This document shows, one piece after another, positions 1 to 64,000 of a DNA stretch of 64,000 nucleotides. Numbering within the stretch: the first letter of the stretch is position 1; every line of letters starts with the position of its first letter. The notes under the pieces are model-generated. The model was not told where the DNA came from. It was given only the letters and a program-made list of their open reading frames with translations, and did no database searches. The DNA comes from Chrysophaeum taylorii (lineage: Eukaryota; Sar; Pelagophyceae; Pelagomonadales; Pelagomonadaceae), in assembly GCA_029834535.1 (NCBI GenBank), contig JAQMWT010000421.1, positions 141,098-205,097 of the forward strand. Direction: 5' to 3'. Position numbers and translations under genes: made by a program.

Positions 1-3000
1 TGCGAGCGAGCGGGGGCGTGGGCGTTTGTGGATTCCGACTGCCTCCGTGATTCCTTTATTTATACCGAAAAATAACTGAGCCGTGGTTCTTTCGCAGACC
101 CCAGGTAGGACCCTAGAGTTAAGACTAGATCTATTGGTGCCGAACGGCGCCTAGACGAACTGGATTGCAGATGATCTGCCCGGTGCGACATTCCAGGGGC
201 GTGGCTGACCTGGCCATATGGAGCGCTGATCCTGACGAGGCTGCTCTGTTGCAAAGTTGATGTTGCCGACCTTTTCTGATTGGACTGCCGACGGGTGCGC
301 TGCAAGCGCCAACCGGTTATAGAAAAGCCAGGAATGGCTGGAGTCAAAGTCGTCGAGGTAGATGCCGTGCTTTGAGCGATTGCTTTATCGATAAGCTCGT
401 CTGTCCAGTGGAAAGGTTGTTGTGCATCATCCCCACCCCTCTCGAGTTTCAAATGCCAGGCTTCCGTCTTTTGCCTACGAGTTCCGACGACACTCCACCT
501 GTACTTCGTCGATCTTGGGGTCGTAGCTGTGCGCTTCGACAATCGTCTCAACAGCCCTCACACATGGGTTTGGGCGCCAACTTTGGCGAAGAGTTTGAAG
601 ATTCAACGAGGTGCGCTTGCTCCATGATGCGCTTCCTCATCAATACCTCGACCATAGAGTCCAAAAACGTCCAAAAACTCCGTTAAGTGACCGTAAAGCC
701 ATTCCGCACTTTTAAATACGACCTAGAGCAGCATGGTGTGTTTCATCCCGAGGTCAGCCTCGTTACAATCGACGCCGTTGAGCCTCGAGTGGGAGTTCGT
801 ATTGATGAGCCACAACAACACCATTTGTTTTAAAGTGTCTTGGTGCGTCAGTCGCCCGTTTTGCCGGGCGCTGGTCAAGGTGTCTGAGGCACGACAGCAA
901 CTCTGCAGCCTCTTTGTGCAGCTTGGACACTTGGTCGCGACTTTCGATGTCAGCCGCTTGGAGCGCGGCCGCTTCCGCTCGTTAGACTCCTGTTCTTGGA
1001 GTCAGCCACACATCGCCATCACCTGCGCAGCGCAGCACGGAGGCGTCTCTACAGCCAGCCTTTATCATCGACGGGGTAAGCGTCTGTATCTAATAGGGAT
1101 GTGAGCGAGTGTCGCTGCAAGCTCCGGGTAAGACACACACCCTCGACACGAGCCAGAAGTGTTGTATGTCGTGCTGTCCCCAGGTTGGGCCTCGTCCTTG
1201 TCGAGGCCGTATGAGATCGATTGAGAGTGTCGATACTCATCAGCGTGGGGATCAGCACACTTCTTATTGTCGGTTTTGGCCCGCTTCCAGAATTCCAGCA
1301 CGTTCTTCGGGGTAAGCGTGGTTCTTAATCGTTGAATGCAGAGCGATAAAAGAGCGAGGCGCGAGCCGGTGCCTCCTTGTTGTGGCGCGTTGTCGACCCT
1401 GTGAAGAGAAAAAACTGTTTACCCGGCTGAGATGCTTTGTGCGGATTACTGTACTGCTTGGAAACCTGTGTTTCTGAGGGTTGCCGACAATGACGAACTC
1501 CCTAAATTGGACTAGAGTCGCTGAACTAAATGTCGATTTTGTGGTCTTGTCCGAGTCACTTCTCAGGTCATTTCCCGTGTCCCGATGAGCGAAGCAAATG
1601 GGTAATTTACATCTGAAACCGTGATGTCTTTGTGCCACGTGAGGGTCGCACGACTACGACTACCACCGCAGGCTGCTCGAGCTCCGCGCGACGTCTCCGC
1701 CGGCGTCTCAATGCAGTAGCTAGAACCGGTGCATGCTCGGCGATAGAATGCACTGGTGTTTGTATCCTGCGAGAACGAATGTTGCCACGTCGCGGCATTA
1801 ATTTGCTGCGTTCAAGCGTTGTCGTCATGACCAACGACGTGTGACGTGGGTCTTCCGAGGCAACAACTTCTTCCTCAGGTCTGCTTGGCTTTATTTGCGC
1901 GAAACTTGACCCACGATGTGGATAGAGAGACTGCGCACGGCGGTTGCATTGTACGTGTGTGGATGTGGAGCCATCCCTGCAGGGACGTTCTAGGTGCTTC
2001 AGGCACGTGTATATGCATGTCTGTAAATTGCGTGGCGGGCAGGATATAGTGGATAGGTTCTAGGAGCGGAATGAAGCGCGGTGTACGTCGGCGGAATTTG
2101 GTTGGGTGTCGGTTGCAGCTTGACGGTTGACCCAACGCGAAGAACTGATCGTTGGTATCAAAAGGCCATATTTCGGGGTTGCAACCTAATAATAATGTCA
2201 ACGACGTATTGCATGATTTGTGCAATCCGAAACCCAGCTCAGGAGTGCGCGTCTCATAAATTTCGCGAACTGTCGTGCCACAAGAGAAGAAGTCCGAGTT
2301 TCCTCACAACATTTTTCAGATCGTAGGTTGGCACCTGTTCGCCTCCCGGGCGGGCCGGTTGGCAGCCGGGACGTTCGCAGTGGGACGGGGTGTGGCCGGG
2401 GGGCTCAAACGGAAGGTTATCGACGAGTTGGTTGTCAGTCACGTCGCGGTCTCCTCGTCGCATGGCGACAGGCCTGATGATCACTCTCCGCCGACCCACC
2501 TTTCGGCGCCCCTCGTCTACAGACCCGTGATTTCGGACTGGCTCCTGTCGCTCCGGCCTGGCTCCCATGCTCGGGAGAGGTCTGAAGTTAGTTAGTTAGT
2601 TCCAGATCGAGCAGCCTGCGAAACGACATGGGGCAATAACGCGAAGTGCCACGTTCAGACACGTCATCGAAACGAATAATTCGGTTTCAGCGATACTGAG
2701 GGCCACCGAGCCGTTTCAGGAGCCACGAATGCCTTCGTGCCTACGGCGCGCTTACTTCGACTCTCTCTTCGTGAGTCATAAACTCACTCCAGCGAGGAAA
2801 AACGAAATAGATTATCTTGCACGCGAGATCGGTCCATCAACGAAATGCTGTTCGATTCTAGTTGCAGTGCTGCGGGTTGGATGAAGCATTCACGAAATAA
2901 TGGGAAACAACACACATTGTGATTGTGCATGTGCGCCGTTTCATGGGTGATCATGTAGGCCTAGTCGCCGCTACACGGTCCGAAATCTGACTGACATCAC

Positions 3001-3320
3001 ATCGAGAGCCTTGCGGAGCGAGCCGCGTGGCTACGACTCCATGCGCAGCTAGATCTGTCGTGTGAGCCCGCGGAAGGTAAAGTGCGACCGGAGGCCGAGA
3101 ATGATGCTTTTTTTATACCCCCACAGTTTGGTATGTCTCGCGCTCTTGATTTTGCAGAAACGAAGGTTCACATTGCTCTCGAAATATTATAATTCGACTT
3201 TCGGCGAGTCGCGCATACCTTGGCTTGGTAAATGAGCTTGATGGCGACTGCCTTTCCACGATAGCTGGCGCGTTGCAGCAAGGCGATGCTTCAAGTCCTA
3301 AATAAGTAGTTCAATCATTC
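1..3320. other. Gene-poor region with decayed coding-like stretches
   Basis: I see no gene I can name here. The minus strand has two stretches that look once-coding: an open frame over 60-551, and a helix-rich, Ala/Glu-rich frame over roughly 790-990 (short motif RAEAAALQAADIESRDQVSK) that ends in stops on both sides. Frames elsewhere are short and interrupted on both strands. A short TTAG run (gttagttagttagtt) lies near 2587-2600. The simplest reading is old transposon or pseudogene debris, but I cannot assign a family. Confidence 0.3.
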
Positions 3321-3990
3321 GAGGATTACCTCGCGTTTGTTTAGCACCATCGTCATGTCCTCGCGTGCTCGTTCACGCTTCGATTTGTGCTCAATGACCT
3401 CGTGGATCTTGGTCATCTCAGACTCAAGGTTGCTCTCGCCCACCTTGACATCGAGTGGCATTCTCGAATCTCGTCGCTGAGCTCCCCTTAACCAATGTGC
3501 ACCGTCCTTATGACTGCCTTGGCGGCGCTGTCGTCCTCGGCGAGCACAGGGGTGGCGCAGTCCTCATTAAGTGACTTCTCTCGCATGACGCGACGTAGCT
3601 CCGTGAGCATCGCATCTTCGGCGCCACGCCACCAGGCGCGACATGACCTGGCGGGTGTCAACGGCACTCTACGAATCTCACGCGGCGGTCGCTCAGCTGA
3701 TGCGCGAAGCGAAGTGAATCTGTGTGGCTGATGAGGGCCGCATTGAGCATCCACTTGGCGCGAATGACCAAGCCGCTTCCGTCGTAACCTCGCCTTGTCT
3801 TCGAGAGATCCGACGTGTCGCCTATAGTCGACCATCAGATTGTGAAGCTCTGGAAAAGGCCAGGCGCCTAGCTCCTCGGAGTTGGCGTCCTCGCGAATCT
3901 TTTCGGCAATGTCTACGAGAATGTTTCAGGACTTCGAGCGTACTGGCGACCTGTTTGCCGCCTTTTTCACGTCCGAGGCTAGAACAATAG
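3321..3990 (-). pseudogene. Decayed coiled-coil-type coding relic
   Basis: Reading the minus strand from about 3990 downwards, coding-like segments continue across frame changes. The first contains ILVDIAEKIREDANSEEL, followed by WPFPELHNLMVDYRRHVGSL. A 115-residue open frame (3488-3835) comes next, and then, after a stop near 3488 and a frame change, MPLDVKVGESNLESEM with a basic/acidic helical tail ending near 3323. The composition (charged heptad-like runs) suggests a coiled coil. No domain is recognised. The frame breaks argue for a pseudogene, although unrecognised introns could explain some of them. Confidence 0.3.
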
Positions 3991-6790
3991 AAGATGAACT
4001 TTAGTGCCGAGGAGAGCCTTGACCGCCGCGCACACCGGCACGATTTTCCCCCGAAAGGAGGCTTTCGCGCTTTCTTTCTGGACGAGAATTTTCGGAGGTT
4101 GGCGACTTATGAGTGCACTTTGCTCCGCGTCCAACGACGCGGTGTTTTCTATTTTTTTTGAATTATGCTTTTTGCGGTGCTCTATTTTCACGCACTAAGT
4201 AAACCCAAGCAAGAGTTCGTCACGATTGACACTGATGAACGATGAGGCTCCCCAAAATCGCTAGACGCTGTAGTTCTGTTGTTTTCCGCCTGCAGCGTCG
4301 GCGAGCTGGGCTTGATCGACGAGAGGCATCATCGCGAAACACCATAAAGGAAGCAGATCACAGTGGCGGGGTTCAGACCGTCGAGCGGAAAGGAGAGCTT
4401 GGGTGAGTGGGAGGAGACAAGAAGGCGAGGACGCAGGCCAATTGACGTCAGCGTTTGCAGGGGACGGCGTAGCGCGAGTCTAAGCCGTCCAGGCGCAGGT
4501 CAATTCCAAAGTAAAAAGGGCAGATGGCTGGAGGGGGTAAGACTTCGATGCACCTCTAATATTTTGCGGTTACCGTTGTATTTGGTCAATAATGTCGACG
4601 TTGACCGAATAATTTTTGTTCGTAGCCCGATCGGCGGCGCCACCACCTTCGCGTTCTCACCCCTCCGACTCGGCAACGAGAGGCAAAATATCGCCCACGA
4701 GAGGTGCTCTGATATAGTTATGAATCAGTCGTTATCAATTCAATTATATCGTCACGTTGAGGTCCGGAGTCTAACGTCGGTTGCCATAGAGTGGTTAGAC
4801 AATAGGATGCTGGGGTCCAAGCACGACACCGGGCATCGACAAGAGCAGTCGAAGCTTTGAGTCGCATTTCCTCGCCACTCGGGTCGACTTTTGGACGGAG
4901 GCTTCACCAACAACCGCGACTCGGCCTCCCCGTTCGGCACTGAGCGTTACGCACTAGACTGTCCGTCGTGTCGATCTAACGAAGGGCCTGGGCAACTAGC
5001 CTGCCGCAATTCATAGAGCTCAACTCGCCGCAGCCTGGTAAACACGCTACATACTAGCGCATCAAGTGAGGCAAAGATGGAGAGGAAGAACCTGAGTAAA
5101 AAAGGATGTTGGGGTTTGGGTCGGGGGCTGTGCCGCCATGCTGCTGGCACCAACCGTCGAGTATGGGGCAATGCAAGCCCGCCGCAGTGCTCAGACAGGA
5201 AAGGAAACCTTCCCAGTGCGCGTCTTGTGGGAAGCGGAGAGGAAAACAACCTAAAAAATTAAACGGATGAGACGGGCCCAGTCCGCAAATTGCCGCAATC
5301 AAGCAGAGGCAGCCTCCGAGGAAAGCCGGCGCACCCAGCGGGTCATGCGCAAGCGCAGCGGAGAGTCTCTCACGTTTTTCTTCCGATACTTGCCACTACC
5401 CCAAATTTTTGGCGCACGTGCGTGCAAGTCGCTCCCGCATAATTCCATTTTTTCTGGAAGAAACGGTTCTAAATAGAATTGTTATTCGGCGCTTTCTTTC
5501 TTTTTTTCCCCTTTTCGCTTCGGTCGACGCGTAATCATCCGAAAAGCAGTCGCGTCTGTCGACCCGAACCCTGCACGCAGAAGTGTCCGTTAAGGTAAAA
5601 CTACGAATACATCCTCAAAACGAAAGAGAGTGAGTCAGTATGTGGTGAAGGAGGGCTTGAAGCGGCCGATCGGTGTGAGACCCAAAACAGCCGAGACAGA
5701 TATAAAAGAGGGTGGGTGGTATTGGGACTCTGGACGCTTCGCGTTCGAAGACGGGACTCTGGACGCTCCGCGGTCACCTTTGAACCACCAGAAATCTCGA
5801 GGAACGAGGCTGGACATGAGCGCAGGACGCACTGGCGTCGACCCCCGGGGTTACTACGTACACCGAGCTGGGTGACCAGTAACCAGTATGAATATAAGAG
5901 AAGCTAAAATACGTCGCCATTTGATAAACTGGCAGGCTTTACTGATCGAGATGCCACAGCTGGAACATCGAACGAAGCGAAGTTTTTTTTTGGGGGGGAG
6001 CGCGCGACCAGCGCAGACGGGGTCGGGCTGTACAGGCCGAGTCCACTGAGATGTTGTTTCGTATTCGACTAGCGCAGCCGGGGTCGAGGGGCCATGTCGC
6101 CATCATCGTCGGATTTGCGCACAGCACATCACCCCGCGTGGTGTTGGTTGATTGCACCACAACGCGGGGAAAGCGACATGATGGTCGTCGACAGGCGCCG
6201 CGGTGGAAGGTGGCGCGGGGGTCGCACTCGGCTCGAACTCGTCGGTATGGGCGCCGCCGGTAGGATACGAGGGCCAGCGCGCCTCGCGTGGTCCATATGG
6301 GTCTTTCCGGGTAGATGGAGCAGCGCGAGGTGGAGTCGATGATGCAGCGAGCGACGCGGGATTGTAGTTGTTGGTTGCTTTTTTTTTGTTTGTTGGCCAC
6401 GGTTGGTTGTATACACGGGAGCACCCCATGCATGCTAGGTGGCTGCAGGGGCGCGGGAGGAGGTGACGCGAGGTCGGTGGAAGTAGACTGCGATGGGCGA
6501 AGGGTCGTGCACTACCTATTCTTGGAAAGCGTCTGACGAGAGCGCTTTCATTTTTGGGCGCGATGGTGCGTTTGATGTCTGTGCAAAGAAGAGCGTCCCC
6601 GGGCAGGGACGCGCGAAGAAGGGAAAAGTGGGCGGGGTTGGCGCGTGCGGCGGCGCGCCGGCCTCTCTTCGAGAAGAAATAATGAAAGAAAGAGACGCGC
6701 GCTCGGCCTCTCGCGGTCGAGAGTAAAAAATAAATCATAGTCGTCGTCGTCGTCGTCGTCGTAGCCAAATGATGAAGACGAAATATAAAA
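3991..6790. other. Intergenic region, no gene recognised
   Basis: There are only short overlapping open frames on both strands, none with a recognisable domain. The longest, 4363-4860 (+, 165 codons) and 6103-6768 (-, 221 codons), have low-complexity or arbitrary composition. The second runs through a CGT trinucleotide repeat near 6740-6762 and is probably a GC-rich shadow frame. The stretch 6500-6790 probably includes the 3' flank of the minus-strand gene that ends at 6813. Confidence 0.35.
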
Positions 6791-6812
6791 CGAGCTTGAT
6801 GACACTCTTACT

Positions 6813-7728
6813 CTAAACAAGAATGTCATACATGTCGGCGATCGTCTCTTGGTCGAGTTCGATGAGCTCGCCGCAGTCCTCCCATTTTAACTCGCCGTTG
6901 CAGTTCCTTTCGGTGGTCGGGTGCGTGAGATGTCCGTCGATGACAAAGTCGATGTGGTCGCCGTGCGAAACCGTGGCGTACTCCATCAACGGGACGTCCA
7001 TGTAGGGATGCATCCCCGTCGCCTTGCTGTGGTTGCCCGCGTGGACGTCGCAAAGCAGATGTCCCGACGCTGCGCAGCAATTGGCGCGGCTCATGACGAA
7101 GCCGAGCGAGGTCGTGCCCTCGGTGGAGAGGACTTTGACAGGGGTGTGGCCGCATTTGAGCGAATGGGTATGGTGGTCGCCCGGCAAGACCGCCATGCGG
7201 TCAGTCGGCGAGATACCGAGACGCGCGGCCCAGTCGCGCGCCGAGCCGCGGAAGTGCGGGACGGCGAGAGGTGCAGCGCCGTGGTGCGGGTGGACGCCCG
7301 GCGCTGACAGAGGGGAGCCGACCCCTTGGTGCACGTGCTGCTGGTGCGCCGCGCCGTTGCTCGTCATCTGCAGCAAAAGCGCGAGGCGACTCTGCAACAG
7401 GTCGTCGTCGACGAGCCTATGCCGCGTTCTCTTGACTCGCTGGTTTGCCCACTGCGTCGCGCTCCGGAGGTGGCGCTCCTGCTGATCCAAGGTCGAGTGG
7501 CGCCACTCGTCCCCAAGCCACCAGGTCATCACCTTGTCGACGACCTTGAAATCGGGACTCTCGCGGCGCGGCCGCCGCTTCCTGTTTGTCCGCAGACAAA
7601 ACTCAAACAATGCCTCGAGCGCAACCTGCGAGATGAACGATTGGGGTCACCCTCGCCAATACCACCAACGGCGTTTCGCGCGATTGAAAGAAAGAAAGGA
7701 AGAAAGAACGAACGAAGAGATAACACAT
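6813..7728 (-). CDS. Putative His/Cys-rich metal-binding protein
   Basis: The open frame runs from about 7625 to 6813. Its C-terminal half is rich in His and Cys: a HSLKCGHTPVKV motif, then CCAASGHLLCDVHAGNH, then a HGDHIDFVIDGHLTH motif. The pattern CGH ... HGDHxD(F/Y)xxDGHxxH resembles small metal-binding proteins found next to heavy-metal transporters in bacteria. Role and metal are inferred. The start is uncertain: the first in-frame ATG of the long frame is at 7529, but a 22-codon upstream exon (7663-7728) with ATG, joined across a 37-nt GT-AG intron (7626-7662), keeps the frame and gives a hydrophobic Phe-rich N terminus. That exon overlaps a GAAA-type repeat, so I hold it loosely. The middle region is His/Pro rich and low complexity. 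Confidence 0.55.
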
Positions 7729-8497
7729 CAACCACAAGAAGCCACCAAATAAAACGCGCGCCGAAACAAATGGTTGCGGCATTTCGCGCCGCCTGCCCAC
7801 CTCCTTGCGTCGCGCGTCCTGCGCTCTCCTTGCTCCCTTTGGCATGGCTCCTCCCCTCGGCGCAGTGGGTGCACCCCCCGGCTCCCTCTGTTGCGTCTTA
7901 GAAGGTTGCAGCGAACTAAGTCTACCGCAGAAGCATAGAGCCCACGACTATACACCACCAGCAGAGCATTCTCCAGTCTTCAATCGTTAGATTCCAAAAA
8001 ATTCTCAGTGTTGTTGAACTGACGACTCTCGTTTCCCTGCCTTCTCAGGATCCAGCATTCCAGATCGGGCCGTTAAGAAGCCTCCCGATACATCTACCGC
8101 AGTATTCAAATTACGCCACTGCCTTCCCAAACGGGCTCAAATAATTCATATACCCGGTAATTGAACAAAGTCTGGGTCTGTCAAACTTTCAGAACACCGG
8201 GTATTCCAGGATATCTTCAAAATTCACCCACACACAAGAAGAAGAAGACTTATTATTATTATTTAGTAGTACTCAAAGCCGTCTTTCTCTCGTTGCCCAC
8301 CACACTCCCCACGCGGCGGCCCAACGACGTCGTGACGATGGGTTTGGTTTTGTCCAGGCGCGCTCGGCAGCGATAGCGAGAGCGCGCCGCCGGCGCATCG
8401 AACCACGACGCCGCGTCCACCCTACCGACGTCGTCAGACTAACAGACATAACAAGCTCCTTCCTGCGTGACTTACTACTTACCCTCACTCCCTCCCG
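7729..8497. other. Intergenic region between divergent genes
   Basis: This space separates the minus-strand metal-binding gene from the plus-strand RPC25 gene and must hold both promoters. No core promoter motif stands out. It contains a TTA/TTATTATTATT microsatellite near 8248-8262. No other gene is visible. Confidence 0.4.
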
Positions 8498-9214
8498 ATG
8501 TGTTTCGTCCTCGCGACAATCTCCGACTCTGTCCGCGTGGCGCCCCATCACTTCGCGCGGGCTGTCGAGGAGGTGTTGCGCGAGGAGATCGACGCAAAAT
8601 ACGCCGGGCGCGTCGTGAGCGACGTAGGGCTGTGTCTCGGGGCTGTCAGCATCCAGCGGAGCGAGGGCTTAGTCTTTCCGCTCGAAGGGTGCGCAACCTA
8701 CGACACGACCTTCCAGCAGCTTGTTTTCCGGCCCTTCATGGGCGAGATCATCGTTGGAACGATCGTGGGATCGAACAGCTCGGGTCTCGTCGCCTCGCTC
8801 GAGTTCTTCGAGGATGTCACTATCCCCCGAAAGTTCCTCCCGAAACCCTCGACCTACGACGAAGCAGCGAGACTATGGAGCTGGAAGTACGACGACGCGA
8901 CCGAACTCCACCTCGACATCGGTCTCGAGATGCGCATTAGGGTTAAGAGCGTCAATTTCACCAGAGTAACCGCGCACAAACGCGGCCTCCAGGCCACCAC
9001 TACCGTCACCGAGGCGACGAGCAACGACACTCCGACGACCCCGGGTGTCCGGTGTCGCTCATCGAGCGTCGATCTCGACTCGGCCTCACCAATGCCTTCG
9101 GCTATGCAAGTCATTGGCGCCATCGACGACCAGGGCCTCGGCCCAGTAGACTGGTGGAACGACCCGGACGACGACGACGACGACAATGAAGATAATGACG
9201 TCACCATGGCATAA
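8498..9214 (+). CDS. RPC25: DNA-directed RNA polymerase III subunit RPC25/POLR3H
   Basis: Single-exon gene of 238 codons for the Pol III counterpart of Rpb7, the stalk subunit that helps initiation of tRNA and 5S rRNA transcription in the nucleus. The N-terminal Rpb7-like half is clear: start MCFVLATISDSVRVAPHHF, then VVSDVGLCLGAVSI, VFPLEGCATYDTTFQQLVFRP and FMGEIIVGTIVGSNSSGLVA, which match the family order of tip domain then OB fold. LEFFEDVTIPRKFLPKPS and the W-rich segment before LHLDIGLEMRIRV also fit. The C-terminal tail is Ser/Thr rich and ends in a poly-Asp run, which is not part of the usual family core. The length is close to the family norm plus this tail. The start is the first ATG after a pyrimidine-rich leader. 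Confidence 0.92.
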   Translation: MCFVLATISDSVRVAPHHFARAVEEVLREEIDAKYAGRVVSDVGLCLGAVSIQRSEGLVFPLEGCATYDTTFQQLVFRPFMGEIIVGTIVGSNSSGLVASLEFFEDVTIPRKFLPKPSTYDEAARLWSWKYDDATELHLDIGLEMRIRVKSVNFTRVTAHKRGLQATTTVTEATSNDTPTTPGVRCRSSSVDLDSASPMPSAMQVIGAIDDQGLGPVDWWNDPDDDDDDNEDNDVTMA

Positions 9215-9523
9215 CATACGTGTGTGCGGCCCTGTCAGTGCAATTTTCGATCCGAGGGGCTAGCTCTGCGGAGTCTCTACTGTGGGGTGGACAACGAGTT
9301 CTTCTCCCCACAGCCAATAATAATATCCGCTGTCCCCCTCTTCGATCCGAGGGGCGCGCTGCACCTCGCTACTATACCCGCAGATGCTCCAGTGTTGTTC
9401 AGGCGCTCCTTCCTTCGGTACGGGCGCTCCTTTCTCTCTTTTCTTTCTTTCTTTCTTTTTCGAGGTCTGTCTTCGCGTCGTGGTCGACCGCTTCCTTCCC
9501 GAAAATCGGAAAGATTGAATAGT
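9215..9523. other. 3' flank of RPC25 with CT-rich repeat
   Basis: No gene is seen. A CTTT microsatellite lies at about 9430-9462. The phrase cgatccgaggggc occurs twice (near 9248 and 9344), part of a short local duplication. Confidence 0.4.
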
Positions 9524-10249
9524 TCAAGGGAAAGGTCGCGATTTTCGGGTACATTTCTTTCTCTCATCAACACCACCACGAAAAGACTTGGCCTTGAATT
9601 CTTGCGGGTGGCAAAATTTTCTTCTCAGGGCTATAGCCGCGTTGATAAATTTGAACGCGCCGTGGGGCACGCGTCCCGCCGCCCGCGACCGTGGCTTCAA
9701 CATTGCCACGTGCCACTCATTCGCGCCGCTGTCAAGCTCGGGCTGCAGGCCTTCATTCAGATTTGTGCGGAGAGATCTGCCGACGATCCTGCGAAAATCG
9801 CATTCATTCCGTAATGCCCTCTGATCAAAATGAACAGCGGCCTCGTTGGTGGCATCAAGAATGACATCGTGATGCTGGAGAAATATTTTTTTCACTTTCG
9901 TAATAAGAAGCGCCGCCCGTGTCTTTGGATGAATCTTGGCGAGCTTGTGGGTGCATGTTTGAAGCCTACGACGGCGCCCTAAAGGACCGTGGCGCGCGAA
10001 CGTCCGCAAGCGAGAACGGGGGATGCTGCCTTGAAGTGCGCGCCAACATACTTCGCTCACACATAGCCTTTTCCTTAGCTCACCACGCGGTGTTCTCATC
10101 ATGCCTACAATGGAAGTCACACTGGCTCTGTTAACTTCGTAGCTTCCCGTACCGTAGTGATTGGCAGGAATGGCAGAAGCAGGCTTCTGCGACTCACCTT
10201 GCGGGGTGCCTTGCACATGAGGATCCGTGGTTTCCCGTCGGTCAGTCAT
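9524..10249 (-). CDS. Hypothetical protein, doubtful
   Basis: A 241-codon ATG-initiated open frame on the minus strand. The middle (HHDVILDATNEAAVHFDQRA, then a charged segment with RRIVGRSLRTNLNEGL) looks like ordinary protein rather than low-complexity shadow. No domain is recognised, there is no signal peptide, and the region's base composition is less GC rich than the confident genes. It could be a gene, an exon of one, or a relic. Neighbouring mobile-element debris makes a relic plausible. Confidence 0.25.
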   Translation of the reverse strand: MTDRRETTDPHVQGTPQGESQKPASAIPANHYGTGSYEVNRASVTSIVGMMRTPRGELRKRLCVSEVCWRALQGSIPRSRLRTFARHGPLGRRRRLQTCTHKLAKIHPKTRAALLITKVKKIFLQHHDVILDATNEAAVHFDQRALRNECDFRRIVGRSLRTNLNEGLQPELDSGANEWHVAMLKPRSRAAGRVPHGAFKFINAAIALRRKFCHPQEFKAKSFRGGVDERKKCTRKSRPFP

Positions 10250-10896
10250 CTGCGCCCGTACTGTCCGTCAACCGTTCTTATATTCCGCATTCCCGCTCGC
10301 CGGCGCTCTGTCTCTGTCCAAACAGTGGAATCAGGGATGTCGGCAATGGTTTGGGAGCACGCGGCTTGTCGGTGGCACGCACGTATCGACGACTTCGGCG
10401 GCGATGTGCGTCAGTTGTCGGTGATGCGCGCGTGACCTCGCACCTATACCGAAGAACCACGCGTCCGACGCAGTGGCGAGACGCAGGCCTGCGCGCCGTC
10501 ACAATTCGCAACCGTCGATCGAGAAAGCGCGATTCGAAAGCTCGACGCGATGTTTTCGGGAATCGAGGACGCAATAGACACCGGCGCGCTTCTGTAGACT
10601 ATACAAGTACTCTATAGACCGAGGTTCGCTTGCACTGTCGCCGCCGTCGTGGCCGTTGCGGCTAGCTTTGGGTTTGCCCCACACGCGGTCACACATACTG
10701 CGCGCGGACGAAGACGAACAAACCTTTCCTTTTTACATGACATTGTGTTTCTCGTCCAAAGAGCGGAATTGACGCAGACAGTATCGCTGAGAATACAGTG
10801 CAGGACGTCAGTTTGCGGTTTGGGAGCTTTTTTCTTCCGTGCCACCCGCTGGCCGCCTCCTGTCGACGTTGCGCGCGCCGGTGACCGTTGTAGCGT
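10250..10896. other. Region without recognisable gene
   Basis: Only short frames on both strands, none with a recognised domain. It lies immediately upstream of the hAT-type transposase relic and may contain its degraded 5' flank. Confidence 0.3.
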
Positions 10897-11466
10897 GAAG
10901 TCCAAGGGCGGGCGGGCCAGGAGTTTGGTGGGCGACTACGTGATCACAACGCACAAGGGCGACGGCTCGTTCGAATGGAAATGCGCGGTACGCGGCTGCA
11001 CGCGCCCACGCACAGGCAAATATATTAAGTCAGCTCAACGGGTTGAGCGGGCGTCCTCGCCGAACTCGCCACCATTGTCGACGTCAAATTTTGGAAGCAG
11101 AAGAAAATGACTTCCATTGCCTCCGACTGGAACGTCCAAGGCGCTGACCAGTTTCCTATGTTCGCCCCTATCACCCTCCGACTTGATCACCTCGCCGTTT
11201 AGTCCGCCAACGTCGAGCGCTGCCGCACGGCTCGCAAGATTGTCCACACAAAGTCCCGACACACCCTTCACACCAAGACCGTTCACCAGCTCGTCTTCAC
11301 ATACAACAACCTTCGCCTCCTCAACAAATGCACCGAGGAGCTTGGCGACTTGCGCTTGCAGTGCGTCGATGGCTATGAAGACGACACGCCCGACGACGAC
11401 GAGCCTGTGTTCATCGAGTTCCTTACCGCCCTCTGTCGCCGCCACCGACAACACCGACGACACTTA
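10897..11466 (+). pseudogene. hAT-type transposase relic (BED-like finger joined to C-terminal domain)
   Basis: The N-terminal part reads GDYVITTHKGDGSFEWKCAV followed by RGCTRPRTGKY, which resembles the start of a BED zinc finger (aromatic, then CxxxxC). After a frame change near 11060 the reading frame gives KFWKQKKMTSIASDW, then FPMFAPITLRLDHLAV, an in-frame TAG (at about 11200), then SANVERCRTARKIVHTKSRH and LVFTYNNLRLL. The last block is the conserved hAT C-terminal dimerisation pattern (S-A-x-x-E-R ... I-H-T-K-x-R-x-x-L ... L-V-x-x-x-x-N-L-R). The catalytic middle is absent, so this is an internally deleted, stop-containing copy. The two MITE copies with CAGGG termini in this window could depend on a related intact transposase elsewhere. 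Confidence 0.65.
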
Positions 11467-11652
11467 GCCAGCGCCGAAGCCGGTCGCAAACCGCAGAAGC
11501 CCCCGCACGCCGCGCCCCGCCCGCACGCCACTCCGAGGTTCGCCCTGTGCCTGGCGCTCAGTTTTGTTTGCCGAGAGGTTTTGGGGTAGGGGGCAAGCCC
11601 GAATAGGGGGGGTTGAGAGACGCAAAAAAAAAGTGTTTTTTACCAGAAGCCG

Positions 11653-12543
11653 ATGTTCGTCGCGTGGACGAGAGCCAAGGTGATGTTCGCGTTATCCGCT
11701 GGCCTGTGTCTGCTGGAGGTCGGACTAGGAAGGTCGCAGAGAATCCAGAGGTCGTTGTTGGCGAAATCTTCTTCGAAACCTTCTGGCGGCGTGGTTCTGT
11801 GGGCCTATGGACGGACGGCGACGGACACGTTCGCTGGGACTGTGAAAAATACGGCGGACTGGAAGTACTGCACAGGCCACAAGGAAGCGTTTAAGACCCA
11901 CGGCCCGACGCGAGAAGTGCTCGACGAGTGTATGGCTCGAGACGCGCGACTCACGCACATCAAGCCCCAACAATTGCACAGGGACAACAGCACCCTGCGC
12001 ACCTCGTTCGACTTCTTCGCGGCTTCCAAGGCCACGGGGTTCACGATCGTCGTTGCCGTGTACCGCGAAAACGAGGTCCTCCGAGAAGTATCGGGTTTTG
12101 AGCAAATGACAAAGAATGAACCGCGAACAGAAAAAGACAAGAATGCGTTCGATGCGTTTTGTAAAAAAAACCTCCGCCACCAATTTACCCAAAGCCGCGA
12201 GAAATGGATGCGCGGCGTTGAGGATGCCCGTAAACTTTCCTTCGAGGTCCTCGTTTTCACGTTCCGTGACGTCGTTACCAACCTTTGCGGGACGGTCCGC
12301 TCGACGCTTGCCCTGTACTCCAAGGACGTCGCCAACGAAAAGTGTCGGACCTTCCGAAGCCCCCACGTTAACACATCCAAGTATTTGCTTCCCATGCGAG
12401 CGCGGGTCGGCGACGTCGCTTATGACTGCATCCTCGCTCAATTGGGAAACGACCCTACCTATTCCTGGATGCTGGAGCCGCGTCAAGAGACACCGCCACC
12501 ACACCTCGAATGGATAACGGAATTCAGGTCCAGTTTACAATAG
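11653..12543 (+). CDS. Secreted/Golgi P-loop protein, sulfotransferase-like (tentative)
   Basis: A 296-codon single-exon frame. Residues 1-26 form a signal peptide or signal anchor (basic start, then VMFALSAGLCLLEVGLG). The first conserved block, VVLWAYGRTATDTFAGTV at about 47-64, looks like the 5'-phosphosulfate loop of sulfotransferases (S/Y-G-R-T/S-G/A-T/S). A later FTIVVAVYRENEVLREVSGF block resembles the 3'-phosphate-binding strand followed by an arginine. Downstream there is no domain I can name. The protein would act in the secretory pathway. It could equally be another P-loop enzyme of algal cell-surface metabolism. The substrate is unknown. Confidence 0.5.
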   Translation: MFVAWTRAKVMFALSAGLCLLEVGLGRSQRIQRSLLAKSSSKPSGGVVLWAYGRTATDTFAGTVKNTADWKYCTGHKEAFKTHGPTREVLDECMARDARLTHIKPQQLHRDNSTLRTSFDFFAASKATGFTIVVAVYRENEVLREVSGFEQMTKNEPRTEKDKNAFDAFCKKNLRHQFTQSREKWMRGVEDARKLSFEVLVFTFRDVVTNLCGTVRSTLALYSKDVANEKCRTFRSPHVNTSKYLLPMRARVGDVAYDCILAQLGNDPTYSWMLEPRQETPPPHLEWITEFRSSLQ

Positions 12544-12690
12544 AATTGGCATGGCTAGACAATGTATGACGGCGAATCTCACCGTCGCCAGTGGGGGGTC
12601 GCTTGAAGTCCCTCCCTCCTCCAGGGGATATCTCTATTAACGAGATGTTCATTTGCTCTACACACGGTAACTTGGGCACTGTGGCAGTTA
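12544..12690. other. Flank between gene and retrotransposon 1
   Basis: Short intergenic stretch with no gene. It ends in tgtggcagtta, directly before the outer end of the 3' LTR of the minus-strand element. The 9-mer tgtggcagt also begins the 3' LTR of the second element (29505). Confidence 0.4.
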
Positions 12691-12883
12691 TGGCGGCACA
12701 GAAAAAAAAAACCTTCCCGACCCCCGGGTGACAAAGGGGGTACTCACCGACTCGTCCTAGGCCTCACTGAACGAGGAAAACACGGACTCGGGGTCGGGTA
12801 TGCTCGCCACACACCTTGCTCACGCTCACCAAGCATCTCAACAAGATGGAGAGATGGTATATGATAGTGAGAATACAAGTACA
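12691..12883 (-). repeat. 3' LTR of retrotransposon 1
   Basis: Direct repeat of 19833-20052. The shared core includes tggcggcacag, an A-run, ttcccgacccccgggtgac and atggagagatggtatatga. On the minus strand it begins TGTACTTGTATTCTC and ends GCCGCCA, giving TG...CA ends. It is slightly shorter than the 5' copy because of small indels. Confidence 0.75.
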
Positions 12884-12886
12884 GGC

Positions 12887-13146
12887 CAGTAAGTTCACCT
12901 AGTCCCAATCTCTAACCCCAGTAAGTTCACCTGGTCCCAGTAAGTTCACCTGGTCAGTAAGTTCACTTAGTCCAAATCTCTAACCCCAGTAAGTTCGGCG
13001 TAAACCCACTCGTGCTCACACCCACTCCTTTGAGCTCGTCGCTCTCACCCCCGCCAATCCAAGCTGCTTTGATCCGCACGCGCCGCCAACCCTTGAGTTT
13101 ACTCTAAAAACCCCAGTAAGTTCACCTGGTCCCAGTAAGTTCACTT
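12887..13146. repeat. Short tandem/interspersed repeat cluster (CAGTAAGTTCACCTGGTCC)
   Basis: About seven imperfect copies of a roughly 19-21-bp unit (agtaagttcac with ctggtccc or cttagtcc) occur between 12888 and 13146, some tandem and some spaced by caatctctaacccc. They lie inside the retrotransposon next to the 3' LTR. The function is unknown. The unit contains GTAAGT but is not preceded by a usual exon end. Confidence 0.7.
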
Positions 13147-13176
13147 ACAGTGCGCGTGTAGACGCCGGGAGGGGGC

Positions 13177-13416
13177 TTATCGGTATTGCGCAGCACGTGT
13201 GGGGTAGGGTGGAGTCGCCGACTCAGAAGAGCATATCCTCGGGGTTGCCGATCGACAGAGAGCCACGTAGAGCTGGACGTGACAGAAGACGGGCTTGGGC
13301 AAGAGGACGCCGACCTCGCGGGGCGTCTGGCCCTGGCTCTTGTTGATCGTTTGGCGTCGGCGGGCCTTAAGGGATACAGGTTGGAGGAGCCTCGGTGACA
13401 CGACACGATCGATCAT
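13177..13416 (-). pseudogene. PIF1-like helicase C-terminal fragment (Helitron-type)
   Basis: A 79-codon minus-strand frame contains TINKSQGQT followed by [10 protein letters not shown] and [13 protein letters not shown]. These are the helicase motif V/VI region of PIF1 family enzymes (TINKAQGQT ... GQLYVALSR), which form the C-terminal half of Helitron Rep-helicases. Only this terminal piece is present, with no upstream Walker motifs. It begins where the RNase H frame of retrotransposon 1 ends, so it probably entered by insertion or recombination and replaced the integrase region. A host PIF1 fragment is the alternative. Confidence 0.7.
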
Positions 13417-13925
13417 GTATCTGGTACCGTTGCAGTGGCCGTGCGACGGGTCGAGGTTGCGAAGACTTTAAGCTCGCGATCAAAGTCAGCATGCCGTTGG
13501 TTGTCAGGGAGTCGAAAACTCGACTGTAAAGAGCGAGGCGTCGTCTTCCGACCCAACCTAGTCTGCCGAAAAGAACGAGGGAGTTCTTGGCACACTAGAT
13601 ACGCGTGGTTCAAGGGTTCACCAAACTCGTCCGTCTCGATGACATGATCTATAGGATTGCGAGAGAGACAGTCAGGGATGCTCATTCCCGGCGACTTCCC
13701 TGGCTTGTAACCCAATTCAGGATCAAAATTGGCGAGCCGCATCGCCCATCGAGCCAACTGCCCAGACGAGTCCTTCGCCTTTCGTAAAAAAGTCAAGTTG
13801 CCACGATCTGTTTCAAGGATCGTCTTGTGACCTTCGATGTAAGAGCGGAAATGCTCAAGAGAAAGAATAACTGCCAGGAGCTCTAGCCGGCGAGGCTCAT
13901 AGTTCCGCATCTCTTTCGGCACAGC
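13413..13925 (-). pseudogene. Retrotransposon 1 RNase H segment
   Basis: The frame continues that of the reverse transcriptase, separated only by one TGA at 13926-13928. Motifs: RRLELLAVILSLEHFRSYI, then ETDRGNLTFL and LARWAMRLANF, typical of Ty3/gypsy RNase H. The ending (about the last 30 codons) is unlike the second element, consistent with a junction to foreign sequence at about 13413. In the second element the codon at the TGA position is CGA, so the stop is a one-base CpG transition. Confidence 0.8.
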
Positions 13926-15842
13926 TCAGCTCCAATACTCAATTACTCGTTCCTCTCGTGTCACCTTGCCGGTTTCGTCCTTGATTTCCACGAGCTGAAA
14001 AAGATACGCACCCAGACCATCCTTGGAAGCATCCGAGCGGATCTGAAAGGGAAGATCGTAGTCAGGATGATAAACTCCACGAGAGTCCACCAAAGCTTCG
14101 ATGATCGTGTCCCATGCCGTTTGGCACTCAGGCGTCCACTCAAACTTAACGCCTTCAAGACACAATCGCCTAAGCGGCTCCACAATCTTCGAATGATTCT
14201 TCACATATCGGCGGCAATAGTTGCTCATACCAATGAAAGATCGAATCTGGGTCTTCGGGGGCGTATTGGGCAACGTACCGGGAATCGGCATCTGCTGCAA
14301 CGCTTCTAACGTCTTGGGATTCGGCTTCAAGCCTTCCGGAGTCGAAATATGTCCCAAAAACCCGATTTCATCCTTGAGGAGGTGGAACTTCGAAGTTCGT
14401 CCACTATATCCTCGCTGTGCTAAATGGCACATCACTTCAATCAAAACTTGTAAATGTCGATGGAGTTCATCCGATCCCAGCATAATATCGTCGACAAACG
14501 CGACCAAGTCCTTATACATCCATGTGGACAAATCGCTAGCCATCTGCTTACAAAAGAGAGCTCCTGCTGTTTTTGCTCCTAGAGGCAAGCGCAAGAAACT
14601 ATGGGCTCCAAGTGGACTAACCATCGTAACAGCGTCCTGGGCAGCGGCGTCCAAACGTAAGTTATGATAACCCCATCGAATATCAATACACGTCCGCCAA
14701 CGGCGCATGGCAAGAAAAGCCAAAGCATCATCTTGACGAATATTCGGCCAACTGTCATTGACCAGCTGATCATTGAGCTGACGCAAGTCAACGACAGCAC
14801 GAAAAGCATTCGACGTCCCGGCCTCGGCTCCCTTCTTAGGCAGCATCAGTACAGGGAATCCCCACGGGGAGTTCGCCGGTCGGGTGACTCCATCGCGACA
14901 CCACTCAGTGATCTGCTTTCTGAGACACTCGAGCTTTGCTGGCGTCAACCTATAAGGCGTCATCTTGATCGGTCGTGGGTTTGCGTCTTTAAAGCGTAGA
15001 GAAACCGGTGGCGAGTCCACGGGTCTCATAATCGGATCAAAGAAAGCCCACGCGTATTGCACGCAATGGCTCAACATCATCTTCGCATCATCATCCAGAT
15101 GCGGGTTGTCGGGAATTCCTATATCTCGAACAACCTTTTCAACTTCTTCCTTCGTCGGAATTACGACTTTCATCGCATCATTGTCCTTGACGTGCTCGGG
15201 AATCTGCGGTAACGGTACACCGTCCGCATCGCGCGGCGCATCCTTCCATGGCACATCGAACTTTTCTTCGTATTTGAACCTCACCTCAGGGTGGCTCTTA
15301 TTGATCTTTTCACCTTTGACGCGCACATTCGGCTCGCTCCTTACTTTCGGCTCCTGTTCAGGTTCAGGATCCGGCGGAACGTCCACTTTTGATTTTCGGG
15401 GGGGGGCAGCAGAAAAAGCATGAGCCGTCCCCGGCGCATCTGTTGGGAGCGGAAGCATAGGAACTTCTGGCGGTTCCCATCTAGTGGGATCCTGGAGATC
15501 ATCCTTTGACACCCACTTAACGACACGAGTACGCGTATTTAACAGCGGAATCTCTACGTGACGAAAGGTGGTGTCGGAGATTCGTAAATACTGCTCAAAG
15601 GATCGATCTGTCGGGCTCAACGCGGTCGGCAGGACTTCACCACTTTGGCCGGAACCTCTGGTCACGGATTTGTGCAGATCGACTGCTAAAATCGCAAGAG
15701 TATCTGGTGGGACGACAGATGCTAAATGTTTGAACGAATCTGTCTCAGACAAGCTAGCCCAATCATGATCCACCGGCATCGTGAGCAACTCGGCCGTCAT
15801 CTTGAGAGTCAAAGGCTGAGTGTCCGAGCGATGCGGTCCCAA
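13926..15842 (-). pseudogene. Retrotransposon 1 end of methyltransferase plus reverse transcriptase
   Basis: A 638-codon frame. It begins with the last methyltransferase motifs (PLTLKMTAELLTMP, then LASVVPPDTLAILAVDLH), passes a Pro/Glu-rich linker, and continues into a complete-looking Ty3/gypsy reverse transcriptase: FRAVVDLRQLND, DIRWGYHNLRL, SFLRLPLGAKTAGALFCKQM, the catalytic FVDDIM, IGFLGHISTPEGL and IRSFIGMSNYCRRY. The RNase H start (IRSDASKDGLGAYLFQ) follows, before the single stop described for the next segment. The catalytic Asp pair is intact. The element is still defective because gag-pol is interrupted elsewhere. Confidence 0.85.
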
Positions 15843-16530
15843 ACGAAGAGGAACCCGCGTAACGGTGTAAGCCGTATCTGTTGCTTCTCGGGACGAGCCA
15901 AGATTATTCAGCTGGAGAAGGTGGTGTTCATGAGCATAACCTAAAGCTGCAGCAAATTTTTTGTTGCATGTTCACACATGTCTTCGGAGCCTCTTGCAAG
16001 TGCAGTGGGTGACTGGAAACCAACAATCGCACGCGAGAGCTCATCAGAGTAGGTGTGATATCATGAAAATTGACGACGTACACGTAAGGGTGTAAACGCG
16101 CTATATACGAAATAATGGACGCCTCCTGTTCAATCAGCCACATCATGAAGCCAGCCATTTTGCACAGCTTCATCGTCCAGTTAGTGGCCGTAACACCCTT
16201 GCCAACATCTCTGGATGTCAAGTTGCAGAGTGCTGAATGAACGCAGGGCGGCGACGCTATACACATCGATGATGACCATTCCGCTTCAGGCAAATAAGCC
16301 TTGATCAACCGGAGGGTCGAGTCATATCGTCCACAGAGCGTGTGCTGGACCACAGGTATCTTCGGAATACTCTTCTGATGAACCTTGTTGGCAGCTGATG
16401 ACGAGCCAAGAGCAAGGACGACTCGAAACGACGTCCTGCACAACTCGTTCGCTCGTTGCAGTCCTAAAGTACTTCCTCCGGCGCCGCTGAAGCATCACAA
16501 CCTTGCGATGCGTGATCGGCACCCAGTGGA
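15690..16530 (-). pseudogene. Retrotransposon 1 C5 cytosine DNA methyltransferase domain
   Basis: Motif I reads CFSGAGGSTLGLQRANEL on the minus strand (near 16494-16441), motif II FRVVLALG, motif IV with the catalytic Cys ASPPCVHS, motif VI IEQEAS, motif VIII SSRVRLL, and motifs IX-X in the next frame (LTLKMTAELLTMP and VVPPDTLAILAV). This is the standard order of C5 methyltransferases. A one-base frame change occurs just before motif I (near 16497), and the frame also breaks between motif VIII and IX (near 15930), so this copy is not translatable as one piece. Catalytic Cys and Glu are both present. Confidence 0.85.
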
Positions 16531-16931
16531 CCTTTTCAAACCTTCGGCGAATTTCGCATTCTGTAACTTCTCGGCATTTCTTTTCCTCCTCGTCAGTTCG
16601 TCGGTCGAAATCGTCGTTACCGAGCGATTCTTGACGAGAATTCTTCTTCTTATCGGCAGAAGGAGACGCCTTCTGCACTGAGCTCAAAAGCATCAGTTCG
16701 GGAGCCGCATTGTCTTGAGTAAGATGGCTTGCGACCGAAACAGTGAATGATAGGTTAACTTGTTAGATTCGGCTTCACCATCCTTCGTTAAATCGTCGAC
16801 CGTCTCAGCATTCAGCTCGTCATCAAAACGAACAATATCGCCCAAAAGCAAGGACTTCACCTTGAGTGATCACGGTCGGCACATCCTGGGTAGAGGATAT
16901 CGCCACTCGAGCTGCGAACTTATCATGATCC

Positions 16932-18092
16932 TCAGGAGAAGAACACATTCCTTCGACTACCCCGAGTTATGAAAACTTGCCCAGTTTCCACGGGGTCTGA
17001 AAGAGCGACTGGCACGCAGTAGGTGCGCCCAGGCTCGACCTTCATCGTGCGCGCAGCATAGGCTATCACTTCATAGGCATCGCTGTTCGAACTTTGAGAA
17101 GGCGTAACTGGAGGAACTCCCCAAGTCGTCGAAGCTCCCGCTCGTTTCGGCGGTGGACGCTGGAGGTCTTCAATCTTGCACAAGCGAGCGTAGACTCGGT
17201 TCTCAACTGTGCTCGGGCTTTGTTGCATCGCATGGTGCTGTTGCCCATAAACCTGAACTACCACGGGATTGCTCTCGTCATAAGTTGTTCTGAACGTCAA
17301 AATCGGAGAATCTACTCGTCGATCCTGCACCTTTAACTTCTTGCGCCCGTAAGCGACTTGTGTGCGTAGAAACGCAATGCGATTCCGCGGGTAGTCCACT
17401 ATGGCTCCAAACACCCGAATATCGCGCGCTCCCAGCAAAAATAGATGATTAGTATCGGCCACAATAGCAACAACTGGAACGGCTACGTCGTCCGCAAGCG
17501 CAATCCGCAATGCGACCCATTTGTGGATAGTCGTTTTGTTCAATCCTGACCCATACAAAGTGCGCTCGACTGGAAGATCGCCCCGGTCAAGGATGATGCT
17601 ATCCTTTTCCAGTTTTTCAACCATCCCACGACAAATATAAGAGACATCAGCCATTCCATCCACGCCTAAAGTCGTTGCAAACTTCGGCCCGTCTCGTCGT
17701 CTATAAATATGACCAACTATAAACGTAAGGGTACCAGGGTCCAGGCAACCGATGGTGATGAGGTCTTGCTCGATCTTTTCCCCATCGCTCGGCGACAGTG
17801 CAGTGTGATGACATCGTATCTCCGGTTTCGCATCGCCCGGCATCTGCATCGTCACCGCTGCTATATCTGGCGTTCTACATCTCGCCGCTGAATCTATATT
17901 GGCGCTCGCCGCTTCGGTTGCTTCCTCATTCCCCAGTTTCGCTGACAACAAATTCTGACACTTCTCAATCGGAGGCACATATATCTCCTCCTTTATCTCT
18001 TCTGGTAATCGTCGTTTCTCGTCCATCAAATCGGACATTCCCGTCAACTTCTCCTCCATCGGCGCCGCTGTGGTCTGCTCTGCTGCGACCAA
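16932..18092 (-). pseudogene. Retrotransposon 1 retropepsin-like protease region
   Basis: A 386-codon frame. The core reads TLGVDGMADVSYI, followed by ERTLYGSGLNKTTIHKWVAL and LFLLGARDIRVFGAIVDYPR. The arrangement (active-site strand, then I/L-L-L-G-x-D/R-x-x-x-x-x-x-A-x-x-D-Y) is that of LTR-element aspartic proteases, but the usual D-[ST]-G-A is replaced by D-G-M-A. The second element has the same replacement (LDGMADSPYI). The C-terminal part has no recognised domain. An intact frame between gag and methyltransferase is not maintained in this copy. Confidence 0.7.
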
Positions 18093-18391
18093 AACTGTAT
18101 CGGCTAGAACATCGGCTAAAACGGCTAAAACGGTCTCGGGGGGCCCGTAGGAAAAGAAGACGTCGTCCCCGACGTCAACTCAAAAGGTCTAACGCCATCA
18201 TCGTGAACTGCCCTGCAAGACATGCACATTGACGAATGGGGGGACACTGGAACCTGCGGCATGGGTTCGTCGGTCTCCGAATCTGTGTCTTCCCAGTAGT
18301 GCGGAGAATCCCAAGTAGCATCTGACATTGCTTCCACATACGATGTAGAAGGCCACCGAACGACCCGAGCGTTGGTGGTATTTTGATCCTG

Positions 18392-19399
18392 TTACAAACG
18401 ATGGCTGCTCGTTACAGCGACATCGGCAACATCATCGGAGACTCGGGCAGGGCGCGCCGTCGGGTAAAAGACAACCCCCGACATTGGCGGCGCGTCGCAT
18501 AAAGATTGGAACGCGAAAGTTGCGCTCGAATGTCCCGAACTATCCTGATATCTGCCTCCGTCATACTCGTCATCGTAATGTCGATGACGTCGACGCCGGC
18601 GCGAATTGCGACTAGAGCTCCGGTGACGGCAAGGACTCGGGCTGCTTTGAGCAGTATGGGCTTTTCGATCAGGGCTCTGGCATCGATGTCGGCGTGACGA
18701 TCGTCTAGAAGGTGATCGTCCGTCTCGCTGTCGTGTAGAAAACGACGTAGTATCCTTGATGCCTCTGACCTCGCTCACCATGGTCGCCATTGTGGTTCCA
18801 AGATCGGTGAGGGCCGTTTGAATTTCATTAGAAGGCCCCGATCCGTGCGTGGCGTTCGCATGAGATGCATCATCACGCTTCGCCCAATCGGACCGCGATA
18901 TGGGCTGCTTCTTCTGCTTACGAATTCGCTTCCACATCGCACAGTAGTAACGATCCGGATCGCGGTTGCAAACTACGCGACTTCCGTGTTCATCTTCATC
19001 ATGGGTGGTCCAGAAGAACCCACAGTGCGGGCACGTTCTCTTGCCCCACAAAAAAGAATCTCGTAAGATCAGCGGATCCGTATTCCCAGACGGCTTATCC
19101 GCATCTTGCTTGCCAAAACGCTCAGCTAATCGTTCATTTTCGCGACGTCTCCGCTCGAGGTCTTCACGAAGTCGACTTCCGGCTGCAGATCCGCGCTCAA
19201 TAGTAACACGCTCGCCTCGGTCCGGAGTCGTTGGACTCAACGGCGAAAAAATGGCAGTATCCGGAGGCATATCAGGGGGCACGTCAGCAACGTCGACTGC
19301 CTCGGTCTCTCTTAATTCACCTTCCTCGCGGCCTATCTCAGGGGCGGCGGGAAGAACTGTAGGAGACTCTTCCTCACGCACGTCTGCGTTTATCTCCAT
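18392..19399 (-). pseudogene. Retrotransposon 1 gag-like protein
   Basis: A 335-codon ATG-initiated frame, the first after the 5' LTR. It has an acidic Pro/Glu-rich N terminus (about 1-60), a charged helix, then TCPHCGFFWTTHDEDEHGSR and a later CNRDPDRYYC, together a possible CxxC...C...C zinc-binding unit, and an Arg/Ser-rich tail (SPSRRSSRRHR and similar). It differs from gag of the second element, which has a classical retrotransposon gag core. It may be an accessory or recombined gag, and the position rather than homology supports the name. Confidence 0.5.
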
Positions 19400-19808
19400 A
19401 CTGTATCAAATATCGATCAAGAATCTCGAAACACGTCCGGATCCGATCATTCGAAGTAATTCACGTCGATTCCAACAACGCTATCTGTCGCCGAAAAAAC
19501 AGCACTCGCGGAATTCCAGTCCGCTGGCAATTCAAAAATGCCCGTGGGTAGCGATCCCACTCGCTAAACAGCATCCACCGTTCGGCTATACCAAAATCAA
19601 TTCCCGGGAGAATGCGCTGCGTTTTCCAACTCGCACGCGCGTTCGTCGTCACTCAGATCGTACGAACACAAACAACGTTCGCGTATATTCTCAACGCAAA
19701 CCGGTCCAATGGAACTCCGTGTGCTTGATCAGGGCGCACGTACAAATCCGGACCACGTAATACAACACGTACGGCAGCACTCGCTCGTAGGCGACCGATG
19801 TAGTCGCA

Positions 19809-19828
19809 CGATCTCATATCCTCCACCA
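19809..19828 (-). promoter_or_regulatory. Primer-binding site of retrotransposon 1
   Basis: Directly inside the 5' LTR the minus strand reads TGGTGGAGGATATGAGATCG. Its complement ends in ...CTCCACCA, as expected of a tRNA 3' end with CCA. The spacer to the LTR is 4 nt. I cannot name the tRNA. Confidence 0.55.
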
Positions 19829-19832
19829 CGTA

Positions 19833-20052
19833 TGGCGGCACAGAAAAAAAAACCTTCCCGACCCCCGGGTGACAAAGGGGGTACTCAACGACTCGTCCTA
19901 GACCTCACTGAACGAGGAAAACACGGACCCGGGGTCGGGTATGCTCGCCACACACCTTGCTCACGCTCACCAAGCCTTCAACATCACGCTCACCAAGCCT
20001 CTCAACAAGATGGAGAGATGGTATATGATAGTGAGAATACTACAAGAATACA
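19833..20052 (-). repeat. 5' LTR of retrotransposon 1
   Basis: Direct-repeat partner of 12691-12883, with small insertions (an extra caagccttcaacatcacgct segment near 19971-19990 and a longer outer end). Outer end on the minus strand TGTATTCTTGTAG, inner end GCCGCCA. Confidence 0.75.
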
Positions 20053-20169
20053 GCAAGAATGCTTCTCACAAGAGAGAGGTATGATGTCACTAAGAAGATA
20101 GGGAAAGGTGTCCCGTTGAACGGGTATCAAGTCTCGAGAGAGGGGGGGTAAGCCTTAGCGGTCAGGAGT

Positions 20170-20510
20170 TGCCGCCACAGCAGTAATGCCCATTTCCCCC
20201 ACTTGCCTGCCAGCCACCTGACTTACCCTGATTGTTGCCCTGGTATTGCCCTTGCACTTATGGGGGGGTGTCATCTTGACACCCTCACCTGCGCTTCTAC
20301 TGAACTGAACCCAATGTACCAGGCATTTGTATTGCTTTCATGCTGTCTTCTTGATATTACCCTCATTTGATTGTCCGATTTCGTGATGGCGTGAGGTATT
20401 ACGCTGAGATCGGGCGTGTGGTGGTTTCACCCGCGGTTCGGGTTGGGAGAAAGGGTTGTTGAGGCCCCTGGTCCGGCCAGGAGGGGCGGGTATCTGAGAA
20501 AACCACTACA
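20170..20510 (+). repeat. 5' LTR of retrotransposon 2
   Basis: Direct repeat of 29505-29835. Shared blocks include gcccatttcccccacttgcc, cttgacaccct, aatgtaccaggcatttgtat, attgtccgatttcgtgatgg and tatctgagaaaaccactaca. The exact 5' edge is unsure (20170 TGCCGCC or 20180) because the first bases differ from the 3' copy (TGTGGCAGTAA). Confidence 0.85.
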
Positions 20511-20511
20511 G

Positions 20512-20533
20512 TGGTCTCAGAAACGGGAATCGA
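20512..20533 (+). promoter_or_regulatory. Primer-binding site of retrotransposon 2
   Basis: One base after the 5' LTR the sequence reads TGGTCTCAGAAACGGGAATC. Its complement would be a tRNA 3' end ...CCCGTTTCTGAGACCA. It starts with TGG immediately inside the LTR, as expected of tRNA-primed elements. I cannot identify the tRNA. Confidence 0.6.
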
Positions 20534-20977
20534 TAGTCCAACTCCCGGACTATCGATCTCCTGTTTTTCGGCGGCGAGTCGGTTCGTAACGGTCGAGTGA
20601 GTGCGAAGCCGACGCATTTGTGGGTGAAGATCCAGAGGATCACGGGTACCGCCGCGGGGTTCATTTTACGTGATTCGGATCGAACGGGGAGCGGAGTCAC
20701 TACGACTCATTGAGGCAAACATCGTAAGACCTACGAGGCAAAGACAGAGTAAGACCTAACTTAGCTCGCGCGAGGCAGACCACCTCCCTGACGGCGAGCG
20801 ACAGCACCGGGAAGGCCGTCCATAGTCTTCACGCGCAAGGCAAATACTTCCGTAAGTCCAGCGCACCGGTACAGCGCGCAGTCAGACGGCTGCCGGCAAT
20901 TGTCGTCTGACGAAAAGAATACAACAAGTGAGTTGTGAGCGTCCGGATTAAGCCTATTATCCGGGCAAAGCGCGGTC

Positions 20978-23900
20978 ATGGCAGAGAGGCCAATGACAGA
21001 ACGACCGCAGTGGTTTCGGGACGCACAGGAGCGTCTGCAACGATTCAGTGCAGGGACTCCATTTGCGTCTATTGGAAGAACACCGTTCAGTACGCCCTTT
21101 CAACGGCCGGAAGCCGAGGAAAGCGGCATCGGAAGAGAGGCAAGATCATCTGATAGCCTCGACAGCCCCCCAAGCGTGGTCATCCTTCCGGATCCACGCG
21201 CCGGCGAAGGGGGAGCTACGGTTGCGCCAGACGCAACTTCAAGACCGGGTGAGCCGACGTTCCCGTACGCACGACCCTACGAACGTGCGATGAATGCTAC
21301 GGAGTCATCTCGAGCGGAACCCGGACCGTTTACGGCGATGCGTGGACCAGAGGAGAGTGCACCTCCTAGGCCACCATCTGCGAATACGAGAGCGACAGAT
21401 TTTCGCGTGGATGTCGACCCCGAGGTTCTGCAGACCATCGCCGAACGATTCGAGATGTACCAGTCGCAGATCGAGCAAGTCATACGTGAACTTGAGAGCA
21501 CCCGCCGCGACGCTCAACAACAACGCTCAGAAGTGGAGCGGCAGCGGATCGACAACGATCGACTTCGACGAATGGTGGAGGAATCCATGCGGGCGCATGC
21601 TCGAGAGGCACGGCCAACCTCTCCGGATGCTACTCGTGTTACGCCCGACGATGATGACGCTGTATCGGCACTGACCGATGATCAGCCACCGCGAAGTCGA
21701 CCGGAGCCTACCCCGCACCATCATACTGACCCCGGTTCGGCGCGTCTTCGTGACGAAGAAGAGATACTTCATGTCAAGAAGGGAGCTGCTGGTATGACAC
21801 GTATCACGTTTTCGAATCTCACTGGGCAAATTACTAAGGACCGTGATGAGGTGGACGCGTGGTGGATGCAGTTGCGGCGTATGATGGAAGGCAAGATTGG
21901 TAAACCCTCAATAGCGATGAACGTGATTGGAGGCGAGTATCAACTCGCCACTATGGAAGCTTATCGCAAATGGGAAGCTGAACGGCCGCAGATGTGGAAA
22001 CAATACAAGGATAGGACCATCACACTGAGAGAGTTGCGCCAGCATGATGATGACTGTCTGGATGCTATGCAAGAGGCGACGAAGCTTCCTTGTCCACCTC
22101 GGGCTACGGTTGAGGAGCTTGAACGTGAATGGTTCAATTTACGGCAAGGGAATTTGTCATTGAATAAGTATATCGCGCGATGGGTGCAGAAATTCGGCCA
22201 GTGGAGAGCAATGTCAGGTCGCGATACTGATCCGGCTGCGTTCCGTTCGCACTTCATTGCTGGGCTCAATTCTGAGCGCTTGCGGACGAGCGTCGAACTT
22301 GCTCAGGCCTCACCGCATATGAAAGCATCTACTCTCACCCTCAACGATGTCATTCAATTGACCATCCAGATTTCCAAGATTCTGGAAGCCAACCCTACTG
22401 CCAACATCGAAGAGGCGATTAAGAAGGAGAAGGGAAAGGAGCGCGCACCACGGATGAGGAGAGAGCAGCAGCAGCAGAGGCAGCAGTTGCAGCCAGTCCA
22501 ACGGGTTGGTTATGTTACTGACTCGGGAGTTGGAACCTGGCTACCACAGGGGATAGATAACCATACGCGTCAAGCAATTACGACGTGCCTCAGTTGCGGC
22601 CGGCATGGTAGTTTTAACCACGACAACGGTGTGTGTCCTGTGCCGGACAATCCCTCGAGGAAGAGGCGTGCTGCTCAGACGTTGACGAATGCGGGTTTTC
22701 CAGCAACGCCAGAGGGACAGGAGCAATACCGACGGACGCTTTTAGCTGCAGCAGGACAGGCTTCAGTGACTCAGCTAGCGCCGCGCGTTGTGCAACAGCC
22801 GCAGGTGGTCTACACAGCAGCACAGGTGCCAGGTGCAGGTCAACAGCAGCTGGTTGCAGGCACTCAACAGCGTTTGGTTGCAGGCATTCAACAGCCGGTG
22901 GTCCGAAGGCAGCCCGCAGTGCAGCGGACCGCTCAGACCTCGGTGCGCCTGGAGGATCTGACTACGACTCTCAACACGATGAACTTGATTCGTCAGGCAC
23001 AGCAGACGGCTCCACCGGTTAGAGAGCAACAGTCTCAGAGAGCGAACCCTAGCCAGCGCAATGATGGTGTCGCCGCTCCGTGGCTTGAAGTGCTTGGCGA
23101 AGATCAGGATGACACTAAGCGAGCGGACTACTGCACTGTGCAGTATTCTGAGCTCATGGAGGGCAACGTGTATGACGATGACGATGTTGGGGGCGATGAT
23201 GATAGCTTCTCTGCAGAAGGCTATTTCCCTGGTGACCCCATGGAACCTCCTTCCTTTTTGGTCATCACTGAAGATGCATGGGTGGAGGAGCAGGAGCAAA
23301 GTACCGAAGTGACTGGAGTAGCAGCTAGAGTTCTCTCGGAGGACGAAGATAATCGTGACGAATTGGGGTATACGATTGTTCGTGTGGGACAAGATACCTT
23401 GGTTGCCATGGATATAGTGCCACCGAGGGACGACTGTGCCGAGCGCTATGCCGCTCACCCTTCCATCTCTTCGGATTTCGAGAGTTTCTGCCCTCAGACT
23501 GCGTTGAATACCACTCAGGATCCCGACCATCGTGAAAATAAAGCCGTAAGGTACGATGGCACGAGATCCGCCTCTTTGACGTATGTGCCTGTGGCTGTCT
23601 CTTCGCTAGATGGTTCGAAATATTCCATCATCGCTGCCGGTTTGGATGGCATGGCTGATTCCCCCTACATCGATCACCGCTTGTATCGCAAACTTGATCG
23701 TGACGGCAAAATCATCTATCGTCAGCCACTCCCTACGATTCGTACTCTAAATGGGTCAGGAGGTTCGGGAGCTGCTATTCGAGAATGGGTCATTCTCCGG
23801 ATCTCCTTGGTGCCGACGACATCCATGCTGCTCATGTTCTTCGTTGGTCAAACGAATGGGCAGTTACTATTAGGAGCACGAGAATTACGACTCTTGGGTA

Positions 23901-26386
23901 CGATTTTGGATTATGCGACAGAGAGAGCTATTTTTCGGCGTTCTGAAGTGACCATTGGAGTTCTCAAGAATCGGACTTCCGCCTCGCCACAAGACCAGCA
24001 TGGAATTGTCCTTTACAATGATGCATTCGATGCGACTCCGCAGGTAGTGCAGATGTTCCCGACAGCTAAGCTTGCTGTGCAATACGGAAATATCCAAACT
24101 TGGACGCCAGTTGGTAAACCGTGGAGTTATGACAGTCTACTGCGCTCTATTCGTATCAGAGCGAGTCACCATCACGTTCCTCCCGGTGATCAGACTGCTG
24201 AAAAAGCGGAAGACCAACTTAAATGCCCTGCAGACGAGGAAGATATCATCCCTCATTTCGCGTACGTGACGAGTACTCGATTTCTTCTTCCAAGCCAACC
24301 GTACTTCTTGGAGATGGAGTGCGATGTGCCGCTGGAAAAGGGTCACGTATTCCGACCTCATCGGTCACTCCTCCAAGATCTCCGCCTTGTACCTGGTTCC
24401 TATTCATCGTATTGCGCTGACGAGCCCAACGAAGTTCATGTGGCTGTGGAGCACATTGGTGACGAACCCATTGGTATCGACCCCGAAGTCCCGGTGGTCG
24501 AAGGCGAGATCATGCCGCATGAAGGATGTGTCAACATGCAGCTAGAAGCCACTGATGACGTGTGTCATGCAACTCTTACGGCTGCTGTTGACGACGATGA
24601 AGTCGAGGAGGATGTCTTGAGTGACAGACCTCCTCCTCAGCCACCTCCAGATGAAGAAGTGAAAAAAACACCAGAAATGGAGATGGAGGCGACTGCTAAG
24701 GAGCTGCTATCTAAGCACGCCTCCTTGGTTTGGATACCCATCACCTACACCTTTGTCGTCGTCTACTTTGCTGGCGCTGGAGGATCAACGTTGGGTATCC
24801 GGCGATGCAATGAGCTATATGGCAGTTCATTTCGCATTGTCCTGGCTTTGGATGCTTGTCCTCAAGCCCGAGCCACCTTTGAGCTCAATTTTCCGAAGAT
24901 TCCCTATGTTTTGCATGAGTTGGGGAAATCTCATCGTCGTACATACGACTTGGTGTTGTCGTATTTACATTCAGATTTTTGGAAGCATTCTTATTTTCAC
25001 GCCAGTCCGCCGTGTATCTATGGGTCGACTGCCAATTTGCACTACAGGGACGCACGCAAGGGCGCTACTATTACTTCTTGGGTCCTGCGTCATTTCCGCA
25101 ACGCACCTTATGTGATTGGACGATGGACGCTCGAGCAGGAACCATCAGTGATCCCTTTTGTGCATCACCAATTTTATGTGCCGCGTATTGTCGATTTCTA
25201 TAGTATCACACCAGAGTTGCTGTGCTCGCGCACGCGCCTACTTGCGTGCAATGTTCGCTTGAACCTGCCGTTATTATCGCGTGTACCACCGAATTTAAGG
25301 GACCGTTTTGGGCCAGCGTTGGGATTTACAGGTGGTCACCCGCTCATTATAGTGAACAGTTTCTCATCTACGCGCCCGGCTATCGGCCCTGCCTTCACGG
25401 TGACGCGCAATAAGCTCCACCTAGGACCTCATTTCTCGAACACCCGTCCACTCACGTTGCAGATGCACCAGGAAATTATGACCGTTCCTGCTACGTGGCA
25501 ATGGGGTGCGACAGTTTCAGAGACAGCAGCTATGAAGATGCTTGGCAGTATGGTGCCACCCGCGACTATGACGCGGATTGCGCTAGCAGTGCACAATTCG
25601 TTTGACCCTTCACTTCGAAATTTGGGTAAGTTGCGGAATATTGCGACGACTACGCTAGCCCAACCTGATCACCATATTCTACGGTTTTCACCTTTTGCTG
25701 TAGAGTCGCGCATTCCAACGCTCGACCCTGCCACTCGAAGTGTGTCATGGATTGCGCCCGATGAACTCTATTCTCCTGCGAGTCCTGCACCATCAGCTGC
25801 TGCCCCCACCACCCCGCCACCACCTTCAGTTACATCGCCTGGGACGGCTTCATCTTTTGCAGGGGGCACCGTCGCCACTGCTGTTATGCAGAGCAACCAA
25901 GTCGACAACCAGCCCTCCGCAACTGCTGAAGAAGAAGGCACCGCGAAAGAGCGACCAGCGTATTTCAATAAGTACGACGTTCCGTGGGCGGACGCGCCTC
26001 ACGACGAACATGGTCAACCTTTACCGGTGATGCCTCCTCATTTAGCGGATCAGGAGAGCATGCAGGTCATCCCTCCGACCGTCGCGCAGGTCGAAGAGGT
26101 GATGACTGAATTGGGTATTACAGAGCATCCTGCTTTAGATGATGACGAGAAGCTGATGATGAAGCATTTAATCTCGTATTCGTGGGCATTTTTCGATGAT
26201 GTGATGAGACCTGTTGATTCACCTGAAGTGACGCTCCGGTTCAAAGAAGAGAACCCGACTCCCGTCAAACTCTCGCCATATCGGTTGTCGAAAGAAAAGA
26301 TTGAATGTTTGCGGATGCAGATTGAAGCATGGACCCGAGACGGAGTTATTCGTCCCGCGAATTTTCCGTATTTTGATGTTGCCTAA
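20978..26386 (+). CDS. Gag-protease-DNA methyltransferase-RT (N-terminal part) polyprotein
   Basis: 1802 open codons. Residues about 145-215 form a coiled coil. Residues about 270-480 are a retrotransposon gag core (WWMQLRRMMEG, ELEREWFNLRQGNLSLNKYI, FIAGLNSERL). A variant zinc knuckle CLSCGRHGSFNHDNGVC (CX2CX7HX4C) starts at 537. After a Gln-rich stretch, the retropepsin-like core is at about 880-1000 with LDGMADSPYI (Asp 890) and LLLGARELRLLGTILDY. Residues about 1250-1545 are a C5 methyltransferase (separate entry). From about 1720 the RT begins (AFFDDVMRPVDSPEVTLRF, PVKLSPYRLSKEKIECLRMQ) and is cut at 1802 by a frameshift inside the RPAN(S/F)P motif. Gag and Pol are in one frame with no visible stop or slippery site, so Gag excess must come from processing or another mechanism. 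Confidence 0.9.
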   Translation: MAERPMTERPQWFRDAQERLQRFSAGTPFASIGRTPFSTPFQRPEAEESGIGREARSSDSLDSPPSVVILPDPRAGEGGATVAPDATSRPGEPTFPYARPYERAMNATESSRAEPGPFTAMRGPEESAPPRPPSANTRATDFRVDVDPEVLQTIAERFEMYQSQIEQVIRELESTRRDAQQQRSEVERQRIDNDRLRRMVEESMRAHAREARPTSPDATRVTPDDDDAVSALTDDQPPRSRPEPTPHHHTDPGSARLRDEEEILHVKKGAAGMTRITFSNLTGQITKDRDEVDAWWMQLRRMMEGKIGKPSIAMNVIGGEYQLATMEAYRKWEAERPQMWKQYKDRTITLRELRQHDDDCLDAMQEATKLPCPPRATVEELEREWFNLRQGNLSLNKYIARWVQKFGQWRAMSGRDTDPAAFRSHFIAGLNSERLRTSVELAQASPHMKASTLTLNDVIQLTIQISKILEANPTANIEEAIKKEKGKERAPRMRREQQQQRQQLQPVQRVGYVTDSGVGTWLPQGIDNHTRQAITTCLSCGRHGSFNHDNGVCPVPDNPSRKRRAAQTLTNAGFPATPEGQEQYRRTLLAAAGQASVTQLAPRVVQQPQVVYTAAQVPGAGQQQLVAGTQQRLVAGIQQPVVRRQPAVQRTAQTSVRLEDLTTTLNTMNLIRQAQQTAPPVREQQSQRANPSQRNDGVAAPWLEVLGEDQDDTKRADYCTVQYSELMEGNVYDDDDVGGDDDSFSAEGYFPGDPMEPPSFLVITEDAWVEEQEQSTEVTGVAARVLSEDEDNRDELGYTIVRVGQDTLVAMDIVPPRDDCAERYAAHPSISSDFESFCPQTALNTTQDPDHRENKAVRYDGTRSASLTYVPVAVSSLDGSKYSIIAAGLDGMADSPYIDHRLYRKLDRDGKIIYRQPLPTIRTLNGSGGSGAAIREWVILRISLVPTTSMLLMFFVGQTNGQLLLGARELRLLGTILDYATERAIFRRSEVTIGVLKNRTSASPQDQHGIVLYNDAFDATPQVVQMFPTAKLAVQYGNIQTWTPVGKPWSYDSLLRSIRIRASHHHVPPGDQTAEKAEDQLKCPADEEDIIPHFAYVTSTRFLLPSQPYFLEMECDVPLEKGHVFRPHRSLLQDLRLVPGSYSSYCADEPNEVHVAVEHIGDEPIGIDPEVPVVEGEIMPHEGCVNMQLEATDDVCHATLTAAVDDDEVEEDVLSDRPPPQPPPDEEVKKTPEMEMEATAKELLSKHASLVWIPITYTFVVVYFAGAGGSTLGIRRCNELYGSSFRIVLALDACPQARATFELNFPKIPYVLHELGKSHRRTYDLVLSYLHSDFWKHSYFHASPPCIYGSTANLHYRDARKGATITSWVLRHFRNAPYVIGRWTLEQEPSVIPFVHHQFYVPRIVDFYSITPELLCSRTRLLACNVRLNLPLLSRVPPNLRDRFGPALGFTGGHPLIIVNSFSSTRPAIGPAFTVTRNKLHLGPHFSNTRPLTLQMHQEIMTVPATWQWGATVSETAAMKMLGSMVPPATMTRIALAVHNSFDPSLRNLGKLRNIATTTLAQPDHHILRFSPFAVESRIPTLDPATRSVSWIAPDELYSPASPAPSAAAPTTPPPPSVTSPGTASSFAGGTVATAVMQSNQVDNQPSATAEEEGTAKERPAYFNKYDVPWADAPHDEHGQPLPVMPPHLADQESMQVIPPTVAQVEEVMTELGITEHPALDDDEKLMMKHLISYSWAFFDDVMRPVDSPEVTLRFKEENPTPVKLSPYRLSKEKIECLRMQIEAWTRDGVIRPANFPYFDVA
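24725..25613 (+). other. C5 cytosine-specific DNA methyltransferase domain inside retrotransposon 2 Pol
   Basis: Residues about 1250-1545 of the polyprotein. Motif I VVVYFAGAGGSTLGIRRC (SAM-binding, from 1259), motif II IVLALDACPQARATFELNFP, motif IV HASPPCIYGS with catalytic Cys 1346, motif VI TLEQEPSV (catalytic Glu in an E-Q-E rather than E-N-V context), motif VIII CSRTRLLAC (Arg 1418 and 1420), then a short variable part of about 65 residues where the target-recognition domain sits. Motif IX RPLTLQMHQEIMTVP and motif X LGSMVPPATMTRIALAVH (from 1522) close the domain. All the key catalytic and cofactor motifs are in the right order in one open frame, so this copy could be active. It would methylate cytosine at C5. 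Its substrate (own cDNA, integration target or host chromatin) is unknown. Confidence 0.92.
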
Positions 26387-26391
26387 GAAAG

Positions 26392-27677
26392 GTGCTGAGC
26401 CTGGCACTTCCAATGCTGAGAGCAGCTGTCGACCTACGGCGCCTCAATGCATTGCTCAAGGATGATAGCTGGCCGAGTGTGAGCATGGCTGACGCGTTGA
26501 TGTTTCTCATCGACAAGTTTTGTCGTTCCAGTTTGGATATTCGTTGGGGCTATCACAATTTACGATTGTCGCTAGATGCACAAGATGTGGTCACCTTCAC
26601 TAGTCCTCTGGGAGCGTACAGCTACATGCGTCTACCTTTGGGAGTCAAACCAGCCGGAAGTTTGTTTTGCAAGCAGTTGAACACTGACTTGTCGCAATGG
26701 CTATATCGTGATCTCGTGGCATATATCGACGATATTCTCGCCGGTCACGCAGATACAAAGAATCACTTGCAGTGCCTTGTGCAAGTTATTCCCCATCTCG
26801 CCTTGAAGGGGTACAGCGCCAAGATCAAGAAGATTCATTTTATGCAAGAAGTCATTGAGTTTTTGGGTCATTTATCTACCCCGAACGGACTTCTTCCATC
26901 ACCAAGGTCTTTAGAAGCCATCAGACACATGCCAATTCCTGGCACTTTGTCGGATGCTGACCCTAAGAAGCAAGTGCGATCTTTCCTTGGAATGGGGAGT
27001 TTTTGCCGGCGTTATGTAAGGAATTTTGCGAAAGTTGCAGAGCCATTAAGACAACTGACGTTGCCGGACGTGAAATTCAAGTGGACGAAAGAGTGTCAGG
27101 AAGCTTGGGATGCCATCATCGAGGCTATTGTCACTTCGAAGGGCGTCTATCATCCTGATTACTCGTTACCTTTTTACATTCGAACTGATGCTTCCGCGCA
27201 TGGGTTGGGTGCTTACCTATTTCAAAAGTACCAGTCGTTGACGACGATGGAAGAGAAAGAATCGAAGAGAGAGTTATCGAGTACTGGAGTCGAACCGTGC
27301 CTAAGTCGATGAGGAAGTACGATCCTCGGCGCTTGGAACTCCTCGCAGTACTCTCTGCTCTCGAAAATTTCCGATTTTATATCGAAGGTCATCAGACGAA
27401 GTTAGAGACGGATCATCGTAATTTAACGTTTCTGCGGGATTCGAATCATACGTCTGGACAGTTAGCACGATGGGCTATGCGGCTTGCTGCGTTCGACCGG
27501 GAGCTCGGATACAAGCCTGGAAGCTCCCCTGGCATGCGTATTCCGGATTGTCTGTCGCGCAACCCTATCGACAAATTGATCGAGAAAGATGAAGACGGGG
27601 AACCGATCAATGAAGCTTTTTTTTTCCAAATCCCCACCCCCACCGACAGCTTGCTTCACTTCTCTTCTCTTCGGTGA
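26392..27677 (+). pseudogene. Retrotransposon 2 reverse transcriptase and RNase H, frameshifted
   Basis: RT motifs follow in order: RAAVDLRRLNALL, LDIRWGYHNLRL, SYMRLPLGVKPAGSLFCKQL, catalytic AYIDDILAG, IEFLGHLSTPNGLLPS and VRSFLGMGSFCRRY. The RNase H start IRTDASAHGLGAYLFQ follows. Frame changes occur near 26360-26430 (two, around MLPKKGAEPG) and near 27235. After the latter, RNase H continues as RRLELLAVLSALENFRFYI, KLETDHRNLTFL and LARWAMRLAAFDRELGY up to about 27677. Active-site residues look intact, so the defects are indels rather than loss of the active site. Confidence 0.88.
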
Positions 27678-27911
27678 CGATGCCTACCTGACGGACAGCG
27701 GACCCACCGCAGCTAGTAGCAGTTAGTACGCGACAGAACGTACAGCCAATTCTCGAACGAGTCTTGACTCCGATCAAGCGGAGGATCGGAGGATGAGATA
27801 GCGAAAGATAGCGAAAGAACAAGCTGAGGATGAAACATCAGACGAAAGCTCGACTCTGAACAGAAAGATCAAGACGAGCAGTCATCCGTACCATATGAGG
27901 TTGATGACAAC

Positions 27912-29469
27912 GTGTTGTATAGGTCGATGATTCAGATTCTCAACGTCTTATTGTGGTCCCTCAGTCTCCAGAAGCGTGTGATCGCCATGCATCACCGAGG
28001 ATTGTTCGGAGGCCATGTAGGACGAGACTCCACAGCGAATCAAATCTTAGAACGGTATTGGTGGCCAAACGTCTCATCATCAGTTAATGAGTTCGTCAAT
28101 GCCTGCATTATTTGCCAGAAGATTCGATCCACCATGCCTACGTCATGGCTTGCTCTGTCAACCGAATCGCGTCGGAGATTGCTATGTCCTAGGTATGGAT
28201 TTGATTGGACCTCTGCGAGGCGCTGACCTGTACACGTACATACTCGCAATGTACGATGCAGCATCGCATTTCTTGAAATTAGCTCTGATCAACACAAAAC
28301 ATGACTATTCGATTTTGAACGCGTTTGTGGACAAGATTTTACTTGAGGGATGTCTCCCACGGTGCATAGTCACGGATAATGGAAATGAGTTCGCGAACAG
28401 GTTATTTCGCACGTTTGTTCGTCAATTCAACGTACGTTATCGTACTACCCTTCCGTATCACCCTCAGAGTAATCATACTGAGCGTGTCAATCGATTCATC
28501 AAAGCCTTCTTGCGAGCTGCGATCGATGAACAGCGTCAGCCAGATTGGTCGAATTTCCTCCCATATGTGTCATTCATGTACAATAGGATGTACATTCCGG
28601 GAACGAAGATTTCACCTTTCATGATGCGTACTGGCAAGCAACCCCTGTTACCACCCGATTACAATCTTTTGAGTGAACAGCGTGATCTACCGCAATCACG
28701 TCATCAGATTTTGGTGGACTTTAAGAACAAGTTTGAATTTTATAGTCGACTCGTTACACGAGCTCACCAGAAAGCACAGGAGAGTCAAAAACTCAACTAT
28801 GATGCCCACCAAATTGACATCCAGTTTTCCCCAGGTGATTATGTTCTGCGTTTCGTGCCTAAGACACGCCACAAGCTACGGCCCATTTGGCGCGGACCTT
28901 ACATGGTTACTAGAAAGATCTCTCCCGTCGTTTATGAAATTCAAGACGTCAACGACGATCATGCTGAATCGGTTGTAGTATCTGTACAACAGATTCTGCC
29001 TTTGAAAGTGCCAAACATCGACTCTTCTTCAGCCCCTCTGCATTTACCTTCGGACCGCGACCGGTTCAAACATGGTAAGTTCGTGATTTTCAGGGTGAAA
29101 GGACGATCCAATGCGTGGAAGAAGCGTATCTATGTTGCCGAAGTCTACGAAGAATATGACCACGACAATGATACAGTTGCGCTTCACTACTATACCGATT
29201 TGGGACCGCGCGATGATCCTCGCGTCTTTGATCCTACTAAGCCTCTGGCTGAGCGACGCTTAAGACCAGAATACAAAGATGCGGACGGAGGTAGCTTCAC
29301 ATGCCTACGACCCAACATGGAGGGCTGTGAACCCTGTGTGACTGATTTTCGCCCGGATGAAATCGATGTCCTCGTCACTAACTTCGGTCTCCACAGCAAC
29401 AAAGTTCCTGCTGATGTAGCTGAACGAGCTTATCGTACCATTCGTGAGCGTGACCTTTGTCACCCTTGA
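27912..29469 (+). pseudogene. Retrotransposon 2 integrase with GPY/F and extra C-terminal domain
   Basis: The zinc-binding HHCC unit is in one frame (MHHRGLFGGHVG ... ACIICQKIR, about 27980-28130). The frame then changes near 28120. The catalytic core follows in the 28087-29469 frame: YVLGMDLIGPLRG (D), CIVTDNGNEFANRLF (D) and NHTERVNRFIKAFLRA (E), a complete DDE set. Next come the GPY/F module (LRPIWRGPYMVTRK, VVYEIQDV) and, after a linker, about 140 residues with GKFVIFRVKG, IYVAEVYEEYDHD and VALHYYTDLG. The last segment looks like a small beta-barrel reader (chromo, Tudor or BAH-like), but I cannot name it. The region 27680-27911 between RNase H and integrase is degraded. Confidence 0.88.
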
Positions 29470-29504
29470 AGTCGAGGACGACTTCATCTCAAGTAGGGGG
29501 CTCC

Positions 29505-29835
29505 TGTGGCAGTAACGCCCATTTCCCCCACTTGCCTGCCTGCCACCTGGCTTACCCTGATTGTTGCCCTGGGTTTGCCCTTGCACTTATGGGGGGGGTG
29601 TCATCTTGACACCCTTACCAACGCTTCCACTGAGCCCAATGTACCAGGCATTTGTATTGCTTCCTTGCTGTCTTTTTGATATTACCCTCAGTTGATTGTC
29701 CGATTTCGTGATGGAGTGAGGTATTACGCTGAGATCGGGCGGGTGGTGGTTTCACCCGCGGTTCGGGTTGGGAGAAAGGGTTGTTGAGGCCCCTTGTCCG
29801 GCCAGGAGGGGCGGGTATCTGAGAAAACCACTACA
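29505..29835 (+). repeat. 3' LTR of retrotransposon 2
   Basis: Starts TGTGGCAGTAACGCCC directly after ggggctcc, ends ...ACCACTACA. It is co-linear with 20170-20510 with scattered differences (for example cttaccctgattgttgccct shared, then ggg versus ggt). Confidence 0.88.
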
Positions 29836-32520
29836 GCACAACGGTCGCCTTAATAGCTTAGATATTCTGGAATGTCCGGCAATCATAGCCTGCACGCACG
29901 CCTGCCACGAGATGCGGAATCCGGGTCCCTCGGGGCAATTTTGCGTGCAGAATGAAGTCTGGTTTCAGATATTTTTCTATGGTTCCTCCTACTCAAGGCG
30001 GGTCTTAGTCAGACGCTTTTGAAAAAAATCGAACTTGCTCAAGGACTTGGAGCAGACCCTGTAAGCACTCGAGACAGAGATATCGAGCACGCGAGGACCT
30101 CAGGCAAGCTCCAGACTCCGGCCTATTTTGTTATTCAGCTGCCAGCGTGAGTCCTTGGCCCAACGATGCGCTGGTAATAAGACAATGACATAGTACACCA
30201 AAGACACGACATTTCAATCGCCCCGGTCCACTGATAAACCTCATTTGGCGAGCACGAAAGCAGAAGATGTTCCAACTTCGAGGATGAAGGCAAGCCTCTT
30301 CTCCACGCTGTGGTAAAAAGGCTGCCGGAGATTCAATCCGCCGGTCGAGCCGTTCAGGCGCATCTTATGCGGTTGTCTCGCTGCTCCTTCGCGTTCGAGA
30401 GCCATACGGGTGACGCCTACACTACGTGGATCGGCTGCGCTTGGCACCGGCGGATTGGCGACATGGTGCGCACTCAGCTCGCGCGCTGCGCTGCTCTGTC
30501 TGGGTGCCATCAGATAAGAGCGCGTCGGTGTTGCCCACGAGGAGTCCGGCCGGGAAGCCGGCGGGCACAAACGCGTTCTCATAGACAACGCCCCACAACG
30601 CCCGAGGTCTGGTGGTTCAAAGTTCACGAAAGGCAATAAAACAGAAACTGCACTCTCGCTCATCTGAAATGACAACAGGAACAAGTAAGAAATATGAAGT
30701 AAGCCGCAGCGCCGGCGTGTCGCAGGTGAGACGCAAGCTGCTGTACTTCAAGCAGAGGCGGCGCCCGACGAATGCCGATGGAAACGCTTCCTTCTCTGCT
30801 GGCCTGCCCTATACCCGACTGCACCGATCCTTGTCCTGTTTGCGCGTGCTCTTCGGCAAATCGACGTGACGAGTACGTCGTCCCCACAACGCACCCTCCC
30901 TCGGTCGGCTCATCTATTCTCGGCTGCTCAGCGCCTCGTTTTGTTGTCACCCGTCGTCTCGAGCCATTCTCAACCTTAGGATAGGACAAGATGAAGGTCA
31001 AAGGGGCGCGCAAAAGAAATCGCTACAGGTCAGGAAAAGCGGCAGACTGGCACGCGCGATTGTGGTTGCGGCCGCGGAACGCTCGCTTGACGGAAAACAA
31101 GACACGACGCGCGGCACGTCCAGTTGGGTTAATCCGAACTCGCGGGGCGATGGGTAGCGGTAAACGACAACCGAAAGTGACAAGAGTGGATCGTGGCACA
31201 GCTCGAAGCGATTCCGCAAGAACCTGGTACGGCGGGGGAAGATTCGGCAATGGCAAACGGGGACGAGAAAAAAAAGTCCAGCGCGCGCATTCCGGCGGAT
31301 ACGCCGACAAGGGATAGTAAACGCTGCGCCAAGCGCACAGACGGCGCAAAAGAAAATACAGAAGCAAGGACGTCACTGCGAAAGGGTCCAGATGCCCAGC
31401 AGGAGGGGAGGAAGCGCACGGGTCCGTGTCGGCGAGAGCGGGCAGACGGGAATATCGAGGACGAAGGGAATTTCAACGAGTGGCATGCGGATTCAGCAGG
31501 CGAGTCGGATGCGGAGAAAACGTCAACGATTACGTAGAGTTGGAACGTTGCCATTGGACAAATGTGTGCGCGGCGCGCGAGGATAAAATCCAAAGGGCGA
31601 CGGATTTTGCAGCACGTAGCCAACGTAGCCCGTGCACCGAGGCGGGTACGGAGAAATTACAAACGAGAAATGAGTATGCCCGACACCTTGGGCGCGACGC
31701 TACTACTATTATTAGCGTCGGCCGGCTCTTTCATCGACGCCGACGTGAGGTCTCCAGCGCAATGAGCAAGTGTCACATGGCGTCGTTAAAAAGAGCATCG
31801 CGATGGGCGAGAATCAAGTTCCTTACTTAATACCCATCGTACAGATAACAAATCACGAGCGCTTCTCTGGTAAGAGCCCAAAGCTTTCCTGATCGAACAT
31901 TTTCGCTGCATCCACCTGCTCAAGTCGACGACTTCCGATGAAGCCCAGCTCGATTGTGAAAGAAGAGCGTGGAAGTTGGAAGCGAGCGACGGCACACTTG
32001 AGACCAAACTAGGGCACACGAGTGACCAGTCATCAATTGCCCGAGATGTCTTTGCTTCAATCGTACCTGGTACGCGCTGTTCACCTTCATAATTTTCACG
32101 TAGTCAGCTTCTTCTCTTGGATCCATAACTACGAGGTGTTATTTAAAATCTCTCTGAGGGTCTTCCCGTTCCTCTCAAGTTATTATTATTATTAGTCGTC
32201 CCCCGCTGGTAATTATTCGGTCGTTCTGTTGCGTTGCACTCTATTCTCAACTCTATTTCCCTCCTCGCTAACTTCGGTTTATTACGAAAATCACCAAGGT
32301 TTATTACGAAAATCACCAAAATGAACTTGAACTTGTCTACAATGAATCGTGACCATTCTACGGCTGCCAGTTAGTTTGTCTTTAAATGTCGACTGTTAAG
32401 AGGGGGGGGGGTGTGGGGAGCATGAAGGGTGTGGGTGGTGCCAGTTAGTTTGCAATGAAAGCAACGGGGTTTCTGCACAGATGACGCGAGCGACGTGCAG
32501 CTATTTAATAGAGTAGTGTT
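29836..32520. other. Intergenic region, no confident gene
   Basis: No domain is recognised on either strand. Open frames at 30241-30684 (-, 147 codons) and 31193-31537 (+, 114 codons, very polar, GTG start) have no family features. Near 32173-32183 there is a short TTA repeat, and near 32400 a G-rich stretch (aggggggggggtgtgggg). The segment gtctttaaatgtcgactgttaagagg (32377-32402) recurs with few changes near 56686. Part of this region must be the 3' flank of the LRR-IQ gene that ends at 32521. Confidence 0.35.
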
Positions 32521-35500
32521 TTAGAACACATCAAGGGGTGGTGGTGCCGTGGTGCTCGGCGGGTCCGAGGGACTCTCCGCGCCGTCACAGGAAGACGGCG
32601 TGGTCGACGTCGATGTGAAACATGCCTGGGTTTCATTGGCGGTTGAATCCGGCATCGGGCTAGGTTTCAATGCAGGCAACACTGGGAGCATGGCGTCGAG
32701 CGCAGCTCCCAGTTTCGGCGCATCGTTGGGTGATTTGAGGGTCGCACGTTCGAGAGCGCTTCGATAGTGTTCGGGGAGGGAAGAATCATTCTCCGATTCA
32801 CAGGACGGCCTGCGGTGTTGAGCCGACGAAGGTAACTCGAGCTTGCGACGTTGCACGAGTTCTTTCTCTCGCCGCTGCCGCTGCAGAAACACTGCCTGCT
32901 TGTTCGCGAGCTCGACAGCTCTCGCTTCAAGGCGCCGTGCCTTGAGGAGTGTTTTCGTCCTTACTCCGTTTTGCTTGCACTTCTCGTTTTCGTACTCGGC
33001 GTTCTCCCTGGCTCGTGCGAGCGCTGTGCCTCGATCCACACGGGCGGCGTTGCACAATGAAGCCAGCGCCGTCGCTCGGGCCTTGCGCAATTGACTAAAA
33101 GCAGCTTGCGCGGCGTGACGGCGCGCGAGTGAAACATGCTGCGCTAGATGATGCGCGAGAGCATTCTCACTCTTTCGTCGAACGACCGTCATTCGGGCAT
33201 CAACCGCGCTGGCGCGCACAGCGGCCACTTGATTCTTTCTTTCCTCCAGTGCCGAGAGTTTGGCGTGCGCCTTTTGTTCCTGGTGCTCGCTCTTGGTGAC
33301 GCGAGCGCGTTGGGTGTGTCGTGCACGGGCCAAAGCGACGCTCTCTCGCGACGTAGCGTACTCTCGTCTTCCGCGATCGACCACCTCCTTCCTAAGTTGG
33401 ACGTGGCGCCTCTTGCGCTGCTCGAGCATGGCCGCTTGAAACAGACGCTCCTGGGCCCATAGTCCGGAAAGTTCGGCAGCCCGATGCGTAGCAGCGTAAT
33501 ATACCAATTGCGTCACTTCCGCATCGCGGCTTTCGTTGTCTTTAGCGTGGCTTGCGCACTCGAGTTTGATGGTGCTTTGTTCCTTGATCGAATCGGAACT
33601 TTGTCGGTCTTCCGTGAGTGCCATGCTCGTGTCGTTCCAAGACGCGGCGTCGGCTGCCGTACTTCTATCGATGGTGCCGTCTTTTTCGCACTCGTCGATT
33701 GGCGAGACAGTCGGGATGACGCCACAAAATATGGTACCCGACGGCCAAATATCTAAGCGACGAGCATTTCCTGTGTCTGATGGCCGACACACGGATGACG
33801 GGCTGCGAGGACCCGCTTCTGGCAAAGAGATCGCCTTTAAAGCGTGACAATCGTCGTCCTTCAATATGCGACTTCGATATAAAAACTGGCCTTTCAATGG
33901 AGGGGGCGTACTGGGTGGTTGTGGTTGTCTCTCTGGCCTATCCGCGATGTTTTTGTCTGACGAGACGACGCTCATTATCGACTTCCATCGAGGGTGCTTC
34001 ACGGTGTTTCGAATCTCTAGGTTCCGCATGCGTCTATCGATCAGCGCATTCTCCATTTGTATCTTTCGAACTTTCTCGTGCATTATCCTTTCAAACTGCG
34101 CGACGGCGGCACGGTGACGCGCGTTTTCGACTGTGTCTTGTCTGGGATTGGAGCTTCGGCGGTCGCCTTCTTTTTGGCGCACGAATGGCCCGGGTGGCAC
34201 GACGGAGACTTCGCTTTTATCCAACTCACAAACCTCGGGATCGCCACAATTCACGTCCATCTGCGCTGAACAGTCATCGCAACCGCGAAAGGGCAACGGC
34301 ACGTGCGGGCAGAGTCTTTGGCAGAGTAGCTCGATTTCAAGGTGATCGCGGGCAGTAATCTTGCGCTCAGTCGAACGCCACGTTGACGGGAGCGTGCCGT
34401 GGAAAGAGGTGCAGTTGTCTAAATCATGAACTTCAGCCGAGAGCAGAGGCGCATGGTTCCCGCGACGTTGATCCCAAGTCAACATGAGCACCGCCGCGAG
34501 CCGCGAACGGGCCTCGACGTCAGATGCGAAATCCAGCGCCACGAAACGCTGCTCAACCATTTCACAGCCACTATCTGTCCATTTCGAGAAGGCTGAAGTT
34601 GCACCGACATAACATGCTGTACCATGCTTTCGCAGAATAAGCCTCGGCTGTGCCGCCGAAAATTGCTCGTCGTCGTCATAGTGGCGGGTGGTACAAACGC
34701 GATGAACCTCAATGCTCGGTCGGACGCCTTCCGTAAGCAAGGTCGCGATGTCTACCAATCGGCCATGCTCTGGCTCATACGGCGGCAAGAAAGGAAGCGT
34801 CCATCGAGGTGGTCTTTCCCTGGCATCCTTTGGTATTCGACTCCGCAACATCCCGGGTACTGACCTCAAAGTAGCACACGAATCCTCGTCGATTCCGAAT
34901 TCCAAGGTCATGGGGGCGTGCGGATTACTTGTAGCTTTCCTAATCCCAGTCCATGGACTTCGCGTTGATGTAAGCAAGTAAAACAATTCCGGCTCCATGT
35001 ACAGGCGAGGGGATTTACAAGCCATCGCGGCTCTCTTTAGAGCGACCAGCTGTATATGGCGGCGCCGCATTGAGTTGAAGCCCCATGCTCGCCACCAGCG
35101 CGCAATCGCAAGACAAGCTCGCTTTTGAATGGCCGCCGCGTAAAAGTGAGTGCTCAAAGACTTCCTGGTGGCCATACCGCGCCACGTTGCTTGGATCCTA
35201 GAAGCTGGACCGTGAAGAGAGTGCCACAAGATTGCGGGGAGAGGTCGACCTTCGCGCATTGCCCTGGCTCGCGCGTGACGAACAGCACGTAGCAGTTCCG
35301 CTGCGGAAGGGGCGCGAGCCACGTGCCACCAGATAACATTGCCAACGTTGCGGGCAATATTGGGTTTGATTTGTTCTCGAACTGGTCTACAGCCGCGCCG
35401 TTTGAGCAACGCGCGCTTGGGCATCGTCGAAAACAATGCGCGGTCGAAAGCAAGCTTCGCGGCTTCTGGAGAGCCCCGTGAGACAGCGGGCCTCTTACCG

Positions 35501-37533
35501 TTTGAATAATGTGGATCGCTTGCTCGCGAGTAGAAGCAGACCTCCCCGCCTCCAGATATCGTGAATTGTGCGATGGTGCCCTTGACCGCGTTTGCAAATG
35601 AAGGGGCGAGACGCGCCTTTAATTTGACGTCATCGTTTGTTGAGAGCACACGCCATGAATAAGCTGCGTTCTTGTCGATCCACTCATCCAGTTTCATCTC
35701 GAACCTTGCCGAAGGAGAAACAGGAGCGGCGATATCCATGCTATCTCTAGGAGTATAGCAGGTTTCTTTTGCACACTCTTCGTTTGTCGCTGAATGTCCG
35801 CACGGCGCGTGGCATCGAAGGACAGCCTTGAGGGAAGACGGCAGAGCGGTCTCGTCTGCAGAAAACAGCACCCCTGCGCCAAACTTGCCACCGACACCCA
35901 CCGTGGTCAGCGTTGCTTCGAGCCTGCGGAGCTTTCCGGCTGCTCGGCGGTACCATCGGCATAGTTTTGTGCTCGCGCTGGCATGCTTGGTCAAATAGAA
36001 TGTCTGTCGTTTCGTCTGCGTCGCCGTTTTCAGTAGAATGACGCAAGTATTTTCGGAGCCCTTCCGCCTCGAATCGTTCACTTTTGTCGGATTTCCATCA
36101 TTGCCACATCCCACGTCGAAGTATATATTTTCATAGCCAGCTTCGAATTGCGCTAGCAGATTAGCGGCGTCCTTCGAAGACAAGAACCCGCTGGTGTCGA
36201 CGTAATCGACGAGACTTCGTGACTCGCCATGCTCGATGAGAATGGCGCGAAGATGCCGCTCTGCGACGGCGCGCAGATTATACCGACGCGCAAACGACTG
36301 AATTATAGTGGCGGCGTCTCGCTTGGAATTCCGTTTACGTATGCGGTCGAGTCGAACGAGATTAAGGGCCGTTGCCACAACCTTGAGCCGAAGACGGCGC
36401 TTGCGCTGCTTCCCATTGCGTTTGAGCCACGCTTTAACCAGACGCTGAATTACGGAGCTCGGGCTGAGAGAAGCAGCCAATCGTCGGACGACAGTCGTGA
36501 TCAAATTCGCGTGGGCGATGAGTGCGCTCTCGCCTCCGAGGCGGGCAATCGCGCGACCAATACTCACAAAGTCGAGACTCAACGGAGGTTCGGACGAAGA
36601 CCAGTGTGTGTTGCACGCCTGTCGTCCTCGTGCGGGTGCTGAGAAACGGGAGTGCGCGAAGCACGCCCCTTCAATCAACTCCTCGTCAGCCACTGGATAC
36701 TGGTCGAGCAACGCGAGCGCTGGGGCTGCGTTGACGACTCCACACCTGTATCCGATCATGTTGGCGATCGGATTGTTGGCGAGGGTCAAGATCGTCAGCC
36801 ACTGTGCGGCCTCGAGAGCTTGGCGCAGGTTGTCCCACTCCGATATGAAGTTATGGTCGAGCAGCAGTGTCCTCAGGTTCACAGGCCCAGGCTGACCTTG
36901 GAAGAAGGTTGGGGAGGGCATCGCGCGTACTCGGTTGTAGCTCAGGTCGAGATATAGAAGCCGCTCGCACGAACGTAGCGGCGAGAAGTCGACGATATCG
37001 TTGCCACGAAGCAACAACACTTCTAGACCTGTGATACCCAGAACGCTCGGGACCATCGAGACGCGTTCGAGCACGTGGGTTATCGCGCGCGAGTTCTCGA
37101 GTTGGTCGTCGCTCTCACTTGAGGCGCTACTCTGCGTCTCAATGTTGCTGTCGTCTCGCTTTATGACGCTTTGTTTGTCGTCTCTCCTTCCCACGCACTC
37201 CGTGATGTCATTCGAGCGCTTCTTTGGCGTGTTCGAGTTCGACGCGCGGGGGGCCAATCGGCTTGGCGAAATTGGCTTTTGAAGGTCTAACGCAAAGCTA
37301 GCCGCGCCGAGGTCGGGTGAGCGCTTGCGCCCGCGGAAGCGAGAGACACCGCTGGGTATCCGCCGCGAGTGCCAGCATCGGCTCGGAACGCGGTATGGCA
37401 CGCGCATGCGCTGCACCGTGCCCCCAACGACGGAGCCGCGCACCGCCGTCGCGCTGTAGTTGGCGTTCCCGTCATCCGCGTACACCAACGGTATGACAAC
37501 GCTGAGGCGCGCCCTGGCGCTCGGCGGCGCCAT
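32521..37533 (-). CDS. LRR and IQ-motif coiled-coil protein (LRRIQ-like)
   Basis: A 1670-codon single exon with an ATG start. Residues about 150-285 hold four to five leucine-rich repeats of the SDS22-like type (LEVLLLRGNDIVDFSPL, LLYLDLSYNRVRAMP, LRTLLLDHNFISEWDNL, LTILTLANNPI). IQ motifs, which bind calmodulin, are at about 407-425 (AATIIQSFARRYNLR) and 776-792 (ASRIQATWRGMATRKS), with further IQ-like runs near 360 and 805. Residues about 1390-1590 are a long Arg/Glu/Ala-rich coiled coil. LRR plus IQ proteins of this design are often ciliary or cytoskeletal; that role is inference. The long middle (450-1380) has no recognised domain. Two in-frame low-complexity tails (N-terminal Arg/Ser, C-terminal Pro/Ser/Thr) flank it. 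It shares no operon-like neighbour. Confidence 0.8.
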   Translation of the reverse strand: MAPPSARARLSVVIPLVYADDGNANYSATAVRGSVVGGTVQRMRVPYRVPSRCWHSRRIPSGVSRFRGRKRSPDLGAASFALDLQKPISPSRLAPRASNSNTPKKRSNDITECVGRRDDKQSVIKRDDSNIETQSSASSESDDQLENSRAITHVLERVSMVPSVLGITGLEVLLLRGNDIVDFSPLRSCERLLYLDLSYNRVRAMPSPTFFQGQPGPVNLRTLLLDHNFISEWDNLRQALEAAQWLTILTLANNPIANMIGYRCGVVNAAPALALLDQYPVADEELIEGACFAHSRFSAPARGRQACNTHWSSSEPPLSLDFVSIGRAIARLGGESALIAHANLITTVVRRLAASLSPSSVIQRLVKAWLKRNGKQRKRRLRLKVVATALNLVRLDRIRKRNSKRDAATIIQSFARRYNLRAVAERHLRAILIEHGESRSLVDYVDTSGFLSSKDAANLLAQFEAGYENIYFDVGCGNDGNPTKVNDSRRKGSENTCVILLKTATQTKRQTFYLTKHASASTKLCRWYRRAAGKLRRLEATLTTVGVGGKFGAGVLFSADETALPSSLKAVLRCHAPCGHSATNEECAKETCYTPRDSMDIAAPVSPSARFEMKLDEWIDKNAAYSWRVLSTNDDVKLKARLAPSFANAVKGTIAQFTISGGGEVCFYSRASDPHYSNGKRPAVSRGSPEAAKLAFDRALFSTMPKRALLKRRGCRPVREQIKPNIARNVGNVIWWHVARAPSAAELLRAVRHARARAMREGRPLPAILWHSLHGPASRIQATWRGMATRKSLSTHFYAAAIQKRACLAIARWWRAWGFNSMRRRHIQLVALKRAAMACKSPRLYMEPELFYLLTSTRSPWTGIRKATSNPHAPMTLEFGIDEDSCATLRSVPGMLRSRIPKDARERPPRWTLPFLPPYEPEHGRLVDIATLLTEGVRPSIEVHRVCTTRHYDDDEQFSAAQPRLILRKHGTACYVGATSAFSKWTDSGCEMVEQRFVALDFASDVEARSRLAAVLMLTWDQRRGNHAPLLSAEVHDLDNCTSFHGTLPSTWRSTERKITARDHLEIELLCQRLCPHVPLPFRGCDDCSAQMDVNCGDPEVCELDKSEVSVVPPGPFVRQKEGDRRSSNPRQDTVENARHRAAVAQFERIMHEKVRKIQMENALIDRRMRNLEIRNTVKHPRWKSIMSVVSSDKNIADRPERQPQPPSTPPPLKGQFLYRSRILKDDDCHALKAISLPEAGPRSPSSVCRPSDTGNARRLDIWPSGTIFCGVIPTVSPIDECEKDGTIDRSTAADAASWNDTSMALTEDRQSSDSIKEQSTIKLECASHAKDNESRDAEVTQLVYYAATHRAAELSGLWAQERLFQAAMLEQRKRRHVQLRKEVVDRGRREYATSRESVALARARHTQRARVTKSEHQEQKAHAKLSALEERKNQVAAVRASAVDARMTVVRRKSENALAHHLAQHVSLARRHAAQAAFSQLRKARATALASLCNAARVDRGTALARARENAEYENEKCKQNGVRTKTLLKARRLEARAVELANKQAVFLQRQRREKELVQRRKLELPSSAQHRRPSCESENDSSLPEHYRSALERATLKSPNDAPKLGAALDAMLPVLPALKPSPMPDSTANETQACFTSTSTTPSSCDGAESPSDPPSTTAPPPLDVF

Positions 37534-37649
37534 CGTCCGCTGAGAAGACTCAGGACATACCTCAAGTCACTTCAAGTATCCAATCGGTGGTACGTTAGGA
37601 TCCACCAAAATCTGCTGACACTGTGACAGCACGCGTGGTCCGCCGTGGA

Positions 37650-37908
37650 CAGGGTCGGATAAGAAAGTTCGTACGAGCCGTTAACTATGTTTCAGTTTGT
37701 ACTAAGACATACTCAACGGATCGCTGAGCTATGTTCATTTGTACTCAAGCAGTATGTGCCGCCACGCCGCGAGATCGTCGCGATGGAACTAGTCCCCATA
37801 GTGAAGTCGGCATCCTTTCGTCCCCTCACGCAAAAAAAGGAAAAAGCCCACGCGTTGTAGGACCCGTCGTTGCGGCGCGGGCTAGTCTCGTTTTCTTATC
37901 CGACCCTA
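37650..37908 (+). mobile_element. MITE copy A (259 bp, hAT-like termini)
   Basis: Terminal inverted repeats CAGGGTCGGATAAGAAA ... TTTCTTATCCGACCCTA. The insertion is flanked by a 7-bp direct repeat CCGTGGA (37643-37649 and 37909-37915). The interior has no coding capacity. A nearly identical copy lies inverted at 56852-57111. CAGGG ends and a 7-8-bp target duplication point to the hAT superfamily. That assignment is inference. Confidence 0.85.
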
Positions 37909-37915
37909 CCGTGGA

Positions 37916-38574
37916 GGCGGCCTTATTATTCGAATAATAAGCGTGCAAAAAACCTGCCGAGTTGAATCAAGAATGGTGAGAACAGTGAACGCGAAGCCAA
38001 CAAGCTATCTAACTATAGGCCACCCAGCTCATGGGGAGTAGGCTACTATTCCCTGCGCCGTGGCGCGTGGGCGCAAAGAACGGTCGGAATAATCGTCCAC
38101 AAGAGGCGAGCGAGCTGGGGGTGCACGTGAACATCACGTGCGTCTGTAATCCCCGCCATGGGGCTATATACGTAACACGCACGGCACCTTCTCGAGCGGT
38201 GATGTGCCTGCCGGCCCCGTCCGCCCCTACGTGTGCGAATCGAAGAATGGCGCGACGCGCATCATGGCGTCTGTCTATTCTTGTGGACAGACGCACGGAA
38301 GGGGGGCACAGCACAACATGGCCGGCGCGACGCGCGCAAGGTGGGTTTGCGACGACGATGGGGAGTGAAGGGTCGAGAGGGTGGCGTGGCTTAGGAAACC
38401 AAGAGGGCGAGGACCAATATTGAAACGGTAACGGGCAGCGGCGTGTCCGGAAAGAAGGAAGGCACAAAGGGAAGGCACTTCAGTGAATAGTGGCGGAAAG
38501 GATAAGGGAGCACATCGACGCAGTTTAGATCGGCATCGAATAAAGAAGAAAGAGGCGCGCTTTCATCATCAAGC
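37916..38574. other. Intergenic region downstream of SBPase
   Basis: No gene is recognised. The frames on both strands (38009-38467 minus, 38031-38423 plus) overlap each other and carry no domain. This is the 3' flank of the minus-strand SBPase gene, plus the upstream region of the LRR-IQ gene beyond the MITE. Confidence 0.4.
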
Positions 38575-39740
38575 TTACTCGATCATGCAGATCATCTCAT
38601 TGAAGCGCTCGACTTCGTTCGTGGAGCCGATACAGAGAGCGGTGCGTTGGTCGACCGCGTTAATGACAACGTCGAGAACAGAGCCGCCGGAGACGCCGTC
38701 CGAGGTCAAGCCGCCAGCCTTCTCGACGAGGTTGCCAAAGGGCGCAGCTTCGAACGCGAGGCGAAGCTTAGCGGGGGAAGCGGGCGAGGTCGGGTTGGAG
38801 AAGACGCCCTGCTGCTTGGTGAACTGTTGGTAGACGTCGGGGACGAGACCGCCCGAGTACCGCAGCGTGTATCTATTTTCCATGTAGTGGTCGAGCAGCT
38901 CCTTGTAGCCCGGGAGGTCCTGCGCGGCGCGCATGTTTGCCGGCGCGAAAATTTTACAGTCGGGAGAGATCTTGACGCGCGCGCGCGAGCAGATCCAGTC
39001 GGCTTCCTGGCCCTCGGCGCCGTACGTGAACTCGTAGACGCCGTCGTCGAGGGCGACGAGCACGGTCGTACGCGGACCGTAGAGCGCGACGATCGACGTC
39101 ACTTGGTCGCGGCCGGTCGCCCCGATGAGGCCCGTCGCCTTGTCCCAGATACCGACGATGGTGCCGACGGCCCAGTTGTTATCGACGATCGAAGAGCCGT
39201 CGAGGGGGTCCCAGCATACGACGAACTGGCCGTCGGGGTTGCACTCCTTGATTTCCGGTTCTTCCTCCGACGCGCCCTCGAGCACGACCGCCGAATTCCG
39301 GCAGGTCTCCCACATAATCTCGTCGGCGATCACGTCCACAGTCAGCTGGACGTCGCCGAACGTGTTGGCCGAGCCCTCGACGGTGACCTGCGTCGCAAGC
39401 TTTCGACGCGGAGGCAAATCACGAGACGTACCAGCGCCGTACGGAGCGCTTCCGTGATGCGAGCGACGGCATCGAGCATTTCGTTCACAACCGTCGAGAG
39501 CTTCTCGTCCTTGCACTTCTCTTTCAAGATGTACTCGAGCGCGTCGTAGCTCTCCTGCTTCTCGGCGGTCGTGTAGAAGCTCGTGTGGGAGGCGCCGTAG
39601 GCCGCGTCGTCGGTGGCGGGGCCTTCGGTTTCCTCGGTCGTCGATCGAGCGACGGGCGCCACGCGCCGCGCGCCCATCATCGACGGCGCGATGAGCGCGC
39701 ACGCCCCGGAAACCAGCGCCGCGAGCAACACCTTCATCAT
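38575..39740 (-). CDS. Sedoheptulose-1,7-bisphosphatase, plastid
   Basis: Two exons: 39432-39740 and 38575-39387, joined across a 44-nt GT-AG intron (39388-39431, GTACGT...GCAG). Splicing joins ARITEALRTAL to VTVEGSANTFGDVQL, matching the family. The enzyme removes the C1 phosphate of sedoheptulose-1,7-bisphosphate in the Calvin cycle. Family motifs: FGDVQLTVDVIADEI, the metal and phosphate site WDPLDGSSIVDNN, TGRDQVTSIVALYGPRTT, NRYTLRYSGGLVPDV and KAGGLTSDG. SVVDxN with IVALYGPRTT distinguishes SBPase from FBPase. The N terminus MMKVLLAALVSGACALIAPS is a signal peptide followed by a transit-like ALIAP/Arg region, as in plastids reached through the ER. The start is the first Met of the signal peptide (39740); a longer frame upstream starts at 39809 but breaks the signal peptide. 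Confidence 0.93.
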
Positions 39741-39811
39741 ATCTACGTCACTACAGCCGTGGTGCTGGGTGCAGTGACGTTGGTTCGATGGGTGGTTCAC
39801 CGACGTCACAC

Positions 39812-40063
39812 TTACCCTATAATCTGGACCTCGATGGGGTCCTGCGGGGCTTTGACGTGGTGGGCCGCTTTGTCGCCCTTGGGCTCGGAGTAGCGGCCGA
39901 TGATGGAGGCGATCTCACGGACCGTGATCTTGGTAGCGTCCTTGCCCTCGGACTTGAGTTTGGCGACGGCCATGGGCGCCAGGTCGAGTAGACTGACCTG
40001 AGCAAAAACAAGGTCCCAGATCGATCGCCTTTGGCGCTGCCGCCTGTGTGGAGGTAGCATCAC
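39812..40063 (-). pseudogene. Fragment of a dispersed small-protein family (paralogue of 57.7 kb)
   Basis: The minus-strand frame contains SLLDLAPMAVAKLKSEGKD, ATKITVREIASIIGRY and SEPKGDKAAHHVKA. The same segment recurs on the plus strand at about 57735-57960 (SLLELAPKAIAKLKSKGND, SKITVCEITSIL, YFGVAEPKGDKAAHVKALQ). This copy lacks the GVA before the EPKGDKAAH block and diverges after it. It lies directly upstream of SBPase on the same strand. The family and function are unknown; it looks like a truncated, duplicated gene piece. Confidence 0.45.
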
Positions 40064-40109
40064 GGACGTCTGTTCGGTGGTCTTCTCGTCTCTAGAAGTC
40101 TCGATTAAT

Positions 40110-40186
40110 AAGCCGAGTTCTTATCTGAGAATTAATTAATTTATTTAATTAATTAATTATATAATAATAATTAAATAATATATAAT
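40110..40186. repeat. AT-rich TTAATTAA tract at copia insertion site
   Basis: A run of taattaatt and ataataat units, far more AT rich than the surroundings. It ends in the TATAA that was duplicated on insertion of the copia element. Confidence 0.8.
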
Positions 40187-40281
40187 GTGAAGAAGCTATG
40201 ACACTTACCCCTGCACCACGTATCCAGTATCCTTACGTCTTTCTCTTATCGCTAGTCTAACGCCTCATACCATTCGTAACA
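40187..40281 (+). repeat. 5' LTR of copia element
   Basis: Begins TGTGAAGAAGCTATGACACT, ends CCATTCGTAACA. Matches 44573-44668. Followed at once by the primer-binding site TGGTAGCAGCTGG (40282), similar to PBS sequences that use initiator-type tRNA in copia elements. Confidence 0.9.
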
Positions 40282-40392
40282 TGGTAGCAGCTGGTGTCCG
40301 TCACGGTCACACGACCGCTTGACTTCCCGGACAACAGCGACTCCTCCTCGGCTTCAGTTCATTGCTACGTGTTCGGTTCGTTATCGTTTATC

Positions 40393-40740
40393 ATGTCCTC
40401 GATCGAAATTAAGGATAGCAAGCTTTCGCAAAAACTCGATGCTTTCAGTGGTGAGCGACATCTTTTTCACCAATGGACCCGGCGCCTGGAAAACATGATC
40501 ATTTCCACCGGTGATCGCATTATCTTGACCACTGACACTTGGACTAGCATTTCCGCTTCTGGCTGCTCTGAAGAAGACTTTCGCGTCAAGCAACAACGTT
40601 GATATCCATGACAACCGCGACATGAACTTCACGCGACTTTACAAGCGCATTACCGATGTCTACATGGGCCGTGGGGATTGCGTAGTGAACTTCCTCAACA
40701 AGTTCATCATCGGAGTATACAAGTTGCTCAGCATTGTACC
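40393..40740 (+). pseudogene. Copia gag remnant
   Basis: ATG-initiated frame MSSIEIKDSKLSQKLDAF ending after about 70 codons. Gag-like sequence goes on in a second frame (NFTRLYKRITDVYMG, FLNKFIIGVYKLLS). A possible zinc-knuckle piece CKDYFKGDCRKF lies near 40985. Two tandem copies of a 51-bp-scale unit (gatgaatgtggttctaccc... cttgagaagttcaacaacaa) at about 40753-40830 interrupt the frame. Confidence 0.55.
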
Positions 40741-42879
40741 TATTTCGCACCGATGAATGTGGTTCTACCCTTGAGAAGTTCAACAACAACGATGAATGTG
40801 GTTCTACCCTTGAGAAGTTCAACAACAATCAATTTCGATGGCATGCACAACCACTTCCGCCGCGCTATCCGCCGCGTCGTCAGCCACGACTTCAGACTCT
40901 TCCAACTGACCTACCCTAGACGCTCCCCTTTCCCAACAACCTGGCTCTACTCGATTCCGACGCACTACCCGATGTCTTTTTGGCGGCTGCAAGGATTACT
41001 TTAAGGGGGACTGCCGCAAGTTTCAAAGTTCCTAGCTATTCCACGACAACGCCCTACCCACCATCGCCGTTCTTCTCAACAGCGCAGCACTTTCAAGATA
41101 ATTCCAAGTCAGCGTGTGTACCGCCGAATGTCTGATGCAAGCACATCAACAGCCCCATCCCACGGAAGCCCCTCGTTTTTGTTTTTAGCTCCCATTGCAC
41201 AGGCGCCTCGTTCTGTATTTTCCCCTCGTCGTTGCTCCTCTCCTCGTTCTGTCTTTTCCCCTCGTCGTTGCTCCCCTCCTCGTTCTGTATTTCGCCTATT
41301 CGTTGCTCCACTCCCCGTTGTACATTTTCAGCTATTCGTCGATCCACTCCTCGTTGTGCTTGTCGGTTTTGGTAAAACCAGCGAATCACGTTCCATCGCT
41401 CATTTCACCTGCCACAACTAAGCTGTGCCTGTCAATTTTTCGCGTGCGCATTTTTCGTGCTTCCTATGTGGTTGGATCGCTTATCTTCGGGATCCTGGAC
41501 AAACGCTTCTTTGCTGTGTGATTTGTGGTTCTCCTTCACGCACTTTTTCGCCGCTTTTCTGACCTTTAAAATTCGGTTTTGCTATCGACGTGAATTCCGT
41601 GCTCAGCACCCGCGACGCTATCTGCAATGTTCTTACGTGCCACTGCGACGCTATCTGCAAGCTATCTGCAACGTTCTTACGTGCCACAACTGTTTTGCCA
41701 CTGTCGCCAACTTCTGCCGCAGTCTATTCGAGTATGACGAGCGAAGCTCGCCGCTTGCTCCTCCAACGTTGGCCCATATGGCAATTTCGTTCTTGCGACT
41801 GCGAAAACGGGCCACTTTCTTATCTGTCACAGCAGGCTGGCATACAGCAGCCTGGTCTACCTGTGTTCGTTCCTTACACCGCTGGCGCGTCCGAAGTCTT
41901 CCATCTTCGCGTACAGGACGCGGTCGTGCCCATGGCAACTTGCTCGCGCCACAACAACCAAACACCCAACGTTCGCATCAACCCTGTTTACGCCTGTTTT
42001 TGCTTCTGTCGACTCCAACCATCGTCATAACCTGGTCACCATGCACCATGCAACCTATCTGCCCAAAGGCAACGTTCTCATCAGACGTCTGGTACACCGC
42101 CATCATATGTACCAGCCTGTGTTTCCGCTATCTTTGCCCCGCTGCGACAATCGTCTAACGCTCGTCTAAGGCACGTCATCCCAGGCACTTTTGTCGCTAT
42201 TGTTCTTCAGACCTCGATTTTGCTGACAGTTTCACTTACCGATTTCCTGCAATGTCAACCACCGAAGGAACTTCAACGTTGTTCTGACTTTCTCGAATCA
42301 CGCTTCCAAGCTCTCGTCTATTGTTCCCCCATTGTCCGCTGTTCTTCCGCTGTTGCCCCCTTGTCCGCTGTTGCCCCCTTGCCCCCTGTGTTTGATGAGA
42401 ATGCGCCGGTTTCACTGGGACTGATCACCCCATCACGTGAACCGACCATTCTACGAGCTCGAGAGAAAAGTACAAAAGAGCACCAAAGAGAGAAAACAAC
42501 AGAAAGTGCACAACAAAGTCGCGCCAAACGGAGCCGACCGCGCAAAGTCGACCAACCAACAAACTTTTTTTTTGCGGGCCATTCTGTTTCATCCTGTCAC
42601 AATGTTGATACGGGCCATTCTGATGTTGATACGGGCCATTCTGATGTCGATACGGGCCATTCTGTTTCCTCCTGTCACGATGTTGATTCTGTTTCCTCTG
42701 TCGCTTCTGTTTCCCCCTGTAACTCCTTGTATGTCTCTTCTGTTAGCTTTTGTTTGTTAGTTCATTAGGTCTTCCTTCCCCTTTGTTTAGCTAACACCCT
42801 TGTTGATCCTCATGCACACGTTTATTACTCTGCTTCCGAAGAAATGTCTCAGTATCAGACCTTGACGAAACGACTATCC

Positions 42880-44327
42880 GACCAATCCTAAGCGTCCTGG
42901 CTGGTTGCAAGCCATCGCTAAAGAATACAGCTCTCTTGGTCAGCTTGGTTGCTGGGATGTTATGCGCCTTCCTTCGACGTTTTCTGGCAACATTTGTACC
43001 CTCAAGTGGATCCTCCGCAAGAAGTATGATTCTGGCCGCTTCAAATCGTACAAGGCTCGCCTTGTCGTCCGCGGTTACACCCAGGTTCACGGCATTGATT
43101 ATCATGACACCTACTCACCGGTTGCCAACATCGTCACGATCCGTTTCTTTCTGACCTTTGTCGCTGTTCATGACTGGGATTTGCACAAGCTGGATGTCAG
43201 CTCCGCTTTTATTCAAGCTCCCATTGACGAAGACATCTATGTCTGGCCACCCGAAGGCTATGCTCCTCGCCAACCCACCGATGGTTCCAAAATCGTTTAC
43301 AAGCTCCGTCGCTCTTGGTATGGTTGCAAACACGCTTGTCGCAATTGGTGGCTTTATTTGGTACGCTTCCTTCTCAATGATTGTGGCTTCGTCCGCGGAT
43401 CTGGTGACACTTGCCATTACAAGCTCGTCCTCAATTCTACCGTGGTCCTCCGTCTTGTTTTAGTCGTTGATGATCTTCTTGTGGCGCACCCTCGTCATTG
43501 CATTGGCCATTACCAAGCCTTTTTCCTCCGTTTCCGCGCTTTCACTGACGTCAATGAACTCGACCTCACCTCTTACATTGGTCTTCGCATTACGCGTGTC
43601 CCTTTTCGCCGTATTGTTGGCTGTGTCTTCTTCATCTCCATCATGACTCGCCCTGATATCACTTGGTCCGTCAATCAGTGTGCGCGTTTTTCCCACAATC
43701 CTGGTAAACCCCACTGGCACGCTTGGCACGCTTTATCCCACACTCTGCGTTATCTCAACGGTACTCAGGATCTTGCCCTTGTTCCTGGTCGCGATTCTAC
43801 CCTTCGTCTCTGTGGTTATTCCGACTCCCGCTGGGCCGACGACCCTGATGACCGCCACTCCACAACTGTTTCTTTGTTTTCTCTGCTGGCTCTATGATCG
43901 CCTACTGCTCCCGATCGCAGTACTTACTTGCTCGCTCTTCTTTTGTTGCTGGCTCTATATAGCCTACTGCTCCCGCTCGCAATACTTACTTGATCGTTCT
44001 TCTTTCGAAGCTGAATTGCTTGCTCTTTACGCTGCTACTGCTGAGCTCTCTTGGCTTCTCAAACTTTTTGATGACTTTGATCTCCCTCGTCACACGGTCC
44101 CAATGTATGTTGATAATAGCACCACCGTCACCCAAGTTCGTCTCCAATGTCTCACACGGCGCACCCGCCATATTGACATTCGCTTTTACAGTACCGCCGA
44201 GTACCATCGCAACCGCATCATCGATCTCAAGCACATACCCCGCCTTAACAATCTTAGCGACATTTTCACCCGCAGTACGGAAACTCCTTCCTTCCTCCGG
44301 CTTCGTGCTCGTTACCTCACTTCGTGA
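42880..44327 (+). pseudogene. Copia reverse transcriptase and RNase H
   Basis: RT: GWLQAIAKEYSSLGQL, KARLVVRGYTQVHGIDY, LHKLDVSSAFIQAPIDEDI, SWYGCKHACRNWW and the catalytic VLVVDDLLVAH. Then MTRPDITWSVNQCARFS and LRYLNGTQDL. The frame shifts near 43890 with a local duplication (gctggctctat...cgcctactgctcccg repeated), after which RNase H continues: SSFEAELLALYAATAELSWL, MYVDNSTTVTQVR and RRTRHIDIRFY. Order and motifs are those of Ty1/copia Pol. The frame cannot produce RT-RH as one protein without correction. Confidence 0.88.
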
Positions 44328-44404
44328 TCTTCGTCCTGATCTCTGTTGTCTCTTTTTCTTGCCACAATGCCTCTGTGACGTCTTCCTCAAATGTGACGTC
44401 TTCC

Positions 44405-44570
44405 TCAAAGAGGACCTCACTTACCCATTTTTTTTTTTTTCTTTTCCTTCTTTTCCAGCACCTGTGTGAGGACCTCACTTACCCCTTTTTTTTTTCCTTT
44501 TCCTTCTTTTCCAGCACCTGTGTGAGGACCTCACTTACCCCTTTTTTCCTTTTCCTTCTTTTCCAGCACC
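44405..44570. repeat. Three tandem copies of a pyrimidine-rich unit before the copia 3' LTR
   Basis: Unit of about 50-60 bp: gaggacctcacttaccc, a T-run of variable length, cttttccttcttttccagca, cctgtgt. It sits where a polypurine tract is expected, but on the opposite strand sense. Confidence 0.8.
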
Positions 44571-44572
44571 TG

Positions 44573-44668
44573 TGTGAAGAAGCTATGACACTTACCCCTG
44601 CACCACGTATCCAGTATCCTTACGTCTTTCTCTTATCGCTAGTCTAACGCCTCATACCATTCGTAACA
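44573..44668 (+). repeat. 3' LTR of copia element
   Basis: Same sequence as 40187-40281, followed by the duplicated TATAA. Confidence 0.9.
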
Positions 44669-44975
44669 TATAATAACACGCCGCCTTTGGGGGGGGGGGG
44701 GGCAATTGCGTGTTCTTTTAGTAAGTTTTACACGCAGTCGAAGCTGCGAGTCTTTGCGATTGATTTACTACCTGCGCGTAGAGCGGCCCAAGGCACGTTG
44801 TTGTTTTCGCTCTTAAAAACTACCTGGTACCCACACACCCCGAATTTTAGCAGCGCGCTTGGCTGGTGCTTATAATAATTTCGGGTTTATTACTCTACGC
44901 CCGACCTCAAGTGCACGTCTGGTTCTGGTCTGGTACATACATGTCTCGGCACCGACGTGTGAGGCGGGGCGATCA
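44669..44975. other. Flank between copia element and TIM9, with G-run
   Basis: Contains a run of about 14 G at 44689-44702. No gene is seen. It includes the 3' flank of the minus-strand TIM9 gene. Confidence 0.5.
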
Positions 44976-45356
44976 TCAGCTCTGGCCTGCCGGCGCTTGG
45001 GCTGCTTGGTGCTCAGCAAAGCGGTAGCCGACGCGCTGCGGACAGGCAGTCGCCACAACCACCACGCACGCAGCAAGCACGCACTTACGTACCTGGGTCA
45101 TCTTAATGTACTTCTCGGCGCAATTTGCGACGCAAGCCTCCTCCTTGGAGTCCATCGCCTTGGACCGAAAGCTCTGCGCAGGCGCAGCTCACGACGTTTC
45201 GGTTCTGTCCCACGAGATGCTCACCCGTACGCAATCCGTGAAACAGATTTCGACGAGGTTGTTGTACATTCGCAAGCTATCGCGCATCTGCATCGTCTCG
45301 AGCGACCGCATCATTTCCGGCTTCTGGTGCTCGGGGATGTTTGCTAGCGCGTTCAT
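44976..45356 (-). CDS. TIM9: Mitochondrial import chaperone TIM9
   Basis: Three exons: 45225-45356, 45093-45173 and 44976-45035, with GT-AG introns of 51 nt (45174-45224) and 57 nt (45036-45092). The spliced product is 90 residues, the normal size. Twin CX3C motifs are present: VEICFTDC in exon 1 and ACVANC in exon 2, with the conserved MYNNLVE helix start and a KMTQ/RVGYRFAEHQ end. TIM9 pairs with TIM10 in the mitochondrial intermembrane space to carry hydrophobic proteins to the inner membrane. The chosen start is MNALANIPEHQK. An upstream in-frame ATG at 45374 adds six residues. It is divergently arranged with the CH-C2 gene, separated by about 150-260 bp. Confidence 0.93.
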
Positions 45357-45613
45357 CGCGCTCGGGATACACAAAGGGCGAGCCCTTACTTCCGTTCAAC
45401 GGTCTCTGAAACCGTTGATTTGGCGTTTGAAACGAAATAATAGCCCCACAACAACAAAACCCTATCGATGCAAATATAGGTAGCAGAACACAACCGGCGT
45501 TTTTTTTTTTGGGGCGCCATGAGAATCATCACCTATGGAAGGCGACCCTGGCTCAGGATCAAGCTGTTGCGGAGGGCTCGGTGCTGAGGCCATCGAATGC
45601 GTGGTTGGCATTG
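45357..45613. promoter_or_regulatory. Divergent promoter region TIM9 / CH-C2
   Basis: Short space between two genes that start in opposite directions. It contains a run of about 11 T (45501-45511). No TATA box is obvious. A bidirectional promoter is inferred from the arrangement alone. Confidence 0.4.
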
Positions 45614-47509
45614 ATGAGAATGATTGTTTCTGAGTCTCGACGCGCGACGCAGTTGGAAGGCACGCGGACAGTCTGTTCGCAGTGGGTGGACATCGCATCG
45701 AATGGTCCTTCGACCCAAAGCGAGCAGCAGCAGCAGCGTCGCGGGGTATTGAAGAGGAGCGATACGCTGCTCTGGGAGTGCGAGATGTATGTGCGATGGA
45801 TTAACTCGCGGCTGCGCGAGCGTCGCGAGGCCGGAATGGTCGCTCTCGTCGAGGACCTCGCTACAGATCTCAGGACGGGCGTCGTGCTTTACCATTTGCT
45901 CGAGGCTCTGAGTGGCCAGTCGCTTCGCACGCGCCTCAATGTCCGGGGCACCATGAAGATCCACCACATCAGCAACTTGAACGTGTACTTCGCCGCGCTC
46001 CGAAACGCTGGCGTCAAAACGGTCAACGTCGGTCCCAACGACATCTACGATGGGAACGTCACTTGCATCCTCGGGCTCATGTGGACCAATATCTGCTTCT
46101 TTGCATTGCGGGAGTCAAAGATCGCGCTGCCCGTGGCCGGTGGGAAACGCGACTCGCCAAACAGAAGTAACTCTGCCGGCGCGTCGCGCGACGACGTCCT
46201 CGCTCAACTCCCGATAATGTCAGGCGACGCCGTCGCGGAACCACCCGAAAGCGACGACGAGGATGACCTGGTGACGCTGAAGCGAAGTCTTCTTTACTGG
46301 GCCGACGAATTAACTGTTGGTGCCGAGGAGGTGCGGCCGCTGCCGCGCGATCTGCGATCCGCGTTTCGCGACGGTCGCGTCTTAGCGGCCATGCTTAAGC
46401 AGCTAGATCCGCGAGCTCCCGACTACGACCCTACCGCGAGCCCGGCGGAGAACATGCGACGTTGCTTCGAGCATGCGGAGACGGTATTTGACGTTCCTTT
46501 GCTCGTGGACGCCTCGAAAGCCAATCCCCTCGACGACGAGAAGGCGCTCGTCGCGTACCTGTGCGAGTTCAAGCACTGCGTCGCGCAAAACTCCGTGCCA
46601 CGGACGTTCATGGGGCTGCCGCACGAGTCGGTCGAATCAGATTTTCAAGGCTCGTCGGCGGTCGATATCGACGACGCCGACGACGACGAAATCGCCGCGC
46701 CGCGAGCCGAGGAGCTCGAGTACGAGGCGCTGCAGCGAACGTGCAGTGATTACGAGGACGACGACGACGATAAGTCGCTGGGAAGCATGCAGCACGAGGT
46801 TGCGACGCTGTGCAAGAGTCCGCCGCCGAAACTGCGGAGGCCAGGCGTCGTCCTGGACGGAGACGACCGAGTAGTCGTCGACGAAGGCGACGACCGAGGA
46901 GATAGCCGGCGGAACTCGCCAGTAGTTGAGCTGTCCCGCTGTCAGATTGCCCAGGCCTCCTTTGAGCCCGAAAGCATCAAAATCGCCGTCGGGCTTCACG
47001 GGGCACGTGGCCTCTTCGGTGGCCGGCGCATCAACCCGTACTGCGTCATCAAGTACGGCGACGTCGAGATTAAGACGCACCACGTGGACAGCACTTGTGA
47101 TCCCGAGTGGAACCACACGCAAATCATTGAGATCGAACACCCGCTCCGCGACAAGACGGCGCTCATCGTCGTCTACCTCTTTTCTGCAAACACGCTCTTC
47201 GCCGACTCGCTCCTCGGCAAGGTCGAGCTCTTGCTCTGGAACCTCCTCGAAATCGGGGAAGAGGAGACGAACCACCAGTTCGGCCCGTGCTGCCTTATGA
47301 AGCGATCCTACCTCGCGGTCACGCCTTGCGATACCTCCGAGCAGGATGACCTCAGACACACGCGCTTCTCGGGCACTCGAAGCGTCCAACGAAACGTCAA
47401 CTTTTTCCACGACAACAAAGTCCTGTTCAAGAACGCGGGCTTCCTTGGCGCCATCGAGGTTTCTGTCTTCTCGATGGGCCGCTCTCTTGACCACCACCAC
47501 GCCAGTTGA
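45614..47509 (+). CDS. Tandem calponin-homology and C2 domain protein
   Basis: 631 codons from the ATG at 45614. The frame is open further upstream, but only with a non-ATG start, and a spliced 5' exon cannot be excluded. CH1 at about 54-166 (WINSRLRERREAG, ATDLRTGVVLYHLLEALSGQ, LRNAGVKTVNVGPNDIYDGN, ILGLMWTNI) carries the classical actin-binding CH1 signature. CH2 follows at about 220-323 (LLYWADELT, FRDGRVLAAMLKQLDP). After an acidic linker, a C2 domain lies at about 454-545 (IAVGLHGARGLF, INPYCVIKYGD, TCDPEWNH, ADSLLGKVELLLWNLL). Several Asp residues that bind calcium in C2 domains are missing or replaced, so calcium-independent lipid binding is possible. The protein likely links actin filaments with membranes. 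Confidence 0.85.
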   Translation: MRMIVSESRRATQLEGTRTVCSQWVDIASNGPSTQSEQQQQRRGVLKRSDTLLWECEMYVRWINSRLRERREAGMVALVEDLATDLRTGVVLYHLLEALSGQSLRTRLNVRGTMKIHHISNLNVYFAALRNAGVKTVNVGPNDIYDGNVTCILGLMWTNICFFALRESKIALPVAGGKRDSPNRSNSAGASRDDVLAQLPIMSGDAVAEPPESDDEDDLVTLKRSLLYWADELTVGAEEVRPLPRDLRSAFRDGRVLAAMLKQLDPRAPDYDPTASPAENMRRCFEHAETVFDVPLLVDASKANPLDDEKALVAYLCEFKHCVAQNSVPRTFMGLPHESVESDFQGSSAVDIDDADDDEIAAPRAEELEYEALQRTCSDYEDDDDDKSLGSMQHEVATLCKSPPPKLRRPGVVLDGDDRVVVDEGDDRGDSRRNSPVVELSRCQIAQASFEPESIKIAVGLHGARGLFGGRRINPYCVIKYGDVEIKTHHVDSTCDPEWNHTQIIEIEHPLRDKTALIVVYLFSANTLFADSLLGKVELLLWNLLEIGEEETNHQFGPCCLMKRSYLAVTPCDTSEQDDLRHTRFSGTRSVQRNVNFFHDNKVLFKNAGFLGAIEVSVFSMGRSLDHHHAS

Positions 47510-48294
47510 GACACAGCCATTTTCATCATCGTTTCCTGCGCGCTCGTCGGCACCACCAACTCGCGTCGTCTCGGGACGAGCGCCACTCTCCTCCTGCCCG
47601 GGCGGAAGTCAAATCCGCCGCCCGCATCTCTCCTCGCCACGGTCCCCTCATCCAAAGGATGCTCCGACAAGGTCGAACCGCACCTAAATGCCGCCGACCC
47701 CCAGACCACGATGGTCGACGTCTACGTCCCCGATCGTTAAACTGTTGGTTTAAGATCCCGGGGAATTGGAGAGTCATCAGCCACCAGAGACCACCAAAGT
47801 TATTTCTTTCTTCCTTTTCCCCCATAGCATTGCTCCACAAATAATTAATTGTGCGTGGGTGCGCGCACCCCCACATCTACACAGAAAGCAACTCTACCTT
47901 TATATTAATCAAAACTAATAACCTTTCACATTGAGAGGGACGCCCTCTGTACGTCGAGCCACGCATCAAAAGGGAGACAGACGCTCAAAAACAGAAATGC
48001 TGGCGCGCATACATACATACAGAAAGAAAGAGAAAGAAAGAAAGAAAGGTAGGAAGGAAGGGAGGAAGGAAGGAAGGAAGGAAGAGCCCAGTGTCCCTCG
48101 ATTTTTCCGATTTTCGATTTGATTGGAGTGGTCGATCGACAGAAGACTCGAGAGCGGCCCAGTTACCTACTGGGGATACATATATAGGACACTTGAAGGG
48201 AGCGGAGGCCCGAAGGAGCAGGCGACTTAGGAGGAAAAAAAGTACAAGCCGCACGTCGTTGTCGCGCGCTCCGAAGATGGTGAGGAGGAGAGAG
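47510..48294. other. Convergent intergenic region with GAAG/GGAA microsatellites
   Basis: 3' flanks of CH-C2 (+) and the RidA gene (-). Contains agaaagaaag and ggaaggaaggaagg repeats at about 48020-48082. No gene is recognised. Confidence 0.5.
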
Positions 48295-48852
48295 TCAAGC
48301 TGCGACAGCCTCGATCTGCACGAGGATATTTTCTGTGGCGAGGGCGACGACGTAGACGATAGTGACAGCCGGGAGGGCGTCGCGCGGGATATAGCGAGCT
48401 TCGACGGTTCTGTACTCGGCCAGGCTGCAGCGGCCGTGCACGAGATAGACCGTGAGTTTCGCAATGTCGCGAATGGTGCGTCCGCCGTCGCGGAGCGCGC
48501 GCTGGAGGTTTGCGAAGGCTCCCTCGACCTGCAGCTTTGCCGTCGGGAGGAGAACTCCCGACTCGTCCGCCCCGAATTGCGCGGAGACGAGGTAGAGTGG
48601 CGATCGCACTTCGACGGCGTTCATCCATCTCACGAGGGGGACGCAGTGGCGTCGCTGGGCTGCGGCAACGTCGCTGTCGATTCGGCGCGTTTTTGCTGGC
48701 GGCGGGGCCTCCGGCTCGGCTGGGACGAGGGTGGTCGTCGTCGCATCCTCCACGGGGGGCTGGTGGCGCCGCACGAGCAGCAGCGCGCCAAGCGCGGCGG
48801 CCGCCAACAGGACCAGCGTCGGCGTTATCACGTCGTCGTCGTCGCAGAGCAT
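48295..48852 (-). CDS. Membrane-anchored RidA/YjgF/UK114-family protein
   Basis: 185 codons, ATG start. Residues about 9-27 are one membrane segment (TPTLVLLAAAALGALLLV) after an acidic start. After a Pro-rich linker the RidA fold covers about 80-185: YLVSAQFGADESGVLL, LQVEGAFANLQRALRDGG, DIAKLTVYLVHGR and the closing NILVQIEAVAA. RidA proteins hydrolyse reactive enamine/imine intermediates from amino-acid metabolism. The Arg that defines the active RidA subgroup (usually in the PAR segment) is here PAVTIVYV, so imine deaminase activity is uncertain. A membrane anchor on this usually soluble fold is unusual. It starts 275 bp from the divergent kinase gene. Confidence 0.8.
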   Translation of the reverse strand: MLCDDDDVITPTLVLLAAAALGALLLVRRHQPPVEDATTTTLVPAEPEAPPPAKTRRIDSDVAAAQRRHCVPLVRWMNAVEVRSPLYLVSAQFGADESGVLLPTAKLQVEGAFANLQRALRDGGRTIRDIAKLTVYLVHGRCSLAEYRTVEARYIPRDALPAVTIVYVVALATENILVQIEAVAA

Positions 48853-49127
48853 GATTGTGACGGCGGCGGCGGATTTCCGGGTAGAACAACAACAACAACA
48901 ACAACAACCTTCGCACGCACGCGAACCCTAGTTTGTGTCCCGATCCCCCAGTCAGTCAGTCAGTCAGTCAGTCACAGGATGACAGAGAGAGGGTGGGAGT
49001 GATTCTGAGGGAGCTTCTTCTCTTCATGGCCCAAAGCGGCAAGCAGGCTTGGGCGACTCCTACGAGGAGGAGGAGGAGGAGGAGGAGGGGGGTTGTTTGA
49101 GGTCGAAGAAGGAGGAGATATATATCA
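48853..49127. promoter_or_regulatory. Divergent promoter region RidA / kinase, microsatellite rich
   Basis: Contains a CAA/ACA run (48887-48907), a CAGT/GTCA run (48950-48973) and GAGGAG purine repeats (49060-49088), then tatatatcaATG. The purine tract and tatata just before the kinase ATG may be core promoter or leader. This is inferred from position. Confidence 0.4.
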
Positions 49128-52100
49128 ATGTCGAGCGAGGTAATCGGGGGGACGTACACCCTCGGTGGCGTGATCGGTCGCGGGGGGCAGGCCGTGGTGC
49201 ACCAGGCATGGCAGCGGAAGACGGGGGCGTTCGTGGCCATAAAGAAGCTCAAGGTAAAGGGTCCCGACGGCGGGAGCCTCGAGTCGATCGCGACGGAGAT
49301 CGAGCTGTTGTCAAAGCTGGACCACCCGAACATAGTCAAGTACTTCGACGTCGTGGACGACGACGGGCACCTCCACATCGTGCTCGAGTACATGGAGAAC
49401 GGGTCGCTCGCTTCGGTCCGGAAGCACTTTGGGAACTTCAGCGAGCCCGTGTGCGCCATGTACATGCGGCAGGTCCTCGCCGGGCTCGACTACCTGCACG
49501 CGCAGGGCGTCCTCCATCGCGACATCAAAGGCGCGAACATCCTCACGACCAAGGACGGGGTCGCCAAGCTCGCCGACTTTGGTCTGGCGGCGAGGGCGGC
49601 GACATTCGGGGACGCGTCGGTGCAGGACGAGGTGATCGGGTCGCCCTACTGGATGGCGCCCGAGATCATCGAGATGTCGGCGGCGCCCTCGGCGGCCTGC
49701 GACATCTGGTCGCTCGGGTGTACGATCATCGAGCTGACGGCCGGCAAGCCGCCGCACTTTGACCTCGCGCCCATGGCCGCGCTCTTTCGGATCGTGCAGG
49801 ACGACGTCCCGCCGCTTCCAGGCGGCATCTCCGAGGCGTTGCGGGACTTTTTGCTCCAGTGTTTCAACCGCGAATCGGTGCTTCGCGCGGGCGCGCGCGC
49901 GCTCCTCGGCCACGCGTGGTTGGCGCGCGCGCGGACGTCGTCGTCGGCGAACGCCGGCGACGCGGGCAACCCTCCTCCTCCGAGGCTCGCGGCCGTCGAG
50001 GAGGACGAGCCCCTCGGAGGAGCCTCGAAGACGGCCTCCTGGTCGACGGCGCGCGACAAGAGCGAGTCGATTCCTATCGTTTCGCTACGGAGCTTGACGT
50101 CCGACACGGCGTACGACGACGAGGCCGCGGCCAAGATGCCCGCCGAGCTCCGGCTCTCCGACTCTGACCTGGACGCCTTCCTCGACGACCACCGACGGGC
50201 CTCGGGCGGCCAGCACCTCGGCAGCCTGTTGTCGGCATTTTTGGAGGTCACGGCCGCCGACGACGACGACGAGGAGAACTGGGCCGCCGCCGCCATGGCC
50301 GGCGCGTCGGCCGACGTCGAGCCCCGCCTCCCGAGCCTCAGCGTCGTCTGCGACGAGCAAAATTTGCTGGACAAGCTCTCGGCGCAGGTCGACGAGGGCC
50401 TCCTCTCGCCCACCCCCTTCTTGACGACGACGACGATAACCTCGACGACGACGACGACGACGGCCTCGGCCGACGAGCCGCCGGCGCTGGCGCGGGCGGG
50501 GAGCGCCGAGGCGCGCACGACGCGGCGGCGCGACACGCTCGCGCGGTTCCGGGAAAACGACGACGACGAATCGTTCGACTTTGGGCTCGACCTCGAAAAG
50601 AGCGTCGACGAGTTGGAGCTTTCGGAGCGGCTCGCCAAGCAGGTCGCGCGGCCTTCGATAAGCGTCGCGACCAAGGCGTCGTCGTCGTCGTCGTCGGCGT
50701 CGCCGTCGCTTCGCTCGGACGGCGAGTACTCGGAGTGCTCGGACTTTCCCGACGACGATTCGTCGTCCTCGAACGGCCGGGGGTCGAGCCTCGTCGACGA
50801 AGACCCCTTCGCCTCGTGCCTCTTCGACGACGAGCGCGACTTCTTGCACGACGACGCGCGCGAGCGCGAGACGCGGCGCCTCGACGAAATCGAGACGCTC
50901 CTCGAGCGCCTGCCGCTCGCCTTTGCCGACGGCGCGACCACCGAGGTCGTGCTCAACCAGAAGACCGAGGCGGCCTGCGCGGCGCTGCGGCGCCTCGTCG
51001 ACCGCAAGAACGAGACGGAGCCAATCTGTTTGCGCGAGCACGCGGTCTCCTCGCTCCTCGAGGCGGTCGAGAGGTCGCTCGAGCGACGATGCGTCGCGAC
51101 GACGGTCGCCGTGCTGCGCGTCGTGCACGCCGTGTGCCGGCGCGGCGATCTCGAGGCCGTCGTCGCCCTCGGGTTGACGCCGCTGCTCGCGCGAGTCGTC
51201 AAGGACCTCCTCCCCAACGACGCGGGCTGTTCGAGCGCCTTGGTCCACGTCGCGTCCGTCGTCGAGCGCGTCTGCTCGCACGGCTCGGACGACGCCGTCC
51301 GCCTTTTCATCGGAGGCGACGGCCTGGGCGTGCTCTGCCACCTCCTGCTTCCCGCCGGCGGCGGCGACGCGGGCCTTCCCGAGGACCACGCCGTCGCGGC
51401 CGACGACGGCGTCGAGGGGGTCGAGGCGGGCTCGGTCGTCGACGTCCACCGGTGGTCGGCGGCCAAGGTCGCCGTCGACGCGCTCCTCTGCGTGCTGCGC
51501 CGCGAGGGCCGCGCCGAGCCCAAGCCGCTGCTGCGCTCGGGCTCGAGCGATCAAAAGCTGCGCGAGCGCGCCGTCGGCCGCGCGAATTCGCGCGCCGCGC
51601 GGCCCTCGCGCAACTCGATCTGCCTCGCGCTCGCGCGCCTCGACGCGCCGCCGCGACTCGCCTCGGGCCTCGCCGCCGCCATACAGCTCGAGGACGCGGC
51701 GCGGCGCGCGATTTCTAAGACGAACGATGAACCCGCGCGCCGACGGATCGCCGGCGCCTCGGCGCTCGCCGAGCGCTCGGCGGCCGCGCTCTGCGCCTTT
51801 TGCGAGGCCGACGCTCACGTCCGCGACCGCGTCGCGCGATCCAGGACCGTAAAGGTTATCCTCGCCGTGCTCGCGGCGGCCCCGAAGCGCGTCGCGCTCA
51901 TGACGGCCCAGGAGGAGCACGACGACGACGACGACGACGACGACGTTTTTTCCGAGGCCGACGCGCACACGCGCCTCGCCGTCGCCCTCGTCAAGGCCCT
52001 CAAGGCCCTCTGCATGGCCTCGGCCGAGGCCCTCGAGGCGCTCGCCTCGGCCGGCGCGATCGAGGTCGTCGTCGGCCTCCTCGCCGCCGCGCAGCGCGGC

Positions 52101-53147
52101 GACGGAGAAACCCTCTCCGACGACGACGACGACGACGACGAAGACGACGATCCCGCCGCCGCCGCGGCGACGGCGGCCGAGAAAAACTTCCCGCACCGCG
52201 ACGAGCTCGAGGACCAGCTCGTGCCGTGCCTCTACTACCTCTGCCGCATCGACAGAGCGCGCCTCGCGAGGGCTGCCGCCTGCGGCGCCGCGCGCCGTCT
52301 CGCCGCCTGCGTCGCGCGCCGACGACACCTCAAGCAGTTCGCCCTCGCCATCCTCTGCGAACTCTGCCACGCGGCCTCGGCCGACTGCGTGGTTTCGGCC
52401 GACCCGGACGACGACCACCCGGACGACGAACACCCGGACGACGACTCGGGGAAGCCCGGCGACAACACGATCGCTTCCGAGCTCTGGCGCGCCGGCGGCG
52501 TCAAGCTCTATTCGCGCCTCCTCGCCGAGGCCTACTGGGGCGTGCGCGCGCTCGCCGCGCTCGCCGCGTGGCTCGCGCGCGACGCGACCAGACGCGTCCA
52601 AGCCGAGCTCGCCACGCCGACCTGCGCCGAGCGCGTCGTCGCGCTCCTCCGCGCCTCGCAGCGCGCCGAGTTCGAGCACGCGCTCCCGCCGCTTCGCGAC
52701 GCCCTCGAACGATCTTCCCCCTTCGCCGCCTCCCTCCTCGCCGTCGGGTCCCGACGGCGAGGTGGTGGTCCCGACGACGCGCCGCCAGGCCAGCCGAAGA
52801 AACGCAAGCGCCGTCGCCACGCCTTCGCCCGGGAAATCGGACGACGCCTAAGACGCCACACCTCCGCCATCGTCCGCAAGGCCCTCCTTGAAATTTTGCG
52901 CGCCGCACTCAAGGCGGCTCCCCACCCCCGCGGACTCCTCTCTCAAGCCGACCTCGTCCTCACCCTCGAGCGACTCGCGGTCCGCGACGCCGATCAGGTC
53001 CTCGTCCGCGACCTCGCCCTCTCCATTCTCGCGGCCCGCTACGCCGACGATCCCCCGCCCCCGCCGCCGCCGCCGCCGCCGCGATTATCGGCCGCGAAAG
53101 TTTCTCCCTCTGCGCGCCGGGACCCAACGCCTACGACCTCGCTCTAG
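49128..53147 (+). CDS. STE-type protein kinase with armadillo-like tail (MAP3K-epsilon/Cdc7-like)
   Basis: 1339 codons, single exon. The kinase domain is at about 8-268: glycine loop GRGGQAVV (17-24), ATP lysine VAIKK (39), HRD in VLHRDIKGANI (130-132), DFG (150-152) and GSPYWMAPE (to 179). The sequence style (GGxYxLGxxIGRG, IKGANIL, GSPYWMAPEIIEM) is that of MAP3K-epsilon/Cdc7/SepH kinases, which act in septation, cell-division and MAPK signalling. Residues about 290-760 are a Ser/Asp-rich low-complexity linker. From about 590 to the end there are helical repeats (LRRLVDRKNETEP, VVALGLTPLLARVVKDL, LDALAASGAIEVVVGLL-like units) as in the armadillo tail of this family. Poly-Asp and a final poly-Pro segment are low complexity. 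GC content is extreme, which creates a long antisense frame that is not a gene. Confidence 0.88.
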   Translation: MSSEVIGGTYTLGGVIGRGGQAVVHQAWQRKTGAFVAIKKLKVKGPDGGSLESIATEIELLSKLDHPNIVKYFDVVDDDGHLHIVLEYMENGSLASVRKHFGNFSEPVCAMYMRQVLAGLDYLHAQGVLHRDIKGANILTTKDGVAKLADFGLAARAATFGDASVQDEVIGSPYWMAPEIIEMSAAPSAACDIWSLGCTIIELTAGKPPHFDLAPMAALFRIVQDDVPPLPGGISEALRDFLLQCFNRESVLRAGARALLGHAWLARARTSSSANAGDAGNPPPPRLAAVEEDEPLGGASKTASWSTARDKSESIPIVSLRSLTSDTAYDDEAAAKMPAELRLSDSDLDAFLDDHRRASGGQHLGSLLSAFLEVTAADDDDEENWAAAAMAGASADVEPRLPSLSVVCDEQNLLDKLSAQVDEGLLSPTPFLTTTTITSTTTTTTASADEPPALARAGSAEARTTRRRDTLARFRENDDDESFDFGLDLEKSVDELELSERLAKQVARPSISVATKASSSSSSASPSLRSDGEYSECSDFPDDDSSSSNGRGSSLVDEDPFASCLFDDERDFLHDDARERETRRLDEIETLLERLPLAFADGATTEVVLNQKTEAACAALRRLVDRKNETEPICLREHAVSSLLEAVERSLERRCVATTVAVLRVVHAVCRRGDLEAVVALGLTPLLARVVKDLLPNDAGCSSALVHVASVVERVCSHGSDDAVRLFIGGDGLGVLCHLLLPAGGGDAGLPEDHAVAADDGVEGVEAGSVVDVHRWSAAKVAVDALLCVLRREGRAEPKPLLRSGSSDQKLRERAVGRANSRAARPSRNSICLALARLDAPPRLASGLAAAIQLEDAARRAISKTNDEPARRRIAGASALAERSAAALCAFCEADAHVRDRVARSRTVKVILAVLAAAPKRVALMTAQEEHDDDDDDDDVFSEADAHTRLAVALVKALKALCMASAEALEALASAGAIEVVVGLLAAAQRGDGETLSDDDDDDDEDDDPAAAAATAAEKNFPHRDELEDQLVPCLYYLCRIDRARLARAAACGAARRLAACVARRRHLKQFALAILCELCHAASADCVVSADPDDDHPDDEHPDDDSGKPGDNTIASELWRAGGVKLYSRLLAEAYWGVRALAALAAWLARDATRRVQAELATPTCAERVVALLRASQRAEFEHALPPLRDALERSSPFAASLLAVGSRRRGGGPDDAPPGQPKKRKRRRHAFAREIGRRLRRHTSAIVRKALLEILRAALKAAPHPRGLLSQADLVLTLERLAVRDADQVLVRDLALSILAARYADDPPPPPPPPPPRLSAAKVSPSARRDPTPTTSL

Positions 53148-53190
53148 GCGGGAGCAGCTCCCCAACTTTCTGCTGATATTTTATCATCAT

Positions 53191-54033
53191 CTAACAACCT
53201 CTGCTCTGCACTGCGCACCCCGTGCTTTTTTCTTCAAATTCTTCTTCGGAGGCAGAAGAAGCAGGGGCGTCGTCGTCGTCGTCGCCGCGCTTCTCTTTTT
53301 TTCTAGCCCGCTTCTTCCTGGCCTTCTTGGCCTCCTTCCTGAGCCTCTTCGCCTCTTTTTTTTTTTCGCGGCGACGCCGCTTCCTCGGGTTGTCGTCGTC
53401 GTCCTCCTCCTCCTCCTCGAGCGGCCGGTCGTTCGTGGCGTCGTGGACAAACCCCTGCTCGGGGGCGGTGGCGTCGACGAGCGTAGTCGGGTCGACCGCT
53501 CGCCGTCGCGCGGCGTCCGCCACCAACAGCTCGCGCTCGCGCCGCGCCTTCTCTTGTCTTTCGACTTCGCGCGCGACGCGCGAGTCCCGCATCACGTGGT
53601 CGTGGCGCTTCGCCGGCGCGGCACCGAGCCCCGCGACGCGCTCGGCCTCGAACCCGCCCTCCCGAGGCATCCCGCCCCGCTCGACGAGCTTCTTGAGCTC
53701 TGCCATCTCCACCTCGGCGCGCGCCTTGCGGGACCGCGACTCGGCCGTCTCGCCGAGGGCGTCCGCGAGGGCCTCGTCGTCCGCGCGCTTCCGCTCGAGC
53801 ACCTCGAGCCGCCGCCGCGCCGCCAAAACCTCGGGGGCTTCCCCGAGCTCGCGCCCGAACGTATCCTTCTTCCGCGTGTACCAGAACCAGTCGCGGTCGA
53901 GGTCCCGCCGCCCGACGCGCGGCGCATTCACGCATGCGCCTAAATAGTTTTGGTCCCCCGCCACCTTCTCCCACGAAAACTGCGCCGCCCCGCCTCGAGT
54001 CCCCCCATCCCGGTAGTGCGTCTTCCCAAACAT
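53191..54033 (-). CDS. MMTAG2: MMTAG2 homologue (kinase phosphorylation domain protein)
   Basis: 281 codons from ATG at 54033. The N terminus MFGKTHYRDGGTRGG, QFSWEKV, NYLG and NAPRVGR plus DWFWYTRK matches the conserved start of multiple myeloma tumor-associated protein 2 (MFG...RGG..F.WE.V...NYLG.S..AP.GRW...D..WY). The C-terminal third is Lys/Arg/Glu/Asp-rich, with KKKEAKRLRKEAKKARKKRA as a likely nuclear signal, and ends in an acidic stretch. The family is nuclear and poorly characterised, with suspected roles around RNA or chromatin. It ends about 45 bp from the convergent kinase gene, so the 3' UTRs probably overlap. Confidence 0.82.
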   Translation of the reverse strand: MFGKTHYRDGGTRGGAAQFSWEKVAGDQNYLGACVNAPRVGRRDLDRDWFWYTRKKDTFGRELGEAPEVLAARRRLEVLERKRADDEALADALGETAESRSRKARAEVEMAELKKLVERGGMPREGGFEAERVAGLGAAPAKRHDHVMRDSRVAREVERQEKARRERELLVADAARRRAVDPTTLVDATAPEQGFVHDATNDRPLEEEEEDDDDNPRKRRRREKKKEAKRLRKEAKKARKKRARKKEKRGDDDDDAPASSASEEEFEEKSTGCAVQSRGC

Positions 54034-54078
54034 CGTTGCGTACAACTTTAATTAATCCGTTGACGAAAGACACGACAC

Positions 54079-55992
54079 CTAGTAGGCCGCGCCGAGGTGG
54101 GCGTACGGCGACGACGTCGTCGGGGAGTCCCTCCGCGGCGGCATCCGGAGGCGCATGTTCCGCTCGATGGACTCGTCGCGGTACGGTCTCCTCGGGACGG
54201 GACTGAAGGGGTCCGCGTTGTCCTGGACGAAGCCGATGGCGAGGTGGGTTCGGAGGTGGTTGAGGGGCTTCTCGTCGATTCGGCAGCACCCCCGGAACCC
54301 GCGGACGTGGTACCGGATGGTGAGCTTCTTCCGCGTCCCCAGGCAGGGGTCGCCGCCGAAGAGGTCGGCGAGGCTGTCTTGGGCAGAAATGTAGATGCGG
54401 CGACCGCCAAACGCGTTGACGACAACCTTGATCTCCGCCGTGACGTCCCACGCTTGCGTCGGATCGGCCGCGTGGCCGTACGAGGCGTAACAAATCTCGA
54501 TCGGCGGCAGCGTCGTGGGGGTGCCCAGGACGAGCGAGGCGTCAATCGTGCCGCGGCCGCGCGCGTCGTCCTCGACGACCGCCGCGAAACTCCCTTTTCG
54601 TTGCTTGATGAAATTGCTTTCAAAGCCGCCGCTCGACACGTTCTCCGGCGCGTCGGCGCGCCGGTCGGCGTCGTGCCCGACGATGGTATACTCGATTTTG
54701 AGCAACTTGGGCTCGCCGGGAAGCGGATTGCCGAAGATGGCGTTCAGGTCGTCGGGTTCGCGCGGCTCGAGAGCCGCGCGCGCCCAATCGGGGACGTCGT
54801 CGTCGGCGCGACCGCCGAGGTAAAGGATGTGCCCTCCTCCTGCGTCTTCGACGCGCCGCTGCAGGATGTCGGCGACGTCGTTGTGACACAAGCGAACCCC
54901 ATCGAGCAGCTCGAGCGACCGCTCGATCTCGGGCAGCTGGCGCAAGCGCTTGGAGTCGTCGGCGCTCAATGGGAGGCCCATCGAGCGCCGGACCTGCAAC
55001 GTCTGGACGTCGAACATTTGCTTTTGCACGGCCTTGCGTCTTTCCGCCAAGGACGCCTCGGTCCAGCCGTAGGTCGCGGCGTCGATGATAATCTGGGGCG
55101 CCATCGACGGCGCCGCGTCGAGGTTTATGTCCTTCGCGAGCTTGCCGCCAATTTCGTACTCGTAGAGCTCGCCCGCCTTGCCCGCGATTTCGTACTCGAC
55201 CACGAGGTGCTTGGCGCGACCCGCGCACGGCTCGCCAAACAGCTTCGTCAGGTCCTCAAAAGCAGAAATGACGCACGACTTGCCGTGGGTCGAATCGACG
55301 CGATATTGGAGCGCGTCCCTCACGTCGAACGACCCTCGACCCTTGATCGAGCCGCGCGGGTGGCCGTACGTCGCCTTTTCGATCGACAACAGAGGCATCA
55401 TCGACCGCGAAGCGAGCAACTGCACGTTGCGCGATAAGTGAAAGGGACGATCGGACTCGAAGGCCACTACCTCGCCGCGCCGGCCGTTAATCGCGTATCG
55501 AAGTCGCAACGCCTTTCTCCTTCGAGGACACGGGTCGACGCCAAACAGCTTTCCCAGGTTGTCGGTCGTCAGGATCCGCAGCTGCTTCGTTCTTTCCACG
55601 AGCCGCTCTAAGGTGGCCGTGACATCGACTGCCGAGCTCGCGTCGACCGGATGGCCGTAAGTCGCGGCCAGCACGTGCAACCCCGCCGTCTGGTCTTCGC
55701 GTATCTCGATATCGTCGGGATGCCGCAACACGTAGAGACAATGGTGGCAGTTTCGGTAGCACAAAATGAGTTCTCCGTTCTTGTGCGCGTTCCCGCAGTT
55801 CGGGCATCGAAGCTCTCCAGAGGTGCGCCACTGAGGATCCTCGCGTTCGACGGCTTCGGGATCCGCCTCGAGCACGAGGTGTGCCTTGGTTCCGAGGACT
55901 TGGTTGTAGTTTCGCTCTGCGATCGGCAGTCGCGGTGGCGGCCGAGCCACCTTCAGCTTGCGACACAGATCCGCCTGGAAGGCCACCTCCAT
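54079..55992 (-). CDS. Protein with tandem DUF3395-like modules
   Basis: 637 codons from the ATG MEVAFQADLCRK (55992). A longer frame to 56154 exists but starts with an unlikely membrane-like leader. Near the N terminus is a zinc-ribbon-like pair: LRCPNCGNAH and LCYRNCHHCL. Then a unit recurs at least four times: xxATYGHP...DVT..LxxLV...LxIx...LxxLFGxDPCxxxxKxLxxxY..xGxxGE. The clearest copies are LHVLAATYGHPVDASSA with FGVDPCPRRRK, IEKATYGHPRGSI with FGEPCAGRAKHL, IIDAATYGWTEA and ICYASYGHAADPTQ with FGGDPCLGTRKKL. The unit resembles the DUF3395 domain at the end of DNAJC11-type proteins, but no J domain is present. Function unknown. Intron-free. Confidence 0.65.
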   Translation of the reverse strand: MEVAFQADLCRKLKVARPPPRLPIAERNYNQVLGTKAHLVLEADPEAVEREDPQWRTSGELRCPNCGNAHKNGELILCYRNCHHCLYVLRHPDDIEIREDQTAGLHVLAATYGHPVDASSAVDVTATLERLVERTKQLRILTTDNLGKLFGVDPCPRRRKALRLRYAINGRRGEVVAFESDRPFHLSRNVQLLASRSMMPLLSIEKATYGHPRGSIKGRGSFDVRDALQYRVDSTHGKSCVISAFEDLTKLFGEPCAGRAKHLVVEYEIAGKAGELYEYEIGGKLAKDINLDAAPSMAPQIIIDAATYGWTEASLAERRKAVQKQMFDVQTLQVRRSMGLPLSADDSKRLRQLPEIERSLELLDGVRLCHNDVADILQRRVEDAGGGHILYLGGRADDDVPDWARAALEPREPDDLNAIFGNPLPGEPKLLKIEYTIVGHDADRRADAPENVSSGGFESNFIKQRKGSFAAVVEDDARGRGTIDASLVLGTPTTLPPIEICYASYGHAADPTQAWDVTAEIKVVVNAFGGRRIYISAQDSLADLFGGDPCLGTRKKLTIRYHVRGFRGCCRIDEKPLNHLRTHLAIGFVQDNADPFSPVPRRPYRDESIERNMRLRMPPRRDSPTTSSPYAHLGAAY

Positions 55993-56189
55993 CGAAAAGC
56001 TTTTGGGACCCCGAAAGATATATATTGATAATAATAATAATAATAAGTCTATATTGATTGTCGAAGGGGTACTATGCATTCGTCCCGGAAGGTGCGGCGC
56101 AGAGGGCTCTAAATAACCGCCCAAATAACATATTACTACACTCGACGTCCACAAGCAAGAAGGGTGAGGTGCGAGAGAGAGAGAGTGCG

Positions 56190-56240
56190 CGTGTCGGATG
56201 CGGGACGATGATGGGGTGTCGCGTGCATCGTCATGGAGGT
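56190..56240 (-). promoter_or_regulatory. Candidate SECIS element
   Basis: On the minus strand, 40-85 nt downstream of the stop codon at 56275, the sequence reads CCATGACGATGCACGCGACA then CCCCATCATCG then TCCCGCATCCGAC. It offers an ATGA ... GA core flanking a GATGC/GCATC stem, a CGA/TCG stem and an apical loop with CCCC where SECIS elements have AA or CC. Helix length is shorter and more broken than typical, so it is tentative. Confidence 0.4.
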
Positions 56241-56274
56241 CCTTCTCTCCGAATTGAATAAATTCAAGAATTTC

Positions 56275-56604
56275 CTATCTCGGTCCACGGAGGAGTCGTT
56301 TCCGTCTGAAGCCCTTCTTTTCCATAAGGGCGTGAAGCTTTGCTGAGGACAGAGGCGCGAGCTGGACCTGTTCAGTGTCTCCGTTGTCTTGGGTCACGAT
56401 CAAGACGGGGGAATGACCGCGCTTCCACGTGACCTTGACGCCTTCGTAGGCGTCGACGCCTCCCTCCTCGCGCAAAAAGCTCTTTACCTCGGGGAGGCGG
56501 TTCAAGGTTCACCCGGGGCAGCTGATGATCTCGCCGCGGAGGGTCGCGACGAGCCTTGCCTGGCGTGCGAGGATGAAGAAGAAGAAGATGGGTGTTCCTT
56601 TCAT
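56275..56604 (-). CDS. SELENOM: Selenoprotein M-like (SELENOM/SELENOF family), UGA read as Sec
   Basis: 109 residues if the in-frame TGA at 56509-56511 (codon 32) is read as selenocysteine. The context is IISCPG-U-TLNRLPEVKSFL, a CxxU redox motif followed by the LNRLxEVKxF helix that is diagnostic of selenoprotein M. Downstream VTWKRGHSPVLIVTQDNG and LHALMEKKGFRRK match the thioredoxin-like fold of SELENOM/SELENOF (GADPxLxLLxxxG ... LGFxRK). The N terminus MKGTPIFFFFILA is a signal peptide, so the protein should lie in the ER lumen, where this family is thought to handle disulfides or calcium. A pipeline that stops at TGA would annotate only the 76-codon C-terminal part, starting from a TTG. 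Start: ATG at 56604. Confidence 0.85.
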
Positions 56605-56851
56605 CGTCGATAACCCTTACCCTGCCCCCCGAATCCCCCACGTTTAAGCGCGTCGAAATTCAGGGGACTGGACTGACTGGGTGTGTCTTTAAAGGGCGAC
56701 TGCTAAGAGGTGTGTGTGTGTGTGGGGGGGGGACTAGGTGTTTTTTTTTAATGTAAACGACGCGCCTTGGGCCGCTTCACGCGCAGCAGCTAAACCGCGA
56801 AGATCCAACGACGGTGTTTATAAATTTCTAGTTCACGATTCATGACAGTGC
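56605..56851. other. Upstream flank of SELENOM with GT/G repeats
   Basis: Contains gtgtgtgtgtgtg followed by a G-run (56711-56732) and the phrase gtctttaaagggcgactgctaagagg (56685-56710), which resembles 32377-32402. No gene is seen. Confidence 0.4.
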
Positions 56852-57111
56852 TAGGGTCGGATAAGAAAACGAGACTAGCCCGCGCCGCAACGACGGGTCC
56901 TACAACGCGTGGGCTTTTCCCTTTTTTTTGCGTGAGGGGGCGAAAGGATGCCGACTTCACTATGGGGACTAGTTCCATCGCGACGATCTCGCGGCGTGGC
57001 GGCACATACTGCTTGAGTACAAATGAACATAGCTCAGCGATCCGTTGAGTATGTCTTAGTACAAACTGAAACATAGTTAACGGCTCGTACGAACTTTCTT
57101 ATCCGACCCTG
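56852..57111 (-). mobile_element. MITE copy B (260 bp)
   Basis: Inverted and nearly identical copy of 37650-37908, with the same TIRs (TAGGGTCGGATAAGAAAA ... TTTCTTATCCGACCCTG). Differences are a couple of bases around the A/T-run and the cccctcacg segment. Flanks do not show the 7-bp duplication seen at copy A; a TGCTA pair overlaps the terminal bases instead. Confidence 0.85.
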
Positions 57112-57430
57112 CTATCACGATGATTAATTAAAATCGCCTCGTCCGACGTTAATTAACTCTTCTTATCTCCACCTCCTGTCCACTTTTTGGGCTCTCCTTT
57201 GCGTCACTCCTTCTTGCTCCCTTCTTCATGCCTTTGCGTTCTTGCTCCATCATCGTTTCTCTCTGCGTTCATGAGATCCTTTGTATTCATGGTGCTTCCT
57301 TGCTTCCCTGCGCTCATCCATTCTGGCTCTTCGTGCCTGGGAGTTGCAAACCATAATAATTAACAGTTATTTGACTCTGTTTTATCGCAACTTCTAGAGG
57401 TGAGAAGACCATCGAACAGTCGTCAGTGAG
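57112..57430. other. AT-richer spacer without gene
   Basis: Contains ttaattaa and short CTT/CTC-rich pieces (ttcttgctccc and variants repeated). No coding signal was seen. Confidence 0.45.
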
Positions 57431-58000
57431 GCCGTCATTCTATCGCCACACTGGCGGCAGGGCATCGGCCTCGAGATGACCGACGACGTGCAGAAGAAGA
57501 TTCGATTCTCGAGCCCAAGGCCCTGACGTGCAGCGATATCATGAAAGACGCCCGCGGTGAAGGGACGACGCAGAAGCTCGCCGCGCGCAAGCTCTCGAGT
57601 CCCTCGGCATCATCAAGGCGCACTGCGGTGCCGCCAACGATCCAAACCGTATTGCCCTGCGCGAACGTGCCGCGAGACTCGTCTCTTAGGTCTCCTCCGA
57701 AATTATATGCCAAGCAAGCGGTCGAAAAAAGAAGCGCAGCAGGCCAGTCTACTCGAACTCGCGCCCAAGGCGATCGCCAAACTCAAGTCCAAGGGCAACG
57801 ACGTTTCAAAGATCACGGTTTGCGAGATCACCTCCATCCTCGGCTGCTAGCTACTTTGGCGTGGCCGAGCCCAAGGGCGACAAAGCGGCCCACGTTAAGG
57901 CCCTGCAGGCCGCCGCCATCGAGGCCAAACCTGACGCTTTCAGCGTGGTCCAGTCGGCCGCAACCGGCACGCTCGGCCCGGACGCCGCGACTTCTCTCGG
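57431..58000 (+). pseudogene. Broken copy of the small-protein family shared with 39.8 kb
   Basis: Coding-like pieces lie in changing frames: GLEMTDDVQKKIRF, then LGIIKAHCGAANDPNRIALR to a stop near 57690, then MPSKRSKKEAQQASLLEL leading into APKAIAKLKSKGNDVSKIT and a TAG at 57849. The frame then changes to YFGVAEPKGDKAAHVKALQ, AAAIEAKPDAFSVVQSAA and GPDAATS. The APKAIAKLK...EPKGDKAAH block is shared with 39812-40000. Function unknown. The stops argue for a pseudogene, though an unrecognised intron could remove one. Confidence 0.45.
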
Positions 58001-58215
58001 ACTTCTCGCGGCGGTTCTTAGGATTGATTATTATTATACGAGTAAAAAAAAATATAAGTCTAACGACGGTTTTTCTTCCTTCATAAGTGTTAGGGTTCAC
58101 TCTAGGGTATTATTTATATTTATTAATTATTGTAAAGAAAGGAAGATTCAGTGGTTGGTCAACGTCAGCAAGCGAATCTCCGAGAAAAAGGGAGGGACGA
58201 AAAAACTGCTAGGTG

Positions 58216-60021
58216 ATGATGGTGTTCGCAACGGCGCTGGTCGCGTTCGTGGGTCGGTTTGAGGTCGGGAAGCGGGCTTTGCGCGCAACGGTCCAGGAGC
58301 CGCCGCCGTTGTCGTCGTGGTCGTCGTGCGAGCCGTCGTGGCGGAGCCCGGCGTCGTGGCAGCCCCGAGGTCCCGCCGCGAGCGAGAATTTTTTGTTCGA
58401 CGCGCAGCGGCTGCGGCTGGTGGTGGCGCGGATGCGCATCGTGGCGACCGAAGAGGAGCTCGCGGCGTTGATGAGTCAGATCGACGCGGACGACGACGGC
58501 ATTATATCGTTCTCCGAGTTTGTTAGGTTCGTAACTCAGAGCGGTTCGGACGATACCCTCGTCGGACGGCTTCGACGCGCGTTGCGCGACGACTTCGAGA
58601 CGCGGGCTGCCGTGGACGAGGTTTTCGTGGTGAAGCCCGTGTCGGCGTCCGAGTACCTCGCGGGCCTCGACCGCGCGCAGCAGCCGGCGATGGCCGCTCT
58701 GAGGTCGGAGTTCGACGCTCTGTCGCGCGTGCAGCACGAGGCCCGGATCTTGGATGCAGGGGACCGGTACGCGTCGACCTACGACGCGAAAGACTGGCTC
58801 CGGGTGCTGTCCTCGTGGCCGAGCTCGTTCGTCGTGAGACGCATTCGGTCGCCGCTCGTCGCGATCTCCGCGTGGGCGCTCGGCGTCTCGGTCGTTCACG
58901 GCGCTGCCCTCGCCAAGGCCGGCGTGGTGTTTGGACTCTTGGGCGCGGCGGCTCCGGGGGTTGGGATTGCCAAGACGATGACCCTCGCCGGCTCGGCCCT
59001 CTCGCTCCTCCTCGTTTTCCGGACCAACACGGCCTACAACCGGTACGCCGAGGGACGCAAAGTCTGGGAAACGATGACGACGGCCGCGAGAGACTGCGCC
59101 GAGTTCTGCGGCGCGTACATCGAAGAGATCGGGGAGGCCCGCGTCCGCCGCGTCGCCGACCTCCTCTGCGCCTTTCCTCTCGCGCTACAGCTCCATCTCC
59201 AGAACCAACGCGTCCCCCCCGAGCCTCGCGAGGACGTCCATAAGTCGTTCCTCGAGCTCGTCAACGACAAATTTCGAAAAAACGGCGCCTTCCGGCGATG
59301 TTGGCGGTGTCGCGATGCCGCGCGCCGCCCCGCGACGACGGAGGGCTCTGTTCCCCTCGCCGCGTTTATCGCCGGGTGTAGAGCCGACGAACGCCTCGCC
59401 GCGTCGTTTTCTCTCCCCTCGGACGTCGACGCCGGCGTCGCCCTCCAGCAGCTCCACCAGCTCAAGTTCGGCTCCTCGCGCGAGCCCAACCGACCCGTTT
59501 CCCTTTGCGAACTCGAAGCCTACTACAACCCCCTCGCGATCGCCCGACTTCTACCCGCAGACCTCCGCGCGAGGCTCTCGAGATCGCGCTGCGCGCCCCT
59601 GGAAATATCCCGCCTCCTCGTGCGCGAGGCCAAGGCGGTTCCCTACGACGAGGATGCCTTCACCTCGAGGGAACGCATTACCCTCCTCAACAGCATTGCC
59701 CGCCTCCGCGGCTGCGTCGCCAGCGCCGAGCGCGTCGCGCAGACCCCCGTCCCCCTCCACTACGCCCGCCACGCCCTCCGGTTCCTCACCCTCTGGTCCG
59801 TCCTCCTTCCCTTTGCGCTCGTCGATCACCTCGGCCTCCTCACGGTTCCCGTCACCGCCTTTATGGTCTGGGCCCTCTACGGCCTCCGGGAAATCGGCAC
59901 CCTCATCGAAAATCCTTTCTCCCGGCCCCTCCAGCTTCAAATCGTCTCCGATACGCTCTTCCTCGACGTCAGAGAGGCCGTCGACACCGCGGTCCACTTC
60001 GGCAGCCGCCGCTCCGTCTAA
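58216..60021 (+). CDS. EF-hand plus bestrophin-like anion channel
   Basis: 601 codons, single exon. One canonical EF-hand loop at about 90-101 (DADDDGIISFSE) precedes a bestrophin/UPF0187 domain at about 190-590. Family blocks: a membrane segment near SPLVAISAWALGVSVVHG, the pore region TLAGSALSLLLVFRTNTAYNRYAEGRKVW with the conserved FRTNTAYxR(Y/W)xExR signature, then VPLHYARHALRFLTLWSVLL and the final membrane helix with NPFSRPLQLQ. Bestrophins are anion channels. Plant and algal members tune the thylakoid or carbon-concentrating ion balance, so a plastid or plasma-membrane role is possible. A cytosolic EF-hand suggests direct calcium control. The Arg/Cys-rich insert near 360-375 is lineage specific. 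Confidence 0.85.
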   Translation: MMVFATALVAFVGRFEVGKRALRATVQEPPPLSSWSSCEPSWRSPASWQPRGPAASENFLFDAQRLRLVVARMRIVATEEELAALMSQIDADDDGIISFSEFVRFVTQSGSDDTLVGRLRRALRDDFETRAAVDEVFVVKPVSASEYLAGLDRAQQPAMAALRSEFDALSRVQHEARILDAGDRYASTYDAKDWLRVLSSWPSSFVVRRIRSPLVAISAWALGVSVVHGAALAKAGVVFGLLGAAAPGVGIAKTMTLAGSALSLLLVFRTNTAYNRYAEGRKVWETMTTAARDCAEFCGAYIEEIGEARVRRVADLLCAFPLALQLHLQNQRVPPEPREDVHKSFLELVNDKFRKNGAFRRCWRCRDAARRPATTEGSVPLAAFIAGCRADERLAASFSLPSDVDAGVALQQLHQLKFGSSREPNRPVSLCELEAYYNPLAIARLLPADLRARLSRSRCAPLEISRLLVREAKAVPYDEDAFTSRERITLLNSIARLRGCVASAERVAQTPVPLHYARHALRFLTLWSVLLPFALVDHLGLLTVPVTAFMVWALYGLREIGTLIENPFSRPLQLQIVSDTLFLDVREAVDTAVHFGSRRSV

Positions 60022-60270
60022 CAACAACAACAACAACAACACCACCAGAACCCACCTTTTTTTTTTTTTTTTGTGACTGTGATGTGATGTGCGCGTGCAA
60101 AAACGCCAAAATGTCCTATATACCTACGGCGCGCCCAAGCCGGGATTATACAAGTACAAAATTTTAATAGTAGCAATTACCACCACCACCACCACCAGTG
60201 GCGTTGGTTTATTCGGATTGAAGCACCACCACCACCACCAACAACAACATTATTATTATTATTATTATTA
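60022..60270. repeat. Microsatellite-rich 3' region
   Basis: CAA/ACA run (60022-60042), a T-run (60057-60071), CCA/CAC runs (60180-60240) and ATT run (60249-60272) between convergent genes. No gene. Confidence 0.8.
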
Positions 60271-61710
60271 TCATCGCGGGGGCGAGGCGGCGTTGATTGC
60301 GAGGGCCGCCGCGAGAAAGGAGGGCGGGAACAACCCCGTCCGGCGGATACGTGGAACACACGCGGGGAAGAGAAATGCGAGGATAGGCGCGAGCATGTAG
60401 CGCTCTTGGCGCACAGTCGCCAGGTTCCGAGCTTTGAGCGCCGTTGCGTTCTCCTCGGTGGCGTCGAGGAGCGCGATGGCCGACTCGACGAGGCCGTCGT
60501 ACGGAACGAAGAAGACCGGATGGTCGGCGGCGAGCTCGTTCTCGAGGAGCGTGTCCGAGCCAGCCTCGGCGACAACGGGAAGGCCCGCTTTCGCGTAGAC
60601 GAGAATGCGCACGACCTCTGCAACTTTGCGATCGTGGTGGCGGTGGATAGCGAGGCCTAAGCGCGCCGCGGCGAGAGCTTCGTCGCGCGCGGCCCCAAAG
60701 TAACCTTCCAATACGGCCGCCGCTCTCGCGCGTTGTTGAAGAGCCTCGACGACGCGGACGCGGCGAGGGACGCCGATGCCCCCGAGGTGAACGGCGTCGA
60801 GGGTCGGCGCGGTCCGAGTCGACGAGGAGGGCGCTATAAGCGTCTCCGCGGCCGCGTCGAATAGGGTCGCGGTCACGCAGGCCGCCGTCGCGCACCCGGC
60901 GCCCGCGGTCAGGCCGCGGCTCGAAACGAAGGCCTCCGCTCTCCGGCGGAGGTCCTCGGGCGTATCGTCGGTTGCATACAGAAACGCTGGTTCCCCGACG
61001 CTTCCGACTTTCGACCGAGACGTCGCGGTGCCGACGCCCTTGGCGAAGACGCACGGGTGCCACAATACTCTCGCGAGGTCGACGTTGGCGTACGAGTAGT
61101 CGAGCCACGGATACGCCCGGGCCGCGTCATCGAGTGCCACAAAGCCGCGGCGGTCGTCGACGGTCGCGCCGATCGCGTTCCCGTCGGCCGCGGCGAGCGC
61201 CGCGAGCGCGCGGCGACCGGCTCCCGCGACGGCGTCGTCGCGCGCGTAGACCTCGACCGCCGCGAGCGCGGCGCGACGCGCCTCGTCGATCGACCTCGAG
61301 ACGAGCTGCTCGAGGTTCAAAAGGACGAGGGACCGCGGGAGAACCTCGGCCCAACGCGGGTCCATAAGGTTGGCGTTCAGAACGAGGTGCTGGCGCGCGC
61401 CGCAGTCGGGGACCTCGCGGACGCAGGCGCTCGCGCGGCCCGAGACCACGTCCAAGCCCAATTCCCGGAGCGCGTCGCCAAGGGGCTCCGAGACGTCGCG
61501 GAGCATGGCGTCGCAGTTGAAGTGGTCGAGGCACGTCACGGCCCAGCGCGCCGGACATTCCCTTGACCGCCGGAGCCGCCGCACGGCCTCGGCCGCCGAT
61601 GTGTTCGACGCCAAGCACCGCTCGGCGGCCGCGACTAGGTACCGCGCTTGGTTCCGAAACACCAACACCCCTCGACAGGGCGTTATGATCAGCACCAGGA
61701 CCAACATCAT
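60271..61710 (-). CDS. Secreted glycosyltransferase-like protein
   Basis: 479 codons from ATG at 61710. The first residues MMLVLVLIITPCRGVLV are a signal peptide. A longer upstream frame to 61794 begins at a non-ATG codon. The C-terminal third (GLAIHRHHDRKVAEVVRILV, KAGLPVVAEAGSDTLLENEL, PVFFVPYDGLVESAIALLD) looks like the nucleotide-sugar-binding half of GT-B glycosyltransferases, where a strand, a G-x-P-V-V-(A/S)-E stretch and F-(V/D)-x-Y follow one another. The N-terminal half (CLDHFNCDAMLRDVSEPLGD, LLNLEQLVSRS) has no named domain. ER/Golgi location is inferred. The function is uncertain. Confidence 0.55.
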   Translation of the reverse strand: MMLVLVLIITPCRGVLVFRNQARYLVAAAERCLASNTSAAEAVRRLRRSRECPARWAVTCLDHFNCDAMLRDVSEPLGDALRELGLDVVSGRASACVREVPDCGARQHLVLNANLMDPRWAEVLPRSLVLLNLEQLVSRSIDEARRAALAAVEVYARDDAVAGAGRRALAALAAADGNAIGATVDDRRGFVALDDAARAYPWLDYSYANVDLARVLWHPCVFAKGVGTATSRSKVGSVGEPAFLYATDDTPEDLRRRAEAFVSSRGLTAGAGCATAACVTATLFDAAAETLIAPSSSTRTAPTLDAVHLGGIGVPRRVRVVEALQQRARAAAVLEGYFGAARDEALAAARLGLAIHRHHDRKVAEVVRILVYAKAGLPVVAEAGSDTLLENELAADHPVFFVPYDGLVESAIALLDATEENATALKARNLATVRQERYMLAPILAFLFPACVPRIRRTGLFPPSFLAAALAINAASPPR

Positions 61711-62819
61711 GGTTACCCTCCCTCTATAGTTAGCAGTGAAATTTACCCTCACTCCTCCTTTCTTCCTGCGGGGTTCGGCCCAAACAAACAACAACGGGGC
61801 GGGCGCGGGAGTGTGCAGAAGAAGGTCCCAGTTCTTCTTCCCTTCGAGCGCACCTCGGCACCACCGGAATCCGGCACGGAACGGACCACCTGGGGCGCCT
61901 CAAAATCCTGTTGAAAAAGAGGCGGCACTGCGCGAGCGTAGAGAGTGAATGAATGGCCCCTCGACGAGCGGAGCGGAGCGTTATAGCATCAGAGCGCGAA
62001 CAAGTGCGAGGCCGCGTGCCTTTCGCCGTCAGCAACTTAGCACGCTTTGACTCGCACTTGCGCTGGGGGCCGCTGGCTCACGTTGCTCGACGCGCTGGGG
62101 CCGAGGTCGAGGCTCTCGCGACAAACGTCCTCAAAAAAGAATGACGGGGGGCCGAGTGCGACCCACCTCGTAATTTAATTCCGCGATCACTCCTGATGAT
62201 CAGAGTCAGAAGCTCAAGATTGCCAAGCAGAAGGAACTTGAAGAAACGTTTCTCGGAACGCCAGCACGGCCGGCGCGGAATCGTCAAGGTCTGGTATGGC
62301 ACCTATTTTCTGGCGAGCACCGCGGCTGGAACTTAGGAACTATCGCTCCGCCGACGCAAAAATCCAAGCGGCGAGGTTCTACGACGACGGTGCCTCGAGG
62401 ACCCTCAGCAGCGGTGCCTCGGACCTCGAGGCAGGCCGCAACCATTATGTCGAGGTCTCGTGTTTCGACGGGTAGCGTTGTTCGACGAAGCCCGGTACCT
62501 GGCTCCACCAAGACTTCCTTTCACCCACCCCTGCTGGGCCGACGCGTCGGCCCTAATCGTCGTTATTGACTGCTGCGTCGCCAGCATTTGCGCACTCTAA
62601 ATAAAGTCAGGGCGGCGGGCAGCGCACCTTATCGCGAAAACAGCCAGTCTCGGAGAAGGACGCAACGACCATTTCTTCTTCTTCTTCTTCCGCATCGAGC
62701 TTATGAGGAGGCCAGGGTCCGAAAAAAATGGATGACGTCATTTTTATTCGCAGTATCCCCCAAGACTCCCCCCAAACATGTACTAGTTAGGGTTTAGTTT
62801 CAGGTAAAGGGACTACTAG
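61711..62819. other. Intergenic region, one doubtful reading frame
   Basis: Divergent upstream space between the glycosyltransferase-like gene (-) and PRP18 (+). A plus-strand frame at about 62190-62480 (QSQKLKIAKQKELEETFLG, then further basic residues) looks mildly coding but has no domain. No other gene is seen. Short tagggttt-type phrases (62783-62797) lie directly before PRP18. Confidence 0.35.
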
Positions 62820-63734
62820 ATGGAGGTCCTCAAGAAGCTTGTCGCGGAGAAACGGGAGTCGCTCGGCGGTCGGCGGTGGGTGAAGCGGTCCGAACTGATC
62901 GAGAAGCGCGAGGCGGCGCTCGAAGCGAAGCGGCGGAAGGTCGAGCCCCGTCGTCGTCGTCGTCGTCTTCGGGACCCTCCCTCCCTCGGCCGAAGAGGAT
63001 CATCACGAAAAGGAGGAGCTCGCGGCGCTGGTGTCGGCGCCGTCGGAGGAGGTGGTCCGGCGGCTGCGGGCAATTGGGGAGCCGGCGAGGCTGTTCGGGG
63101 AATCGGATGTCGCGCGGTGCGAGCGGCTGGCCGCGGCGGAACGCGCGGGACGCGACGAGGACGAGTTCAAGCTCGAGGGCGCGTACGCGATCCGGAACAC
63201 ATTCCTCGCCGAGGGCGATGAAAACGAGGACGAGTCCGAGTCGGAGGACGAGACGCCCCCCAGCAACTTGAAGCTGATCCGCAGCTGGATTCGCGCGCGC
63301 CTCGGCGACTGGCGTCGCGACCTGAACGCGCGATCAGATTCCGAGAAGCGCGCGCCTCGGGGTCGCGTGGAGACCAAGACCTTCAGCAGTGCAGGGACTA
63401 CATCCGACCGCTGGTGAATTTGTGCCGGCGCAAGGAACTCGATCCAGCGATGGCCGCGGCATTAGCCAACATCGTATCGTTGTGCGATCGCGGCGACTTC
63501 GTCGAGGCGCACGACGCCTACATCCTCGTCGCTATCGGGAACGCGGCCTGGCCAATCGGCGTCACTTCCGTGGGCATCCACACGCGGACGGCGAGGGAAG
63601 CCGTCGAGCAGAAGAACGTCGCCCACGTCATGAACAACGAGATGCAGCGAAAGTACCTCACCTCGATCAAACGTCTCGTCAAAATTGCTCAGGATCGCCC
63701 CCGACGTCCCGCCCTCGAAAAAGGTCCTGGGTGA
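62820..63734 (+). CDS. PRP18: Pre-mRNA-splicing factor PRP18, with one frameshift
   Basis: Exon 1 is 62820-62939 (MEVLKKLVAEKRESLG ... KRSELIEKREAALEAKRRK). A 58-nt GT-AG intron (62940-62997) joins it to DHHEKEELAALVSAPSEEVV, then RRLRAIGEPARLFGES, the N-terminal splicing-factor motif. The C-terminal Prp18 domain follows: LIRSWIRARLGDWRRDL, EKRAPRGRVETKTF, LCRRKELDPAMAAAL, DAYILVAIGNAAWPIGVTSV and GIHTRTAREAV ... HVMNNEMQRKYLTSIKRLVK. PRP18 acts in the second splicing step. The frame changes by one base at about 63383, exactly between KTF and QQCRDYIRPL, both conserved and directly adjacent in the family, so a single base is missing. It may be an assembly error, a real mutation or a recoding event. 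Confidence 0.88.
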
Positions 63735-63774
63735 TGCGCCTTCCTGCCTGCACCAGAGGAATATACTACGCTCC

Positions 63775-64000
63775 TCATTCTCCTTCGTCCTCCTCCTCCT
63801 CGATGCGTCGCCGCTTCACCTCGGGGGGGAGGGGGCCCCTCTTCTTCTTGAATAATCCTCGTCCTCGTCCTCGTCGTCAGTGTGCGTAATATGGTGTCGA
63901 TCGTCGGGGTGATGAAGGTCTTCTTGGCGGTCCTCCTGCCTCCTCCTGCTCCTCCTCCTCGTCCACGATGAACCCGTCGTTGCGGTCGTAGTCGTCCTCC
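63775..64000 (-). CDS. 3' end of an unidentified acidic protein (partial)
   Basis: The minus strand shows two coding-like pieces: a C terminus LFKKKRGPLPPEVKRRRIEE followed by a short acidic end and stop at 63775-63777, and at the window edge DDYDRNDGFIVDEEEE. The two are in different frames with about 80 nt of Asp/Glu- and Arg-codon repeats between them, perhaps an intron. DYDxNDGFIVD is a type of acidic motif seen in nuclear chromatin or transcription proteins, but I cannot identify the gene. Confidence 0.35.

Follow-up and report, generated by a model that had tools for sequence, protein, structure and literature searches.

In dinoflagellates and in one charophyte, retroelements that carry cytosine methyltransferases have been described (PMC5890265). 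The nearest Ty3 case described there, KnitGypsy-Dnmt3 of Klebsormidium nitens, has a C5 methyltransferase (MTase) in the Pol of a Gypsy LTR element, many intronless copies and purifying selection; its enzyme gave no methylation in a yeast assay, a result that its authors treat as inconclusive (PMC5890265). SymbioDIRS-Dnmt3 and SymbioLINE-Dnmt of Symbiodinium amount to hundreds of retroelement C5 MTases in one alga, the former with MTase and RT in one ORF; retrotransposon DNMTs of the SymbioDIRS type carried out de novo CG methylation in yeast, and the SymbioLINE DNMTs form an orphan lineage (PMC5890265). DNMT3 enzymes have also been described from streptophytes and dinoflagellates, where LTR Copia and DIRS elements carry them (PMC12344493).

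Here we examine a stretch of 64,000 nucleotides from Chrysophaeum taylorii (the window), in which a Ty3-type LTR element of a family that we call A carries a C5 MTase between a protease-like core (PR) and RT. Family A shares with KnitGypsy-Dnmt3 the MTase within Pol, the many intronless copies and the purifying selection and differs from it in three respects: the MTase of KnitGypsy-Dnmt3 is Dnmt3-related, whereas that of family A matches no DNMT3 chain of the PDB up to E = 10; its repeats are described as DIRS-like, whereas family A has ordinary direct LTRs; and its host is a charophyte, whereas the plastid of the family A host is read as red-type (PMC5890265). The Symbiodinium elements resemble ours in number and, for the DIRS ones, in the joining of MTase to RT, but they are tyrosine-recombinase or LINE elements, whereas family A and a second family, B, are Ty3 and copia elements with a DDE integrase (PMC5890265). 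The Dam-like N6-adenine methyltransferases of DIRS elements likewise place a DNA methylase inside a retroelement polyprotein, but they are structurally unrelated to the family A enzyme and modify another base (PMC5890265).

The window element, which represents subfamily A1, occupies about 20176-29835 on the plus strand, as delimited by LTR comparison. Its 5' LTR lies at about 20176-20510 (+), with a start uncertain by 4 bases (CACAGCAGTAA here versus TGTGGCAGTAA in other LTRs), and its 3' LTR, TGTGGCAGTAA ... CCACTACA, at about 29505-29835 (+); the pair shows 17 differences per 325 aligned bases. One base 3' of the 5' LTR is a candidate primer-binding site, TGGTCTCAGAAACGGGAA (20512-20529, +), which begins with TGG and is also found 3' of the LTR in subfamily A2 (copy L055). 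Two LTRs with a primer-binding site after the first are as expected of a Ty3/gypsy element, as is the order RT-RNase H-integrase with an RVT_1-type RT in the window ORFs. By eye, a 4-bp target-site duplication, GGTC, flanks another copy (L057), and none is evident at the window copy.

A single open frame of 1802 codons (20978-26386, +) contains a gag region, a zinc-knuckle-like CLSCGRHGSFNHDNGVC (22586-22636, +), the protease-like core, the MTase, a linker and the start of RT. Within it Retrotrans_gag scored 13.5 bits, which is below its cut-off, and no Pfam protease match was obtained. The core had earlier been called retropepsin-like; it is present, with its active-site region GLDGMADSPYID at 23639-23674 (+), but it reads D-G-M rather than D-T/S-G, as it does in all of A1, A2, A3 and A4. 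Past codon ~1792 the RT of the window copy is in a frame different from that of the MTase. RT and the start of RNase H occupy 26392-27312 (+; RVT_1 49.5 bits, RT_RNaseH_2 49.6 bits), and the integrase, with rve core and C-terminal domain, is a separate ORF at 28087-29469 (+; rve 32.6 bits at a cut-off of 32.6, Integrase_p58_C 27.9 bits).

The MTase domain itself, with motifs I-X, lies at 24725-25613 (+). The earlier note, made from the sequence of this locus, had listed seven C5 motifs in canonical order in the 1802-codon frame, and all seven occur there in that order on the plus strand: FAGAGGSTLG (24767-24796), LALDACPQARATF (24842-24880), the ASPPC of motif IV, whose Cys 1346 is presumed to be catalytic (25001-25015), LEQEP (25130-25144), SRTRL (25226-25240), RPLTLQMHQEIM (25445-25480) and GSMVPPATM (25544-25570). 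A regular expression for this order, composed after the motifs were seen, matched once in the window and in 0 of 100 codon shuffles. The check on family membership that had been set beforehand, a search with the C5 profile PF00145 (DNA_methylase; curated cut-off 22 bits), gave 33 bits for the whole ORF (E 5.5e-8) and 38.3 bits for the domain alone (E 1.3e-9). The A2 MTase also scored above the cut-off (30.8 bits), and that of the A4 relative L071 scored under it (18.9 bits). When the MTase family profile was aligned by hhalign with four ordinary C5-MTases, the probability was 96.9% (E 1.6e-10) over columns 37-314, covering motifs I-X. An AlphaFold2 model of the MTase was of low quality (pLDDT 37.7, pTM 0.27).

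An alignment of ten rows (six MTases from retroelements, three from phages, and DNMT2 of the host) contains motif IV with its cysteine as an invariant feature; in domain numbering, G42, G44, G45, P120, P121, C122, E162, R194, R196 and P304 are identical in 10/10 rows. A1-A4 and ordinary enzymes have in common the glycines of motif I, PPC in motif IV, the glutamate of motif VI and RxR in motif VIII. The canonical motif VI dipeptide of C5-MTases is E-N. The MTase had been described as complete, and this holds for the motif set, but motif VI reads E-Q in A1-A4 and in the protein relative P0001, and the pol of the copy that carries it is frame-broken. We conclude that the predicted MTase is confirmed, at the level of sequence, as a domain of the C5-MTase family with its catalytic motifs.

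A second Ty3-type element of the same MTase-bearing clade, A3, lies at 12703-20057 on the minus strand, with direct repeats 98% and 88% identical that are probable LTR parts. Its MTase (15666-16594, -) has the same position within the element as in A1 and is recognized as three segments, 37-45% identical to the window MTase and spread over three reading frames, with the motifs FSGAGGSTLG (16462-16491), ASPPC (16243-16257) and IEQEA (16120-16134) and an SRVRL region (16024-16041), all on the minus strand. The A3 RT (13995-14804, -) is 60% identical to that of A1, and the protease-side region (16971-17822, -) is 28% identical, with GVDGMADVSYI at 17634-17666. This second MTase of the window, like copia family B below, was absent from the earlier note.

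The MTase stands between PR and RT alike in A1, A2 (L055), A3 and A4 (L071). The A2 copy has a single frame of 2129 codons, and the A4 copy, a relative in A3's family, a single open frame of 3067 codons that holds RVT_1 (2001-2165), RNase H (2235-2372), H2C2 (2556-2614) and rve (2632-2725). The MTase is conserved across subfamilies with RTs that are 39-53% different, so the partnership looks old. At least 128 stretches of the genome match the A1 MTase family, and A3's family is larger still, with at least 150. In a comparison of 29 A1 loci, the MTase was found again next to PR sequence, RT sequence or both, so that the junctions reported at the window copy are found in independent copies. An assembly chimera was rejected on the same ground, the PR-MTase-RT order recurring across many contigs.

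The MTase (296 codons) is free of stops in 20 of the 29 A1 copies, and 27 are without a gapped codon. Six of the 29 have in common a deletion of 2613 bp, a size obtained by subtraction of alignment coordinates, which removed most of gag and PR and left MTase and RT; the reading frame is continuous over the junction in four of these six. Splicing was rejected as its source, since the deletion ends at a GAAGGC(A/G)AGAT repeat and not at GT-AG. Among 129 RT matches, 100 were at 78% identity or more, and by eye ~28 of these 100 had no MTase partner among the matches listed; the one of the ~28 that was checked (L076) does have an MTase, in two frame pieces.

Outside this genome, a search of 5.8 billion proteins with family A found one relative, the ENA protein P0001 (2160 aa, 28% identical), which is from another organism or sample. 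It has RVT_1 and the same MTase place, with VDTGACRSFID at the relative place of the D-G-M core and the cysteine retained within SPSC; PF00145 is not among its Pfam matches. A near-identical counterpart of P0001 did not surface in this genome at E 1e-300, an empty answer to which no weight is given. At E 0.01, no non-retroelement relatives of the MTase domain were found among 5430 candidate proteins; a viral contig search returned just an ordinary phage MTase, and a GTDB contig search no relatives. Against the PDB, the MTase profile matched 5 sequences up to E = 10 (best E 0.011), with DNMT2 chains among the weak matches (E 0.45-1.4) and no DNMT3 chain among the five. Because no DNMT3 chain is found, an acquisition independent of the described cases, which the earlier note had raised, is favoured. 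The family A MTase appears to be a far more divergent lineage than the known retroelement cases.

The family A MTase is under purifying selection. Between A1 and A2 its dN/dS is 0.06 (dS 1.54), with 0.02 for RT, 0.18 for the PR side and 0.20 for the linker; between A3 and A4 it is 0.053 (dS 2.17), with 0.16 for the PR side and 0.34 for the linker, all values being approximate because dS is near or above saturation. Pooled over the 29 A1 copies, the pN/pS of the MTase is 0.18. The A2 and A4 examples were picked for long open frames and the A1 copies for MTase similarity, a choice that favours intact domains.

Family B is a Ty1/copia family with a C5-MTase domain 3' of the protease and 96 matching stretches in the genome. 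Its MTase scores 32.3 bits against PF00145 and has the motifs LPCQ and ENVPPN; the LTR Copia cases, C5 MTases in copia elements as here, are described as DNMT3 (PMC12344493). RVT_2 reaches 138 bits in one copy (L075) and in another (L056) lies downstream of rve (17.5 bits, below the cut-off of 32.6); one 208-bp repeat, 89% identical, is a probable LTR. A protein search for relatives of family B found none, and its MTase is apparently not related to that of family A. Repeated capture of an MTase at one position, in Ty3 and in copia, argues for real selective use.

The host genome includes a plastid contig with Rubisco, and the host is photosynthetic; we take the plastid Rubisco to be of the red type. 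DNMT2 and a DNMT5 relative are the sole full-length non-retroelement C5-MTases that surfaced in a PF00145 search, which went exon by exon and scored best candidates only, so that further host DNMTs may escape it. The copies show no clear sign of CpG decay (singleton transitions at 34/233 CG versus 72/621 other C/G sites, p = 0.24), and long-lasting CpG methylation of copies is thus not supported. CpG observed/expected is 1.04 in the A1 element, 1.33 in A4 and 1.23 and 1.36 in the window flanks. In the LTRs of the window copy the ratio falls to 0.51 and 0.49, from which nothing is to be drawn, because the LTRs of L055 (0.84) and L057 (0.79) are higher.

The MTase domain, its place between PR and RT, its recurrence in several subfamilies and the purifying selection on it are shown by the data. 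Our main reading, to which we give a probability of roughly 55%, is that family A is a Gag-Pol lineage that methylates its own cDNA with a C5-MTase, the mark then being kept by the host DNMT5-type enzyme. A Ty3/gypsy lineage would have acquired the MTase before splitting into the subfamilies seen here. As MTase and RT are made in one polyprotein, they would likely be packaged together in the particle, where the MTase could methylate cytosines of the double-stranded element cDNA before or at integration. With maintenance by the DNMT5-type enzyme, a new copy would already bear, on arrival, the mark of silent or host-like chromatin. The element would most likely gain by keeping its naked cDNA from being sensed by the host, or by doing the host less damage. 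The DNMT5 relative of the host and the de novo CG methylation by SymbioDIRS-type enzymes in yeast speak for this reading; the E-Q of motif VI, the distance from known enzymes, the absence of clear CpG decay and the negative yeast result for KnitGypsy-Dnmt3 speak against it. The substrate could also be RNA or host DNA.

It is less probable, though worth weighing, that the MTase mainly methylates host chromatin de novo, with DNMT5 keeping the pattern and host defence or expression shifted to the element's gain. The very many copies in three families (A1's, A3's and B) and the short list of host C5-MTases speak for this, and such an effect has been discussed for Symbiodinium (PMC5890265); the scope of the host search and the undepleted CpG of the window flanks speak against it. 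We give a similarly low probability to the idea that the fold is kept to bind nucleic acid or to play a structural role in the polyprotein, or for DNMT2-like methylation of RNA, not DNA. The E-Q of motif VI, the distance from DNA MTases and the DNMT2 chains among the weak PDB matches are consistent with such a role, and RNA methylation has been raised for SymbioLINE (PMC5890265), but the catalytic residues shared by A1-A4 with ordinary enzymes, and the cysteine kept in P0001, speak against it. That the MTase is a functionless accidental passenger or an assembly chimera is very improbable: a stop interrupts it in 9/29 A1 copies, and the window copy and A3 are both frame-broken, but dN/dS is 0.05-0.06 in two independent pairs, many contigs and P0001 show the same domain order, and the 2613-bp deletion spared MTase and RT.

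A further reading concerns the genome as a whole, although we consider it a long shot. In an alga whose own enzymes, as far as they surfaced, are DNMT2 and one of DNMT5 type, Ty3 and copia elements would each have taken up a C5 MTase from a separate lineage, in both cases next to the protease. New cytosine methylation in the genome would then come from these elements and be maintained by the DNMT5-type enzyme. If true, the origin of new methylation in DNMT5-type hosts would be answered for one lineage. Families A and B in a DNMT5-type host form a testable system for the source of de novo methylation and for what a transposon gains from self-marking. This alga carries large retroelement families with a divergent putative MTase in the polyprotein, and such elements may mark DNA themselves.

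The element in the window, a Ty3/gypsy LTR element of subfamily A1, has a single open frame of 1802 codons (20978-26386, plus strand), as the earlier note had claimed, running from gag through the methyltransferase (MTase) domain into the very start of the RT region. Within this frame lie the retropepsin-like core GLDGMADSPYID (23639-23674, plus strand) and the C5 MTase domain (24725-25613, plus strand). The claimed placement of the MTase between protease (PR) and reverse transcriptase (RT) holds as to order, but in the window copy the single frame does not extend through RT: RT and RNase H occupy another frame (26392-27312, plus strand), with the integrase 3' of them (28087-29469, plus strand). 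With RT and MTase in different frames, the window copy is decayed. Twelve of 29 other A1 loci have the RT YIDDI in frame with the MTase; in L055 (subfamily A2) and copy L057 the open frame continues from the MTase through this motif. Comparison of the LTR pair (~20176-20510 and ~29505-29835, plus strand) gave K = 0.054, with 17 differences in 325 bases, and sequence reading placed a candidate PBS 1 base 3' of the 5' LTR. Copy L057 has LTR ends TG...CA and a 4-bp duplication, GGTC, read by eye; the same comparison by eye revealed no duplication at the ends of the window copy. In all four subfamilies read, the protease-like core has D-G-M versus the retropepsin D-T/S-G (window 23639-23674 and 17634-17666), and D-T-G is found in P0001, a related 2160-aa ENA protein.

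To the question of whether the domain is a METHYLTRANSFERASE, the profile search that the earlier note had named as a check was applied: PF00145 matched at 33 bits for the whole ORF and 38.3 bits for the domain alone (cut-off 22 bits). PHROG 116 'DNA methyltransferase' also matched (E 1.8e-11), and NCBIfam dcm reached 22.5 bits, far below its cut-off of 100.65. When a six-member family A profile was compared with three phage MTases plus the host DNMT2, the alignment had a probability of 96.9% and covered profile columns 37-314; the catalytic-motif residues are invariant between family A, the phage MTases and host DNMT2. Deviations occur in motif VI of family A (E-Q) and motif IV of P0001 (SPSC). 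Only 5 sequences of solved structures matched the family profile at E values up to 10: first a bacterial enzyme (E 0.011), then another bacterial enzyme and DNMT2 chains, with no DNMT1 or DNMT3 chain among these five; for scale, E 9e-40 is obtained by an ordinary phage MTase in the same library. The AlphaFold2 model of the domain was too poor for use.

The domain is widespread in the genome (697 contigs, 70.8 Mb; the window is C421 141098-205097). The A1 MTase has at least 128 matching stretches (best 120 of 922 candidates scored) over many contigs, with identity from 99% down; such matches count stretches, not elements, and some elements yield two. L055 on contig C225, 82.7% identical, retains a single open frame of 2129 codons spanning gag through RNase H. 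A neighbouring element in the window, A3 (12703-20057, minus strand), carries its own divergent MTase, absent from the earlier note, in three reading frames (15666-16594, minus strand; 37-45% identical to the A1 MTase, E 1e-54); its RT is 60% and its PR side 28% identical to A1. The A3 MTase has at least 150 matching stretches (best 150 of 808 candidates scored), and among the matches listed is a fourth type, A4, at 81-82% identity. The A4 copy L071 on contig C5 has one 3067-codon open frame (723-9923 of the locus) with a PR-like core, MTase, RVT_1, RNase H, H2C2 and rve, after a long N-terminal part without a Pfam match above cut-off.

Codon comparisons between subfamilies gave dN/dS ratios that are approximate because dS is high. 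Between A1 and A2 the ratio was 0.06 for the MTase (dS 1.54), 0.02 for RT, 0.18 for the PR side and 0.20 for the linker; between A3 (L069) and A4 (L071) it was 0.053 for the MTase (dS 2.17), 0.156 for the PR side and 0.337 for the linker (81 codons), RT being left out with 2 comparable codons only. Within A1, comparison of 29 copies with the window copy gave an MTase pN/pS of 0.18, with one stop each in 9 of 29 copies and a gapped codon in 2; pooled values for other regions (0.69, 0.35 and 0.47) are no fair comparison because copies with deletions or insertions there inflate them. All 13 chosen motif residues are retained in 25 of 30 distinct A1 copies (26 of 31 rows when L057 and L023, which are one locus, count as two), which alone would not be beyond chance given ~3% protein divergence, and choosing copies by MTase similarity biases the sample toward intact ones. 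Six of the 29 copies (L029, L032, L034, L037, L043 and L047) share a deletion joining window 21897 to 24500, so that most of gag and PR is lost while MTase and RT remain; in four of them the reading frame continues across the join. All six look like descendants of a single event that kept multiplying, possibly an amplified non-autonomous derivative.

The bulk of the remaining PF00145 matches in the genome belongs to Ty1/copia elements, family B, distinct from family A. This description covers nine loci (L003, L005, L011-L013, L016-L018, L020) and leaves out the matching strand of nine further ones (L004, L006-L010, L014, L015, L019). Their order is gag, a DGGA protease-like core, a PF00145 domain (32.3 bits; motifs LPCQ and ENVPPN), integrase and a copia-type RT (RVT_2, 138 bits), with an 89% repeat that is probably an LTR. 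Examples with the C5-MTase-like domain after the protease are L056 (4897-9990) and L075 (3-872, contig C96), in which ~400 residues of unassigned function separate this domain from the integrase. The MTase-like stretch has at least 96 matching places (best 91 of 701 candidates scored), and dN/dS between L056 and L065, again approximate, was 0.093 for PR, 0.114 for the MTase-like domain and 0.096 for the following domain. The full motif set is not established, because ordinary MTases matched only in part (21.7% probability, E 0.00099, motifs IV-VIII). No similarity was detected between the A and B domains (BLASTP E 0.58; hhalign 0.12%), and the family B domain may represent a second, separate MTase capture.

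Genome-wide, PF00145 scored highest with a 360-aa host protein most like DNMT2 (1g55, E 4e-39) and a long host frame matching 7r76 (E 3e-143), a chain named DNA repair protein Rad8 in the PDB, which we take to be Cryptococcus Dnmt5. The other 55 matches score at most 46 bits, and further host DNMTs are still possible because this search was worked exon by exon. On contig C697 (103.6 kb), rbcL (488 aa) adjoins rbcS, presumably of the red type, form ID. According to PMC9998398, DNMT1 is scarce in microeukaryotes, and the groups with DNMT5a include pelagophytes, dictyochophytes and diatoms. Over 30 copies and 1671 aligned bases, singleton transitions occurred at 34/233 CG, 16/157 CHG and 56/464 CHH sites, with 0.118 per A/T site, and no clear CG excess was seen in this sample (CG versus rest, p = 0.24); possible reasons are a lack of long-lasting CG methylation on the copies, efficient repair of deamination, or too small a sample.

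Elsewhere in the window, a 1670-aa ORF (32521-37533, minus strand) is probably a host gene; it contains leucine-rich repeats (LRR_4, 36.9 bits) as well as a weak IQ motif. There are also inverted repeats ~19 kb apart (37650-37908 and 56852-57111, 98-99% complementary) and two identical 97-bp copies in direct orientation, at 40186 and 44573; this region likely holds further mobile elements.

Retroelement-borne DNMTs have precedents. PMC5890265 describes DNMTs under purifying selection that are carried by LINE and DIRS elements in Symbiodinium and by a Gypsy element in K. nitens; SymbioDIRS-Dnmt3 methylates CG de novo in yeast, and KnitGypsy-Dnmt3 gave no such methylation there, an inconclusive result. 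PMC12344493 mentions DNMT3 in LTR Copia and DIRS, and PMC12477816 reports an Ectocarpus DNA transposon with an N4/N6-type methylase. A stramenopile case may be partly foreseen, because PMC6338049 names stramenopiles and red algae for Dam- or Dcm-encoding retrotransposons, two kinds not separated there. For algae with a red-type plastid, we found no published Ty3 or copia element with a C5 MTase in the open-access literature. KnitGypsy-Dnmt3 is of Dnmt3 type; the profile search of solved structures argues against DNMT3 for family A, whose MTase may belong to another family. In its mode of action the domain would resemble the retroelement-borne DNMTs of PMC5890265, by a mechanism that we infer. 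We conclude that this is a real, conserved, multi-family case of a known phenomenon, whose setting and enzyme lineage are both new.
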